Assembly (NCBI RefSeq): GCF_029168945.1
Contig: NC_083604.1
Location: 66,480,211-66,544,210, forward strand
Origin: Cannabis sativa
Lineage: Eukaryota > Streptophyta > Magnoliopsida > Rosales > Cannabaceae
Direction of reading: 5' to 3'
DNA length: 64,000 nt
Shown: positions 1 through 64,000 of the stretch, one piece after another
Layout: each line of letters starts with the position of its first letter
Position numbering within the stretch: the first letter of the stretch is position 1
Program-made: the position numbers and the translations under genes
The notes under the pieces: model-generated
The model's database searches: none
What the model saw: only the letters and a program-made list of their open reading frames with translations
What the model was told of the DNA's origin: nothing

Positions 1-167
1 AAAGAGAATTCCTTCTCTTTTGAGAAGTTTTCAACAAAGGAAAGTTCAGCTGAAAGTGCAACTTTCCAAACAAGGAAAATGGCAACTAAAACCGAATAAA
101 AGAGGTAAGATTTCGAAAATGAATGCAAGGCAATCTTACCATAAAAAGGAAAAATTATTTTGTCACC

Positions 168-1137
168 TAACTTGCCAAAAAAGGACTTTACATATTATAC
201 TTGTTGGACCCAACTTAAACATTCTGTACCAATTACAAGACGCCCTTCAGGCCAAATTCAAGCTCAAGACCCTCGGCCCTCTCAAGTATTTTCTTGGTTT
301 CGAGATTGCAAGAGCCAATTCCGGTCTCTTTCTTTCACAACGCAAGTATACTCTCCAACTACTTGCTGATACGGGGAATACTGATAGCAAACCTGCCAAA
401 GCCCCCATGGATCCAAGACTAAGACTCAATGATCAAGACGGGGACACCCTCGACAATCCGTCTCACTATAGACAACTCATTAGATGCCTCCTATACTTGA
501 CACTCTCACGACTTAACATCACGTTTGCTGTCAATACTCTTAGCCAGTTTATGTCTTGTCCTCGAACAACACACTTGACAACTCTACATCATCTCCTCCG
601 CTACTTAAAAGGATCACCAGGACAAGGAATTTTGTACTCTCCAACATCCTCTCTTCATCTGCGTGGGTTCTCTAATTCGGATTGTGCGACTTGTCCATTC
701 ACTCGTCGATCAACTACCGGCTATTACATCTTTCTTGGTGATTGCCTCATATCCTAAAAGATAAAGAAACAGCCCACTGTTTCTAAAAGCTCTGCTGAAG
801 CAGAGTATCGTGCTTTGGCTTCCACCACAAGTGAAATCACTTGGATACAGTATTTACTCCAAGATCTTCACATTGATCAACCTACACCAGCATTCATCTA
901 CTGCGACAACCAATCGGTAATACACATCGCAAATAATCCAACATTTCACGAACGCACAAAACATATCGAATTAGACTGCCACTTCATTCGTGAAAAAATT
1001 GCCAAATCAGCCATAAGCCTCATTCCTATTAGCAGTAACCTTCAACTCGCAGATGCATTTACCAAGCCTCTTCCCTCCACTATCCTCACTTCACACTTGT
1101 CCAAGATGGCCATTCATGATATCTATAGTCCATCTTG
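168..1137 (+). pseudogene. Ty1/copia reverse transcriptase 3' end plus RNase H, decayed
   Basis: Remnant of the 3' part of a Ty1/copia pol gene. The frame carries the RT palm/thumb motif LGPLKYFLGFEIA and LSQRKYTLQLL, then the connection region (HLLRYLKGSPGQGI) up to a TAA at 755-757. It continues in a downstream frame from about 770 with the copia RNase H signature SKSSAEAEYRALA, FIYCDNQSVIHIANNP and LADAFTKPLP, ending at a TGA at 1136-1138. The catalytic YVDD block and everything upstream (gag, protease, integrase) are missing, so the copy is 5'-truncated as well as interrupted by a stop. It reads straight into a polypurine tract. The copia family assignment is firm from motif order; the exact 5' edge is a judgement. 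Confidence 0.9.
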
Positions 1138-1470
1138 AGGGGGGGGGGGGGGTAACAAGATTATGTATCAGTTAGTATATATACCAGTTAGTGGTAGTGT
1201 GTTCTGTTAGTATGCTGCTATGGTTGTTATGTTGTTGTCTATTATCTGTTATTTCCGTTTATATTGTTCCTGTTTTTATGGTGTTCCTTGATTTGAGGAA
1301 TTCTGTTTTCATACTCTCTGCTTGCCTATATAAAGGCTTGATTCCTTTTGTATTTTCCATTCAATTCATTCAATAAAGACACTTTATTGTTCTTCCCTTT
1401 CTTCCGCAATAAGTCATCCTATTCCACACTCCAATGATTCACATTCAGCTTAGGTCATCCTACCCCACAA
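1135..1470 (+). mobile_element. Polypurine tract and 3' LTR remnant of the copia element
   Basis: A G-run (1139-1152) directly follows the RNase H stop codon, as expected for the plus-strand primer of a copia element. The next ~300 bp carry LTR-like signals: a TATA-type TATATAAAGG at about 1326-1335, an AATAAAG polyadenylation-type signal near 1372, and pyrimidine-rich sequence after it. The right edge is uncertain because the DNA is cut soon after by another LTR element starting at 1531. No paired 5' LTR is in the window. Confidence 0.55.
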
Positions 1471-1530
1471 GCAACTTGGACGTAAATCTGATATGTAAGT
1501 TATTAGTTCGAGTACTTTGTTGTTTATTTC

Positions 1531-2558
1531 TGTTGGAAAATTGTTGTGCTCCAATAGAAATATCAAACCAACAAGATTACAACTCAACGACAAATAATAC
1601 AAAGGACAAAACATGTATAAATAATATTACAACACTAAACAAAATATACACATAAAATAGAGAATAGAGATGAAGAGAGGGATTACAACTCAAAGCCATA
1701 AGCTACACATAAACACAACATATAAATAGCATAAATATAAAAGAGATGTGAGAGCAATCTCAACACCATATACACGACAAGTGTATAATAGGAGAATCAC
1801 AAAACTTGAACAAGGTCTTACACCTTTATCCAAAAGCTTATTTCCCCCTACCACAAGCACTTAGGGAAAAGAAAAGAATGGAAATAGCTTTCTGGATTTA
1901 TCAAGCCTATAGTGTTTCTAGCAATGTGCTCTCTTGATAGAAACTTGTTCTCCCAAAGTAAATTGAAGACCTCTATTTATAGTGTTTTGAGGATCACATT
2001 TGAAAATCAAATTCTTTCATCACATGGTTGTTACCAACACATTAATTTGTGTTTAATGGAATAAAAACGTTGGACAAGAGAGCTGGAAAAAAGCTCAATT
2101 AATTTATATACGTTTATGAACGTTTTTCAAAAATCTGGTTTCAGATGTTCGAAAACAACTATAGAACAATATAAAAACAACTATTAAACAAATATTTTAG
2201 AGAACTCAAAATGTAACTCCTCTTCGAGTTAAATCTTTTCCCAACGTCCCAATACCCATTTAAATGATATAATTAAGTATTGTAACAGTTTCTAACAGCT
2301 AGAAACTTATCCCATTAATTCCATAACTCCCATATGTAACAACTCACATAAATTACATATTTATCAATTTTGATCCTTAGGTTACAATCTATTTTCAGAT
2401 TTGTAACTCCTCATATGTTACAATTTTATGTGTATTATTATATTATATATGATATAATATAACCTCCAACACATAATATATATTAGTCTCATATTAATAT
2501 ATAATATGTCACATTTGAATATTTTCATCTATATTATATTATAACAAATAATATAACA
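1531..2558 (-). repeat. 3' LTR of the LARD-like element
   Basis: Matches 6651-7679 nearly base for base over its whole length, with scattered substitutions and small indels. TG...CA ends; the minus strand holds the promoter-like TATAAATAG complement near 1974-1982. Confidence 0.9.
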
Positions 2559-5240
2559 TTCCCCCACTAGATTAAAATTTGTGACACACCATTGTAACAT
2601 TATTTAATCAATCAATATCTCATATATCCCCCACTTTGATTGAATAAATCAAACACTTTTATAAAGATCTTGCTTAGATGCATAAAGTAAAATATCTTTC
2701 GACTTGAATTTTAGTGTAGTTACCACAAAGTTTGTTGAAATTTTGGTTGCCGAAGCATTGAACCACTATTTCTTTAATACAAACCGGTGATAACACGCAC
2801 ATCTTTGCTAGAGTTCACTTGAGACCTCATTATATCTCGCTTGTGCACCGTTAATGGCCATCTGCAACATCTATTTCATGGACTCTCTAGAGAATAACTC
2901 CCAATTCTCATAAGAGGCGGCACCACCTCTAGTCCATATAGGTGGAAATTAGTGTCTCACAACTTCTCTTTAGACATATCATTCCATTAAAAAACCTTTC
3001 AGTTTTAACTCTCTAAATATTACCATTAGTACTCTTTGATAGATGAGACAAGTTGAGTACTACTTTTTCACTCTATTGACTTGTTATTACCTATTGAACT
3101 TAAGACTAGATTTTTACTAGTGTTAAGATAGGTTACCATCAATGAGTAAAACTCTAAGGGAGTTTAGGTCCCATCCCTCAAAAATTTCATGCTTTAATCT
3201 TGTATGGAGATCAAGCGATTTGTTATAACCACACACTTTTCGATTCCAAGCAAATCTTGCTAGCCAAAATTAGTGTCCATTGTTACATGGTCACTTTTCT
3301 CCTTAAATATATTTAAGCTTTGAAAATTAAATCACATAAGATTAATTTTCACACTTACTCAATTTCTCACAAATTTTGATACCAAGCATATCAAAATATA
3401 TATACTCACTTTAGACACCAAACATGTTTAAGTTATACTCAAGTCTTAGGCACCAAGCATGCCTAAATTTCTCGCGTTGGAGTATCACCTCCACACTTTT
3501 CACATTTCACTATCAAGATACTATCTTGATTTTAAAATATAGAAGACCTCTTTGTCTCTATAATTTCTCTTCAATTTCCTTCTTGAAATTATTTTCACTA
3601 AAATTTGACACCAAAATATGTCAAAATTTCTCATATGCACATAGCCAAAATTGATTTAGAATTTGAGTTCAAAATCAAATTAATAACTAATCAACAATGT
3701 CTCATCACATTTTGATTAAGTTTGTGGCTCACCCCCACATTTCTACCATAAAGTGTATATAAAATGTCACTTTTGTGTGTTTTTCTCTTGAAATGACTCT
3801 TTAAAGTCACTTTGAAAATACCATTTGATATTTTTAGTTTTCTCAACAAAACTAAAATATCAAACTCACATCACCATTTAAAAAATAATGTGATTATTTT
3901 ACCCATAATTTTAAGGTTATCTCCTCATTGAGATTAGCCTAAAATTATACCAAAGTTGACAAAATTCTCATCAATTTTGTTCACTACTTTGATTATTTAA
4001 GATTCAAAATTGATTCTCCAATTTTGTTATCTTTTCACAATTTTTGAATCCACCATGATTCACTTTGATATGAGTCTAAAATTGCTCTTCCAATTATGAC
4101 TCATTTTACAAGTTTAGATCCACTTTGATCTATCTTTGGCAAGATAAACCCAAAAAAGAGTAACTCTCATAGTTCATTTTCTCATATCAAAAAATGAGAG
4201 AAAACCACTAATGGAAAATTAATTCCAAAACTCTTTATTCTCAAAAATGACGAACACATCTTTTTATCATCATCATCATTATTATTATCATATACACTAA
4301 ATATGATTAGTTACACACATATTATTATAGAAAAATTCTATGGTAGGTACCCTTGTTTTGTCTATATAGTATAGTGACATTTTTTGACCATTGATAAAGA
4401 TGACTTTTGAAAGTACAAGATAATTATTGTATAACTCAATGCATTGAATCAAATATCTTGATGTCAAAAAAAAAACTTTACAAATATAAAAAAATCACGG
4501 AACCTAATAAAATCACAATAATTTATGTCTCTAAAATTTTAATTATTGATAACAAGTTAAGAAATATAAAATTAGATGTTCTTGTATTTTTTTTTTTGTT
4601 CTTATTTTATTTAATTTTATTGAAAGATTTTATATATAGAAATTTCACTAAAAAATCATTACTTACATATTTTACTTATATTTTTATTATTATTTTGAAA
4701 GAATTTAATTAATTTATTTATTTATTATTACATAAGAAATATTTTTTTTTACATAAACAATGTTCTTTCAATGGAACATGATTTTTTTTTTCTCCAGTTT
4801 TTCTTTTTATAATTAATTTATTGCAACTAAAATGTAAGTTTTTTACTTAATAAAAAATCGAAAAGAATCATACTATTAATTATTTTTTCTAAATGTGTCT
4901 TTTTTTTTTACATAAAAAAAAACAGAAAAAATAAAAAGCAAAAATATGGTGATATTCATAATTTTTTCTAATTAAACATAAATATTATAGTAAAAGATAA
5001 TTATTTGAAAAAAAATGTAGTATCTACAAATTTTTATTTTGTTTTTTTTTTACTTTTTTATAACTCAAAATAAGTATATAAGTATCATTAAATTTTATGT
5101 CAAATATAACAGATAAATTAAATAAATAAATAAATAAAATCTATTTTTATGAGGTGTCTTACAAATATTTAGAGATATTTCATACTCATTTGAAATGGTT
5201 ACTTTGTTAGACTCACAATTTGTTTCGGTATCAAAGAGAG

Positions 5241-5511
5241 TTTTTCAATCTATTTGTTTTTCATGATCGTGTACGTTGTATATTTTAAGAGCACCTGTAA
5301 ATTTTTAGAAAATTTCGAGTAGTTTATAATGTCAAAAATAAGATCTAAATATTTTATTGCACGCACGACTGTTCGTTCTTACACACATATTAAATAACTT
5401 TTTGAACCTTATTTTCCGCATTGTAAAATATTCAAAAAATTTTGAAATTCACAGGTAATCCTATATAGCTATAACATACACGATCATGAAAAAAAAATGA
5501 ACTAAAAATCT
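5241..5511. repeat. Fold-back element 1 (inverted repeat about 90 bp arms)
   Basis: The arm 5241-5332 and the reverse complement of 5425-5511 share TTTTTCATGATCGTGTA, then a similar spacer and a CACCTGTAAATTT / TACCTGTGAATTT block. Just outside lies TGGATGCCAAAACAG (about 5516-5530) and a GGTGTAC block, shared with fold-back 2. Confidence 0.65.
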
Positions 5512-5688
5512 TTTCTGGATGCCAAAACAGATATAGAGTCTACTAGAACACCCTTTTAGGGGTGTACAGTAGATTTTAGTAGAATTCATCATACAAAATT
5601 AATGTAGAAAAAGAAAAATATTTTGAAAATAATTGTACCCCCTTAAAATATTATTTTGATAGACCCCCTTCTCTGTTTTGTCATCTAT

Positions 5689-5960
5689 GAGAGTTTTTAA
5701 ATTATTATTTTTCTTAATCATGTACAATGTAGTTACTTAGAACTACTTGTAAATTTTCATGAAATTTTGAATAGTTTACAGTGCCGTAAATAAAATTCAA
5801 ACAGTTGATTGCTACATCTATAAGAAAAAACAGTTGCTCATGCAATAAAATATTTGAACTTTATTGTTAACATTGTAAATTATTTATAATTTTTTGAAAA
5901 TTTACAAGTGGTCTATTGAAAAATCAAAAATATTTTTGGATGCCGAAATAAAGGTTCTAC
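5689..5960. repeat. Fold-back element 2, diverged relative of fold-back 1
   Basis: Has the same plan as 5241-5511: a left arm with TTTTTCTTAATCATGTACAA and ACTTGTAAATTTTC, a right arm with GAAAATTTACAAGTGG, and the terminal TTTTTGGATGCCGAAAT block. More decayed than copy 1. Confidence 0.55.
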
Positions 5961-6650
5961 TGAGAGGAGTACACTAGTTTTTATTAGATCAACTTATCTT
6001 TTTTTAAACTATCATGAAAATATTTTTATTTTAAAAGAAAAAAAAATCAACTAACTATTTAAAATAAAAATAAATTTACTAATTATTTTTTAATTAAAAA
6101 GGAAAAAGAAAAAAATTTAGGAAAAAAAATTAACTAAAGTGAAAAAAAAAAATTAAAGAAAAGAATCAGTATTAAAATATTATTAAAATTTGGAGAGGTT
6201 GTAACCATATAGTAATAATATATTATTATATAGTAATAATATATATAACTCTCGTGCATAAAATTATCTCTCAAATTTTATGCTAATTAATATATTATGT
6301 ATGTTACTATCATCTCATATAACATATACTCATTATAATATATATTATCTCCACATAATATATATAACTCATATACATGTTATATATTATGTATCTCACA
6401 TATACATATCAACATATAACATATTCAAATATCATATTATATATCACTATATTAATATGACATATACATCCACATATATATATATAACTCATTTATATAC
6501 ATATATCTCAATATAGAAAAATATGTGAATATATATTATACTATATAAAAAATAGTAAATAACAAAATATCACAATTCTTACCCTTGTATTATCACATGT
6601 TGATTTCTTACCTTCCATTGAAACAAGGTAGGAAAGGATAAGCTTTTGAC

Positions 6651-7679
6651 TGTTGGAAAATTGTTGTGCTCCAATAAAAATATCAAACCAACAAGATTAC
6701 AACACAATGACAAATAATACAAAGGACAAAACATGTATAAATAATGTTACAACACTAAACAAAATATACACATAAAATAGAGAATAGAGATGAAGAGAGG
6801 GATTACAACTCAAAACCATAAGCTACACATAAACACAATATATAAATAGCATAAATATAAAAAGAGATGTGAGAGCAATCTCAACACCACATACACTACA
6901 AGTGTATAATAGAGAAATCACAAAACTTGAACAAGGTCTTACACCTTTGTCCAAAAGCTTATTTCCCCCTACCACAAGCACTTAGGGAAAAGAAAAGAAT
7001 GGAAATAGCTTTCTGGATTTATCAAGCCTATAGTGGTTCTAGCAATGTGCTCTCTTGATAGAAACTTGTTCTCCCAAAGTAAACTCAAGACCTCTATTTA
7101 TAGTATTTTGAGGATCACATTTGAAAATCAAATTCTTTCATCACATGGCTGTTACCAACACATTAATTTGTGTTTAATGGAATAAAAACGTTGGACAATA
7201 GAGCTGGAAACAAGCTCAATTAATTTATATACGTTTATGAACGTTTTTTAAAAATCTGGTTTCAGATGTTCGAAAACAACCATAATACAATATAAAAACA
7301 ACTATTAAACAACTGTTTCCAGAGAACTCAAAATGTAACTCCTCTCCAAGTTAAATCTTTTCCCAACGTCCCAATACCTATTTAAATGATATAATTGAGT
7401 ATTGTAACAGTTTCCAACAGCTAGAAACTTATCTCATTAATTCCATAACTCCCATATGTAACAAATCACATAATTACATATTTATCAAATTTGATCCTTA
7501 GGTTACAATCTATTTTCATATTTGTAACTCCTCATATGTTACAATTTTATGTGTATTATTATAGTATATATGATATAATATAACTTCTAACACATAATAT
7601 ATATTAATTTCATATTAATATATAATATGTCACATTTGAATATTTTAATCTATATTATATTATAACAAATAATATAACA
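6651..7679 (-). repeat. 5' LTR of the LARD-like element
   Basis: Direct-repeat partner of 1531-2558. On the minus strand this is the upstream LTR. Followed on the plus side by CTTTC, the probable target-site duplication. Confidence 0.9.
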
Positions 7680-7686
7680 CTTTCAG

Positions 7687-7854
7687 GTACATGTTTTGCT
7701 GCTCTTATTCACACAATATAGCTCCCTATACATTGCTTTTGTTTTGACAGAGGCAGAGACTGATGACCCTCAAGTGGAGTTGAAGGCTGGGATAGATCTC
7801 CTTGGACCTGTAGATGAAATTTTCTTTGACACTTACGATGAGTATGAACGATGA
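7687..7854 (+). CDS. Unidentified host-gene exon, partial
   Basis: An acceptor-like TTTCAG at 7681-7686 opens a frame running from GTA (7687) to a TGA at 7852-7854, 55 residues. It begins with a hydrophobic stretch (VHVLLLFTQYSSLYIAFVLT) and continues into an acidic tail (TEAETDDPQVELKAGI, then DEIFFDTYDEYER). The composition looks protein-like and unlike the surrounding AT-rich DNA. I do not recognise the family. The upstream part would lie beyond the LARD insertion, which ends 7 bp earlier, and I found no convincing upstream exon in phase. It may be the C-terminal exon of a small membrane protein or a gene relic. Confidence 0.35.
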   Translation, partial: VHVLLLLFTQYSSLYIAFVLTEAETDDPQVELKAGIDLLGPVDEIFFDTYDEYER

Positions 7855-8172
7855 TGACAACTGTTTCATATTTACAGTAAGTAATAAATAGATCCAATTA
7901 CTGACTCTTATGGTTAACAATGTTAATTTCTCATTTTTACATTTACAACACATAAGTTGTTTGAATCAGTTCTTGAATTGATTGAGCATATGAGAAAGTT
8001 TTTGGTGTTTTGAGTTCTCCCAACTTGAATTTATGGCTCAAATCAACAATTAATGGGGGCTACAGCCAAGCCATCCCTAGTAGAACTTCAGTTCTAATAT
8101 AGTGAATGATTAAAGATCATTTGAGAGAGAACAATTGACATTTACTGCTGGGTTTGCACAAGATTTAAATGC
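7855..8172. other. Intergenic or intronic flank, nothing recognised
   Basis: About 320 bp between the unidentified exon and the LINE target site. A strong donor-like ACAGTAAGTAA lies near 7874-7884. No other feature supported. Confidence 0.5.
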
Positions 8173-8190
8173 ACATTGAAACTCATTTTT
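8173..8190. repeat. LINE target-site duplication, poly(A) side
   Basis: ACATTGAAACTCATTTTT here is repeated exactly at 13654-13671 on the other side of the LINE. Confidence 0.9.
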
Positions 8191-8224
8191 TTTTTTTTTT
8201 TGAATAAAGGAGTTTCATTAAAAA

Positions 8225-11200
8225 TTAACAGGCATCAGCCTTAACAATGTCACACAAAGAAAGCGGAGCATTTAGCTCATTAAAAATACAACCTGACGAT
8301 AAATAAAACGCCCTAGCAACACAATGGGCTGCCCTATTTGCAGATCGATTAACATAAGAAATAAGGACATTATTCAAACTAGCAACAATAGTACGACAGT
8401 CCTCAACCAACAAACCAAACTGGGATGGCATATGCACTGAGCTATTAATTGCTTGAACAACAACTAAAGCGTCAGACTCAACAACCACCCTATCCCAGCC
8501 CTTGCGCTTTATCCAACTAAGCGCCTCCTTGATGCCAATGACCTCAGCTATTTCTGCAGAAACACAACCCCAACGACTCTCAGAAATAGCTTCAATAAGC
8601 TTACCATGGTGATCACGAGCAACACAACCAAAACCAAACTTTTGGTGAGCTTCAAAAGTCGCACCATCGACATTCACCTTGACCGTATACTCATCAGGTT
8701 TACGCCAACAATTACTTTTTGAGGTATCCCCCATAGCAAATAAAGCATTAGGTGATTCAAATTTAGTAATTTTCCATTGGCCAAGGACATGTTTTGCCGA
8801 CTTCACTACCTCCAAAGCAGACCGAGACTTATGGTTCCATTGCACTTCGTTGCGAGCATGCCAAATACTCCAACACACCATTGCAGCCTCTACACTAACC
8901 TCCTCACGGCCATCAGCTAGCAGCTCAAAAAACCAGCTGCTAAACTCGGCACTAGAACCCGGAGCCGACTGGTTCACCGCCGAAAGTGCCCAACAAGATT
9001 GAGAAAATGGGCAATCCAACAACACATGTACAATAGTCTAAATATGTATATTGCAAAAAGGACACAAGAGATCTACATTTACATGTTTTGAGTGAAGTTG
9101 TACCTTAGTTGGGAGGCAACCAGAGCAAGCACGCCAAAGAAAATGATGAACTTTGGGAGGAATGGGCAGCTGCCATAGATGCTTCCAACAATTCCCATCT
9201 TGCAAAAATAACCAATTCCCACTTGAAGATTGAAGGAACTTGTAGGCACTTTTAACCGAATAGAAGCCCGAGGACTCCATGCTCCAAAACCACCCATCTA
9301 TAGTCCGAGAAGTAGATAATTGGATGCTTCGAATCAACTGAATATCTCTCTCCTCAAACATATCATTAAGAAGCTCAAAATCCCAAGATCTTTCCCCAAC
9401 AACCATCAAACTCGAAACATTTTGATCAACTAAACCAGGATTACTTGTCAAGACATAAGGATTAGAATCATTTGGAAGCCAAGGATCAAGTAAGATACTA
9501 ACCGAAGAACCACTTGCAATACCCTTCTTGCACCGGCCCTTACAAGCTCTTGAGCGGCCCAAATACTTCTCCAAATAAAGCTTGGATTAGATCCCAATTC
9601 AGCGTTAAGAAACGAACCTTGTGGGTAATATTGAGCCTTGTAAATTCTCGCCACGAGAGTGTCCTCCATAGTAAGCAGGCGCCAACCTTGCTTTCCCAAA
9701 AAAGAGAGATTGTAGTCCCGAAGATCACGAAAACCAAGACCACCATAGTGTTTATGTTGAGAAAGCTTCTTCCAACTAGCCCAACTCACGCCTCTACTAG
9801 ATGAATTAGATTGGGATTTCCACCAAAACTTCGCCATCATCCCTTCAAGGCTTGTGCAAATTTCTTGAGTTAGGAGAAAAACACTCATTGCATAATTAGG
9901 AAGCGCTTGAGCCACAGACTTTATCAACACTTCTTTGCCAGCTTTAGACAAGAACTTAGTCTCCCAACTAAATATCTTCTTTTTCATTTTTTCCTTCAAG
10001 AAGCCAAGAATAGCATTTTTGTTTCAACCCATAATACAAGGAAGACCCAAATAGAAGTTATCATCAGAGGCGGCATTTAAACGCATCAAACCACACAAGC
10101 GATCACGCACTGGCAAGGTAACATTCTTGCTAAAGAAAACAAAGGATTTAGCAAAATTTACCTGTTGACCTGAAGCAAGCTCATAGCTGTGTAATAGCCG
10201 CAACACACTTTGAGCTTCATTATCATTGGCCTTGCAAAAAACATAGCTGTCATCTGCAAAAAGCATGTGAGAAACCATAGGTGCACCCCGAGCAACACGA
10301 CAACCAGTTAACCAATGATGCCTCTCATAGTGCTTCAACAACAAAGAAAGACCCTCAGCACAGATCAAAAACAAGTAAGGAGACAATGGATCACCTTGAC
10401 GCAACCCTCTTGACGGAGTTATCGGCCCCATAGAATGACCACCATGAGTAACATCATACGAAACCGTAGTCACACCAAACATGATCAACTGAACCCAATG
10501 TTGAGCAAAACCCATACGAAGCAACATGTTCTCAATAAAACTCCACTCAACTCGATCGTAAGCCTTACTCATATCAAGTTTAATAGCCATGAATCCCTCC
10601 TTCCCTACTCTCTTCCTCTTCAAATAGTGCATAATCTCAAAAGCAACCATAATATTATCAGAAATCAAGCGACCCGGAAGAAAAGCACTTTGATGACTTG
10701 AGATCACCACAGGCAAAACTTCTTTAAATCGGTTGGCTAACACTTTCGAAATAATTTTATAAAGCACATTACAAAGAGATATAGGGCGCAAATCAGTCAT
10801 AGACTCCGGATGTTTTTTCTTAGGAATAAGCACAATATTAGTATGATTTAACTCTCTTGGAAAAGAACCAACAACAAAGAAATTCTTAACAAGAGTGACA
10901 ATATCATTACTTACAGTGCTCTAACATTTTTGGTAAAAACCCGGCGTCATGCCATCAGGACCCGGAGATTTATCTGGATGCATTTGAAAGAGAGCTCGAC
11001 GAATCTCCTCATCAGAAACCGGTTCTAACAACCGGTTGTTGTGGTCATTAGTAACCGCCGAAGGTACACACTGAAGCACCTCGTGACCCGAGACAGCTGA
11101 GGCAGTAAACAACGTGGAGAAGTAGTCCACCATGACCGAAGGGAGACGCCCTTTCCAATCCACCCAAACACCATCGGAGTCTTTAAGCTTTTGAATGGAA

Positions 11201-12300
11201 TTGCGACGTCTTCTAGAAGTAGCTGAGGCATGGAAATACTTAGAGTTGCTATCCCCTTCACGCAACCAAAGTTGCTTGCTTCGCTGCTTCCAAAAAATCT
11301 CACGTTGCAACAACACACTATTCAAGTTGGCTGAAACATTCTTGTAGTTCTCAACCGACACCCCATCACGGCCCCACTTCCACTTTTGAACCTCAAGCTT
11401 ACACTCTTTTATTCTCTTAGGAAAATTCCCCGAATAATCTTTTTCCCAATGCCATAAAACATCACCACAACACTTAATCTTCTCCATAACACCCCTCGGC
11501 TCACCATTATCCCAACAACTTTTAACAATCTCATAAAACAAAGGCTCTTTCAACCATGAATTTTCAAATCGAAAAACATGTCTCTTAGCAACCACCACTT
11601 CGTTAATCAAAACTAAGTGTAAAGGAGTGTGATCCGAAGTAGACACCTCTAAATTAAAAAGCTTAGCCAAAGGGAAAAAATCTAACCATGATTGAGTCAC
11701 CATCGCCCGATCAATACGCACCTCCACCCAATCCGGAGTACCTCTACTTCGCTCCCAAGTGTACGGATAACCATAAAGCTCGAGATCATGTAAGCCACAA
11801 TCCATCAAAGTATCATTGAACCCGTCAACTAACCACCATGGATAAGGATGACCACCTTTTTTGTCCTCTTGAGAAGTAACATTATTAAGGTCGCCTATGA
11901 TACACCAAGGCAAACTTGACTTGTTTTTTAGCTCCCTTATAAGGTCCCATGTTCTTTTTCGTAATGATCTATTCGGCTCACCATATATTCCCGTCAACCG
12001 CCAATGCCCTTGGTCACTACCACAAACAACTACATCAATGTAAGACAACCCATACTCTAACACCTGAACATCCTCCTCTTCTCTCCACAACAACGCAACA
12101 CCCCCACTCTTCCCTTGACAGTCCACCGCCAAAGCTCCTTCAAAACCAATCGCCACACGAATTCTTTCAACAATATCTTTTTTAGCAAGAGTTTCACACA
12201 AAAACAAGTAACTGGGCTTCTTTTGGACCACAAGATCCTTCAAGAATTGTTGAGCCCACGGGTTCCCAAGCCCATGGCAATTCCAGGAAATAATACTCAT
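8225..12300 (-). pseudogene. LINE ORF2 (endonuclease-RT-RNase H), broken by three stops and a frameshift
   Basis: Starts at 12300 with the apurinic-like endonuclease domain (MSIISWNCHGLGNP; WCIIGDLNNV; STSDHTPL). A TAG at 10921-10923 sits where plant L1 proteins usually have Trp. RT follows (LRPISLCNVLYKIISKVLANR; KLDMSKAYDRVEW; GLRQGDPLSPYLF; catalytic MLFADDSY). A TGA at about 10024-10026 replaces a likely Arg codon after GLPCIMG. The frame then continues through KIFSWETKFLSKAGKEVLIK to about 9530, where a one-base loss shifts it to the frame carrying SVSILLDPWLPN and the zf-RVT region. A third stop at about 9038 precedes the C-terminal RNase H domain (VKVNVDGATF; VVVESDALVVVQAI; YVNRSANRAAH), ending at 8225. 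Order and length are typical of plant L1; protein function is lost. Confidence 0.93.
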
Positions 12301-13502
12301 GATGATGGGTGGGCCTGTACACCATGGCCCACCTGTGAATCGTTTTTTGACCCATTAACACCAACATCCCCACTAACAGCTGTAGTCGACCCCCCCTCCA
12401 CGTGAGCTTCAAGGCCCACACGCCCAGTACGCCTTCTCTTACTTTCCATTAACACAACCAAATCTTCCTCAATATTTGCATCATCATCACTTTCCATAAA
12501 TTCAGAATTCCCATCTATAGCCGATTGCATAATCTCCCTCCCACTTTCCTTAATTATTTCTTTCTTTTTACTCTTCCCTAAAGTCATGGGATCATGATCA
12601 CCAACATGGTCAACATCCATGATCTTTGGGATAGCCTTAACTCCATGAAGATCTTCAGTCACACGCCCCCCACCACCACGGCCAGCCGCCGTTCCACCCT
12701 CCTCGGCCCCACTCCGAAGCCACTTAGCACCAACTAAGTAGTTTTTCTTCTTCAGATCCGCCCGTAGCGCCGCACCATACGGTTTGACCAATTGATCAAT
12801 AGGTTGATCAAAACGTTTAGGACAAAATCTATCCGCATGCCCAATGATTCCACAAACAAAGCAAAAGGTAGGAAGATGTTCATATTTAAAATTCGCCCAA
12901 ATCCAATCCCCATTCTCCTTGCAAAGTTTCATCCTCCTCTTTAATGGTTTTTCGATATCCACCGTAGTACGAACACGCAAGTACTCTCTCCAAATACCAT
13001 TAAAATTCTTAGGATCCGATTTAACATACGTACCTATGTAAGCACCCGCACTCCGAACCACCTTTTCCAACATGTATCCAGATTTCAAGTCATGAATCTG
13101 AACCCAGAAATCAAGCTTGTGAAGCGCCACTTCCTTAGGGTCTTCTCCCTTATTCAGACGATGAAAAACAAGAGGGCTTCGATTGAACATCCAAGGGCTA
13201 CCATCTATAACGGTTTGGACATCCAACTCATGGAAAAACTGAAAAAGATAACGATTCGTACCCAACTCCTTGATAAAAACACCCTTACCCGGCTGCCAAA
13301 GTGAAGCCATTAAGTGGCGCATTGCATCAAAGTCCACCGGTCGACCCGTCAGAAACTTCCCCACCAAACACCACCGATCGTCAAAAGTCGTCTCATCACC
13401 CTCATCATCTCCCCCAATCAGAACACCCGCTTCCTCATCCTCCAAACTAATCTGAGTGTACTGCTCATTCAAATCGAAATCCACGTGACTGCTCGATGCC
13501 AT
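12297..13502 (-). CDS. LINE ORF1 protein (DUF4283-type plus CCHC zinc knuckle)
   Basis: Intact 401-residue frame from the ATG at 13502 (MASSSHVDFDLNEQY; an in-frame ATG lies 10 codons upstream but the shorter start fits plant L1 ORF1). Residues about 40-190 have the DUF4283 look (DDRWCLVGKFLTGRPVDFDAM; LDFWVQIHDL). A zinc knuckle CFVCGIIGHADRFC (C-X2-C-X4-H-X4-C) follows at about 210-225. The C-terminal third is low-complexity and charged. The protein would bind the LINE RNA to form the ribonucleoprotein used in retrotransposition. Its stop overlaps the ORF2 start in an ATGA. Confidence 0.93.
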   Translation of the reverse strand: MASSSHVDFDLNEQYTQISLEDEEAGVLIGGDDEGDETTFDDRWCLVGKFLTGRPVDFDAMRHLMASLWQPGKGVFIKELGTNRYLFQFFHELDVQTVIDGSPWMFNRSPLVFHRLNKGEDPKEVALHKLDFWVQIHDLKSGYMLEKVVRSAGAYIGTYVKSDPKNFNGIWREYLRVRTTVDIEKPLKRRMKLCKENGDWIWANFKYEHLPTFCFVCGIIGHADRFCPKRFDQPIDQLVKPYGAALRADLKKKNYLVGAKWLRSGAEEGGTAAGRGGGGRVTEDLHGVKAIPKIMDVDHVGDHDPMTLGKSKKKEIIKESGREIMQSAIDGNSEFMESDDDANIEEDLVVLMESKRRRTGRVGLEAHVEGGSTTAVSGDVGVNGSKNDSQVGHGVQAHPSS

Positions 13503-13653
13503 GATGACCAAAAGACAAGATCTTGAAGACAACCTTAAAAAACTTTAGAGAACTTTACCAACATGTCAATAGACAAGACTTTTTGGTAAACATAACATTT
13601 TTAAATGTTTAAGGAATGAAATTGATCTACATGTTGTCACCATTGATCTCATT

Positions 13654-13671
13654 ACATTGAAACTCATTTTT
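13654..13671. repeat. LINE target-site duplication, 5' side
   Basis: Exact copy of 8173-8190. Confidence 0.9.
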
Positions 13672-14636
13672 GTTTGTTATTTATTTATTTCTTGACACAT
13701 TATCATTCAAAGAATCTTGTGTTAACTGAATGCTTTTGCAGAGTTACAATGCAACTACCCACTTTGAGACAACTGTAGAAGATGTTATTGCCTTGTACTC
13801 CACTTTTTATATGTATGTCTGTATAATATATGCATTTTACAAGCTGCAGTGTAGTGAAGAGAAAACCCTAATGAGTTTTCTTTCCTCCGTAGTTCAAAAG
13901 TTATGAGTTATAATAAACTTGAAGAAATAATTAGTTTTAAAAACATATGTATTAATGATTGCAATCATGACTATTGGATCTGGACTTGTTTGTGGATCTG
14001 ACTGATTCAGAAGAGTGAGATTTTCAGACAAGGGAGGTGAGGGACTGGAGCTCCAAGACTACTCTCTTTCATTCTTAAGCATCGCAATCTGTTTACCAAT
14101 CAATATATATGGCATTTTTTTGTGGGAAATGAACAATATCAATTTATCATACACCATACCCCCAAAATTAAAAGATGTCGCATTATCTATTGTTACTTGA
14201 ATTTGGTACTTATCAAAAGTCGGAATGCACTGCTTGAATAGACTAGTAGTAACTCCAACTGTTCTGGATTCTGAATTAGCAAGAAAAAAATTTCTCTTCA
14301 AAGTAAAACTGTTCGTAGTAGATAAACAACCTCAGGAACATTGAGACTTGACTACAAATTTTAAGTGCTCTGCAAACTTGCCTATTCATAGAAATTAGTG
14401 TATTTCATTTTGTTGACAGCAATATCTTTAATAACCTTTTGAGTTTCATGGTAAAAGCAAAAGCATCTGAAATGATAATATTTTTTTATTCTATTAAAAC
14501 AACATTCTATCAAATCCGAAAGACAGAGATATTGGATATGATGTATTCTGAAAAAACATCCGCTAGGCTAATAGAAGATAAAAGGCTAAGAGTGTTCTAA
14601 TTGTCCTAATCAAATATGAAAAACATTATAAATATG
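13672..14636. other. Intergenic DNA downstream of PAS2
   Basis: About 960 bp with no supported gene. An acceptor-like TTTTGCAG at about 13734-13741 opens a short plus-strand frame (SYNATTHFETTVEDVIALYS) that I could not identify; it may belong with the exon at 7687. The part nearest 14636 would be the PAS2 3' UTR on the minus strand. Confidence 0.4.
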
Positions 14637-16701
14637 CTACTCCCTCTTGGACTTTGACAGTGCTTTCTTCCTCTGCCCAAGCATATAACCATACAGGTGG
14701 GGACTACCTGCAATAATAGGTGTAGCCATGGCTAGTGAATAAAATAACTTAGCTAGACAAACTCTCTACTATTGTAAGGAAGAGGATGAACTCATACCTG
14801 GGACATAGATAGCTAAGACAAGAATGGAGGCATAGAAATAATCAAAGGAGAAGTTCCACTTGTTTGGCATCCTTAAACAGTACAACTCGGATTTCTGCAC
14901 AAAAATCCTCTCATTTAGTGAACATATTTCCAGCATAATTTCAAAACGCATAGCTCAGTTAGCATAGAATTTCCTACCTTAATGTATGGCAGGGCAGCAT
15001 AAACTAGACCAACTTCACTTGTGATACCACATGGATACAACACTGTGAAGGTGCTATACCTGCATCGCATGAATTAATATTATTATTATTTCTAAATTAA
15101 GTATAGTTGCCAACAATTTCACCTTTCTATACACAATGGGATGAACCTAAAACACAATTAGTACCTGAGCCACAAGAGCCATGAAGGTGCGAAACCAAGT
15201 GCCTCCTTCATGCCAAAGAAAGAATATCGTATAATCTGCAATTAATGGATACATAATCTAAAACTTTATTATTCAGGAATCAACTTGGCGAGATCTAAAA
15301 GTTGGTGTGAAGAATATATGCATGAAGCTCACTTTAGTTTTAAATACAGCCTAGGAAGAGAGAGGAAGAGAGAGAGGGGGGGGGGGTAACTGATGTGAGT
15401 GAGATATGAAAATTATCAATTAAGCAACATATAGCATGATAATACTTCCTATAGATCATAATGAATTTAATTATCCAAAATAAAGTTATAATACACTTAA
15501 CATCAATACAATTATAAAAATGAAGGGTAAAAAAAGGGATTAAGATTTGTTTCCCTCCTGCATATATGATTTTTAACCAAACAAGAAAGTGATGTTCTCT
15601 CCAGTTCCTTTATTACCAAATACAAAAAGACAAACATGATATCATTCCTCCTACCTGACAAATTAAATAAGTTGCTATACAGCAGTTCATGGACAGTGTT
15701 CAAGAAAAAATAATTAACAAGCATTGAGACAGCCAATATAAGAAAACCACAAGATTCTGATAAGTAAGAAATTATGACAGTCGTGTAATACTTGCCTCTG
15801 TAATAGACCAGCTGATGACCAAAGAGCTCACAAGTACATGACTTTGAATCTGTTATGAATAATCTTATCATATATATGCTCAGATATTGAATTAGCACAA
15901 GGTATATGCAAGTTGAAATTGTTAAAAGGGAAAAAAAAAAATCAAACAAATCTAACCTCAGGAAAACTCCATAAGATTCCCCAAGTTAGAAACAATCTTG
16001 AACTTATCTGGGGCAGGGTTGCCGTAATTGGAGATCTCACAAGGCCTTTTTCATTCAAAAACAAGATTTACAAAATATAACTTTTTTTAATAAGGAATAC
16101 TGTGTTTAACAAAATATGTTTTTGATAACCTATATTCTCCATAATAATCATTAATACTTGTTCATGAAATAACAAGTTAGTATTTTATACAAATCCAAAC
16201 TACAGATACCATACAGGCGATCATTATAGAGAACACAAATTATCAAAACTATATTTTATAAAAACATGCTACCATGATCCCTTTACTAAATCCAAAAAAT
16301 ATCAAGATAACGATCTGTAATTTAACACAAAAAAAAAAAAAACTGACCTACTAGTCCATGAAGAATCTGTTCAAGAAGAATGAGAAATTGTCAAAACGAA
16401 TCAACAAATACATAAAAAATACTAATTACAATAAGGGAGAAGAAAGAAACCTCCAAAACAGCGGCAGATTGAGCGAGCTGAAGAGGGCGTTGTACGGCAT
16501 TGTAGACATTTTGGTGGCCGGAATCTTTGAGCGTTATTACAGCAAAATAGAGTACTTGTAACCTGAAACCACCGCCATTAAACAAAAACCAAAAGGACTG
16601 TAATTATGAATCTGAGAAGAAATGTAGTACCATCCTGCGAAGACAGTCCAGTTGTAGAGAGTGAGATACACGCGCCTGAGGAGAGAGGGAAACCCCGCCA
16701 T
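14637..16701 (-). CDS. PAS2: Very-long-chain (3R)-3-hydroxyacyl-CoA dehydratase PASTICCINO2, 9 exons
   Basis: Third-step dehydratase of the endoplasmic-reticulum fatty acid elongase, making very-long-chain acyl-CoAs for waxes, sphingolipids and phospholipids. CDS exons (minus): 16701-16631, 16562-16451, 16366-16348, 16045-15957, 15849-15796, 15235-15165, 15059-14978, 14894-14798, 14707-14637; 666 nt, 221 residues, the same length as Arabidopsis PAS2 as I recall it. All phases join without a break. It begins MAGFPSLLRRVYLTLYNW, has several membrane helices (LVSSLVISWSITE; YFYASILVLAIYVPG) and ends KALSKSKRE, a Lys-rich ER-retention-type tail. Catalytic Tyr and Glu of the family match Y119 and E126 (RYSFFGMKEALG). 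Odd points: a 19 nt exon 3 and a GC donor (GAG|GCAAGT at 15795-15790) after exon 5. No stop or frameshift; this is a functional host gene. Confidence 0.97.
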
Positions 16702-16757
16702 GGATGTTGAGATGATTCGCAGGCAGATGCAATGTTGGAGGATTAGGATGGGGAAGT

Positions 16758-16765
16758 ACTTATAA
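16758..16765 (-). promoter_or_regulatory. Candidate PAS2 TATA box
   Basis: The minus strand reads TTTTATAAGTACTT, about 57-64 bp upstream of the PAS2 ATG. It would give a 5' UTR of only some 25-35 nt, so it is a candidate only. Confidence 0.35.
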
Positions 16766-16870
16766 AACTAGAAAACAATGAAAATAAAAATAAATATGAC
16801 TGAATGTATAATTATATATGCATAGGAAGAAAATAAATTGAGAGAAAACAAAGCAAGGAAGAGGCAACAT

Positions 16871-17038
16871 TAGGTAAGACAGACCGCACCACAACTCCTT
16901 TCGAACTAGGGACTCGGCCCTCTCGTCGTCAATCTCGCTTTTTTGATTCTCCAACTCTTCAAGCTCTTTTCTTCTTGGGTCGTTGGAGCTTGGTTTTGGG
17001 GCTGGAATTAGTTCCTGAATCACTTTGACTACTTGAAA
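16871..17038 (-). pseudogene. Mitochondrial calcium uniporter (MCU) exon relic
   Basis: An open minus-strand stretch of about 55 codons, FQVVKVIQELIPAPK then DPRRKELEELENQKSEIDD and ESLVRKELWCGLSYL, matches the plant MCU segment: coiled-coil helix with conserved Asp-Pro-Arg, then the start of the first membrane helix. Real MCU continues with a helix ending in RLTFWE and the WDVMEP selectivity filter. Here the frame runs instead into AT-rich DNA and no WDVMEP is visible. Upstream sequence shows no transit peptide exon. I read it as a single-exon fragment, about 170 bp upstream of the PAS2 ATG. The family call rests on memory of conserved residues. Confidence 0.5.
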
Positions 17039-19308
17039 TTAAGCCAATTACAAAAATATTTAGGTAAAAGATGACTTAGCCTACTCTGTTATTAGTTAGG
17101 GACTATTATATACATTGACAAGTAACACATATATATAAATATAACTGTTATAATAATAATAGTAAGAAGAAGATAGAATTGAAAATATTGGACACTTTCG
17201 AGAAAGAAAGCAAAACAACAAAATAATCAATCACTTTAAAGCATGAGATTACTCATAGCATACACATCAAGGGACCCTCTCCCAATAATGCTAGCCATGA
17301 ACTAAATTTTTGAAAAGGACAACTGAACCATTTATAGCCAATGAGGCTAAATATGAAGTAAAGAGAAGAGACTCTGGAAAACATGAAGCAAAGGGAAAAA
17401 ACTACGAGATACCCAATGAGTTGATTTTCAAGCTAAAATTGAATAACATAGAAAATATATCACAACATGCAAGAACTAATGAAATCTCAAATTAATAAAT
17501 AAATAAACTATAAAAGTACTTATATGATTGCATAGTATTGTAACAAGAAAAAGTCACATACAAATTCATTATATTGTGAAAGAAATGAATAAGTACAAAT
17601 TTTAAAGATTAATGAATGAAAAATTATTCATTCCAACTCAAATGTTAAGAGTTCCTCTCGCCTAATTGTTACCTAGTTGTTTATTCCTGATCACCTATAG
17701 GAAACAGAAAATAACAAATATAGTTTTTCTGGAGATTACGAGCTTCCTTTTCTATCATATCTACAAAAATTTTAGCTCTTTGCCTATATTCATGTGAATC
17801 TCTACAGTTGACAAGTATGTATTTAAGAAAATTTTAGTGTAAAAGTAATGAAGACAATGATTTACTAGTAACTTCGTATTGATGAACACATTATTATTTA
17901 CCTGTTGAAGCAAACCTAAATTTTATTCATCATAATTCCCAAGTTGCTCAACTCAGTGTTACTAAGTGTATGCAGCCGATTCTTATTATCTATCACCTGA
18001 AATAAGGAAGAGATTAAGACAGATTAAATATAATTTTATTTTTAGTATAGTTATCCTTAATTTATGCAGTAAGTCTTTCTAAAAAAATTACATTTTTGAG
18101 TAATACCTTAAAAATTAGAAGAGAGACAAGTAGTAGTACTAGTAATAAACAAAAAAAAAAATCCAATTTACTGCTAATTCCTCCTCCTACTGTTAAAGGG
18201 ATAAAACCATTTTATGACATGCATCTCAATACCTGTATTACAAGTACAAGATTACCTAAACAAGAAAGAATATATAGACAAGTATATCTAAATACTAAAA
18301 TTGAGTGCTCCCTAAACAATATAGACAAGTGATTAAACAATTCAAACCCAGCGAGAATATATAGACAAGTGATTAAACAATTCAAAAACAGAAAGCTTAA
18401 GAAAGAAATCCTGACAGCATCCCCAAAAATGAACAAATTTCGGCCAATACAAATAAATTAATAGCTGTATTATCTAAGCTAAAACCAAAACCCAGCAAGC
18501 CTATATGCTTAATTTCAAAAAAGAAAACGAATCCACCTCCAGCCAAAGGAAGTTTCAAACACTAACAACTTACTGCACAGAAAAATTGATATGAAAAATA
18601 TAAGGAAATTCAATAGAACAATAATAAATCACAAATAGGTAGTCCGAGCTAAACAACCTGTCAAGCAAGAATCTAGATTTCGCAGTTTATATCATAACAT
18701 GAAACGTTAAAGCTGAAATATTGGAACTAATTTTTTGAGCTACTAAAATCCAATGCATCTCGCATTTCCTCCATTCTTCGATAATTGAATGCAGTAGAGA
18801 GAGAGAGAAAGAACTTACCTGATATGAAAGATACGGTACAGGCAACAAAGTAGAGACTAAGGATTTCTAGGTTAATTGATTGGGGGTTGCAATTTTGCTG
18901 TCCCAGAAATCTTTAGATTATGATCTGCACTAAGTTTTGGAAGTGTAACTGGAAGCAGAGTATGAAATCCCAATATTTAAAGAAAGAAATTTGGAACCCT
19001 AAATACTAATTTCAATTCAAATTTGTTGGCAATAAAATGACTAAACAACTCATGCCACTCTTTTATCAAAGCTTCTGCCAATCATCTAACCAACTTGCTC
19101 AACAAAAGCTGTGGCTTCTCTATGAATGGGAAAATAGTGATCGGTAAAATACAACATTTCCAATAAAAAAAAATGTATACACAATTTCAATCTCAAATTT
19201 CACAAAACAAAAACCTAAATTTTCTTTTTAGAAATGTCAACCCAATAAAAACCTAATAAAATTCAATCAGTTCAAAAACGAATAAAAAAAAGAGAGTTTA
19301 AAATTCAA
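17039..19308. other. Intergenic DNA, no supported gene
   Basis: About 2.3 kb, AT-rich. The minus strand has a leader-like segment about 18960-18825 ending in a good donor (TATCAG|GTAAGT) downstream of a TTTAAATATT box near 18976. A 70 nt stretch near 17990-17920 is flanked by CAG and GTAAAT. No coding sequence links them, so a non-coding transcript or 5' UTR is possible but unproven. A GA-rich run lies at 18793-18810. Confidence 0.35.
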
Positions 19309-19590
19309 TCAGTTCGAACCATATTCTCACCCAAGTGTTGAGCAACTCAAGCACCAAACGGATCGAGAAGCCCTGAACGTCAAGAGCAGTCAAGATCGGA
19401 GGCAATCCTTCACCAAATCTAACATCAACAACAGCACCAATGAAGTCGAGGAGGCACTATCGTGGTTGGATCGCCGACTCGTCGGGCTGGTGGTGGTGGT
19501 TTGGGCGAAGGGGAGTTGAGAGGGTCGTTGGGCTGCTGCTGGTGGTTGTTTGGTGCGTCGCTAGCTTGCTGCTAATGGTGGAGAGGGTCT
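19309..19590 (-). pseudogene. ATP synthase F1 beta subunit (nuclear mitochondrial type) pseudogene fragment
   Basis: The minus strand encodes [20 protein letters not shown] followed by SIRLVLE, the N-terminal beta-barrel region of mitochondrial F1 beta. The next frame gives [11 protein letters not shown], also canonical, so there is a frameshift between the two. Upstream, a Ser/Thr/Pro/His-rich stretch resembles the transit peptide region, with a stop codon just before the conserved core. The copy ends in AT-rich DNA at about 19309 with nothing of the nucleotide-binding domain. It is a short, dead fragment of an ATP2-type gene. Confidence 0.85.
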
Positions 19591-19599
19591 TTTGAAATG

Positions 19600-20126
19600 G
19601 AAAAGAAGAAGAAGGTAAGGCATTTTGTAGTAGTGAGTATTAATATGTAATTAGTTTGTGTAGCTCAACCCCCAACAACGCCTCAACCAACTACTCCGAC
19701 CAATTCAACATGATTATTAAAAGGATACTTTGTCCAGATCATAATTTTGTCCAACTGTTCATAGAAAAAGGACTGCTTATGAGTTAGGTTGGGCAGCTTC
19801 AAGCTATTTTAACGAGGAGTAAGTTGAAAAATACTCATTTTATTAATCAATTAATTAAATTTACCTTTAATTTTATATTTATTTGAAACATACCTCTTTT
19901 TATATGTATTGTACCAAAATACCCTGACATAAAAGAATTACATAAAGAGTATCTTTAAGTGACAGGGAAAAAATTGGTACAATATTTAAAAAAAAGGTAA
20001 AAATGATAGACTTTAAAAAAGAGGGTAAAAATAAAAGAGGACAATATAAGAAGGGTATAGAGTGTAATTTCCTCTTTTAACAACCCAATTCAATTAGATG
20101 GGCCTATGAAGTTTCATATTTTTTTG
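19600..20126. other. AT-rich intergenic DNA
   Basis: No gene. Contains runs of the kind GAGGGTAAAAAT near 20020-20045 that recur in similar form at about 42720-42880, suggesting an old shared repeat flanking both sides of the MULE cluster. Confidence 0.35.
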
Positions 20127-20316
20127 GGGAATCTTACAAAAATATTGAGTTTTGTACAAATATTTACAATTTTATTGCCACAAGGTAAAAATTACTTATA
20201 TATTGTCTTGGGTTTTTTTTTCTTTTTATATTGAACGCTGAATATTAAGAACAATGCTTCCATTTTTTATACCTACGTACAAAACCACCACAGCAACACG
20301 AACACACTTGAAAAAA

Positions 20317-20466
20317 TAATTATTAATTCTGGTGAGATTGAACAAAAACAGTAAAATCAACGTCAAATAAATAATCATGGCAAAATAACACTTAAATAAA
20401 TAAAAAAAACAAAAGAAAAAAAAGATTAAAGAAAACTAACCATCTTTTGCAAAGCCTCGACACCAT
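20317..20466 (+). repeat. Diverged direct repeat, copy 1
   Basis: Shares blocks AATAATCATGGCAAAA and ACTAACCATCTTTTGCA in the same order with 21812-21967. Confidence 0.6.
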
Positions 20467-20767
20467 ATGCAATAACGGCTATATTTACAAGCTCAGTCTT
20501 GAAAATGAGAATAGAAAAACTACTAAAATCAATCTAAATCAGCATAAAAACAAATGTAAAACAATGAAGCGGAAATAACCACTTAGAAAACCTTAAAAGA
20601 ACTACACACCTAAAAATCATTTTGCCAATGAGCTCATCAAATGTATTTATAAGAGAATCAAAGTAAAAAATTACAAAAACAACCATAAAAAAAAAAAAGA
20701 AATATATTTATAGCCTCCATCTTCCACATCCACGGACCAACCTACCATAACAATACGAGAATACTTA

Positions 20768-21804
20768 GGGGCCAGATTGGTTTGTGATTTGAAAATTGTG
20801 TTTTCAAATACTGTAATTTTAAAATGAAAATCTGAATTTTGTGATTGAAAATAAGTTTCTGAAAATGTGATTGGTTCAATATCTGTAAACTGTTTTTAAA
20901 TTTTAAATATTGAATTTATGATTGGCACAGAATTAAAAAATATAACAATATCAGAATATGTGATTGGTTTAACTGAATTAGAAAAATATTTTAATTTTAA
21001 ACCAATGATAGTATATAATATGAGATAAGTCTATAGTACACCTCCTAAATGAGTATTTTGGTAGAACCTATCAATTTTGGCATCCAATATAATTTTTCAG
21101 TCTAATTTTTTATCTTTTATAATCATGTATATCATAATTATTTAAGATCATTTGTAAATTTCATAAAAATTTCTTATAATATATATTTATATGTATTTGA
21201 TATACACTAAATTAAACAACATTTTATTTTCTTTTAAAAAAAAATTATATTTTATTTATATATGTATAATCTGGAAAATGAGAGAATGAAGAGACAATAT
21301 CAAAAAGTAAATATTAATTATATATATTATATATGCAAATAAAATTCTCTTATTATAAATTACAATTAAATTGTATCATTTTTTATTAAAATAATTTAGT
21401 CATATAATTGTAGAATGGAGAAAAATGTAAAGATGAGAATGAAAGAAAAAATAAGTTAGGAAAATAAGAAAACAAAGAGAAAAGGAAAAAAATAATAGTC
21501 AGGAAAAAAAGAAAACAAAGAAAGAAATGCACAGTAATAGAATATATTTAAAAAAAAGTACAAGAGGAAAAAAAAGAAAAACAAAATCAAAAAAACTTAT
21601 TTTAGAGAAAAAAAAAAAAAAAGTTGTATTCAAATTCACTAAAAACGTGAATTCCTTGTTTTCAATTTTAAGGTTAAGTTTTCAATTCTGATTCAAAAAC
21701 AGTTTTTAAAAATAGAGTAACCAATCATGTTTTCTTGAGGGGCCCACAACTTTTAAGTTTTCAAAATGATAAAATAGGATTTAAATCTTAAACCAATCAG
21801 CCCC
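20768..21804. mobile_element. TIR DNA transposon, non-autonomous, 1.04 kb
   Basis: Left end GGGGCCAGATTGGTTT; reverse complement of the right end GGGGCTGATTGGTTT. Flanked by TA on both sides (20766-20767, 21805-21806). The interior is AT-rich with no reading frame. It includes a copy of the GGTGTAC...GGATGCC fold-back family (about 21035-21200). Superfamily not certain (Harbinger or Tc1/mariner-like ends). Confidence 0.6.
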
Positions 21805-21811
21805 TAGAAAA

Positions 21812-21967
21812 CAACTATTAATTTTGGCGAGATGGAGCAAGAACAGTGAAATTGACGTTAAATAAATAAATCATGGCAAAACAACAGTAAAACAATACTA
21901 AAACAAATAAAAAAAAAATGATTAAAAACAACTAACCATCTTTTGCACATCCTCAACACCAAATACT
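21812..21967 (+). repeat. Diverged direct repeat, copy 2
   Basis: Partner of 20317-20466, immediately right of the nested TIR element. Confidence 0.6.
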
Positions 21968-22213
21968 GTGTTTCTTTTAAAAAAAAATATAATGTAAGTT
22001 TTATACTGTGTAATGTGTTAAATTGTCACTGTTATTCTACTGTTGTTTTTTAGTTGTTCCACTGTTGTTTTTTAGTTGTTCCACTGTTGTTTTTAGTTAT
22101 TCTATTTTATGTTCTGTTTTTTTTAAAAAAAATATAGTATTTTTGAAAAAATTTCCGTGTAACAGTATTTTTATAAAAATTAACCCAAATTTCAGTATTT
22201 TTGTAAGTTTCCC

Positions 22214-23560
22214 TTACAAATTAGTAAAAATTACCCAAATTATGGGATTTTTTTTACCATTTACTTTTTTATGGCATTTTTAAATAAAGCCTTTGTCATA
22301 TGGGATTTTTGTTTTGTGTTCCTTTTTATGGGTTTTATGAAAGCCATATATTTGTTATATTTGGCCCAATTCCCATATTTTATTCTTTTTTTAAAAAAAA
22401 AATAAATAAAATTAAGCTACAGCTAGTGTAGCATTTGCATGGAATAGCTTAACTTTGTACTCATTGTTTCATACAGTTCAATCAATCCCATTGTCATTTC
22501 ATATTCTGAGCAAGAGGTTTTCTCTCACTGTTACTCTCTCCTAGTCTCTCTTCGTTTCCCCTTTTTTTTAGCTTAGGGTTTATTCTTTTCCTTCATATTT
22601 TTCTTGTTCTTCGTCTTCAAGCTTCGACGGTGCTGCCATTGTTGTTGTTTTTCAAGCTTCAACCGGTGCTGCCGTGGGTGGGTTATTCGGTTGTGGTCAT
22701 TTTGAAGCTCAGTTGCTTGTTTAAGTGAGGTAAGTTTTCAGTTGTTCATAATGTTTGTTGTAATGTGTTTAGTTTTAGTGATTATAGTTCGGTATTGTAA
22801 TGTTTGTTGGTTTTTTTTATTTGTTTTTCTTGATGATTTTCCATGATCGGCTGGGTTTTTTGGGTTTATTGTTGTTTTTGGGATGATCGGTTGGGTTTTT
22901 AGGTTGTGTTTGGTGTTTTGGTGTTTGTTCTTTCTAATTTTTTCAAAATGTGTTCTTATTTTCGTTGTTAATCATTGTTCTATTTAGTTTATTTTTGTTT
23001 TAAGTTTGAGTTTGTGTTGATTTTGTTGTTTTCTCTGTTAATTTTTGTTTAATCTTCATGAATTTGGTAGGTTTTTTTTTTCTGTTTTCTTTGTGTTGAA
23101 TCTGTTTTCCAGATTAGAGGATTTTTTGTTATTTTTAGTGTTTATTTTGGGTTTATACATTTGCATGCAATACAGTTTTTGAGGATGCTTATAAAATGTA
23201 ACCGGTTATTTTTGTGCAATAGATTTGACCTTTTAGGTTAATATTATTATTTGTATTTAAATTTTTATGTTTTTTTTTTTGTATTTTGATTTTTTATTTG
23301 TTGTTCTGTTTTTTTTTTTAAATTGCTTTTCTTAATATTTTTTTTTTCATTGGTTAGAGTATTTAGTGGGGGTGGTAACTGTTTTACCCCTGTTTTTGCC
23401 ACGATGTGGCAGTTTTATTTTATTTTATTTTATTTTTTGTTTTATGTGGGTTGGCAGGTACAATTTCTTAGTTATATGTATTTGGTGTTGGTTTTTAATG
23501 TGCACTTATTAACTTGTTTTGTTTTCTCTGTATTCTTTATTTAGTTTTAGGTTATATACA
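22214..23560 (+). other. Left end and 5' leader of the outer MULE
   Basis: After the AT-rich terminal region, a pyrimidine-rich leader (about 22440-22727; CTCTCACTGTTACTCTCTCC) ends at a donor GAG|GTAAGT near 22728. A T-rich intron then leads to the first coding exon at 23561. No other gene. Confidence 0.5.
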
Positions 23561-24145
23561 ATGGATAAGTCCCCTCATACAATAGTCTATATTAAGAAAA
23601 AGAAAAGGGGTGAAGTAAGTAAGGTATGTTATTAAATTTTCATGTTTCATTTTGCTTTTTGTATTTTACTGTTTTTTTTTTTTTTTGTTTATTATCTGCT
23701 ACTCAATGTTTTCAGGACATTATTCATTATGTTGATCCTAAAGTTCAACAGAAGGATTCTCAACAATCTGATTATGTTTACAAAAATTTAAAGGACCAGG
23801 TTTAAAACTCATTTCTCTTGTTTATTGGTGTTAATTCATGTTCATTTATTCCATTTTTGATTCTTTTGTTTTATTCTTGTTGTTTTTATACCTGGTTTAT
23901 AACTAATTTTAATATTGTATTTTTTATTTTGTTAACAGGTTGAGCCTGGTAATGTTGCGTTTGTGGGTGCTAAATTTGGAACTGGTTCCGAAGTTCCAGT
24001 TGATGCACCTAACAAACCAGAGGTTAAGAAATCCCGTGCTAAGAAGAAGAAGGTGAGTTTCTTAACTGGTTATGTTATTGTTGTTGTATTTTAACTGGTT
24101 TTTTTTTATTATAGAAATGTGTTTTTAATTGTTTATTGTATGTAA

Positions 24146-24153
24146 TTTAGTTT
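24146..24153. repeat. Inner MULE target-site duplication, left
   Basis: TTTAGTTT, repeated exactly at 31703-31710. Confidence 0.85.
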
Positions 24154-24255
24154 GGGAAATTTGATAATCTATGCTAAAAAATTAAACATGGTGTTTAATT
24201 ATCCCAAATTATAACACATAAAAAAAATATACCTATGTTTCAATTGTCTTCCAAA
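24154..24255 (+). repeat. Inner MULE left terminal inverted repeat
   Basis: Pairs with the reverse complement of about 31600-31702. Confidence 0.8.
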
Positions 24256-24801
24256 AATACCCCCATCATTTCAATTCCCCCCAATCTCTCTAACTTCCTT
24301 CTCTCTCCTGTCTCTCTTCCTTTCTCGGTTCAAACTCAGCCAACCCAACCACCGCACCATTGTCTCCCTCTCTCTCCTCACCACCGCACCATTATCACCA
24401 CCGCTCGACCCAGACGACAGACGAACCTAGCCGACCCACACGACCCACGAACCCAGTCGACCCACACCACCCACGAACCCAGTCGACTCACGAACAGTCG
24501 AACCCAACGCACGCCGTCCACCCACACGACCCACACGAACGGCGAACCCAACGCACGCAGTCGACCCACCTCATTGCAGTCGACCCACACGACCCACACG
24601 AGACCCACTCCGAGGAGAAATCGTCCCAAGCACAATCCACGAACCAGGTATGGGCTAAACTTAACTTTTTTTTTTTGCAATTTATCATATACATTGTGCA
24701 TCTGTGATATAACTGAAATGTATTTGTTTGAATTTATCAATTTTAGAGTTTGGGGAAGAAACTGAGTTTAGGGAGATAGATTTTGGGGTTTTTTTTGATT
24801 T
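24256..24801 (+). other. Inner MULE leader with GACCCA-rich repeats
   Basis: After a pyrimidine-rich leader, 24405-24640 is an imperfect repeat tract built on CCCAGTCGACCCACAC-like units, GC-rich in contrast with its surroundings. The complementary frames are open only because of the repeat. The non-autonomous MULE at 47077 has the same AGTCGACCCAC unit. Likely 5' UTR of the DUF1985-Ulp1 gene; a donor-like CAG|GTATGG lies near 24648. Confidence 0.5.
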
Positions 24802-25193
24802 TGTGCGATATTGTGCGACGTGTAAGCGATATTTGTGCGATTAAGGATACAAAATAAGAACTTTTTCGTTGTGGGGTGTCTGTGCGATTTCTGTGCGATT
24901 ATGTGCGATAATTGACTGCTGCATCTACATTGTTGAATTTGTGCGACTTTTGTCGATTTCTTGTGCGACTTTGTGCGATTTTATAGCTATTGTGTTTGCA
25001 ATTATTATATTTGTGCGAGTTTTGGCGATGCCTTGTGCGATTGTGTGCGATTTATATTCAAATATGTTGCCAACCAGGATTATTTCTGGTGTGCGATTAA
25101 TGTGCGATTAATGTGCGAGTTTGTGCGATGTTGTATGTTATTCATTGGCTGTTATCGATTTCTATGCAATTTCTATGCGACGTACGTGCGATT
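24802..25193 (+). repeat. TGTGCGAT motif array 1 (upstream of the DUF1985 exon)
   Basis: More than 15 copies of GCGA within TGTGCGAT/TATGCGAC-like units, many separated by 10 or 11 bp (for example GCGATTAATGT twice in tandem near 25085-25106). The motif is on the plus strand, sense to the following gene, and stops just before the acceptor at 25219. Confidence 0.85.
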
Positions 25194-26188
25194 TATAATC
25201 TTCCTGTTTGTATTTGCAGATGGCTCCAGAACTCATTCTCCCCTTGGCTGAGCATTTTCCTGGGCGTATCACTTACCGCGGAAATGGGTACTTTGCTTCT
25301 ATTAAAGCAAAGTTTGAAGCCTTTAACCTGACCGAGAGGGTGAAGGAAACTCCTTTTGGAGTTTTTTGGAATGCGAATGAACTGAAATTCTCCGGGGTGA
25401 TTGTGCATCAACTACTGTTGAGGAAAATGAAAGTGACTGAGGTGAAGAATGATGAAGTGTGGTTTTACGTGGGTAAAACCGAGGCCAGATTTGGAAGGTC
25501 TGAGTTTGGATTGATCACGGGACTGAAGATGAGCGGTGGCCCCTCGACTGAAGAATTGACTACACTATGTGAGTCTGATCGGATATTGCGGGACTACCTT
25601 AATAATGCCAAACGGGTCACTTTCAAAACCCTTTGGCTAGCTTTTGAGGCGTGCGATGTGGCCGACGACGTGTACAAGCTGGGGCTGTGTGCATTTGTTG
25701 AAGGAGTGCTACTATCAAGGGCTGAGGGTGTTTATATATGGTCGGATATGCTGAAGTTAGTAGAAAACGAGGAGAAGTTCTTCGAATATCCGTGGGGCCT
25801 TCTTTCATATCAGAAGTTGTTGTCATCCACAGCCAAAAGTATGACTGACCTGAGGAAGAACTACCTTGATAAATCTACTAAGGATAAGAAGAAAGGGAAG
25901 AAGGAGAAAAAAATTACTCAACCAGAGGCGAAGTACAATGTCTACGGATATGCACCGGCGCTACAATACTGGGCCTTTGAGGTGATGCAAGATTTGGGGA
26001 AGAAGCACGGGCAGTGCAGAGGGACTAGATTCCCTCGAATGTTGAATTGGAGCACCCCCAACACAGTTACGAAACATGATGTCAAGCAACCTGATGTCGC
26101 TACCCTATTCGAGAAAAGGGTATGTCAATCTGACTTTCTTTGTTGTTTTGGTATTTCTTTTGCTAAACTGTGCTTTACAACGATTTTA

Positions 26189-26509
26189 TGCGATTTTAAT
26201 GCGATTTTTGTGCGATTTAAACATGTTTTTCATTTGCCTCTGTTTCATTTTGCGAGTTTATGCGATGTCAATGCGATTTTTGTGCGAGTTAGACCTTTTT
26301 CATTTGCAACTGTTTTATTTTTGCGAGTTTATGTGATTTTCGTGCGATTATTGTGCGATTTGACTATGCTGAATATGACTCTGCTATTTTCTGCGATGTT
26401 ATGCGACATTTTTGCGATATTTGTGCGACTTTAATATGCTTTTTGTGTTTTAAACAAACCTGATCTTTTCTGCGATTTTATGCGACGTGTGTGCGATATT
26501 TGTGCGATA
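26189..26509 (+). repeat. TGTGCGAT motif array 2 (intron 1)
   Basis: Fills intron 1 of the DUF1985-Ulp1 gene. Consecutive spacings near 26190-26225 are 10, 11 and 11 bp (GCGATTTTAT, GCGATTTTAAT, GCGATTTTTGT). Confidence 0.88.
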
Positions 26510-27544
26510 ATTAATATATAATTTTTTCCAGATGGTTGTTCTTCAAATTCTGTATCCTAGGAATTGGGAGGTGGACTATTGGAAGAGCAATTGTGAGGGT
26601 GAGGTCCCCACGGTGGAAATGGGGTTGGATGAGGTCGAAGAAACGCAAGTCGGGGCGCAAGATTCGACCGCATTCCAGACCCAAGCCGAACGGGTGGCGG
26701 ATTATGTGAAAAAGTCCAAAATTATTTCACCATCCCCACCCAAAGAAGCACCAGACGCCTCCACATCTGCCACCGTGCCCCCAACGCCTGCCACTGTGCC
26801 CCCAAGCTCTGCTCCAGCCAACGACTCCAACTACCTCTTGTTGGCTAAGAGGTTGGAGAAGGTAGAAGCGCAACAAGTTGCGATTCTGACTGCGCAGACT
26901 GAGATGAAGGCTGACTTCAAGAGAAGTCAGAAAGAGATGAAGAATCTTATCATGGATCAAATTGCGACCGTGATAAGTTTGTTACAGAAGCAGCCTTCGG
27001 AGCCGACACAACCATCAGGGCCGGCACAGCAATCAGACCCCACATATCCATCAGACACGGCAGAGCCATTACAGACGGTACATCCATCACCGCCGACATA
27101 TGATGATGATGATGATGTCTACCCAGAAGATTGGCAACCTGACGCATGTGACGTTCCTTCTACTCCTGCAAACGCCATTGTCATTTCGCTGGGTGATACT
27201 GAATCTCAGGATGTGGAAGAGTTGCAGGGGCCACCAGATGGAGTGGAGTTCTGTAGGCTTAGGCGAAAGCGCAAGCCGGTTTTCTTGAATGACTACACTG
27301 CTGGGAAGAAGAAACAACGACATGGGCCCGTGGTAGTAGACACCCTGAAACCGGCGGACGCCCGGCTGTTAAAATTTTTCCAGAAGTGGATCACTTATGC
27401 TAGGGACAATGGCCGTCCTAGGGATGTTCACACTGGCGAAGCCACTAGATCGTGGTTCGTGAAGTTGATGGTGCTGAACGAATGGCTCGAAGATGATGTA
27501 AGTTATTTCGTAACAGAATTAATTTATTGTGTTTTTTATTGTTT

Positions 27545-27780
27545 GTGCGACTTATATGCGACTTACATGCGATTTATATGCGATTTATACTCACTCTATG
27601 TAAAATCTGGTTTATGCGACTTTTATGCGATTTATGTGCGATGTGCTTGCGATTATAAACTGATTTATGATGGTTCGCGATTACTGTGCGATTATTGTGC
27701 GATTGTTGTGCGATTTTTTGAAACAATTTTGGTAATTTGCTGTGCGATTTCCTGCGATTTGTTGTGCGACTTTTATGCGA
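27545..27780 (+). repeat. TGTGCGAT motif array 3 (intron 2)
   Basis: Runs of exact 11 bp spacing: GCGACTTATAT, GCGACTTACAT, GCGATTTATAT, and further on GCGATTACTGT, GCGATTATTGT, GCGATTGTTGT. Confined between the donor at 27498 and the acceptor at 27812. Confidence 0.9.
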
Positions 27781-28768
27781 CTTCTTTCTAACTGTTTTCA
27801 TTTGGAACACAGCAAATTGATGCCATGGCGCACTTGTTGAGAAGAAGACGGACCCTGTACCCAGAAGTCTACACCCGAAAAGGTGTAGTTTTGGACACAT
27901 CTGCTCCACAGTTCTTTTCCATGTTTTGGAATATGTGTGAGGGTGACAGGAGCAAGATGAAATGGGATGAGGGCGTCATGAGTTACGTGCAGGGGATATC
28001 GCACAGATACTTGCCATGTTGGGAGAAGCAGGAGTACATATACTTTGTATTGCACCTTCCCAAAGAGCGCCACTGGGTGGCAGTTGAGGTGGATATCGAG
28101 AACTGGGAGATCATTGTATATGATTCTGATATCGGTGCCACCGTTGAGGCAGCCATGGAGTCATATTTGAAGCCTTAGAGCGAGCTCTTTGCAAATCTAA
28201 TTCGAGATAGCGGTTATTTCCAATACAACAATTATGTACATCCGGTGGAGTTGGGCGATCTCAGTCAGCTCCTACCCCTCCATTATAGACGAGCTACCTC
28301 GGAGGTTGTACCACAAACGAAGAGCAGGTGAATCTCTTTTTCTTTTGTATATTTTGAGTAATTTATTTAATTTTGCACTCCATTATGAATTACTTAACTT
28401 AATTGTTGCTAATATTTAGTTTTTTTTTAGTGGCAATTGTGGAATGTATGCCATGGAGCACATTGAGCACTTGATGTTGGATCGGTCGTTGGAGCATGTG
28501 CATGATGATAACATGCTCACCTTTAGACATAGGTGGTGTGTGGACCTATTTTACCAGAACTTAACGTGGTAGTTTTTTGTAGGTTTTTGCAATGTTAATC
28601 TTGTACACATAAACTCCCCTTTTGTAATTGTATTATAATCTCACCAAATTTATATATAACAAGTAAATTTAAAGCTATTTAAATTGTTGCTTGTATCAAT
28701 TTATTTCTTTTTTAAATTTTTGATAAATACTGTGAAAAGATGACTTCTTGATAAATTATTTCGCTAGG

Positions 28769-29049
28769 AATCGCATTAAAATCGCACATACATCGCCCAT
28801 AATATCGCCAAAATACACAAACTAACAAATCTAGATTAGTTAACATCGCATAAACATCGCACCATAATCGCACAATGTCGCCAAAAATACAGAACCAAAG
28901 CAAACTGAAAAACAGGTTCCTGTCAGTTAACATCGCATAAAAATCGCACAATAATCGCAGGATATCGCCAAAAAATACAAAACAAACTAAAAACTAGCTC
29001 CTGTCAGTTACAAATCGCACAGTAATCGCATAATGTCGCCTAAAAATCG
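28769..29049 (-). repeat. TGTGCGAT motif array 4 (between the convergent genes)
   Basis: The same motif in reverse orientation (plus strand TCGCACA / TCGCATA), with 11 bp steps such as TCGCATTAAAA, TCGCACATACA and TCGCATAAACA. It lies just 3' of the minus-strand transposase, on its sense strand. Confidence 0.85.
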
Positions 29050-29146
29050 GTAAACAAACCAAAAAATTATTAATCTAGGAGAAAAAAGCACAATATCCAA
29101 CAACCAGCAATACAACACATATTCATTTAAATATTGGAGAAATGGT

Positions 29147-30840
29147 TCAAACTCGAGCTTTGCATGTAGCTCTGTTGTGCCCTGAACCGTGACATAGCGA
29201 ACAATGACGAGGTTCCACTACCACCTGACCACTAGACGGTCGACGCTTCGTCGGTCTTCTACCTGCATTGCTCTTCCTAGGCCGACCTACTGGTTTTTTC
29301 TCCACTGGTACCCCGATTCTTATGTTCTTGATATGTTCCGGTAGTACCCACTCATCCTCCTCGCCAACAATATTAATTGTGGCATCGTAGGTTTTCTTCC
29401 ACGTTTCTTTAGTGTAATATGGAGAGCAAAGTGTGTACACGCTCACATTCTGACTAACTGCTGCGGCACATGACGACAATACTTAAATCCCTTCCTACAA
29501 GCATCGAGTGACCAGAAAACAGTACTTGAACCGGTTATCCTCGCTGACAATGTCAGTAATAGTGCCTGGATTCTTCTGTTCCAGCATGTAGAAGTAACCA
29601 TATAATTTCGTATAAGATTCTGCTGGAGTACCCCTCTTGTACATAACTGCCTTCTCTCTACATCTCCAAGCTTTCTCATAACTCATCTTGATGCCATATT
29701 CATCAAACATATCCCTCTGTATGTCTTTTGCTTTGTAGTTAGATCCATCAGATGTGTACTTGTTCTTAATAATGTGACCAATGACCCACGGTGCTGCTTG
29801 CCGGTGATCAGAATGTCTAGAATCCAAGTTACATGTGTGTTCGTTGTGAAACACAGTAACCTCAAACATGTCACAAAGTGCCTTCTTCTTCCCCCTTAAT
29901 CTCCATTTACAATTTTCATCCTTACAAGTAACGTAAAACACATCAGTGCCAGACTTACTTACCATCCACTCAAAATTATTTTTCAGTGCATACCTACCAA
30001 CTACATTCTTCAATTCTTCCTTGTTTTTGTACAACTTGCCAAGATATATCTCCCCTGAAGGCGTACCACTAAGAGATGTTGTATACACATTATTTTCCTC
30101 TATGTCTTCCCTTGTCCACACAAGAGGTTTGAATTTAGTAGAAACTTCAAATTCAGATACAGGAGCACTATCAGAAGGACCTGGCCGACTGCTACTAGTT
30201 CCTGGTGTTTGGCGATTCTCACTACGGGGGGGTCTTCTTTGTCGCTCTACTTGGTTGCTTGGAGTTAGTTCCATCCTCAGGGGAGGTACATCTGTAGCCA
30301 CATCATCATCCACACCCAAATCAACCACAGGATCATTGTTGTAAAAGGGAGCATCGAACTCATCTGAATGATGAAATTCGATACCCACTCTCTCATCATC
30401 TACATTAGTGCCAACTTGCTCGTCCAAACCAACCCCCAGATCAGTTTCTGGGACAAAGGTCCCAACAACACTTCTAGGGGTTACATTTCGGGGAGTCTGC
30501 TCCAAATTCACATTCTTCTTCACCTTTGTCACAAATAGTGGCAACAAGTTGTCCACACTCATTTTTGCCTTCATGCTCAAGAACACTCGTAGTTGACTAT
30601 CTTTCACTAAAACCTCAGGTGGAAACTTAGTGCCTTTCATGTACATGTAAAGAACTTCTAACTTCAATTCATACACCAAGGGGTCCACCTCCAACTCTTC
30701 ATGCAAAACTTCACGCAACTTTTTCAGTGTACACTCAACGTCCAATATCAATGTCTTACTTTTTGAGGAATCAAATACCCAGTTGAAACCCTCCACAGTC
30801 CAAACGCCATCATACAGCACAGGCACAAATACAGATGAAT
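29147..30840 (-). pseudogene. Inner MULE transposase, catalytic core deleted
   Basis: The minus strand encodes the MURA N-terminal half: VPVLYDGVWTVEGF, an acidic linker, then the FAR1/MuDR-type DNA-binding region (VYTTSLSGTPSGEIYLGKLY; CKDENCKWRLRGKKK; FHNEHTC) and KNPGTITDIV. At about 29505 a one-base loss shifts the frame to the one carrying FWSLDACRKGFKYCRHV. Sequence then jumps, near 29475, directly to the C-terminus (YTLCSPYYTKETWKKTY; VGRPRKSN; zinc knuckle CSLCHGSGHNRATC). The whole DDE catalytic domain and the SWIM finger are missing. The start is taken at an acceptor (GGGACAG at 30841-30847); motif array 5 lies upstream as a 5' intron or leader. It cannot encode a working transposase. 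Confidence 0.88.
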
Positions 30841-30891
30841 CTGTCCCACAGAAAAATACAAAGAAAAACACAGAAAAAATCAGCATACAAT

Positions 30892-31207
30892 ATCGCACAT
30901 ACATCGCACAAGGTACTACAGAGGTCGCACAACGTCGCCTAATACAACAACAATATGTTGAAGTATGTCGTCGCACAATAATCGCACAGACAAGGGACAA
31001 TATCGCATAAAGTCGCACAAGCACACATACATGACAAAATCGCATAATGCTGCACAACAAGTCGCACACAAATCGCCTAACATCAGAAATCGCACATAAT
31101 CGCATAACCATCGTACAAGGTCGCCAAAATTAATCATGTCATCCCTAACCTCAGATTTCTCATGAAATCGCACAAAGAATCGTATAAAGTCGCATAAAAT
31201 CGCACAA
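30892..31207 (-). repeat. TGTGCGAT motif array 5 (upstream of the transposase exon)
   Basis: Reverse-oriented motif copies at mostly 10-12 bp steps (TCGCACATACA, TCGCACAATAA, TCGCATAACCA), sense to the transposase gene. Confidence 0.85.
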
Positions 31208-31439
31208 AAATGAAAAAACCCAGAAAACCACAGACTGTTCGGACCACACTCTACCTCTATTTTAAGGACACAAATGACACAAATTACAACTAACAACGTT
31301 CAGATCTATACAATATAACAAAAAACAACACTATTTACTAAGAAAAACACTTACCCATTCCTTTGTTGAGTGTGGTTGACCTTGAGGTTGAAAATGGTGA
31401 AGGTGTAGGCTGGCCGAGACGTTCAGTTGGTGGTGGTGG

Positions 31440-31590
31440 TGGTGGCAGCCGGCGACAGTAGGCAGTGATAGAGAGAGAGAGAGAGAGAGAGAGCAAATGA
31501 GAAAGAGAGAGAAAGTGAAAGAGAGAGAGTGCGAGTAGAGAGAGAGATCAAACGAGAGGGAAAGAGAGAGAAGGGGAGGCTGTTAGATGG
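31440..31590 (-). repeat. GA-rich simple sequence in the inner MULE right leader
   Basis: (GA)n runs at about 31471-31493 with GAGAGAAAGAG repeats after, in the expected 5' leader of the minus-strand transposase gene. Confidence 0.7.
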
Positions 31591-31599
31591 GGAGGGCAT

Positions 31600-31702
31600 T
31601 TTGGGGTTCCCATGACAAAATAGGCATATTTACACAATGTGTAATTTTTTGGGTCAAAATAACACCATGTGTTATTTTGAAGCATAAAAGATCAAATTTC
31701 CC
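31600..31702 (-). repeat. Inner MULE right terminal inverted repeat
   Basis: Pairs with 24154-24255; followed directly by TTTAGTTT. Confidence 0.8.
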
Positions 31703-31710
31703 TTTAGTTT
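31703..31710. repeat. Inner MULE target-site duplication, right
   Basis: TTTAGTTT, identical to 24146-24153. Confidence 0.85.
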
Positions 31711-34700
31711 ATATACTTTTTATAACTGGTTTTTTTCTTTTAAAAATGTGTTTATAAATGTTTAATTAATGTAATTTAGTTATTATATTATTTATAACTG
31801 GTTTTTTCTTTAAGAATTGGGTTTTCAAATGTTTATATTATGTAATTGAGTTTTTATAGTCTCTTTTAACCGGTTTCTTTTGTTAGTTTTTTTAACATAT
31901 TTTGTGTTTCATTTGTTGTTTTATTATTATAACCGGTTTCTAAATTTCTTTTTGAGCTTTTTAAAAGTGTTGTTTTTGTATGTTTTTTTAACCGGTTTCT
32001 TTTTTGTTTTTCAAGGTTAATGTTGATCCTTCTGATGGCGATTTTGTTCAACATGTTCAATCTGGAACTAGTTCTAAAGTTCCAGTTGAAAAAGAGATTC
32101 AGCCCTCTGTCAGGGAAACTCGTGGCCGGAAAAAAAATGTGTTCATATGTTTATAATTTTGTTCTTTGTTACTGTTTGTGAATGTTGTTTTTCTGATGTA
32201 TATTTATCTTTTTTGTTTTCTGTTTTTTTCAGGCCACAGTGGCTGGTTGTGATCTTCCCAATCCGTCGGTACGTCGTACAACACGTTCTGGCGTTAAATC
32301 TGTTGCGTCGAAGGGCCCTAGTCCTTCGATAGCTGAAGAGTCCGTTAAAAAATCCACTAGTTTTTCGAATGTGGTAAGTGCTTTAAGTTTTTCATTTTAC
32401 ATATATGTTTTGTTTTTATTTTTAATGTAATTTTTATTTATGGAACCAGTTATTTTATTTATCATGTGCTTGTTGTTGTTGTCACTGGCTAAATCTTATT
32501 TTATAACTGGTTTTTTAACAGGATGTTTACTTGAAGATGAAAACGGAGCACCGGTTCACAAGTAAGCTCTAGATTTGGAATAACCCGTGGGTTATTGAGG
32601 AGATCAATGCAAATCTTACTCCTTCTCAAAAGGCGTTATTTTTTACGACGCCTTTTTAGCAATTTTTGAAGATGGGCATTGTTAAGTGGCACATTGCCCT
32701 GCCTCACCTTGCTTTAGTGAGGGAGGTTCATCAAGAGAGGGAGGATGTAGAAAAGTGGTTCTTAATCCGGGACAGAGTTGTCCGTTTCGGTTTGGAGGAG
32801 TTTGTCTTGATAGCGGGGTTAAGTCCGGAAGGGTCATTTGACTTGAACGATTTTAAACAGAAGATGTCGTTCAAGAAGAAGATGTTTCCTGATTTGACTA
32901 TTAAAGTCATTTAAGAACAAGTTAGAGCAAGGTTTTTGGCGGGAGAATTTGATGATGATGATGTTGACGCTGTGAAGATGGCGATTGTTTATTTGTTGAG
33001 TCACTATTTATATGGGTATGAGAACAGTAAGAGAGTCGACAATGAGTTATTTGGTTTTGTGGATGGCGATTTGTCTGAGCTAAGGAATATCGCATTTGGT
33101 AAACTGCTGTGGGATAGGACTTTCCACTACATGAATTTTGCCTTCAAGGACGGTGATAATATATATTACAAGATTGAGAAGGCCAAGGAAGAAAAGGATA
33201 AGTTTTATTCTTTTAAATTCCAAGGGTTTCCATTTACTTTCCTAATTTGGTTGGTCGAGATACTACCAAGCCTGTCTCCTAATTACTGCAAGAGGATTGC
33301 CAATACGTATCCTCGAATGTTGAATTGGGAGAGTTCATATAAGAAAAAAATCGGTGGATATTCAAAACTTGTTTATGAGGTTTTTAATAATTCTGAGGTA
33401 CCTTTCAATTATTATAACTGGTTTTTTTTTTTAAAAAAAAAAAAATAGTGTATTCATAACTAGTTTTTAATATGTTTGATTTCTTTCCAATTTTTTAGGC
33501 CACTGTGAAGAATTTTTATCCTGTTGGCCGTGAGCTAAGCTGCCTTGCAAAACCTCAAATTTGAACTGGTTTATCTTCTAAAGAAACCTCGAGGTTTCGA
33601 TGGGAAGGTATGCCTTTTTTATGCATTCTTTTACTTTTTGGTTGTGTTTTTACAGTTTGTTTTTTTATTTAGTTTCTTATTTTTTTTCTTATATGTTTTT
33701 TTGATGTTTGTTATGTATTATTGTTTGTTTTCAGTTTTCAAATTTGGAGAAGGCTTTGGTCTGTATTCAAGATGACCAAAAGAAAATTTTATTGAGTATT
33801 AAAAATTTAAAGGATGAGTTTAATATTAAATTTGATGAAGTCATTGAATTATTGAAGAGCAAGAAATGGTCATCTGTGCCCAAAGATTGTGAGGAGAAGG
33901 TTGAAGATTCTTGCTCTAGGAATCTTGATGTTGGTGGGAATGATAATGAGTTTTCCGATCCGCCGTCACCCGAGGTATTTTTTCTTTTAGTTTGTAGTTT
34001 TTCTGTTTTTATAACCAATTATTTTTTATTTTCTATGGTCTTTTATGTTTCCTGTTTTTTTGTGTTTTATAACTGGTTATTTTTTTTGCAATTTCTGTTT
34101 ATTTTATTCTTTTCCTGTTTAGAAACCGGTTATGACTATGTTTTTTGATCTATCTTTGTAGGTTGTTTCAAAATCCAATCTTTCTGAATATGATGATGAT
34201 ATAGGTGAGCTGCAATTGTCACTCGTTCGGGAAGATAAGGTTGTATGTTTGTTTCTTTGTTATAATGGATGTGTTGATTACCAACTGGTTTTTTTTAGAT
34301 TGTAAGTTTAATTGATTCGTGTTTTTATTCCAAGTTCACTCTGGATTAGGTGAGGGGAGGGATGACGGCGGTGTGTTTTCGTATGAAACGATTACAGTCG
34401 ACCAATCCATTTTGGATTTGGTTGATAGACTCACTCGGGCATATTCTTCCCCACTTAGTGCAAAGAATGAGCAATGGGATTTGGTGTCAATTCCTGAGTC
34501 TGCATCCCCTACTGTGGAAGATGAGGTTGAGGTTCTATATGTAATGCCTTTGCAATCTAGTGTTGCTGTCAAGAGACAAGCAAAACCTAGATTGCATTGT
34601 AGATCTCCTTTTGTCAATGAGTTTGGTTCTTCCGAACCAAAAATTCAGAATAAGAAGGATAAGGAGTCATCTAGTGAATTAGCTTTTGACCCTAAGGTGT

Positions 34701-35760
34701 TGTTTCCTTTTGTTAAAGAGATTGGGATGAACACTGGCACCGAAGATTGCGAGGGATACGTTAAGTGGATCAAAGGTGCTAGGCTATTGAAGAAGAAGTA
34801 TGTTTTTTATTGTTATGTTGTTATTTTTGTTTTTAATAGTTGCTGAGTTTTATTTTTTAACTGGTTTTATTTTTTCATTTTGGATTTTTTTCTTTGTGAT
34901 TTCAGGAACAATGAAAAAATAGCTGGCGACATTGATCCTCCCTTCGATTTTAGCATAGCTCAGATTGATGACAAGTCTTGGTTTGTGATTTTACAGACTC
35001 GTGGTGAAGAATTGACTGATCTAGTATTTAACTGGTTATTTTTTCTTCAGTCTGTTTTATTTTTCTTAATTTCTTTGCTTTTTTTCAATTTTTAACTGGT
35101 TATTATTTTTTATTTATTGTGTGCAGCATCTGAATGTGGTACTCTATTATCTTAAGAGCATCTTATACGATGCTAGTGTTAATAAGAGAGTGGTGACGAC
35201 ATGCTCGTATTTTGATGCAACTATTAAGGGAGTGTATGCTGAATTTATAAAGGCAAAACGTGATCCGAGTGTCATCAGGTATGACAACATGGTCACCGAT
35301 TACATTCTGGGGCAATATAACTTTTGCTTCCAGCCTTGGATCGGTGTTGACGATGTTGTCGGTCCGTGTCATGTCGGTGTTCAACGACATTGGATATTTC
35401 TTCACTTCAGCATTTTAAAGAGGAAGATCTTCGTATTCAATTCCATGAAGAATACAAAGACGAATCAAAAGAAGATCTTGCCTGATCTCCTTGCGTACTG
35501 TGAGTTACTACCATACTTCCTTAATTTCTTAAATTTTTATGATGGTAGGAACGACATTAGTTTGGAGTCAGGCCCTTATGCTGTGCCGAAGGATACTCCT
35601 ATTGCATATGAGTTTGTGGACAAGCTCCCCACACAAAGCAACAGGTAAATAACTGGTTATTTTTAGTCCTATGACTTCTGTGATTCTTTATTTGTTTATT
35701 TTTTCTGCTTAAATAATTGGTTATGTATTGTTATTTATTTTTGTTTTGTTTTTCAGTGAT
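31711..35760 (+). repeat. AACYGGTT motif cluster in introns of the outer DUF1985-Ulp1 gene
   Basis: About 16 copies of TAAC(C/T)GGTT(A/T)TTT lie in the introns, for example near 31723, 31795, 31870, 31932, 31990, 32505, 33417, 34068, 34125, 34283, 34858, 35031, 35093 and 35648. Exons are almost free of it. More copies occur at 23200, 24063 and 24090 left of the inner MULE. Confidence 0.8.
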
Positions 35761-36125
35761 TGTGGTGTATTTGTGATTAAGTATGCTGATCTATTCATCC
35801 GGGGCAAGATTAATGAGATTCCTCCTAATATGGATGAGATGATTACGCACTATCGGGATGACCTCGCTGTGACTGTGTATATCTGTGCCCAGAAAAAGAT
35901 TAACGAAGGATATTCGACTGAAGATAGGCCGAAGGGAAAGAAGTCCAAGAAGAAGAAGTTTGATTCTTGTTAAATATTTGTATTGTTTTCTGGACAGATA
36001 CAATGTTTGTAGTTTTGTTTAGTGTTTTTTTAAAAAAAAAAAAATTTGGAACAATACATTATGTTATGTTAATATTTTCTATGTTAGGTTGACAATATAT
36101 GGAATCAATTTTTATATGTTTATGT

Positions 36126-37641
36126 TGTTGGGTTTTATGCCCTAAATAAAACTCATTTCATATAATCAGATTTACTTATTAATAAAGATCAGAAATAACA
36201 TTTTATGTTGCATGGTTCACATGATTTATTTCATGATTATATGTATATAATGTATGGATTCTTTTTAAGTCCAGAACATATGAATTTGTTAAGATTATAG
36301 TGTTGTCAACACAGTGGAATATAATCTTAATTATATGTTCAAAAGTTTATTCCCTGATTTGTCAGAACACTTGATTTAGACTGACATGGTATAATCAGCG
36401 ATAGGTATTCTTACACCTTGGAAAAGTGTTATGTCCTTTCCAGGACATTGGCAAAGTTTACCAGTATCGGATGTATGGAGTATACATCGGAAGGGACCGA
36501 TATTGAACTTTGATTAGATATATTAAAACGTACCGTAATATCTATTCAATTCAATATCACCTGTTGATCCTAGATCAAATGATCTTAATCCTAATATGGT
36601 TAGGTTCAATCTCAAGAGTGTTACTCGTGTTCTTTGATTTGTTAGTTAAGCCTACTTTTGGGTCAGGGTGATACGTACATTTTGGGAACACGGTAATGCA
36701 ATTGAGTGGGAGCGCTAACATAAATATGGAATCTATAGCTTCTATTTGGCAAATAGAAAGTAAAGGATGATTTCCTTCGAGCTTAACCAAACGAAGATAA
36801 ATGGTGGAGATCTCATTTCACTTAGCTGAAATATCATTTATACAGGGTTAAGTGTTTTAAGGATAAAATACATTGTAGGGTGTTACGGTAATTTAATCCC
36901 TTTACAGTGTAAATCATCTATATAGAGGATCATTGATCACATTAGGGTTATAACAATGGATAACTAATGACGTGTCTATATCGTGGAACATATAGAGCGT
37001 TCTATATGACTGAGAGTGCAATTCCAAGTTCTAAGTGTGGATTCAATGAGGAATAAATAAGTTAGGGAATTTACTTGGTAAATTCGGTTCAACTTATTGG
37101 AAGCTCGGTTATATAGACCCATGGTCCCCATACTAGTTGAGACCATACTGCTTGTAAGACTCAGTTAATTGATTTTAATCAATCAATTATAATTCTAAAA
37201 GTTAGACTATGTCTACTTTATGAATTCTCACTAAGTAAGGATGAAATCGTAAATAAAAGGGTTTCTAGGTTTAATTATTAATTGAGAGACTTTGCATGTC
37301 TAATTAATAATTATTTTAAATGACAATATTATTTAATAATCTATTTTAGTTATTAAATAATTAGTTTTGGCATTTAAATGATTAGAATTGGAAAAGTGGC
37401 ATTTTTGGAGAAATAGAAATAAAATTGAGGAAACTGCAAAATCCAAGTGAGGCCCATGAAACTCCATGGCCGGCCACCTCTTTGATTTTCCCATTTATTA
37501 TTTTCAATTTTAATTGCCATGTAATTGCTAATCTGAACGGAAGGAGTCATAATATTCCGCTGCACCCACTTTAAGGTTTTCTAACTTTATATGTGTTTAT
37601 TTTCATTGTTTTAGAATTCATATTAGGTTGTTAATCCAACA
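36126..37641 (+). mobile_element. Solo LTR, 1.5 kb
   Basis: Begins TGTTGGGTTTTATGCCC and ends GTTGTTAATCCAACA, giving the TGTTGG/CCAACA inverted termini of a plant copia LTR. No second copy and no internal retrotransposon sequence follow, so it is solo. Flanks TATGT (36121-36125) and TACAT (37642-37646) agree at three of five positions, a weak TSD. It lies between the 3' ends of the two convergent outer MULE genes. Confidence 0.75.
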
Positions 37642-38268
37642 TACATGATAGTAAATAGATCTTGGTAAAATAATTTCCAGCATATGTATACTTTTAGTTT
37701 TTTCTGATTTTTCTTTTTGTAATACATATTTTAATGGTTTTTACATTTTCCTTGTGAAGTGTTGTTGTTACATTGTGTTTTGTTTGTATAGTTTTTTGTT
37801 TAATTTTAACCGGTTTTTTCATGTTTACTTAGATTGCCCAATGTTATTTGTATATTTTATCGGTTTATTTTCCAGTTTGAAAGGTCGTTGTTTAATGTTG
37901 ATTTTTTTTAACCGGTTATTTGTTTAGTTATCTTATATATTTTTTTTTGTTATTAAGTTGTTTGTATTGTATATATTATATAGAACCTTTTTTTTATAGA
38001 ACATGTATTTTTGGTTCATGTTTAAATATAATCAGTTTCATTTTCGTTGTTTTCTTTTGTTTTGGTGCATTTTGAATATACCCGGTTTTTTTGTTGTTTT
38101 TTTTTACAAGGCAATTCTATATTATGAAAATTTTCATTTTCATTCAAAACCAATTATGTTTGAAGATATAGTTCATGATCAACAAATATTGAAACGATTA
38201 TTGGAACATACAAAATCAAATATATATTTTTTTTATTGTAAATGTCTCTTTGTATTCAATAAAACTGG
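37642..38268. other. 3' flank of the outer transposase, AACYGGTT-rich
   Basis: T-rich DNA with motif copies near 37808, 37908 and 38262 and variants at 37858 and 38080. No gene. Confidence 0.6.
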
Positions 38269-40852
38269 TTATTCTTGTTGTGTCTTTGCTTTCTTGCGCC
38301 TTGGTTGTTTTGGTTCTTGTTGCTTTGGTGGTAGAGCTGGATTAGTGCATGTTTTTCTGTTGTGCCCTGTCTTCTTGCAACGTCCACACTTTAGTTGTAC
38401 CTTTGGCTCTCCTTTTGAACTTATTCTTCTCCTCCTAGGTCTCCCTGCTCTCTTTTTTGTGTTTGGGGGTAGGACTATCATTTCCAAGCTCTCAGGCAGT
38501 GTCCACTCACTTTCATTTGGTAATGGGTTCACTGTTGTGTCATATGTTGCTTTCATTTCGTCAGTTTTGTAGTAGTCCGCAACATAGTCGTAAACTCGCA
38601 ATCCTCGTTTCGAGAATACAGCTATTGCATGAGCACATGGGATTTCATCTTGCTGGAACCGGTTACATTCACATGTTTTGTCTAGTAAATTGACTAGGAA
38701 TTTCCCTTTCTCTAGCACATTCACTTGGTGGAGTATAGTTGTGACTGGTGTAACCTGTTATTTTAAACAGAAAAAATTATTTTATAACCGGTTATTTTAT
38801 ACAGCTATTCAATTTTTTTAATGTGTACTGTCTGTATATATCTATAAGTTTAGTTGTTTACCTCATATTTTCTTGCTTGAATAAAGTTGTCTCTGAGTAT
38901 TTTTTCTTTCACTGTTGAAACTTTGGTGAATGTTCCATGTGCTTCGTTGCCGTTTGTCCAAACCCATTTTTGTACCAAACTTCGAAGACTCTCCATCATT
39001 GTAGTGATAGGCAGTGTTCTTGTAGCAAGTATTGCTAAATTTATCGACTCAGCTATGTTGGATGTCATCATTGTGTACCTTCTGGTCGGGCAGTGGCATC
39101 TACTCCAATATTTGTATCCTATTCTCTGAAGATAAGGTCTGATTCTGCTGTCTATTTTGTCGAGTTCTGACATGTATCCTTCAAATGATTTCGTGTTGTA
39201 TGTCTTGGCGGCTTTGACAAAGTTTAATGTAAGATCTTCCCCGTGTATTCTAAAATTGACCTTAATATTGTTTAGCAAGTGGAATATGCATGCTCCACGG
39301 AATATGTTTGGGTAGACAATTGTTACTGCTTTCTCTATGCTTTTGTGCTGGTCTGAGATGATTGTCATGCCTGCGAGTGTATGTCTGTTTTAACCGATTT
39401 TTTTGTTACTTTTTTTTTTTGAAACCGGTTATTTATGTTAAATAAGTCTAACAAACAATAGGAAAACTATTACAATAAAAATGATGTATTTTCTTTATAT
39501 TTATGCTTGAACCAGTTTCTTACCTTCTCTTTCTCCGAATGTTTCTCTTAGCTTGTGGAAGAACCACTCCCATGATGAATCATTCTCCGAGTCTCTTATT
39601 CCGAATGCCAATATGAATATGTGGTTATTAGCATCCATTGTTGATGTTGTAAACAACGTCCCTCCGTATGTTGTTTTCAAGAATGTGCCATCTACCACAA
39701 TCACCGGTCTGCAATGAATCCATCCTCTAATTGAGTTTGACAGTGCTAGGAACATGTACTTGAACCGGTTCTTATTGTCTGTTATCAATTCGGTTACGGT
39801 GCCTGGATTTGCTTTTTTTAGCATATGAAGGTACATTGGGAGTTATTGGTATGAGTCTTCTGGCTTTCCTCTTGACAATTCTAGAGCCTTCTCTCTTGTT
39901 CTCCAAGCCTTTTGATATCCCATCGAGACCCCAAACTCGTGTAGCAAGTCCTTCATGATGTCATTCGATGCATGCTTCCTGTTTATTGAGTCGTACTTCT
40001 TCTTTACTATTTGAGCAATAGTATTATATGTTGCTTGCCTGTGATCTTCCACTATGACATCCAATGAGAAGGTGTGGTTGTTGACATATTTTCTAATCTT
40101 GAATGTTTGTGTTTGTTTCAACTTTGAAGTGCGCATAAATCATTTACAATTTTCGTCAACACATGTAACCATGTATTCCCTCGGCTCGGACCTCTTCGTT
40201 CTGATTTGAAAGTTCTTTATCATTGCATAGAATCCGATTGCCGTTTTCAGTATGTTCTTGTCACTGGTCCTTCTTCGATCTCAAGCACCATGTAATCTGT
40301 GATTATCTCTATTTCCTCATCCCTTCTCTTTTTTGTTGCTTCATTGGATTGCTCTATTATAAAGTCTGCAACTTGTTCAACCATGGCAAACATGTTGGGG
40401 GCAATTGTATACTGACAATAATCATGATTTGAATCTTGTCCTTCAATATCAGATTGTTGGTTGAATGGTTCGTCGTGTATTTGTAGAACCAGTTCCTCCA
40501 CTGTCTTGGTTTGCTCTTGTATTGGTTGGTCTGAAGACTGATTTTCCACTATTTGTATAGCCCTTTCTTCTGTAGTTGTGATGCATAGTGGAGAATCAGT
40601 TACTCCAGCTTGTGATTTTCTCAGCTCAATGTAGAACTTGAGAGAATTGTCACTCAGTAGCTTCATCGATGTTGTCCCCGGTGATATCTGGTAGGATATG
40701 TCTATGTTGCTTCTGTTGCAGTTGATCTCTGTTTTTATCAGCTCCATCAAGTTTGCTAGTGATGAATTGGTTGGAATTAGAATTCATGTCATTGTGTAGT
40801 CATCATAATTTGTATTTTCCCTCCACTGACCCCCATATTTGATGACACACAT
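38269..40852 (-). pseudogene. Outer MULE MURA-type transposase, 3 exons, broken
   Basis: Minus-strand exons about 40852-39524, 39370-38862 and 38754-38269. It opens with MCVIKYGGQW. Disabling changes are TGA at 40784-40786, a frameshift near 40250, TGA at 40140-40142 (Trp expected in the CXXXXCXW motif) and TAA at 39843-39845. Domain order is canonical: FAR1/MuDR-like DNA-binding region (YMVTCVDENCK; FKIRKYVNNHTFSLDV), KKANPGTVTELI, then MULE DDE transposase with VIVVDGTFLKTTYGG (Asp 1), MTIISDQHKSI (Asp 2) and TSNIAESIN (Glu). Next are a SWIM zinc finger CECNRFQQDEIPCAH and a C-terminal zinc knuckle CGRCKKTGHNRKTC. All three catalytic residues remain. It would cut and join the element's TIRs in the nucleus if expressed intact. 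Confidence 0.92.
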
Positions 40853-41830
40853 GATTTATTCCATACCTGCAATTTTAGGAAAAAAGTAATATCAGAATAT
40901 TATTGAAATGTTTTGTTTGGAACCAGTTATTTTTAAAAAATTATAGGTGTTATTGTTTTGGTTTTAGGTTTTTTTGTTTTTTGTTTTTTATTTGTCATTT
41001 ATGTTTTTGATAATTATTTTGCATTTTCAAAGAAAAATTCTTTTTAAAATTTAAGTGTAATTTTTTTTAACTGGTTTTTTTTTTCTTTTAATTTTTTAAT
41101 TGTATGTTTTGCTATATTTTTTAATATTTTTCAAGTTTTTTAACCGGTTTTTTTTTTTTCTGTTATGTTTTATTATTTGTGACTTTCTTTATTTTTTAAC
41201 TATTTTATGCAAAAGTAATATTATATTATTATATTTTTGTATTTAGAACCGGTTATTTTTAAATTGTATTTAGAGAATCAATATTATAAGTGAGTTTTTT
41301 AACTAGTTTTTAAGTTTTAACTGATTTGTTTTATGTTATATATATTGTTGTATTTGTTTTAATTTTGTTTTCTTGTAGCCTTGTTAAATGTAATGTTTTG
41401 TTGGAATCTAATTTTATTTTTGTATTTGGAACTGGTTTCATTTAATTTTTATGTTTTATTGTGTAAGTTAGTTTTTTAACTGGTTATTTTTTAAAAAATT
41501 ATAGGTGTTTTAAGTTTTTAACTGTTTTTTTTTTGTTTATTTTCTAGTTTTAAGTGTTATTGTTTTGTTTGTTTTGGTAAAAATTATTTTTAAAATTATT
41601 TTTTTTAATTGGTTTTTATTTTTTGATTGTATGTTTTGTTATATGTTTTTAACTATTTTTCACGTTTTTGATTGTTTTTTTAACCGGTTTTTTTTCCTGT
41701 TATGTTTTGTTATATGTGACTCTCATTATTTTTTTCTCTGTTTTTAACTGGTTATTTTGGTTCCGGTATATATTTGTTTTGCATGTGTGTTTTTGATTTT
41801 GTATATTGTTTTAACCGGTTATTTTTTTTT
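40853..41830 (+). repeat. AACYGGTT motif cluster upstream of the outer transposase
   Basis: About ten copies of AAC(C/T)GGTT with a T-rich right flank, near 41068, 41140, 41248, 41430, 41478, 41684, 41746 and 41813, plus one-base variants. The T-rich side points the same way on the plus strand as in the Ulp1 gene, so relative to the transposase gene it is antisense. Confidence 0.75.
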
Positions 41831-42600
41831 TTATATATGTGTTCATTAAAATGTCGCGTAATGTTTATATACCATTAATGCTTATATACCTGTAATGTGT
41901 ATTATTGACAATTGTTATTCCAATTTTGATTCTGTGTATAATTTGGTTTGTTATTTTAGTTTTTTGTTTTCAATTTTAATTAGCATTGATTTTTCAAGTT
42001 ATAAAGATAAGGAAGAGGATCAGAAGCAATTGAAGAGCTTACCTGAAGACGATCAGAGCTGTAGAAGACGATCGGAGGTCGATGATCGTTGCTGAAGCTC
42101 TCTCTTCAGTCGATGAAAATTTTTGGTTTTGAGATCGACTTTCTGCGCATGTTTCTTGCGTTTGAGATGATTAGTATAACCTGAAGAACTTTCCGGAGCT
42201 GGAAAAGACGATCGGAGGCGGCAATCGTTACTGGTTTTGGAGAAGACGATCGAAGTCGACTGATCTTCGCGTTTGAGTTCGGTTTGCAGATCGAATTGCA
42301 GTGATCAATCGCAGCTGGTGATTGTGCGATTCCGAACGTGATGATCGGAGAGAAAACCGCAGAGATTAGGGAGAGAGAAATCGAAGTGAATGGATTCTGT
42401 TATATTTTCAGTTTGGTAAGTATGGGTTTTTCCATTTTAAGCATATTTATATGTTTTGTGCATTCCTATATTTTTCCAGTTAATTATTTTTTTTTTCATA
42501 TATTTTTCATTTATTTTTTTCTGCCATGAAAAGGTAAATGACAACAAAAAAAAATTCCATATTTATGAAAAATCCTATTAATTTGGGGATAAAACGAGAA
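41831..42600 (-). other. Right leader and end of the outer MULE
   Basis: 42000-42400 holds GATCG-rich sequence with repeated AGAAGACGATCGGAGG-type units (42050, 42066, 42205, 42242), probably the transposase 5' leader. The terminal ~100 bp show the weak inverted similarity with 22226-22310. Confidence 0.45.
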
Positions 42601-43306
42601 ATGCCTCTTTTTTTTGTCAGTTAACTAAAAATGCCTGCATATTAAAATCTATTCAAATTTACCTACTTTTATAAGGTTACTATCTAATTTACCCTTATAC
42701 ATGTTACCTTAATTAATAGCTGGTGGGTATTCATATGATTGGGGAGGCCTTAATTGTATGAAATAAGAGGGGCATAATTGGAATAATAGTTAGAAAAGAG
42801 GGCATAAATTAATGAGTTTTAAGAAAGAGATAAAAATGAGATGGACTCCCTTAAAAAGGGTATACCATCTAATTTCCTCAATTATTTACCATCTATCTGT
42901 TTTGGGCCCAACCAAGCCCAATTCTATTCCTAAACCTATCATTTTACTTTCCCCTTCTTTCAACTCTCTCATGATCTCTCTCTCTCTATCTTCTCTCTTC
43001 TCTCAGCCAAAAAGTCGCCGCCGACGCCGAGTTCTGCCGGGTGAAGGTAATTTAAAGATTTGATTTCCTCTTTAGTCGCCTTTTTTTGTTTCTTATTAAT
43101 AGATATGTTCTATTGTGCTGTGGTTTGGGAAAAACGAATTGATTGTGGTCATTATTATTTTTAATTTCTTCTTCCGTTTCTCTTGTATTCACATTGTAAA
43201 TTAGGGTTAACTTGTCTCGCTTGGACCGCTGTTCGTCATGTTTCGTTATTTTTTTGTTCTCATTTCAGAATGAAAAGATTTATTGATCCATTTATTGGTA
43301 AAATTA
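42601..43306 (+). other. Upstream region of the INO80D-like gene
   Basis: A CT-rich leader (42950-43047; TCTCTCTCTCTATCTTC) followed by a donor-like AAG|GTAATT near 43048 could be a non-coding first exon of the downstream gene, but no transcript evidence is visible. Confidence 0.35.
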
Positions 43307-43550
43307 GGGCTCTGTTTGGCGTCAACTCTCAAAATCAAATTTTTTGTACTTTGCTTTTTGAGCATTGTTTGTTGTACAATGATATCAGGTTATTTGTTTT
43401 GATATTGTTGTATAATGTATTATCAGCTATGTATATACGTATGTATGAATAATATTTTTGCAGATGATAAGATTTGGGGTTATACAACAAACAATGCGCT
43501 CAAAAGCATTGAATAAAAAACTTGATTTTGAAACTTGACGCCAAACAGAT
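43307..43550. mobile_element. MITE with about 75 bp terminal inverted repeats
   Basis: The left arm CTGTTTGGCGTCAACTCTCA and the complement of the right arm CTGTTTGGCGTCAAGTTTCA continue with matching AAAATCAARTTTTTT and GCATTGTTTGTTGTA blocks. Total about 245 bp, able to fold on itself. Sits ~400 bp upstream of the INO80D-like ATG. Confidence 0.75.
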
Positions 43551-43948
43551 TTTAATTTTATGCATAGTGATTTTGATGGTGATATTAGCATATTTGTTGT
43601 TTTATCCTATGAGAGTTTTGGTTTGTGCCTCTGTGTGTAAAAATGTTCTACTGAAAATATAAGGTAATTATTGTAGTTTTTGTAATTGTGTCTTTATGAT
43701 TTCTTTGTTCAAATTAGATTTGAGTTTGTTTTGAACACGAATATTAGTATGTTACATATTCATCATCAATAATAGAAGAAGAAACAAGAAGGTATATTTA
43801 TTTATTTTATTTGTTCTTTTTTCTTATATAGAAAGAAAGGCAAATGTCGGTAACACTGTACTAGAAGACACAAACAACAACTCGTTTAGCGCTTATTAAG
43901 TAGTTCTTTTCAACTCAGTATTCTACTCACTCACTCACTCAATCACCC
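43551..43948 (+). promoter_or_regulatory. Proximal upstream region of the INO80D-like gene
   Basis: No gene. Ends in a (TCAC)n-like run CACTCACTCACTC just before the CACCCATGGCGG start context at 43949. No clear TATA box. Confidence 0.4.
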
Positions 43949-45473
43949 ATGGCGGATTGCTTTGACTCTCCTCCTTCTCCTTCACCCACTTCTCCCATGA
44001 ATATCGATGGCTCCGACCGTGACTCCGCCCTCTCTAACTCTGAATGGCTCACTCAGCGAGAGGTAATCGAACGTCGTGCTCGACGAGTCAAGCAACTTGC
44101 TCGTCTTTACAGGCACCATTACTGGGCTTTGATGGAGGATCTCAAGTCCAAGCACAGAGAATACTATTGGACCTACGGTAAGAGTCCCTTCAAGGAAGAC
44201 GAGCCCCTCCCTCCTAATGGTACGGATGGAATCGGAGAGAACGGGAAGCTAGGGTTGGCTTCTGCCACCGGAGTTGGGGATGACATTAAAAGGTGCCAAG
44301 TGGCTGGCTGTAAAAACAGGCCTATGGCCTTGACAAAGTTCTGCCATGCCCATATACTCTCCGATCCCCAACAGAAGCTATACAAGGGTTGCACATATGT
44401 CATCAAGAGGTATTTCTAATTTCTATTGTTTTTTGTTTTTTGATTTATTTTTTATTGATACAGTATTTTTTGGTAGTTGCCGTGTGGGGAGGGAGAAAAA
44501 GACTAGTTTTCTTTCCATGAAATTTATTGGTTTTGGTTGTTGGTAAGAGTTTGAAATCTTCTAAGGGATTTTACAGCTGAAATAGATTTCTTGTTAGAGA
44601 TTAGCAATGAAGATTTAATCCTTTTTCAAGATGTCAAGAACTTAGTTGATATTATGATTTGATTCACTATCTTTCGTCGTTGCCATGTGAGGGGTAAAAA
44701 TGAAAGGATTTTACCACTGAAATGAATTTCTTAGAGACTAGTAATGAAGCTTTAATCTATTCAAAATGTCAAGAACTTAGTTGAGATAATGCTTTGTTAT
44801 GAGTTAGGAAGTTTTCGGAGTGATGTTCTGTATGCTATGACTTAGAATTAATGAATTGAGATGGATAGGTGTGTTTGTTGGTATTCTTTTATATGAAGGA
44901 AATGTTTGGTTTGAGTCACATCATACATGAAAAGCACACTGATGGAGAGTAGTAAGTTGAATATAAAAGTACAAACACCTCGCGAGGTAGCAGAATATTT
45001 ATGTAATGTGAGAGGGGATCTTTTTTGAATAAATCATATCAGTTAGTGTTACTTAAATTCCAATGGAGTATGTTTGGGGACTTCATGAGAGATAAATGGT
45101 GTTATTTGTTGCACTAAGTTACGGTTAGTTTGTATGTTATGAAACTCAGGTGTTGACTTTTTATCTATCTAGAGATACTAGACTGAATTTACCCTGCATT
45201 TAATAGTTTACTTTGTTTGAATGATTATCTCTCAAGTTCTACTAGTTCAATCACATTATTATTCCTTCTCACGTTCTCTCCAAATCTAATAGTGATGATC
45301 ATGATCATCATGAATCTGGCAGTAATCCCATTTCCAAAAACTATTGTTCTCTTAAGTAGAGGACGAATGATTATCATTAGGATGATGATGATGTTGAGGC
45401 TTAGTTGTCAGATGCTGCCTACTAATATTACTAATAATGCTGATGATGAGGAGGAGGAGGTTGCTGTCAATAA

Positions 45474-45504
<31 letters not shown>

Positions 45505-46477
45505 AAGAAGAAACCTTTTGAAAAGTGATGAGGTCGAGGTTTTAAAACGTCCTAAAAAGTTTTGTGCAAAGAACATTTGTCATGCCACTAAAGTGGACAT
45601 GACAAAGTTTTACGCATGTGCTAGAAGAAAGATGAGTTATCTTGAGTTCAACTAGACCCAACTGGCAGATGCAGGTTGAAAATAACTTATTGACCAAGTA
45701 CTTTTTATCTGCCAGTTGTGTAAGAATTTTTCAACCTGCGCACCTTATCTGCCAGTTGGGTCTTATTGAACTCATGATTGCTATCTTTCTTCTAGCATAT
45801 GCGTAAAATTTTGTCATGTCTACTTTAGTGGCATGGAAATTCTTCTTTACACAATACCTTTTAAGACGTTTCAAAATCTCAACTTCAACCTCGTCATCCT
45901 TACTCCAAATCCTTTCAAAAGGTATCTTCTTCTTCTTATTATTATTATTAACAGCAGCCTCCTCATCAGCAGCAGCAGCAGCATTATTAGTAATACTGTT
46001 AATGGCAGCATCTGACGTCGCAGCCTCAACATCATCATCATCCTGATCATGATCATTTGCCCTCCTCTTAAAAGAGAAGAGAGTTTTTGGAAATGGATAC
46101 TGTCAGATTCACGATCATTATTAGATTTGGAGAGAGCAGGAGAAGGAATAGGAATAATAACATGATCATTAACCTTTTGGGTAAGGTTTGCTGATTATTT
46201 AGTAAATAAAAATTTTGTATTGTCCAGTATGCAGTCAGGCCCTCTGCTGTGTTGTAAACCAATACTGAGATCCACAGTACCTTCTCTGTGTCCAACTCAT
46301 TTTCAGAAGGGTGAAAAGTGTCTCATACGGGACCTAAGAAAGGCTGGTCTAAATATCTCTTCATTAAATAACCTTGCCCCGAAACTCCATGTCGTAGTCG
46401 CTGAATTCGTATCTCAAATCCAATCCAAAAGGAGAGCCTTACGAAAGGCTAGTGTCGCTAAGGTGGAGCCAAAATAG
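43949..46477 (+). CDS. INO80 complex subunit D-like / KANSL2-type zinc-finger protein, 2 exons
   Basis: Exons 43949-44409 and 46228-46477 join in phase (AG|T makes Ser154) to 236 residues. The N-terminus is Ser/Pro/Asp-rich. Next comes a helical, basic region (REVIERRARRVKQLARLYRH). The C3Hc3H-type zinc finger begins CQVAGCKNRPMALTKFCHAH at about 116-136, with C148 and, from exon 2, LLCCKPI and PSLCPTHF. The tail is basic. This domain is found in INO80-complex subunit D and KANSL2, nuclear chromatin factors; a plant INO80D-like role is inferred. The Met start is in a CCATGG context. The frame is fully open, so it is probably functional. The 1.8 kb intron carries a large inverted repeat. Confidence 0.9.
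45280..45690 (+). pseudogene. GeBP-like (DUF573) fragment, left arm
   Basis: Sense-strand copy of the same fragment, more broken: stops in the acidic region and a deletion of the FERIWS segment after a longer (AAG)n run (45475-45512). The rest is recognisable (DEVEVLKRPKKFC; HATKVDMTKFYACARRK) and ends FN-stop-TQLAD. Confidence 0.75.
45734..46110 (-). pseudogene. GeBP-like (DUF573) transcription factor fragment, right arm
   Basis: The minus strand is open through an acidic stretch (NDHDQDDDDVEAATSDAA), polyAla/polyAsn tracts, KKKKIPFERIWSKDDEVEV, then EILKRLKRYCVKKN and DMTKFYAYARRK. After a frameshift it gives EFNKTQLADKVRRLKNSYTT. This is the DUF573 DNA-binding region of GLABROUS1-enhancer-binding-protein-like factors (pattern F-R-x-W-S-x-D-D-E ... 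QLxDKxRRLKxxY). No start or C-terminal leucine-zipper region is present. It is antisense to the host gene. Confidence 0.8.
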
Positions 46478-47076
46478 AGCGGAGCTGACCAATTTCTTAA
46501 GCTCCTTATGCCCTTTGATACTCTGCTGAATACATAATTAGTGGAAGGGGGACTCAATTTTGATAGGACGATAGACTTTTGCCCAAGAAAGAAGACATTT
46601 GTGCATACCTAAGATAAGAAAGACTCGGGAGACTTCATTTTCTTCACAACAACCTCGCCCATGAGCTTTTATCCTAACAACAATAATGTAAATTGGTTAT
46701 TTTACTTTAAAGTCTTGATGATTTTATTGTTGTAATTAAATCACAAAATACTCGAAATTTCCTCAATGTTTATTATTATTATTATTATTATTTATTATGT
46801 ATGTAACCGTTGTGCATGATTGTGTGAAGTTACAAGGTGTATAATAGCTTCATCCAGATAATTACCAAGTATATTTAGACCATTTCGACTGTATGAGAAT
46901 CTGCTTAGCTTCCTTTCTGTTTATTATTCTATTATGGTTAGGATTATCAAAAGTATACACCAGAACGGATTAACTTAATGAGTAAGTAATTGAAATGACT
47001 CCATTTCAGAAAAAAGAAAAAATTGACATTACTCGTAACAACAATAAAATCCATTTCACACATTGCAATTTTTTTT
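46478..47076 (+). other. 3' flank of the INO80D-like gene
   Basis: Probable 3' UTR, then AT-rich spacer with an (ATT)n microsatellite at about 46771-46793. No further gene. Confidence 0.5.
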
Positions 47077-47992
47077 GGGAAATTTGAAATTCTATACTTA
47101 CAATACCTTAAAATTTTATCCCTAAATGCATAGTTATTAAAATTGGTCATATATGACCACATTCCTAATTTCTTAAAAATACCACTGACATTTGAAATCC
47201 CTAATCTCATCTTCCTCTCTCTCAACACACTCTCGGCTCAACCCACCCGATCCCAACCCCAACCCCAGTCGACCCACGGTGACGTTGACGGCGGCTCAAT
47301 CGACCCACGGTGACGGACGCAGTGGACGCACGATGACCGACCCAGTCGACGACGCAGATTTTTTCGACCCACAGTGGATCCACGCCGACGCCTAACCGAG
47401 ATGTCGAAGGTATGTTTAAATTTTTTTTGTATTTTTTTTTAGATAGTGTTAAAGATTTATTATGTTTGTGATTTTGTTTGGGATTGTTTGTGAAACCTAC
47501 TATTAGATTTAAGAAAATTTTTGTGGAATTTTTGGTGGATTCGGATCTGAGAAACCATTGGGGAAGAAGGGGGTCCGACGGGTTGGGTTCGATGGATCCG
47601 ACGGGTTGGGTCCGATGGGTTGGGTGCGATAGTTCGATTCATGGAGGTCCGATTGGACCGATAGGGCCCGATGGCTACCATATTGGGCCAATCGAACCCA
47701 TCGGACCCGAGGGGTTTTTTTTTATTCTGTCGTACGCGGTGGAGATCGTCGGGTCGTAGGCGGTGGTGAGGGGGTGACGGTGCGGTGGTGTGTTAGGGTT
47801 TGAATGGTGAGGGTTCGGTTAGGTTGAGAGAAAAGCTAGAGAGATAGAGGAAGAGAGAGAGTTGGGGTGTTAGTTATGTGAGGGTTATTCTTGGGTTTTT
47901 CATAAAAGTGTCATATATTTTTTATTTTGAAATGTATTGGTTTAGGTATAAAATATTAGGATTTTTAATGTATAGTTTTTCAATTTTTTTTT
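47077..47992. mobile_element. Non-autonomous MULE, relative of the inner MULE
   Basis: The left end GGGAAATTTGAAATTCTATA (47077) and the complement of the right end (AAATTGAAAAACTATAC, then AATATTTTATACCTAAA) form long, imperfect TIRs of some 90 bp. The first bases match the inner MULE TIR (GGGAAATTTGA-AATCTATG). The interior has an AGTCGACCCAC-type repeat leader (47240-47395) and a GC-rich tract (47560-47715). No transposase. TSD is unclear because of T-runs. Confidence 0.55.
47560..47715. repeat. GC-rich TGGGTCCGATGG repeat tract
   Basis: Imperfect repeats of GACGGGTTGGGT/TCCGATGGGTTGG, with complementary units ATTGGGCCAATCGAACCCAT and CGGACCC, giving several small inverted repeats. Stands out from the AT-rich surroundings. 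Confidence 0.6.
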
Positions 47993-48204
47993 TTACCTAT
48001 TTTAGCTATTTATTGGTCGGAGAGGTCCAAGTTAGAATCTTTATCCTCTATGTAAAATAAAATAATATTATTTAGTCAAATTATTAAAATATTTAATTAT
48101 TAAACATAATTGGTATTTTTATTTAGTTCTTTCCCTTTATTTTTCCTCACAAATCAAACTATTACATTGAGTGTGTTTGAAAAATTAGTATGTAATTGAA
48201 ATTG

Positions 48205-48772
48205 AGTGTAATTAGTGATGGAAATTTGACTCGTGGGAACGGGTACTCATGTCGAATGGAGCAGAGCTTACTTGCCTTAATGAATAATAGAACGGGTGTG
48301 GGGTGTTTATATACCTGAAACGGATTTGGGGCAGGTCAGGGAGGGGTGATACTACTCATCCTATATTCGACCAAAATATATAGTTTTTAAAGTTTTCATA
48401 CAATTTTCTAATTATTATGTATTAAATTTATTAGTTATACTTACAAAGTTGATTATTATTCTTTCTTAATTCACTGTGTAATAAAAGCTTTTTAATGGAT
48501 AGAATATTTGTTTAGTTTATAGTTAATACCTTGTTTTTTGTTTTCATTTTGAATTTTATTACATTATTTTCTTCTTATTATTATTGTTTTAATTTTAATT
48601 TTAATGGGTATCCAATGAATTCTCATACCTAATGGAGATTTATCCACCCTATATTCATTGGGAATTGAGCGGGGTGAGGGCGAGAATGATGGGCATAAAT
48701 AGAAAATTGGGACAGGATTAGGAGGTGCCTTATTCGCTTATTACTCACCCAATTTTCATCTCTAAGTGTAAT
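48205..48772. mobile_element. Non-autonomous hAT element, 552 bp, with 8 bp TSD
   Basis: The element 48213-48764 starts TAGTGATGGAAATTTG and its complement from the right starts TAGAGATGAAAATTGG. Flanked by exact 8 bp duplications AGTGTAAT (48205-48212 and 48765-48772). hAT-type TIR and TSD length; interior non-coding with WGGGT/CCCR-type subterminal repeats. Confidence 0.88.
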
Positions 48773-49545
48773 TCATAGTAATTATAAAGCTCAAAGTATT
48801 TATTTATTTTATTTTTTTGTTTTTGTAAAAAGGCTTAAAATATTATTTAATTATGTAGTTATATAGTAATTATGTAATTAGAGATAATTGAGATGTGTTA
48901 ATTTCATTTTTTTAATTCTTATAACCATGAACATAGCAAATATAAAATATTACTATTTTTAAATCTATAATTATTAATTAATATAATGTTAAGTATATGT
49001 TATTATTTTATTTTAAACAGAAATAAAATGTAGGGGAATTATCTCATATACTATTGTTTTAACTTTTTTTTTTTCAAATTTACGGTTTGAGTTTCTAAAA
49101 TGGTTGCAGCGCTAGTTGCAGTAGGAGTTTCTGTATGATTTTTTGTTGCAATTTAGGTTGCAGCGCTAGTTACAATAGGGGGTTTTGTGCCTAATTCTGT
49201 AAAAATACAAAAAAAAAAAAAAACTATTTTAAAATGTAAAAATGAAAAATCCTCTAGAATGTATATGTAATTATTATATTGGGCAATTATTATCCTAATA
49301 ATTTTACTGCATTCTAATTATATAGGGATTTCCAAACAAACTCTAATGTGTGATTATAAATTTTAGGTCAATTAATATCGTAATATACATCTATATATAA
49401 CTTTACTTATATCTATTTATCTACACTATTTATTTATTTATTTTTAAATAATATATTTTTTAGAAAAAAAATCACAATCTATAATTTATTAAATTATTAT
49501 TTTTAAATCTATCTGTTTTTTCTTAACATTTTGTTGATTATATTA
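48773..49545. other. AT-rich intergenic DNA
   Basis: No gene. Holds a duplicated segment around GTTGCAGCGCTAGTTGCAGT (49104) and GTTGCAGCGCTAGTTACAAT (49159). Confidence 0.5.
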
Positions 49546-49690
49546 TCTTTATATATTAAAAGTGTTTATCTAACGGCAATTCTTGGTTTAACGATTCTTT
49601 TTTTTATTTAGCCTTACACGGTTAACACGATTAACTTAACAGACTGTTAACCTTAAACGTTAACAAATAAATAAACCCAATAATTAAACC

Positions 49691-50215
49691 CAAAAAATTA
49701 AACAATCTTTTTCAAAATTAAAAAAAATATCTTAGCCACATATCTCTCTAACAAATTACACGGCTTCATTCCAATTTCAAAAAATAAACCCAATAATTAA
49801 ACCCATAAAATTAAATAATATTTACGATTAACTTATATATATCTCTCTAACAAACTACAATTTTTGAAATTTTTTTATTCATTCAAATTTCAAAAAATAA
49901 ACCCAATAATTAAACTCAAAAAAAAATTAAACAATCTTTACGATTAACCGATTCATCACCCCAAAAAATTAAACAATCTTTTTCAAAATTAAAAAAAAAT
50001 ATCTTACCCACACATCTCACGGCTTCATTCCAATTTCAAAAAATAAACCCAATAATTAAACCCATAAAATTAAATAATATTTACGATTAACTTACATATC
50101 TCTCTAACAAACTACAATTTTTGAAATTTTTTTATTCATTCAAATTTCAAAAAATAAACTCAATAATTAAATAAAAAAAAAAATTAAACAATCTTTACGA
50201 TTAACCCATTCATCA
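49691..50215 (+). repeat. Tandem duplication, unit about 280 bp, inside the Helitron
   Basis: Two copies starting near 49691 and 49971 share ATTAAACAATCTTTTTCAAA, CGGCTTCATTCCAATTTC, ACGATTAACTTA and CTCTCTAACAAACTACAATT in order. CCCAATAATTAAACCCA recurs within each unit. Confidence 0.8.
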
Positions 50216-52037
50216 CCCATACAGGCAAACACAACAAAAGCCTGTCTCTCTCAGATTTCATATTTCTTTCTCATCGATTGCAGTTCTGTTATTTTACAAG
50301 AGTGTCCAAGCTAAAGGTCAGAATGCAATCATCAGTTGTTAATTCTCATTGCTTTTGGTAAAAATTACACCTTTAATACTTCTTTGTTACTTTTGTTGTG
50401 CTATTTTGAGTGACGGTGGCTTTATAATGAGCAGATGAGATTTCAGTTAGCATTGTTAAAATTCATGACTTCTGGTAGGCTGACAGTGGTAGCTTCTTAG
50501 GAATACTTGTACACATTAATTTTGATTTTGCTCTGTTTTTGACTCCATATCTAAGATTTCTTCTTGGTAGTGAGAATGTTCCTTCAAGTGTTAGTTATTC
50601 TTAATTTTGTAATATTTGAACGGGAACAAATGCAGCATATATTATAACCTTATTATTATTGTTTCCAATATGTTTTTACTAACATTTGTAGTTTAATTTA
50701 AACTCCATTATACTGGACATAAAAGTTAAATTTAAATTTATTATTCAAATCTCTCTAAATTAAATATTATTTATTTTTGATTCATTTATTTCCTTCCGAA
50801 CTTTTAATATAATACTTAATATAAAACATAGCATACGTGTATCGTACGTAACAATATACTAATTTTTTTATACACATATAATTATTCTTCCAAATATTCC
50901 ATTCAAATTTCTTTTTCAGTTTTAATTAATTTTAAAAAAAAATCTACTACCAAACATTTTTTTATAACAAAACTTGATTTTTTTAAGAAAATATATATCA
51001 TTTAGTTTTTAATAATATATTATATATGGTCAAATGTCTTATAAAAAATAATAAAAAATTATGAATATATATATTAATATATATATTAAAGGCTCATACA
51101 AAATATATATATATATTAAAGGTTAACATATATATTTTTTTTTTAGATTTTAGTGTGTAAATTAATACATTTTAAAAGAAAAAATTTATTTGTAATATTA
51201 TTAAGCTATTATAGAGAGTCATATATACCATATTGAACTAATGTAATATTGTTGTGCTATTATGCCCTATTTATGGTGTTCTCTTATTCGACTTCTTCGT
51301 GTTTGATTTTTTTTTTCTCATTTAAAATTTGATTATAATATATTGGTATATTACAAAATTTGATATATTTACTATAATTTGGTGTTTACTTTTAACAAAA
51401 ACTAATAATTTATTTATTATTTTTAATTCTAACGTTCGTTTATTTATTATAGTTGTATTTAATTATTCTCAAAGATTACCTTTGAGAATCGAGATATGTT
51501 CAGTAATCATCATCATACCAAAACATTTAGAAATATGCAAGGAATTTATAACAAAATCATACACTAATGTATAAAAAGTTAGTAGTTAATTAACTCAAGT
51601 ATATAATTTGTTTTATGTACAAAACAAACTTATTTTGATCAATAGCGACAATCACAAATAAGATACGATGATGACAACGATTTTGAATGTAGTGGTAACT
51701 ACAAGTGTGATAATACGGTGATGACATAGGCTTTAAATGATAATAGTTTTAAAATCGTATGATGAGTTTTCTATAGATTTATTAATTGTTTTTAGATCTC
51801 TATTTTGTGTGAGGATTTTCCAACCTCTATTTTTTTTATTTTACAATAACGTTTGAAAATATCTCTTTCTTGCTTTCTTTTTTAGATAAGAAATTGTATG
51901 ATAAATTTTTCCACAATGTTTATTTATTTTTCTTTTAAAAAAATTATGAAAAATTTTACTAAAATAGTTACTCATACTATTAAAAAAATATCAATTTTAA
52001 TATATTTTTATAACTTAATTATCAATAAACAAAATAT

Positions 52038-52068
52038 AACCGCACGTGAAGCGCGGTTTGTTTCCTAA
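52038..52068 (+). repeat. Helitron 3' terminal hairpin and CTAA end
   Basis: Stem AACCGC / GCGGTT with a 9-base loop, then TGTTTC-CTAA. Confidence 0.75.
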
Positions 52069-53210
52069 TATATATATATAAATGAGAGATATGAGATGGT
52101 AACATGACACTCTAAGATCTCTCCAATTAGCATTATTTATTCTCTCATTAATTCTATCTCATTTTTTTTTTATTTTTTTTATTATAAAGGAAAGATATGA
52201 GTCGGTGACATGAAACTATAAAGTTTATCTAATTAGCATTATTTGTTTTCTCTTTTATTCTCTCATTTTTTATTTTTATTAGCTTCATAAATAATAATTC
52301 CAAAATTTATATTCAAAAAAAGTATTTAATTAGCATTATTTAGTATTTAATTTTTTATTAGCATTATTTAAGCTTTTTTTTTTTTTTTAATTAAGATCTC
52401 TCATTTCACCTTTTTAGCCAAAATTTGGCTTTTTGGCTTTTTTTTTTTACAATTAAAATATTTAAAAAATGATCATTTTTTTATCACTTACAAAACTCTT
52501 TATAAATATGACTTCACTTTAAGATTTTTCAAAATAGCACTACTTATTTTTTCTTAATTTTCTAATTTTATAATTTTTTATTATGTTTATAACTATTAGT
52601 TGATTAATTAATTAAGAAAAATATTTATATGCAATTCAAAAAAAAAAAAAAAACCATTCTATTTTCATAATAAAAAATGCTTCTACCGTAACTTTAAATA
52701 GACATATAAAAAATCTATCTATGTATAAATTTATATGATTTTATTCAAACCCTAACAAATTAAAGAAGCCTTTCTTTCTAAAATAAATAAATAAATTAAA
52801 GAAGCCTTCAAGAGAATCAACAACAGCTTCTTCGATTGAATGAGTGATCACAATGACCAAAATTAAAGCATATTTGTTCTCAATAATGCTTTCTTTAATT
52901 GAATGAATGATTATAGTGACCAAAATCAAAGCAAATTTCTTTAATTAATAATCTTTATGATTAATTATAAATTAAAAAAATATATTAATTATAGTCTAGG
53001 TTTTAAAAGTAATTTGAGTCATTAAATTAATTAAAGACTATAAATTACTATTCCTATTAATTGGTAAAATATTTAATCCTTATCATAATAGCCCCCTTTA
53101 TTTTATTTATTCAAACCTATTGAATAATGACGGTTATAAGTAAGATACAATGATAACAATGACTATGAATGCAATGACAATTATTAAATGGACGTACTGC
53201 TGTAACGCTC
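52069..53210. repeat. AT-rich DNA with several short diverged duplications
   Basis: TCCAATTAGCATTATTTATT (about 52117-52136) recurs as TCTAATTAGCATTATTTGTT (about 52219-52238), within two ~75 bp copies. GATTGAATGAGTGATCACAA (52835) recurs as AATTGAATGAATGATTATAG (52899). AATAAGATACGATGATGACA (51656) recurs diverged at 53140. No gene. Confidence 0.55.
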
Positions 53211-54038
53211 TATTTCATAGGGACGTCACGTGTGTGATTTTATAAATTAATTTAATACTAATATATTAATTAATTATTAAAAACTGTGAGGATAATAAAA
53301 ATTTGACTAAAATAAAACACTAAAAACTGACATTATAATGACAGTAAAAAGGTGTTCCAGAGATACCTATTATAAAATATTTACCCAAAAGACTATATAC
53401 AATAGAAATTCGAAATACAATTCAAAATACAACAGATACAATTAGTCCAAAACAACTCCTGGCAATCCAACACGCAGGCCGGTGAGGTCAATATGTACAT
53501 TGCTGGAGAAGACTATCATCTCATGGTTGTTCTAACTTTTCCTTGCCCTTACCTGCACCACAGAGCACACGTGAGTCACATAGACTAGCAAGAAAAGTAA
53601 TAAAGAAGGATACATTAAATAGCTAATTATACATCTCATTATCATAAAATGATTAAACCATAACATTCAACAGTATGTAATATAACCAGTCATATGCATA
53701 GAAATAGATATGCTCATATATTTGTATTGCCTAACCAGGCAAGCCCGTATCATCATGTAATATCATATATAATATCATTGCACCACCTAATCATGTAAGC
53801 TCGTGCACAACTTGACATTAATATATCGCATCGTCTAATCAGACGAGCCCGATGCCCGGTAGTTATCATATGTCATTGACGCCTGTACCTACGCCCGATA
53901 CATCATCAGGAAAAAACCCAACAATAATTTTGATTTATGTCATAACTAGGCATTTTTATATCACTGACGCCCGTACCTACGCTCGATACGTTGCCAGGAA
54001 TATTGCATCACCTAATCAAATGAGCTCGTACCTACGCT
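53211..54038. mobile_element. LTR-like fragment interrupted by the Athila element
   Basis: Starts TGTAACGCTCTATTTCATAG, the common opening of some Ty3-type plant LTRs. It contains an array of short imperfect hairpins (53728-54030) around CCTAATCAGG-like cores. It is cut at 54039 by the Athila LTR, so its other half should lie outside the window. Lineage uncertain. Confidence 0.4.
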
Positions 54039-55285
54039 TGTTAGGCTATTTTTAGCCTATGTTTTGGATCCAATTTATGTGCATTTCTAGCTGTGTTGGG
54101 ACGGAATTACGCTTGTTTTCTATGTTTTCAGGTTCTTTGGAATAAAAGAGGTCTCGGGTGCAGAAATTCATTAAAAGACGTGCTGAGCCGAAGAAAACTC
54201 AATTTTTAAGTTTTTGTGCATATCTGGCCGCGGCTAAACACAACTTGGCCGCGGCTAGATCTCGAGAAATCAGAGGCATCAGTCGCCGCGGCGATGAAGA
54301 GGCTCGCCGCGGCGAGTTACGAGATACAGAGAGAGCCTAAATTTGGCAATTTCTCGCCGCGGCGAGAGGAAGCTTGGCCGCGGCGAGATCCCGTACGGAC
54401 CAGGGGCATTTTCGTCCATCGAACCTTAAATTTTAATTATAAATAGAAAACTGCGATTGGAAGTCAGGGAGAGCGATTTGGAACCCTAAAACACAGCTGA
54501 GAGCGGCAGGAAGAGCATAGAGATTCAAGTGAAGATCCATAATTCATCCTCCAACAGTTCTTTTCTTTATTCCTCTTTAATTTATTTATGTTGAATATTG
54601 CTATAGGAATGGTTATGGATTTATTTCTGAACTAAATTTCCCATTTAGGGAGGATGATGATTGTTGTTTAATGTTTTCCTAGTTAATGTTTAATTACCAT
54701 TCCTCCATTTTTGTGTGTGAAATTATCTTAATTTGTTTTTAATTTCATGTTTAAGATTGATCACCTTGTGCATGTTCTATGATCTCAATTCAAAATCTGA
54801 AAAGTGAGAATTGAGAATGCTAAAATTAAGATAATCGATGTTCTATGTGAAACGAAAGTATTTACATGACTTATGTGACGAGTAGATTATTACTTAATGC
54901 TGATTTCATGTTAGTTTAATTAAGGAATTAATTAGATAACATGTGATTTAGAATCTAGAAGATCTGAAAGGAGCTAGGTTATTTCATAATCTGTCATTCA
55001 CTCCAAGAATAGGATAGTAATTAATCATTAACAATTTGGGTAAACAACAACAGGATTCTCCTCCCTATTGTCTCATCTTGCTTAACTTTAAATTGTGTTA
55101 TTAAGTTTTCTGAATTTCTTTCATATTTTACTGTTTTTAAATCATAATTGCTTTTGATTTACCGAATAGAATCATAAGTATAATTTAGTAGTACTTAATC
55201 CAATTCCCTGTGGGATCGACCTCACCTGTGTGAGATTTACTACTTGATTGCGTATACTTGCGTAGTGTTTAAAAATATAGCAACA
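54039..55285 (+). repeat. Athila 5' LTR with six GCCGCGGC palindromes
   Basis: Begins TGTTAGGCTATTTTTAGCC and ends TATAGCAACA; 1,247 bp. Six GCCGCGGC cores lie within 54224-54395. A TATAAATAG box lies at about 54440, followed by the presumptive transcript start region. Confidence 0.85.
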
Positions 55286-55291
55286 AGTTTT

Positions 55292-55309
55292 TGGCGCCGT
55301 TGCCGGGGA
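55292..55309 (+). promoter_or_regulatory. Athila primer-binding site (tRNA-Asp type)
   Basis: TGGCGCCGTTGCCGGGGA, 6 bp after the LTR, the well-known Athila-type primer-binding site complementary to tRNA-Asp. Confidence 0.92.
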
Positions 55310-55432
55310 ATTGTTAAAGATTAATATTACATAAAATTATACTAACTTCTACTTTGGTATATTTTCTCTTGCTGATTTTTCTAACCTTTTTCTTGCAATA
55401 TTTTCTTGATTTATTTCAGGAATCCTAAGTGC

Positions 55433-56640
55433 ATGCGCCGTCAAGGACAATCAGTCATATTACCAGTTGATCCTGAAATTGAGAAAACTTGCAGGAAGAA
55501 TCGAAAGAACAAGAGGCAAGAAAGAGTTTCAGCAACTGCTGAAACATCAGAAATCATGGCTGCCAATGTGAACAATAATGTTGGGAACAATGGGCGTAAT
55601 AATGGTAATAATGGAGGCGCTGTGGAAGATAAAGCTAATGGCCGTAGCTTGAGAGATTACATTCTCCCTACTCTGACGGGAGTGCAGTCATGTATTAGGC
55701 CACCGGCAGTGGATGCAAACAACTTCGAGATCAAACCTGCCATCCTTCAAATGGTGCAGTCTTCAGTTCAGTTTGGTGGTCTCCCTTCTGAAGATCCTAA
55801 TTTGCATCTCTCTAACTTCATGGAACTTTGTGAAACTTTTAAAGTTAATAGAGTTAGCGACGATGCCATTAGATTGAGGTTGTTTCCATTCTCGCTCAGA
55901 GAACGAGCCAAGAGTTGGTTGAATTCTTTGCCACCGAATTCTATTGCTACATGGAATGATCTGGCAACAAAATTCTTGTCAAAGTTCTTTCCTCCAGCGA
56001 AGTCTGCAAAGCTAAGAGGAGAAATCAATAATTTCTGCCAACAAGATAATGAATCTCTCCATGAGGCTTGGGAGAGGTTTAAAGATCTGATCAGGAGGTG
56101 TCCCCATCATGGTATAGAGAAGTGGATGCTGGTTCACAACTTCTACAACGGGTTGGTTGGTAATACTAGAACTCTAATAGATGCAGCAGCTGGCGGAGCT
56201 TTTATGAGAAAGAGTGCTAATGAGGCATATGATCTATTGGAGGAGATGGCTCTAAACAACCAGCAGTGGCCAACTGAAAGGAGTCAATCCAAGAAAGTAG
56301 CTGGTGTGTTAGAAGTCGATGCCATCACAAAGTTAACAGCTCGGTGTTGAGGCATTGACTAAAATCATTGCAGGGCAAGCTAAGCAAGCCCAAATTGTTT
56401 GTGAGTTATGTGGAGGAAGTCATCACTTTTCGGAGTGCCAAGCAGATGTGGATGATTTGCCAATGGATGAAGCTAAGGCCATTGGGAATTTTTCACGTAA
56501 CAACAACAACAACAATTATGGGTTCAACCGTAATAACAACCGAAGAAATAGTGGGTTCTATCAACAAAGAAATCGAACCAACGGTTTAATCAAAAGAATA
56601 AGCCTCGGTGGAAGTTCTAGTTTCCGGACAGATTTACCGC
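55433..56640 (+). pseudogene. Athila gag, frameshifted
   Basis: From the ATG at 55433 ([12 protein letters not shown]). Asn-rich spacer, then the retrotransposon gag core: [57 protein letters not shown] and [20 protein letters not shown]. At about 56346 the frame shifts (stop at 56348-56350), and the next frame carries on with [14 protein letters not shown] and the CCHC knuckle CELCGGSHHFSEC. An Asn-rich tail follows to about 56640. It would form the virus-like particle coat; here not translatable as one protein. Confidence 0.9.
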
Positions 56641-56699
56641 TCCAATTCATGACTCGAAACTAGATCTTCACCATTAAAGACACTGCCGCAGACTCGGGG

Positions 56700-59600
56700 A
56701 TGGGCCAGCTAGCAACTCAGGTAGCAACCCGCCCTCAAGGAAATTTGCCTAGCACCACTGAAGTTAATCCTAAAGAAAACTGCAAGGCAATTACCCTGAG
56801 GAGCGGTAAGAAGTATGATGGGCCTGAGTTACCACAACCAGTTGAGGTAGATGTAGAAATAAATGCTCAACCAGTGCCGACACCAACACCGACAGCAGAG
56901 AAGGCTACTGATAGCCCAGCACCACCACAACAGTCTCCACCGATTAGTATTGATCATCATGTAAAAATACCCTATCCTCAGAGGCTTAGAAAGTCAAGCT
57001 TAGACAAGCAGTTCACCAAGTTTCTAGAAGTCTTCAAAAGACTTCACATTAACATTCCTTTTGCTGAAGCTCTAGAGCAGATGCCAAGTTATTTGAAGTT
57101 TATGAAGGAAATTTTGTCAAAGAAGAGGAAGATGGAAGACTATGAGACAGTGGCTCTAACTGAAGGGTGTAGCGCTATTCTACAGAAGAAACTCCCTCCA
57201 AAACTCAGAGATCCAGGGAGCTTCACTATTCCTTGTACTATTGGTAAAATTGAAGGGATAAATGCACTATGTGATTTAGGAGCCAGTATTAACTTAATGC
57301 CTTTGTCAGTGTTCAAAAGATTGCAGCTAGGTGAAGCAAAGCCAACTACTGTAACTCTTCAATTGCGTATCGATCGCTAGCTCACCCTAGAGGAGTCATT
57401 GAGGATGTGTTAGTAAAGGTGGACAAGTTCATCTTTCCAGCTGATTTCATTGTTCTGGATATGGAAGAAGATAGTAATGTTCCTATCATCCTGGGGAGAC
57501 CTTTCTTGGCAACAGGGAAAGCACTAATTGATGTTCAGAAAGGAGAGTTAAAGCTAAGGGTACAAGGAGATGAAGTTGTATTTAATGTGCTCAAAGCAAT
57601 GACCTATCCTACAGCTAGTGACAACTGTTTTGCAATTGATGTGGTGGACCAGTTGGTGGAGACAAAGACACATGCTGAAGATCCTCTTAATCTGACTTTG
57701 GTACAAGAAGAGGTGGTAGAACAAGACGGTAAGGAAGCTTATGAGTATGCTTTGTGGCTCGATTCTTATGGACCGCTGAATAGAAAATATTATGAAGAGT
57801 TAGGAGTCATACCAACAAAGCCTACCCCATCTACTGAAAAGCCTCCTCAACTAGAGTTAAAAGTCTTACCAGAGCATCTCAGGTATGAATATTTGGGAGA
57901 AAATAAGACACTTCCTGTTATTGTGGCTTCTTCCCTATCTTCTGTAGAGACAGATAAGCTATTACGGGTTCTAAGGAAGCATACAAAAGCCATTGGATGG
58001 ACTTTAGCAGATATTAAAGGGATCAGCCCTTCAACTGTAATGCATAGAATCTTAATGGAGGAAGGAGTGAAGCCAACCATTGATGCACAACGTAGATTAA
58101 ATCCACCAATGAAGGAGGTTGTCAGAAAAGAAGTCTTGAAGTGGTTAGATGCCGGGGTAGCGTATCCTATTTCAGACAGTAAATGGGTGAGCCCAGTCCA
58201 AGTTGTTCCAAAGAAAGGAGGGATGACGGTGGTAAAGAATGAGAAGAATGAACTCATCCCAACCAGAACTGTCACGGGATGGAGAATTTGCATTGACTAC
58301 CGAAAACTCAACAAGGCCACAAGAAAAGATCACTTTCCACTCCCATTCATTGATCAGATGTTAGACAAGTTGGCAGGACAAGAGTACTATTGTTTCCTTG
58401 ATGGATACTCAGGGTATCACCAAATAGCTATAGCACCGGAGGATCAAGAGAAAACAACATTCACATGTCCATATGGTACTTTTGCTTTTCGACGAATGCC
58501 ATTTGGGCTGTGCAATGCTCCAGCAACATTTCAGAGGTGTATGATGGCTATATTTTCAGATTTAATAGAAAAGTGCATCGAGGTGTTCATGGATGATTTT
58601 TCAGTGTTTGGCTCATCGTTTGACCAATGTCTGAGTAACTTGGAGTTGGTTTTAGCAAGATGTGAAGACTCTAATTTGGTGCTGAACTGGGAAAAGTGCC
58701 ATTTCATGGTTACAGAAGGAATAGTCTTTAAGGACATAAAATCTCGAAAGAAGGTATTGAGGTTGACAGAGCCAAAGTATCTACAATTGAGAACTTGCCT
58801 CCTCCAATTTCAGTTAAGGGAGTTCGAAGCTTTTTGGGTCATGCCGGGTTTTATAGAAGATTTATCAAAGATTTTTCCAAAGTGGCCAAACCGCTATCCA
58901 ATCTTCTTGCTAGTGGAGTACCTTTTGAATTTGGGAAAGATTGTCTTGAAGCATTCCAAATTCTCAAGGAGAAGTTAATCTCAGCACCGATCGTGACTAC
59001 ACCAAACTGAGAATTACCTTTTGAAATCATGTGCGATGCAAGTGATTATGCTATTGGAGCAGTCTTGGGACAACGGGTTGACAAGGTATTCAGAACCATT
59101 TATTATGCAAGCAAAACCTTGAATGATGCCCAACTAAACTACGCTACTACAGAAAAAGAGATGTTGGCCATAGTGTTTGCATGTGACAAATTTCGACCCT
59201 ACTTAATTGGTAATAAAGTGATAGTATATACAGATCATTCAGCAATCAAATACTTGATGACTAAGAAGGATGCCAAACCACGACTTATTCGATGGGTTCT
59301 TCTTTTGCAAGAATTTGATCTAGACATAAAAGACAAGAAGGGTACTGAGAACTTGGTGGCAGATCACTTGTCAAGACTAGAGCTGGAAGAAAGTCAGAAT
59401 ACGAAAGAGGTACAAATAAATGAACAATTTCCCGATGAACAACTCTTTAGTGTGAGGGAAAGTCTGATGGTACCATGGTATGCTGATTATGTTAACTTCT
59501 TGGCTGCCAATATCACTCCTCCTGAGCTATCTCGACAACAACTAAAGAAGTTCTTTTCTGAGGTGAAACATTATTATTGGGAAGAGCCAATCCTCTACAA

Positions 59601-60756
59601 GCACTGTGCAGATCAGATAATAAGAAGGTGTGTGCCTGAAGAGGAGATGTACTCTATTCTTAATCACTGTCATGCTTTACCATGTGGGGGACACTTCAGT
59701 GGAACTAGAACAGCTGCCAAGGTGTTGCAAAGTGGATTCTTTTGGCCAACACTTTTCAAAGACGCTAGTACTTTTGTGAAGGCATGTGATCGTTGTCAGC
59801 GTACAGGAAACATCTCAAGGAGAAACGAAATGCCTTTGACAGGAATCTTGGAAGTAGAATTGTTTGATGTATGGGGAATAGATTTTATGGGTCCTTTTCC
59901 TTCATCGTTTAGCAATCTATACATCCTATTAGCTGTGGATTATGTGTCAAAATGGGTGGAAGCGGCAGCCACACCAGCTAATGATGGTAAAACAGTCCTT
60001 CGGTTCCTTCAGAAGAACATATTCACTTGGTTTGGAACTCCCCGAGCAATCATAAGCGATGAAGGGAGTCACTTTTGCAACAAACAATTCGAAGCACTCC
60101 TTTCGAGATATGGTGTTCGTCATAGAACAGCTCTACCTTATCATCCGCAAAGTAATGGCCAAGCTGAGATTTCTAACCGTGAAATAAAGATGATTCTGGA
60201 GAAGACGGTGCAGAGATCAAGGAAAGATTGGTCAAGAAAGTTGGATGATGCATTGTGGGCTTATAGAACAGCGTTCAAGACGCCAATCGGGATGTCACCA
60301 TATCGGTTGGTGTTTGGAAAGGCTTGTCATCTACCGGTGGAACTAGAACACAAGGCGTATTGGGCAATGAAAACTTTGAACATGGATTTAAAAGCTGCTG
60401 GGCAGAAAAGACTACTACAGTTGGATGAGTTGGAAGAATTTCGAAATGAAGCTTATGAAAACGCCAAGATTTACAAGGAAAGAACTAAGAGATGGCATGA
60501 CAGAAATCTAGTCAGGAAGGAGTTTCAACCTGGTCAACAAGTTCTACTCTTTAACTCAAGACTAAAGTTGTTTCCTGGTAAATTAAAATCAAGGTGGTCA
60601 GGGCCATTTACGGTGATCAAAGTGTTTCCCTACGGAGCAGTGGAACTAAAAGGTGAAAGTCCTAATACTTTCAAAGTGAATGGACAGCGATTAAAGCTCT
60701 ACTTGGGAGGTCAATTTGATCAAACCAAGTCCGCCATGATTCTGGCGCCACTTTGA
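56700..60756 (+). pseudogene. Athila pol: protease, RT, RNase H, integrase, with frameshifts and a stop
   Basis: 56700-57380: linker and aspartic protease (CDLGASINLMPLSVFKRL). A frameshift at about 57375-57407 follows. 57407-58720: rest of protease (IILGRPFLATG), then RT (WRICIDYRKLNKATRKDHFP; YCFLDGYSGYHQI; FGLCNAPATFQRCM; catalytic VFMDDFSVFG). Frameshifts lie around 58720-58795. 58795-59010 carries the RT thumb/connection (SFLGHAGFYRRFIKDFSK), then TGA at 59008-59010 replacing a likely Trp. 59029-60756: RNase H ([40 protein letters not shown]) and integrase with the HHCC finger ([10 protein letters not shown]) and D-D-E core ([29 protein letters not shown]). All catalytic motifs remain but the frame is broken at least three times. 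Confidence 0.95.
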
Positions 60757-61705
60757 AGATCTCGATCAACGTCTAGCTGAGCGACGATAAAGTTAGCGCT
60801 AATTGGGAGGCAACCCAAGTGTTCTTTTGATTTAGTTGAACTCTTTTTAAGTTTACTGTTATTTTTCTTGATGATCATTCTGTTTCGTTACTGAAAAAAA
60901 AAATAACATAAAATAAAAAAAAAATAACATAAAATAAAAAAATAATTTTTTGGTCAGTGGCCGCGGCCATGGGATGTCTGGCCGCGGCCAAAATGTCCTT
61001 ACAGAAAGTCCTTGTTTTTGGCGATTTCTAGCCGCGGCGAGGGTATACACCGCCGCGGCCAGAATGGACTTACAGAATGGGGCTTATTTTCACGGATTCT
61101 CGCCGCGGCGAGGCTACAGGTCGCCGCGGCGAGATTAGTCAGTTTTCCCTTTTTAAATCCCAAATCCCTAACATTTCAAATCAAACCCCACATTCAAACC
61201 CTCTCTTCTCCACGCCGAAAACACCCCTTTTCACCATTTTTTCTTCATCTAATCCCATTCAAACTCCTTTTCACCAACTCTAACCATAAACTTTCATCAA
61301 TAATCATCCTAAACCCTTATTTCTCTCATTAAACACTAATTCCCACTCAAAATCAACCCCAAATCCCTAAAACCTCACCCAAATACCTTATTCATCCTTT
61401 TCTTCTCAAAAGCTTCAAGATGTCAACAATGGAGGATGATTAAAGGAAGAATTGTCATTGAGGTATTGATTCTAAGACTTCCACTCCAATTTTTATTGAA
61501 GAATTTGTGAATTTGTTGGATAATTTTGGATTATTTGGTGGATATTTGGGATTTTTGCTATATACATTGTTGAAATTGATTGTGTGAATAGAAGTGGGTT
61601 AAATTGAAAGGGATTTTAATCCCGGGAAGTCAATTTTTAAGGGGAAGTGCTGTCGAAATTTTGAAAATTCTTGGGAGTTAGGATATAATTTTTTTTTTTG
61701 GTGAG
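60757..61705 (+). promoter_or_regulatory. Pol-ORF3 spacer with a second GCCGCGGC cluster
   Basis: After pol comes TTGGGAGGCAACCCAAG and an A-rich tract with a 21 bp-type tandem repeat (60895-60945). Six GCCGCGGC palindromes follow (60959-61133), resembling the LTR cluster, then a CT-rich leader to the ATG at 61706. Possibly an internal promoter for ORF3; unproven. Confidence 0.55.
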
Positions 61706-62878
61706 ATGGGTCCAAAGAGGTCAAGAGTTAATGAGGAGGGAGCTTCATCATCTAACCCATCTAGGGGACGCCCTAATCTTGATAGAGTTAGGTTTACCAA
61801 CATGGAGGCTCAAGAGCGGTTTTTGAAATTGAAAGATAGGGCATTCATTGAAGATAGAGGGATAGACATTGTCAACCTAAGCCAAACTGCCAACATTCCC
61901 CCTGCTTTTGCATCTATTAGGGATCAAATCCTACAGAGGCAGTGGACTAAGTTCGTAGATGTCACTGAGCGTGGTAATCAAACTCTAGCTTTGGAATTTT
62001 TAGCCAACTGGCCTGAAAGAGAAGAGGGCAAAGTTAGAGTTAGGGGGGTTAGAGTGCCTGCTACCACAGCCGCTATTCATGCCCTTTATGATCTCCAAAC
62101 TTTCACTAATGAAGAACAACCCTTGAAACGACAATTTTATGAGAGAAGTACGAATTATGTGGATATTGCTGAGACTCTAGGGTATCCTGGCCTTAGGTTC
62201 CATGAGCTTAATGGAGAACCATACCAATTGTACCGATGTGAACTCAACCCAGTGGCCAAGGCTTGGCTTTACTTTGTTAGTGCAAGGATGCTCCCCAACA
62301 AGCATTTTTCTGATGCTCAAATGGACAGACTTAAATGGGTTTACGGCATTATGAAAGGGTATAATTTGAATGTGGGGGATATTGTTCGAACGACCTTTGA
62401 CATTATGGTTGAGGGATCTTCCGGTGGAGGACTTGGGTTGGCTGGAATAATCACTGATCTATGTGAGAAACATGGGGTACCACAGTACTCATATGATACA
62501 AAGGCACCGCCACAGCGCCCTATTAACTTGGCGACTGTTCTTCGCTTCAAACCTCCTCATCCTCATGGTCAACCGCCAGTTCAAGGAGGTCCTCCGGCAA
62601 GAGAAGAAGAGGAACGTGAGGACATCGAACCACCACGTCTTGTCGGGCCTCTTGACCCTGCCATGCAGTACACTCACAATCAGCTGAATTATCTGATTCA
62701 GCAAAACATGCATATGCAAAATTACATGGCCCAGAGGAGTATCTTCGATGAGCAGCAGGTGGCTCAATTGAACACACTTGTCACGAGGATGAATATCGGT
62801 GTGGATGATCCAAACTATTTTCCCATGCCACCCCGTTTCAACCCTTATGACCAGCCACCGCCGCCAAACCCCTTCTAA
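61706..62878 (+). CDS. Athila ORF3, 'putative plant transposon protein' domain, intact 390 residues
   Basis: A single open frame from ATG 61706 (MGPKRSRVNEEGASSS). The core about 27-260 (RVRFTNMEAQERFLKLKDR; LALEFLANWPERE; VRGVRVPATTAAIHALYDL; YFVSARMLPNKHFSDAQMDR) matches the putative plant transposon protein family often found in the 3' ORF of Athila-type elements. The C-terminus is Pro/Gln-rich (NPYDQPPPPNPF). No signal peptide or convincing membrane helix is seen, so an envelope role is not supported. Molecular function unknown. Notably intact while gag-pol of the same element is decayed. Confidence 0.85.
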   Translation: MGPKRSRVNEEGASSSNPSRGRPNLDRVRFTNMEAQERFLKLKDRAFIEDRGIDIVNLSQTANIPPAFASIRDQILQRQWTKFVDVTERGNQTLALEFLANWPEREEGKVRVRGVRVPATTAAIHALYDLQTFTNEEQPLKRQFYERSTNYVDIAETLGYPGLRFHELNGEPYQLYRCELNPVAKAWLYFVSARMLPNKHFSDAQMDRLKWVYGIMKGYNLNVGDIVRTTFDIMVEGSSGGGLGLAGIITDLCEKHGVPQYSYDTKAPPQRPINLATVLRFKPPHPHGQPPVQGGPPAREEEEREDIEPPRLVGPLDPAMQYTHNQLNYLIQQNMHMQNYMAQRSIFDEQQVAQLNTLVTRMNIGVDDPNYFPMPPRFNPYDQPPPPNPF

Positions 62879-64000
62879 GGGGCTCAGGTAAGTTTCTCTC
62901 ACCCTGGTTTATTTTCACACATTGGGGACAATGTGCCTTTTAGTTTGGGGGGGGAAACTTAATTTATTTTTTCGCGTTTATTTGTTTTAGTTTAGTTTGT
63001 TTTAGTTTTTTTTAGTCTTGCGTGATAGCTAAATTGAAAGATGGATTAAATTGTTGTTATTCACTTGTGCAATGGATTGAAACATAACTGTGTGCTTGAC
63101 TTGCAACTGTTTGAATTAAATTGGATGTGTGCTAGGAAGTGATTCATGTAGATTTAAAACATTTGCTATTCTCACATATCACCTCTGTTCTATTTGGTTT
63201 GTGGAATGATTGATTGAACATGGAATAGAATTTGTTTGACATACTCTCTTGAAGCGAAATCCTTGATGATTTTTGTTTGGAAAGTGATTTAGGCAAGTTT
63301 TCTTTGGAACGATTGAGCCTTTCAAGCCTGCCTAAGAATTTTTTACCATAGTATACCCAAAGTTGAGCCTTAGCCTGTTTGAAAAAAATTTTTCACCACT
63401 TAACTGAGCTAAATTCGTTATTTTAAACTCTTTTCACCCTGAACATATCTTATTATGCCATGAGCCTTGAAGCAAGTTTGGGGGGAATAAGTGCTGTAAG
63501 TGAAAAAAATATAAAGTGTAGGAATGAGAGATTGAAAAAAAAAAGAAAAAAAAGAATAATATTGTGTGTTGGGCCTATGAAAAAAAATGTGTCTTCTTGA
63601 AAAAAAAGTTAAGAAAATTATGAGGTACACACATAAGAAAAATTGCAATCTCTTATTTCTGTTTTTGGGATATATGGAAAGAAAGCAAAAGAATTGTCTA
63701 GGTTTGTTTGGTATAATTGTGCTTATGGTATAGTATAGCCTAAATGACTTCTCACCTACCCATGTACCTAAGCCATGTGATGCTAACCGAAAAAGACCTA
63801 TTGATTCCAAATAGAAATTTGTCAACATTAGTGGAGAGAGGTATGTCATTCAAACTTATTGATCATGTGTTAGTGGGATGTTGGAAAGTTAGAACAGTTG
63901 TGATATTGATGGAAATTGCGATGCTTTATGTTTGTATGAATTACTTACTTGTAAATTGCACATTCAACTTAGTTCTTAGAGTTGGCAAGTTGAAATTCTG
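62879..64000 (+). other. Athila 3' untranslated region, incomplete
   Basis: Contains ACATTGGGGACAATGT (62918-62933) followed by a G-run AGTTTGGGGGGGGAAAC, and a second GTTTGGGGGGAATAAG near 63476, typical of the long Athila 3' UTR. No gene. The polypurine tract and 3' LTR are expected beyond the window. Confidence 0.65.

What the first reader, a model, noticed from the sequence alone, without database searches (positions are those of the whole stretch)
24802..31207. Family-specific TGTGCGAT arrays spaced at helical pitch inside a DUF1985-Ulp1 MULE
Seen: five arrays (24802-25193, 26189-26509, 27545-27780, 28769-29049, 30892-31207) of TGTGCGATTTA-like units fill the introns, leaders and intergenic space of the inner MULE. 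Successive GCGA cores are mostly 10 or 11 bp apart (often exactly 11), close to one turn of DNA. Exons lack them. Known: DUF1985-containing VANC proteins of VANDAL MULEs counteract silencing by binding element-specific short motifs whose density and helical spacing matter. Inference: the element's own DUF1985-Ulp1 protein binds this motif. I know of no description of this particular motif.
Basis: partly seen in the sequence, partly recalled or inferred. Interest (0 to 1): 0.93.

Follow-up and report, generated by a model that had tools for sequence, protein, structure and literature searches.

The report
Four-site tag arrays in cannabis transposon
A jumping gene of Cannabis carries dozens of short DNA tags, often in groups of four with one tag per turn of the double helix, which look like docking sites for its own protein that may keep the plant from silencing it.

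Summary
The inner MULE (24154-31702, Cannabis sativa) carries TGTGCGAT-like units in its non-coding parts: 43 TGTGCGA there, 1 in its exons, 3 in the rest of the window. GCGA cores lie 10-11 bp apart. In 21 related copies, 278 runs hold four cores, one holds five, none more. Spacers of different arrays are unrelated (one copy). Core bases change 2-15 times less often than spacers among copies. Genome-wide, the commonest tetrad spacing occurs 519 times, its backward control 0 times. On the stretch whose matches are listed it marks 14 of 14 mapped elements of this family, 2 of 10 of a sister family and 0 of 37 other DUF1985 loci. The element's DUF1985 domain is homologous to VANC21, solved bound to DNA. 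Best reading: a VANC-type anti-silencing system whose protein reads four phased sites. That kind is known from Arabidopsis; the CpG-containing motif, the four-site rule and real terminal repeats distinguish this case. Binding and demethylation were not tested. The main prior paper (Sasaki et al. 2022) could not be read.

The parts
24154..31702 (+). inner MULE copy, 7,549 bp, nested in an outer MULE; eight other copies with both ends found are 8.2-9.5 kb
   Evidence: ends GGGAAATTTGAT/ATCAAATTTCCC and TSD
24146..24153 (.). left 8-bp target site duplication TTTAGTTT
   Evidence: exact match to the right flank
31703..31710 (.). right 8-bp target site duplication TTTAGTTT
24154..24303 (+). left terminal inverted repeat, imperfect (105 of 151 alignment columns identical)
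31553..31702 (-). right terminal inverted repeat
24802..25193 (+). array 1, leader upstream of the DUF1985-Ulp1 start codon, GCGA units in sense
25220..26119 (+). exon 1 of the DUF1985-Ulp1 gene; DUF1985 domain, homologous to VANC21 of a DNA-bound crystal structure
   Evidence: PF09331 E 8.7e-21
26189..26509 (+). array 2 in intron 1; four-core groups at about 70-80 bp
26532..27497 (+). exon 2: heptad-like helix and basic segments
   Evidence: open frame, splice sites; heptad count
27545..27780 (+). array 3 in intron 2; four tetrads
27813..28327 (+). exon 3: Ulp1/C48 protease domain; premature stop at 28176-28178 in this copy
   Evidence: PF02902 E 2.1e-7
28431..28572 (+). exon 4, end of the Ulp1 domain
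28769..29049 (-). array 4 between the convergent genes, on the strand of MURA
29150..30841 (-). MURA-type transposase remnant: DBD_Tnp_Mut kept, no match to the catalytic MULE domain in this copy
   Evidence: complete in L025
30892..31207 (-). array 5 in the MURA leader; the least regular array
32660..32911 (+). outer MULE, DUF1985 domain (E 2.7e-7, 31.1 bits, below Pfam's cut-off 35.1)
35070..35645 (+). outer MULE, Ulp1/C48 domain
   Evidence: PF02902 E 1.4e-4, 22.3 bits against cut-off 20.7
38853..39842 (-). outer MULE, transposase domain pieces (PF10551)
31724..41820 (.). 34 AACYGGTT/AACCAGTT sites of the outer MULE's downstream part (plus 4 in 15000-24155); near-palindromic motif, not at helical pitch

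Best explanation
The arrays are binding platforms for the element's own DUF1985-Ulp1 protein, a VANC homologue. The protein reads GCGA cores in the major groove. Four cores 10-11 bp apart put four sites on one face of the helix over about 43 bp, so the natural site is a tetrad filled cooperatively, perhaps by four protein heads joined by the helix that follows the DUF1985 domain. Many tetrads in leaders, introns and the intergenic space recruit enough protein to remove silencing from this family. Shown here: the motif, its helical spacing, the four-site limit, its conservation against mutation, its near restriction to one family, and homology of the protein to a DNA-bound VANC. Inferred: binding by this protein, groove, cooperativity, four-fold assembly and anti-silencing.
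Against: No binding or methylation data. The fold model is of middling confidence (mean pLDDT 64.8), its Foldseek alignment to 9lnj has TM 0.50 and rmsd 12.4, and a first model from a thinner alignment (48.6) found nothing. Tetrads are not universal: of 540 clusters (cores linked across at most one missing turn), 278 are perfect, 65 are single cores and 14 span five turns; array 5 has 31 singles, 45 pairs and 10 tetrads; subfamily copy L042 has one tetrad. The copies are related, so their counts are not independent. Low core divergence could be helped by array homogenisation. In array 2 the few non-motif CpGs change as little as motif CpGs (2.4%), though not in arrays 3 and 4 (22% and 14%; 70-125 cells each). 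All arrays are in the sense of the adjoining gene, which a DNA-only reading does not require. Two of 10 sister-family elements also carry a tetrad, and 5 of 21 tetrad loci could not be assigned. CpG change in exons (2.0-2.7%) against arrays does not show demethylation.
Confidence: 0.82

Rival explanations
1. Neutral minisatellite: an 11-bp unit and a 70-bp higher-order unit spread by slippage and unequal crossing-over, with no binding function.
For: Local tandem duplication is real: intron 1 is 339-343 bp in 6 copies, 409-422 bp in 14 and 379 in one, the main difference being about one tetrad unit, and the leader is 0.96-1.08 or 1.9-2.25 kb (distances). Some spacers within array 4 are alike.
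Against: Runs stop at four; spacers differ between arrays; cores change far less than spacers and flanks; tetrads persist across subfamilies at dS about 0.5 with other spacers in intron 1.
Confidence: 0.07
2. RNA-level element: UGUGCGAU repeats act in introns and UTRs, for example on splicing or nuclear fate of the element's transcripts.
For: All five arrays lie in the sense of the adjoining gene, with almost no antisense units; units are U-rich, as plant introns tend to be (recalled).
Against: Spacing matches B-DNA pitch, which RNA would not need; array 4 lies beyond both coding ends; the encoded protein has a DNA-bound homologue. Sense bias can follow from the need for U-rich introns.
Confidence: 0.06
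3. The arrays bind the MURA transposase or a host factor, or order nucleosomes, rather than the DUF1985 protein.
For: MURA keeps a DNA-binding domain; 10-bp phased motifs can influence nucleosomes (recalled).
Against: No GCGA lies inside either terminal inverted repeat of the window copy, where MURA is expected to bind (expectation recalled); the motif differs between DUF1985 families in one genome, as known for VANC targets.
Confidence: 0.05

Closest known systems
VANC21 / VANDAL21 (Hiun) of Arabidopsis thaliana (PMC5735166 and PMC10398659, passages only; PDB 9lnj, title only)
   Same: DUF1985 protein encoded by a MULE; short family-specific motif as tandem repeats in introns, intergenic and terminal non-coding DNA; homologous domain.
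   Different: Motif YAGTATTAY without CpG against (T)GCGA(T) with CpG; VANDALs have degenerate TIRs, this element has imperfect TIRs of about 110-150 bp; here runs stop at four, for which I saw no statement in the passages read.
VANC6 / VANDAL6 and Ulp1-bearing KIU (Kaonashi) VANDALs (PMC5735166 and review PMC13317346, passages only)
   Same: Different motif per family; KIU-type VANC genes carry an Ulp1 domain, as here.
   Different: Motifs AGTTGTCC/AGTTGTAC; other host lineage; described as non-TIR MULEs.
Eudicot VANC diversification and helical periodicity of motifs (Sasaki et al. 2022, EMBO J, PMC9016345; not held, abstract recalled only)
   Same: Sequence, density and helical periodicity as determinants of specificity (recalled).
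   Different: Whether tetrads, CpG-core motifs or Cannabis were covered could not be checked.

Membership tests
VANC-type anti-silencing system | protein homologous to VANC (DUF1985) DNA-bound domain | tested here: met
VANC-type anti-silencing system | gene lies in a Mutator-like element with MURA transposase | tested here: met
   TIR, 8-bp TSD; PF10551 and PF03108 in L025, PF03108 in the window copy
VANC-type anti-silencing system | family-specific short motif, tandemly repeated, in non-coding parts | tested here: met
   2 of 10 sister-family elements share a tetrad
VANC-type anti-silencing system | motifs at helical periodicity (criterion recalled from an abstract) | tested here: met
   pair distances peak at 10-11, 21-22, 32 bp
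VANC-type anti-silencing system | the protein binds the motif | not testable with these tools
   needs EMSA, DAP-seq or ChIP-seq
VANC-type anti-silencing system | expression removes DNA methylation from the family in trans | not testable with these tools
   needs transgene and bisulfite sequencing
VANDAL (non-TIR MULE) proper | degenerate or absent terminal inverted repeats | tested here: not met
   63-77% identical TIRs over 109-155 columns in 9 of 9 copies with both ends found; only the outer 150 bp were compared
KIU-type VANC genes | Ulp1/C48 domain downstream of DUF1985 in the same gene | tested here: met
   PF02902 E 3.1e-17 on the L025 protein, 2.1e-7 on window exon 3

The most novel reading that the evidence does not exclude
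A four-headed VANC: the protein acts as a tetramer (or four cooperating copies) that only locks onto four CpG-containing cores on one helical face. Because each core contains the CpG that the host methylates, binding and methylation would exclude each other, making each tetrad a bistable, methylation-gated switch. This would be a counting rule for epigenetic escape, not just a motif.
Probability: 0.27. Interest if true: 0.85.

Novelty: new variant of a known kind. Interest (0 to 1): 0.63.

Why it matters
VANC systems show how a transposon can lift silencing from itself with little harm to its host, but how their motif arrays are read is, as far as I could see, open. A natural family with a four-site rule, a CpG core, dozens of copies (40 of 134 candidates scored, 31 at 94-100% identity in exon 1), at least one copy with both genes open, and relatives in the same genome that lack the motif makes the questions 'how many sites, what phase, does methylation block binding' directly testable. 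It also extends the case to Cannabis, a crop, and to MULEs with real terminal repeats. The outer MULE gives a second DUF1985-Ulp1 element with another motif and another spacing in the same window.

Tried and rejected
Simple slippage was tested through run lengths and spacer homology and rejected. A first fold model (10 sequences) was too poor and matched nothing; a second (25 sequences) matched VANC21. Decay of CpG as a sign of methylation was inconclusive. The sister family (P0007, 51% identical to window exon 1) has an exact tetrad near 2 of 10 elements, in both cases just past an exon-2 match and in its sense, the place of array 3. I could not read those introns, so I cannot say whether that family has a variant of its own. 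A pattern built from one of these sites matched only itself. Papers: no Cannabis VANC paper, no VANC21 structure paper and no text of Sasaki 2022 appeared among the listed results (listings are capped at 5-20 papers); look-ups: not held. The (11,11,11) genome count did not complete. Limits: one search scored 40 of 134 candidates; I fetched 10 kb around 20 of the 40 and 6.5 kb around three of 88-89% identity. I placed the minus-strand stretches badly, so array 5 could be read in only 10 of 21 copies; arrays 1-4 in 19, 21, 21 and 19. L024 and L039 lack exon 4. The left end failed the strict search in L027, L030 and L036; L030's was set by hand. Only the first 100 of 519 tetrad places are listed, so family tallies cover C1 and C2 up to 60.11 Mb. 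The 29 'other DUF1985' loci come from the 150 scored of 1,690 candidates and may include some P0007-type loci. One unassigned tetrad (C2:9889261) lies 10 kb from a P0007 match, outside the 8-kb limit used.
Full report
WHERE IT IS. The window is 64 kb of contig C4 (66480211-66544210) of a 770-Mb assembly. Protein P0002, named Cannabis sativa LOC115695232, lies on a contig of 82,824,063 bp, exactly the length of C4; P0004 and P0005 match the lengths of C3 and C5 likewise. So the plant is Cannabis sativa. The inner element spans 24154-31702. It has imperfect terminal inverted repeats (105 of 151 columns identical) and an exact 8-bp target duplication TTTAGTTT. Of 9 copies with both ends found, 6 (this one included) have an exact 8-bp duplication, one an exact 9-bp one, one an 8-bp one with a mismatch, and one none.

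GENES. On + there is a four-exon gene, 25220-28572, of 840 codons plus stop. Exon 1 holds DUF1985 (E 8.7e-21) and exon 3 an Ulp1/C48 domain (E 2.1e-7). In this copy a stop codon interrupts the Ulp1 part, and the MURA transposase gene on - shows no match to the catalytic domain. Of 18 other copies with all four exons, three have the DUF1985-Ulp1 frame open to the end: L022 (its acceptor before exon 2 reads CTG), L025, and L027 (the middle of exon 2 reads in another frame). L025 also has an open MURA of 808 aa with MULE, DBD and SWIM domains.

THE ARRAYS. TGTGCGA occurs 43 times in the element's 3.3 kb of non-coding DNA, once in 4.2 kb of exons and 3 times in the rest of the window. Across 21 copies (20 fetched plus this one; arrays 1-5 readable in 19, 21, 21, 19 and 10), TGCGA in sense runs at 14.6, 40.3, 45.8, 19.1 and 14.8 per kb in arrays 1-5, at 0-2.3 per kb in exons and 0 in intron 3; antisense in the arrays is 0-0.6 per kb. 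All five arrays point in the sense of the adjoining gene.

FOURS. Core-to-core distances peak at 10-11, 21-22 and 32 bp. Runs of cores 9-12 bp apart hold 1, 2, 3, 4 or 5 cores 153, 122, 84, 278 and 1 times; a geometric model with the same mean predicts about 99 runs of five to ten. Counting each distinct sequence once gives 60, 62, 47, 126 and 1, where 51 of five or more would be expected. The one run of five is in the window copy. Allowing missing cores, 360 of 540 clusters span exactly four turns and 14 span five; 65 are single cores. The common spacing is 10, 11, 11 bp (130 of 278). The first unit differs from the other three in its flank (T before GCGA in 60% of 126 distinct tetrads, against 88-96%), so the tetrad has a direction. 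Of 192 successive pairs of full tetrads, 140 start 59-97 bp apart. Array 5 is the exception, with 31 singles, 45 pairs and 10 tetrads.

NOT JUST A MINISATELLITE. In L025, spacers of different arrays are unrelated (median z between -0.4 and 0.9), although some neighbours within array 4 are alike. Among the copies, in arrays 2-4, core bases differ from the majority in 0.3% (G), 1.5% (C), 2.0% (G) and 0.3% (A) of cells, spacers in 4.7%, flanks in 2.7-10%. Motif CpGs change in 1.3-2.3% of cells, non-CpG C and G of these arrays in 7-9%; the few other CpGs there change in 2.4%, 22% and 14% (arrays 2, 3, 4; 70-125 cells each), exonic CpGs outside GCGA in 2.0-2.7%. The higher rate of the core's C and G than of its outer bases fits occasional CpG decay, but the exonic comparison gives no clear sign of methylation, so this does not prove demethylation. 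In three copies whose exon 1 is 88-89% identical, dN/dS is 0.05-0.13 at dS 0.42-0.57. Those copies have 27 runs of four (9, 1 and 17) and none longer, even where intron 1 has other spacers. One of them, L043, is a mosaic: exon 1 at 88%, exons 2-3 at 96-98%.

GENOME-WIDE. The 10-11-11 tetrad has 519 exact matches; the same pattern read backwards has none. The first 100 matches, all that are listed, form 21 loci on C1 and C2. In that stretch 14 of 14 mapped elements of this family have a tetrad within 8 kb, as do 2 of 10 of the P0007 sister family, 0 of 8 of the P0021 family and 0 of 29 other high-scoring DUF1985 loci (positions). Five of the 21 loci remain unassigned; a search with exon 3, which scored 40 of 117 candidates, lists none of the five. 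One of them (C1:22.42 Mb) carries a tetrad identical to one in intron 1 of L025, so it may be a copy that the searches did not score. Another DUF1985 family read directly (L044, 2 kb) has no GCGA in 631 non-coding bp but ten GTTGTT in sense (exon limits by eye).

MECHANISM. Steps shown: motif, phase, limit of four, conservation, near restriction to one family, homology of the reader protein. Steps inferred: the protein binds the tetrads; four sites act together; this lifts silencing. From PMC5735166 and PMC10398659 (passages read): VANC21 binds YAGTATTAY in non-coding parts of VANDAL21, VANC6 targets carry other motifs, targets form tandem repeats, and RdDM acts on the same regions. A review (PMC13317346, passages) says that Ulp1-carrying VANDALs recognise their own motifs in the same way and that the precise function of Ulp1 there is unknown.

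KNOWN OR NEW. The kind is known. New in what I could check: the GCGA motif with a CpG in its core, the limit of four, real terminal repeats, and a Cannabis family. Sasaki et al. 2022 was not available; from memory its abstract already names helical periodicity, so that aspect is not claimed as new.

OUTER MULE. The outer element also has DUF1985, Ulp1 and MULE transposase domains but a different motif, AACYGGTT: 38 of the window's 43 places lie in 15000-24155 plus 31707-42000, with no helical peak in their distances. The two nested elements thus appear to use different addresses.

Noticed in passing
23200-24100 and 31724-41820: The outer MULE (DUF1985, Ulp1, transposase) has its own enriched near-palindromic motif AACYGGTT, mostly in non-coding parts, sparse and without helical spacing.
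   Followed up: partly
L044 1-2000 (C7:57292346-57294345): A third DUF1985 family has sense-oriented GTTGTT: 10 sense and 1 antisense in 631 non-coding bp, 1 and 1 in exons, resembling the start of VANC6's AGTTGTCC/AGTTGTAC.
   Followed up: partly
L021-L040 against window 24154-26531: The leader with array 1 is 0.96-1.08 or 1.9-2.25 kb among copies; intron 1 is mostly 339-343 or 409-422 bp, about one tetrad unit apart.
   Followed up: partly
L043: Mosaic element: exon 1 and intron 1 of a diverged subfamily joined to exons 2-3 close to the main family, suggesting recombination.
   Followed up: no
own genome, PF09331: 1,690 first-look candidates for DUF1985, 150 scored and all over the cut-off, in several score groups: Cannabis holds a large set of possible VANC genes.
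   Followed up: partly
window 28761: A fifth in-phase core in array 4, absent from the majority of copies, makes the only run of five among 21 copies.
   Followed up: partly
C1:26895270 and C2:15802195: The two sister-family (P0007) tetrads both lie just past an exon-2 match in its sense, the place of array 3 here.
   Followed up: partly
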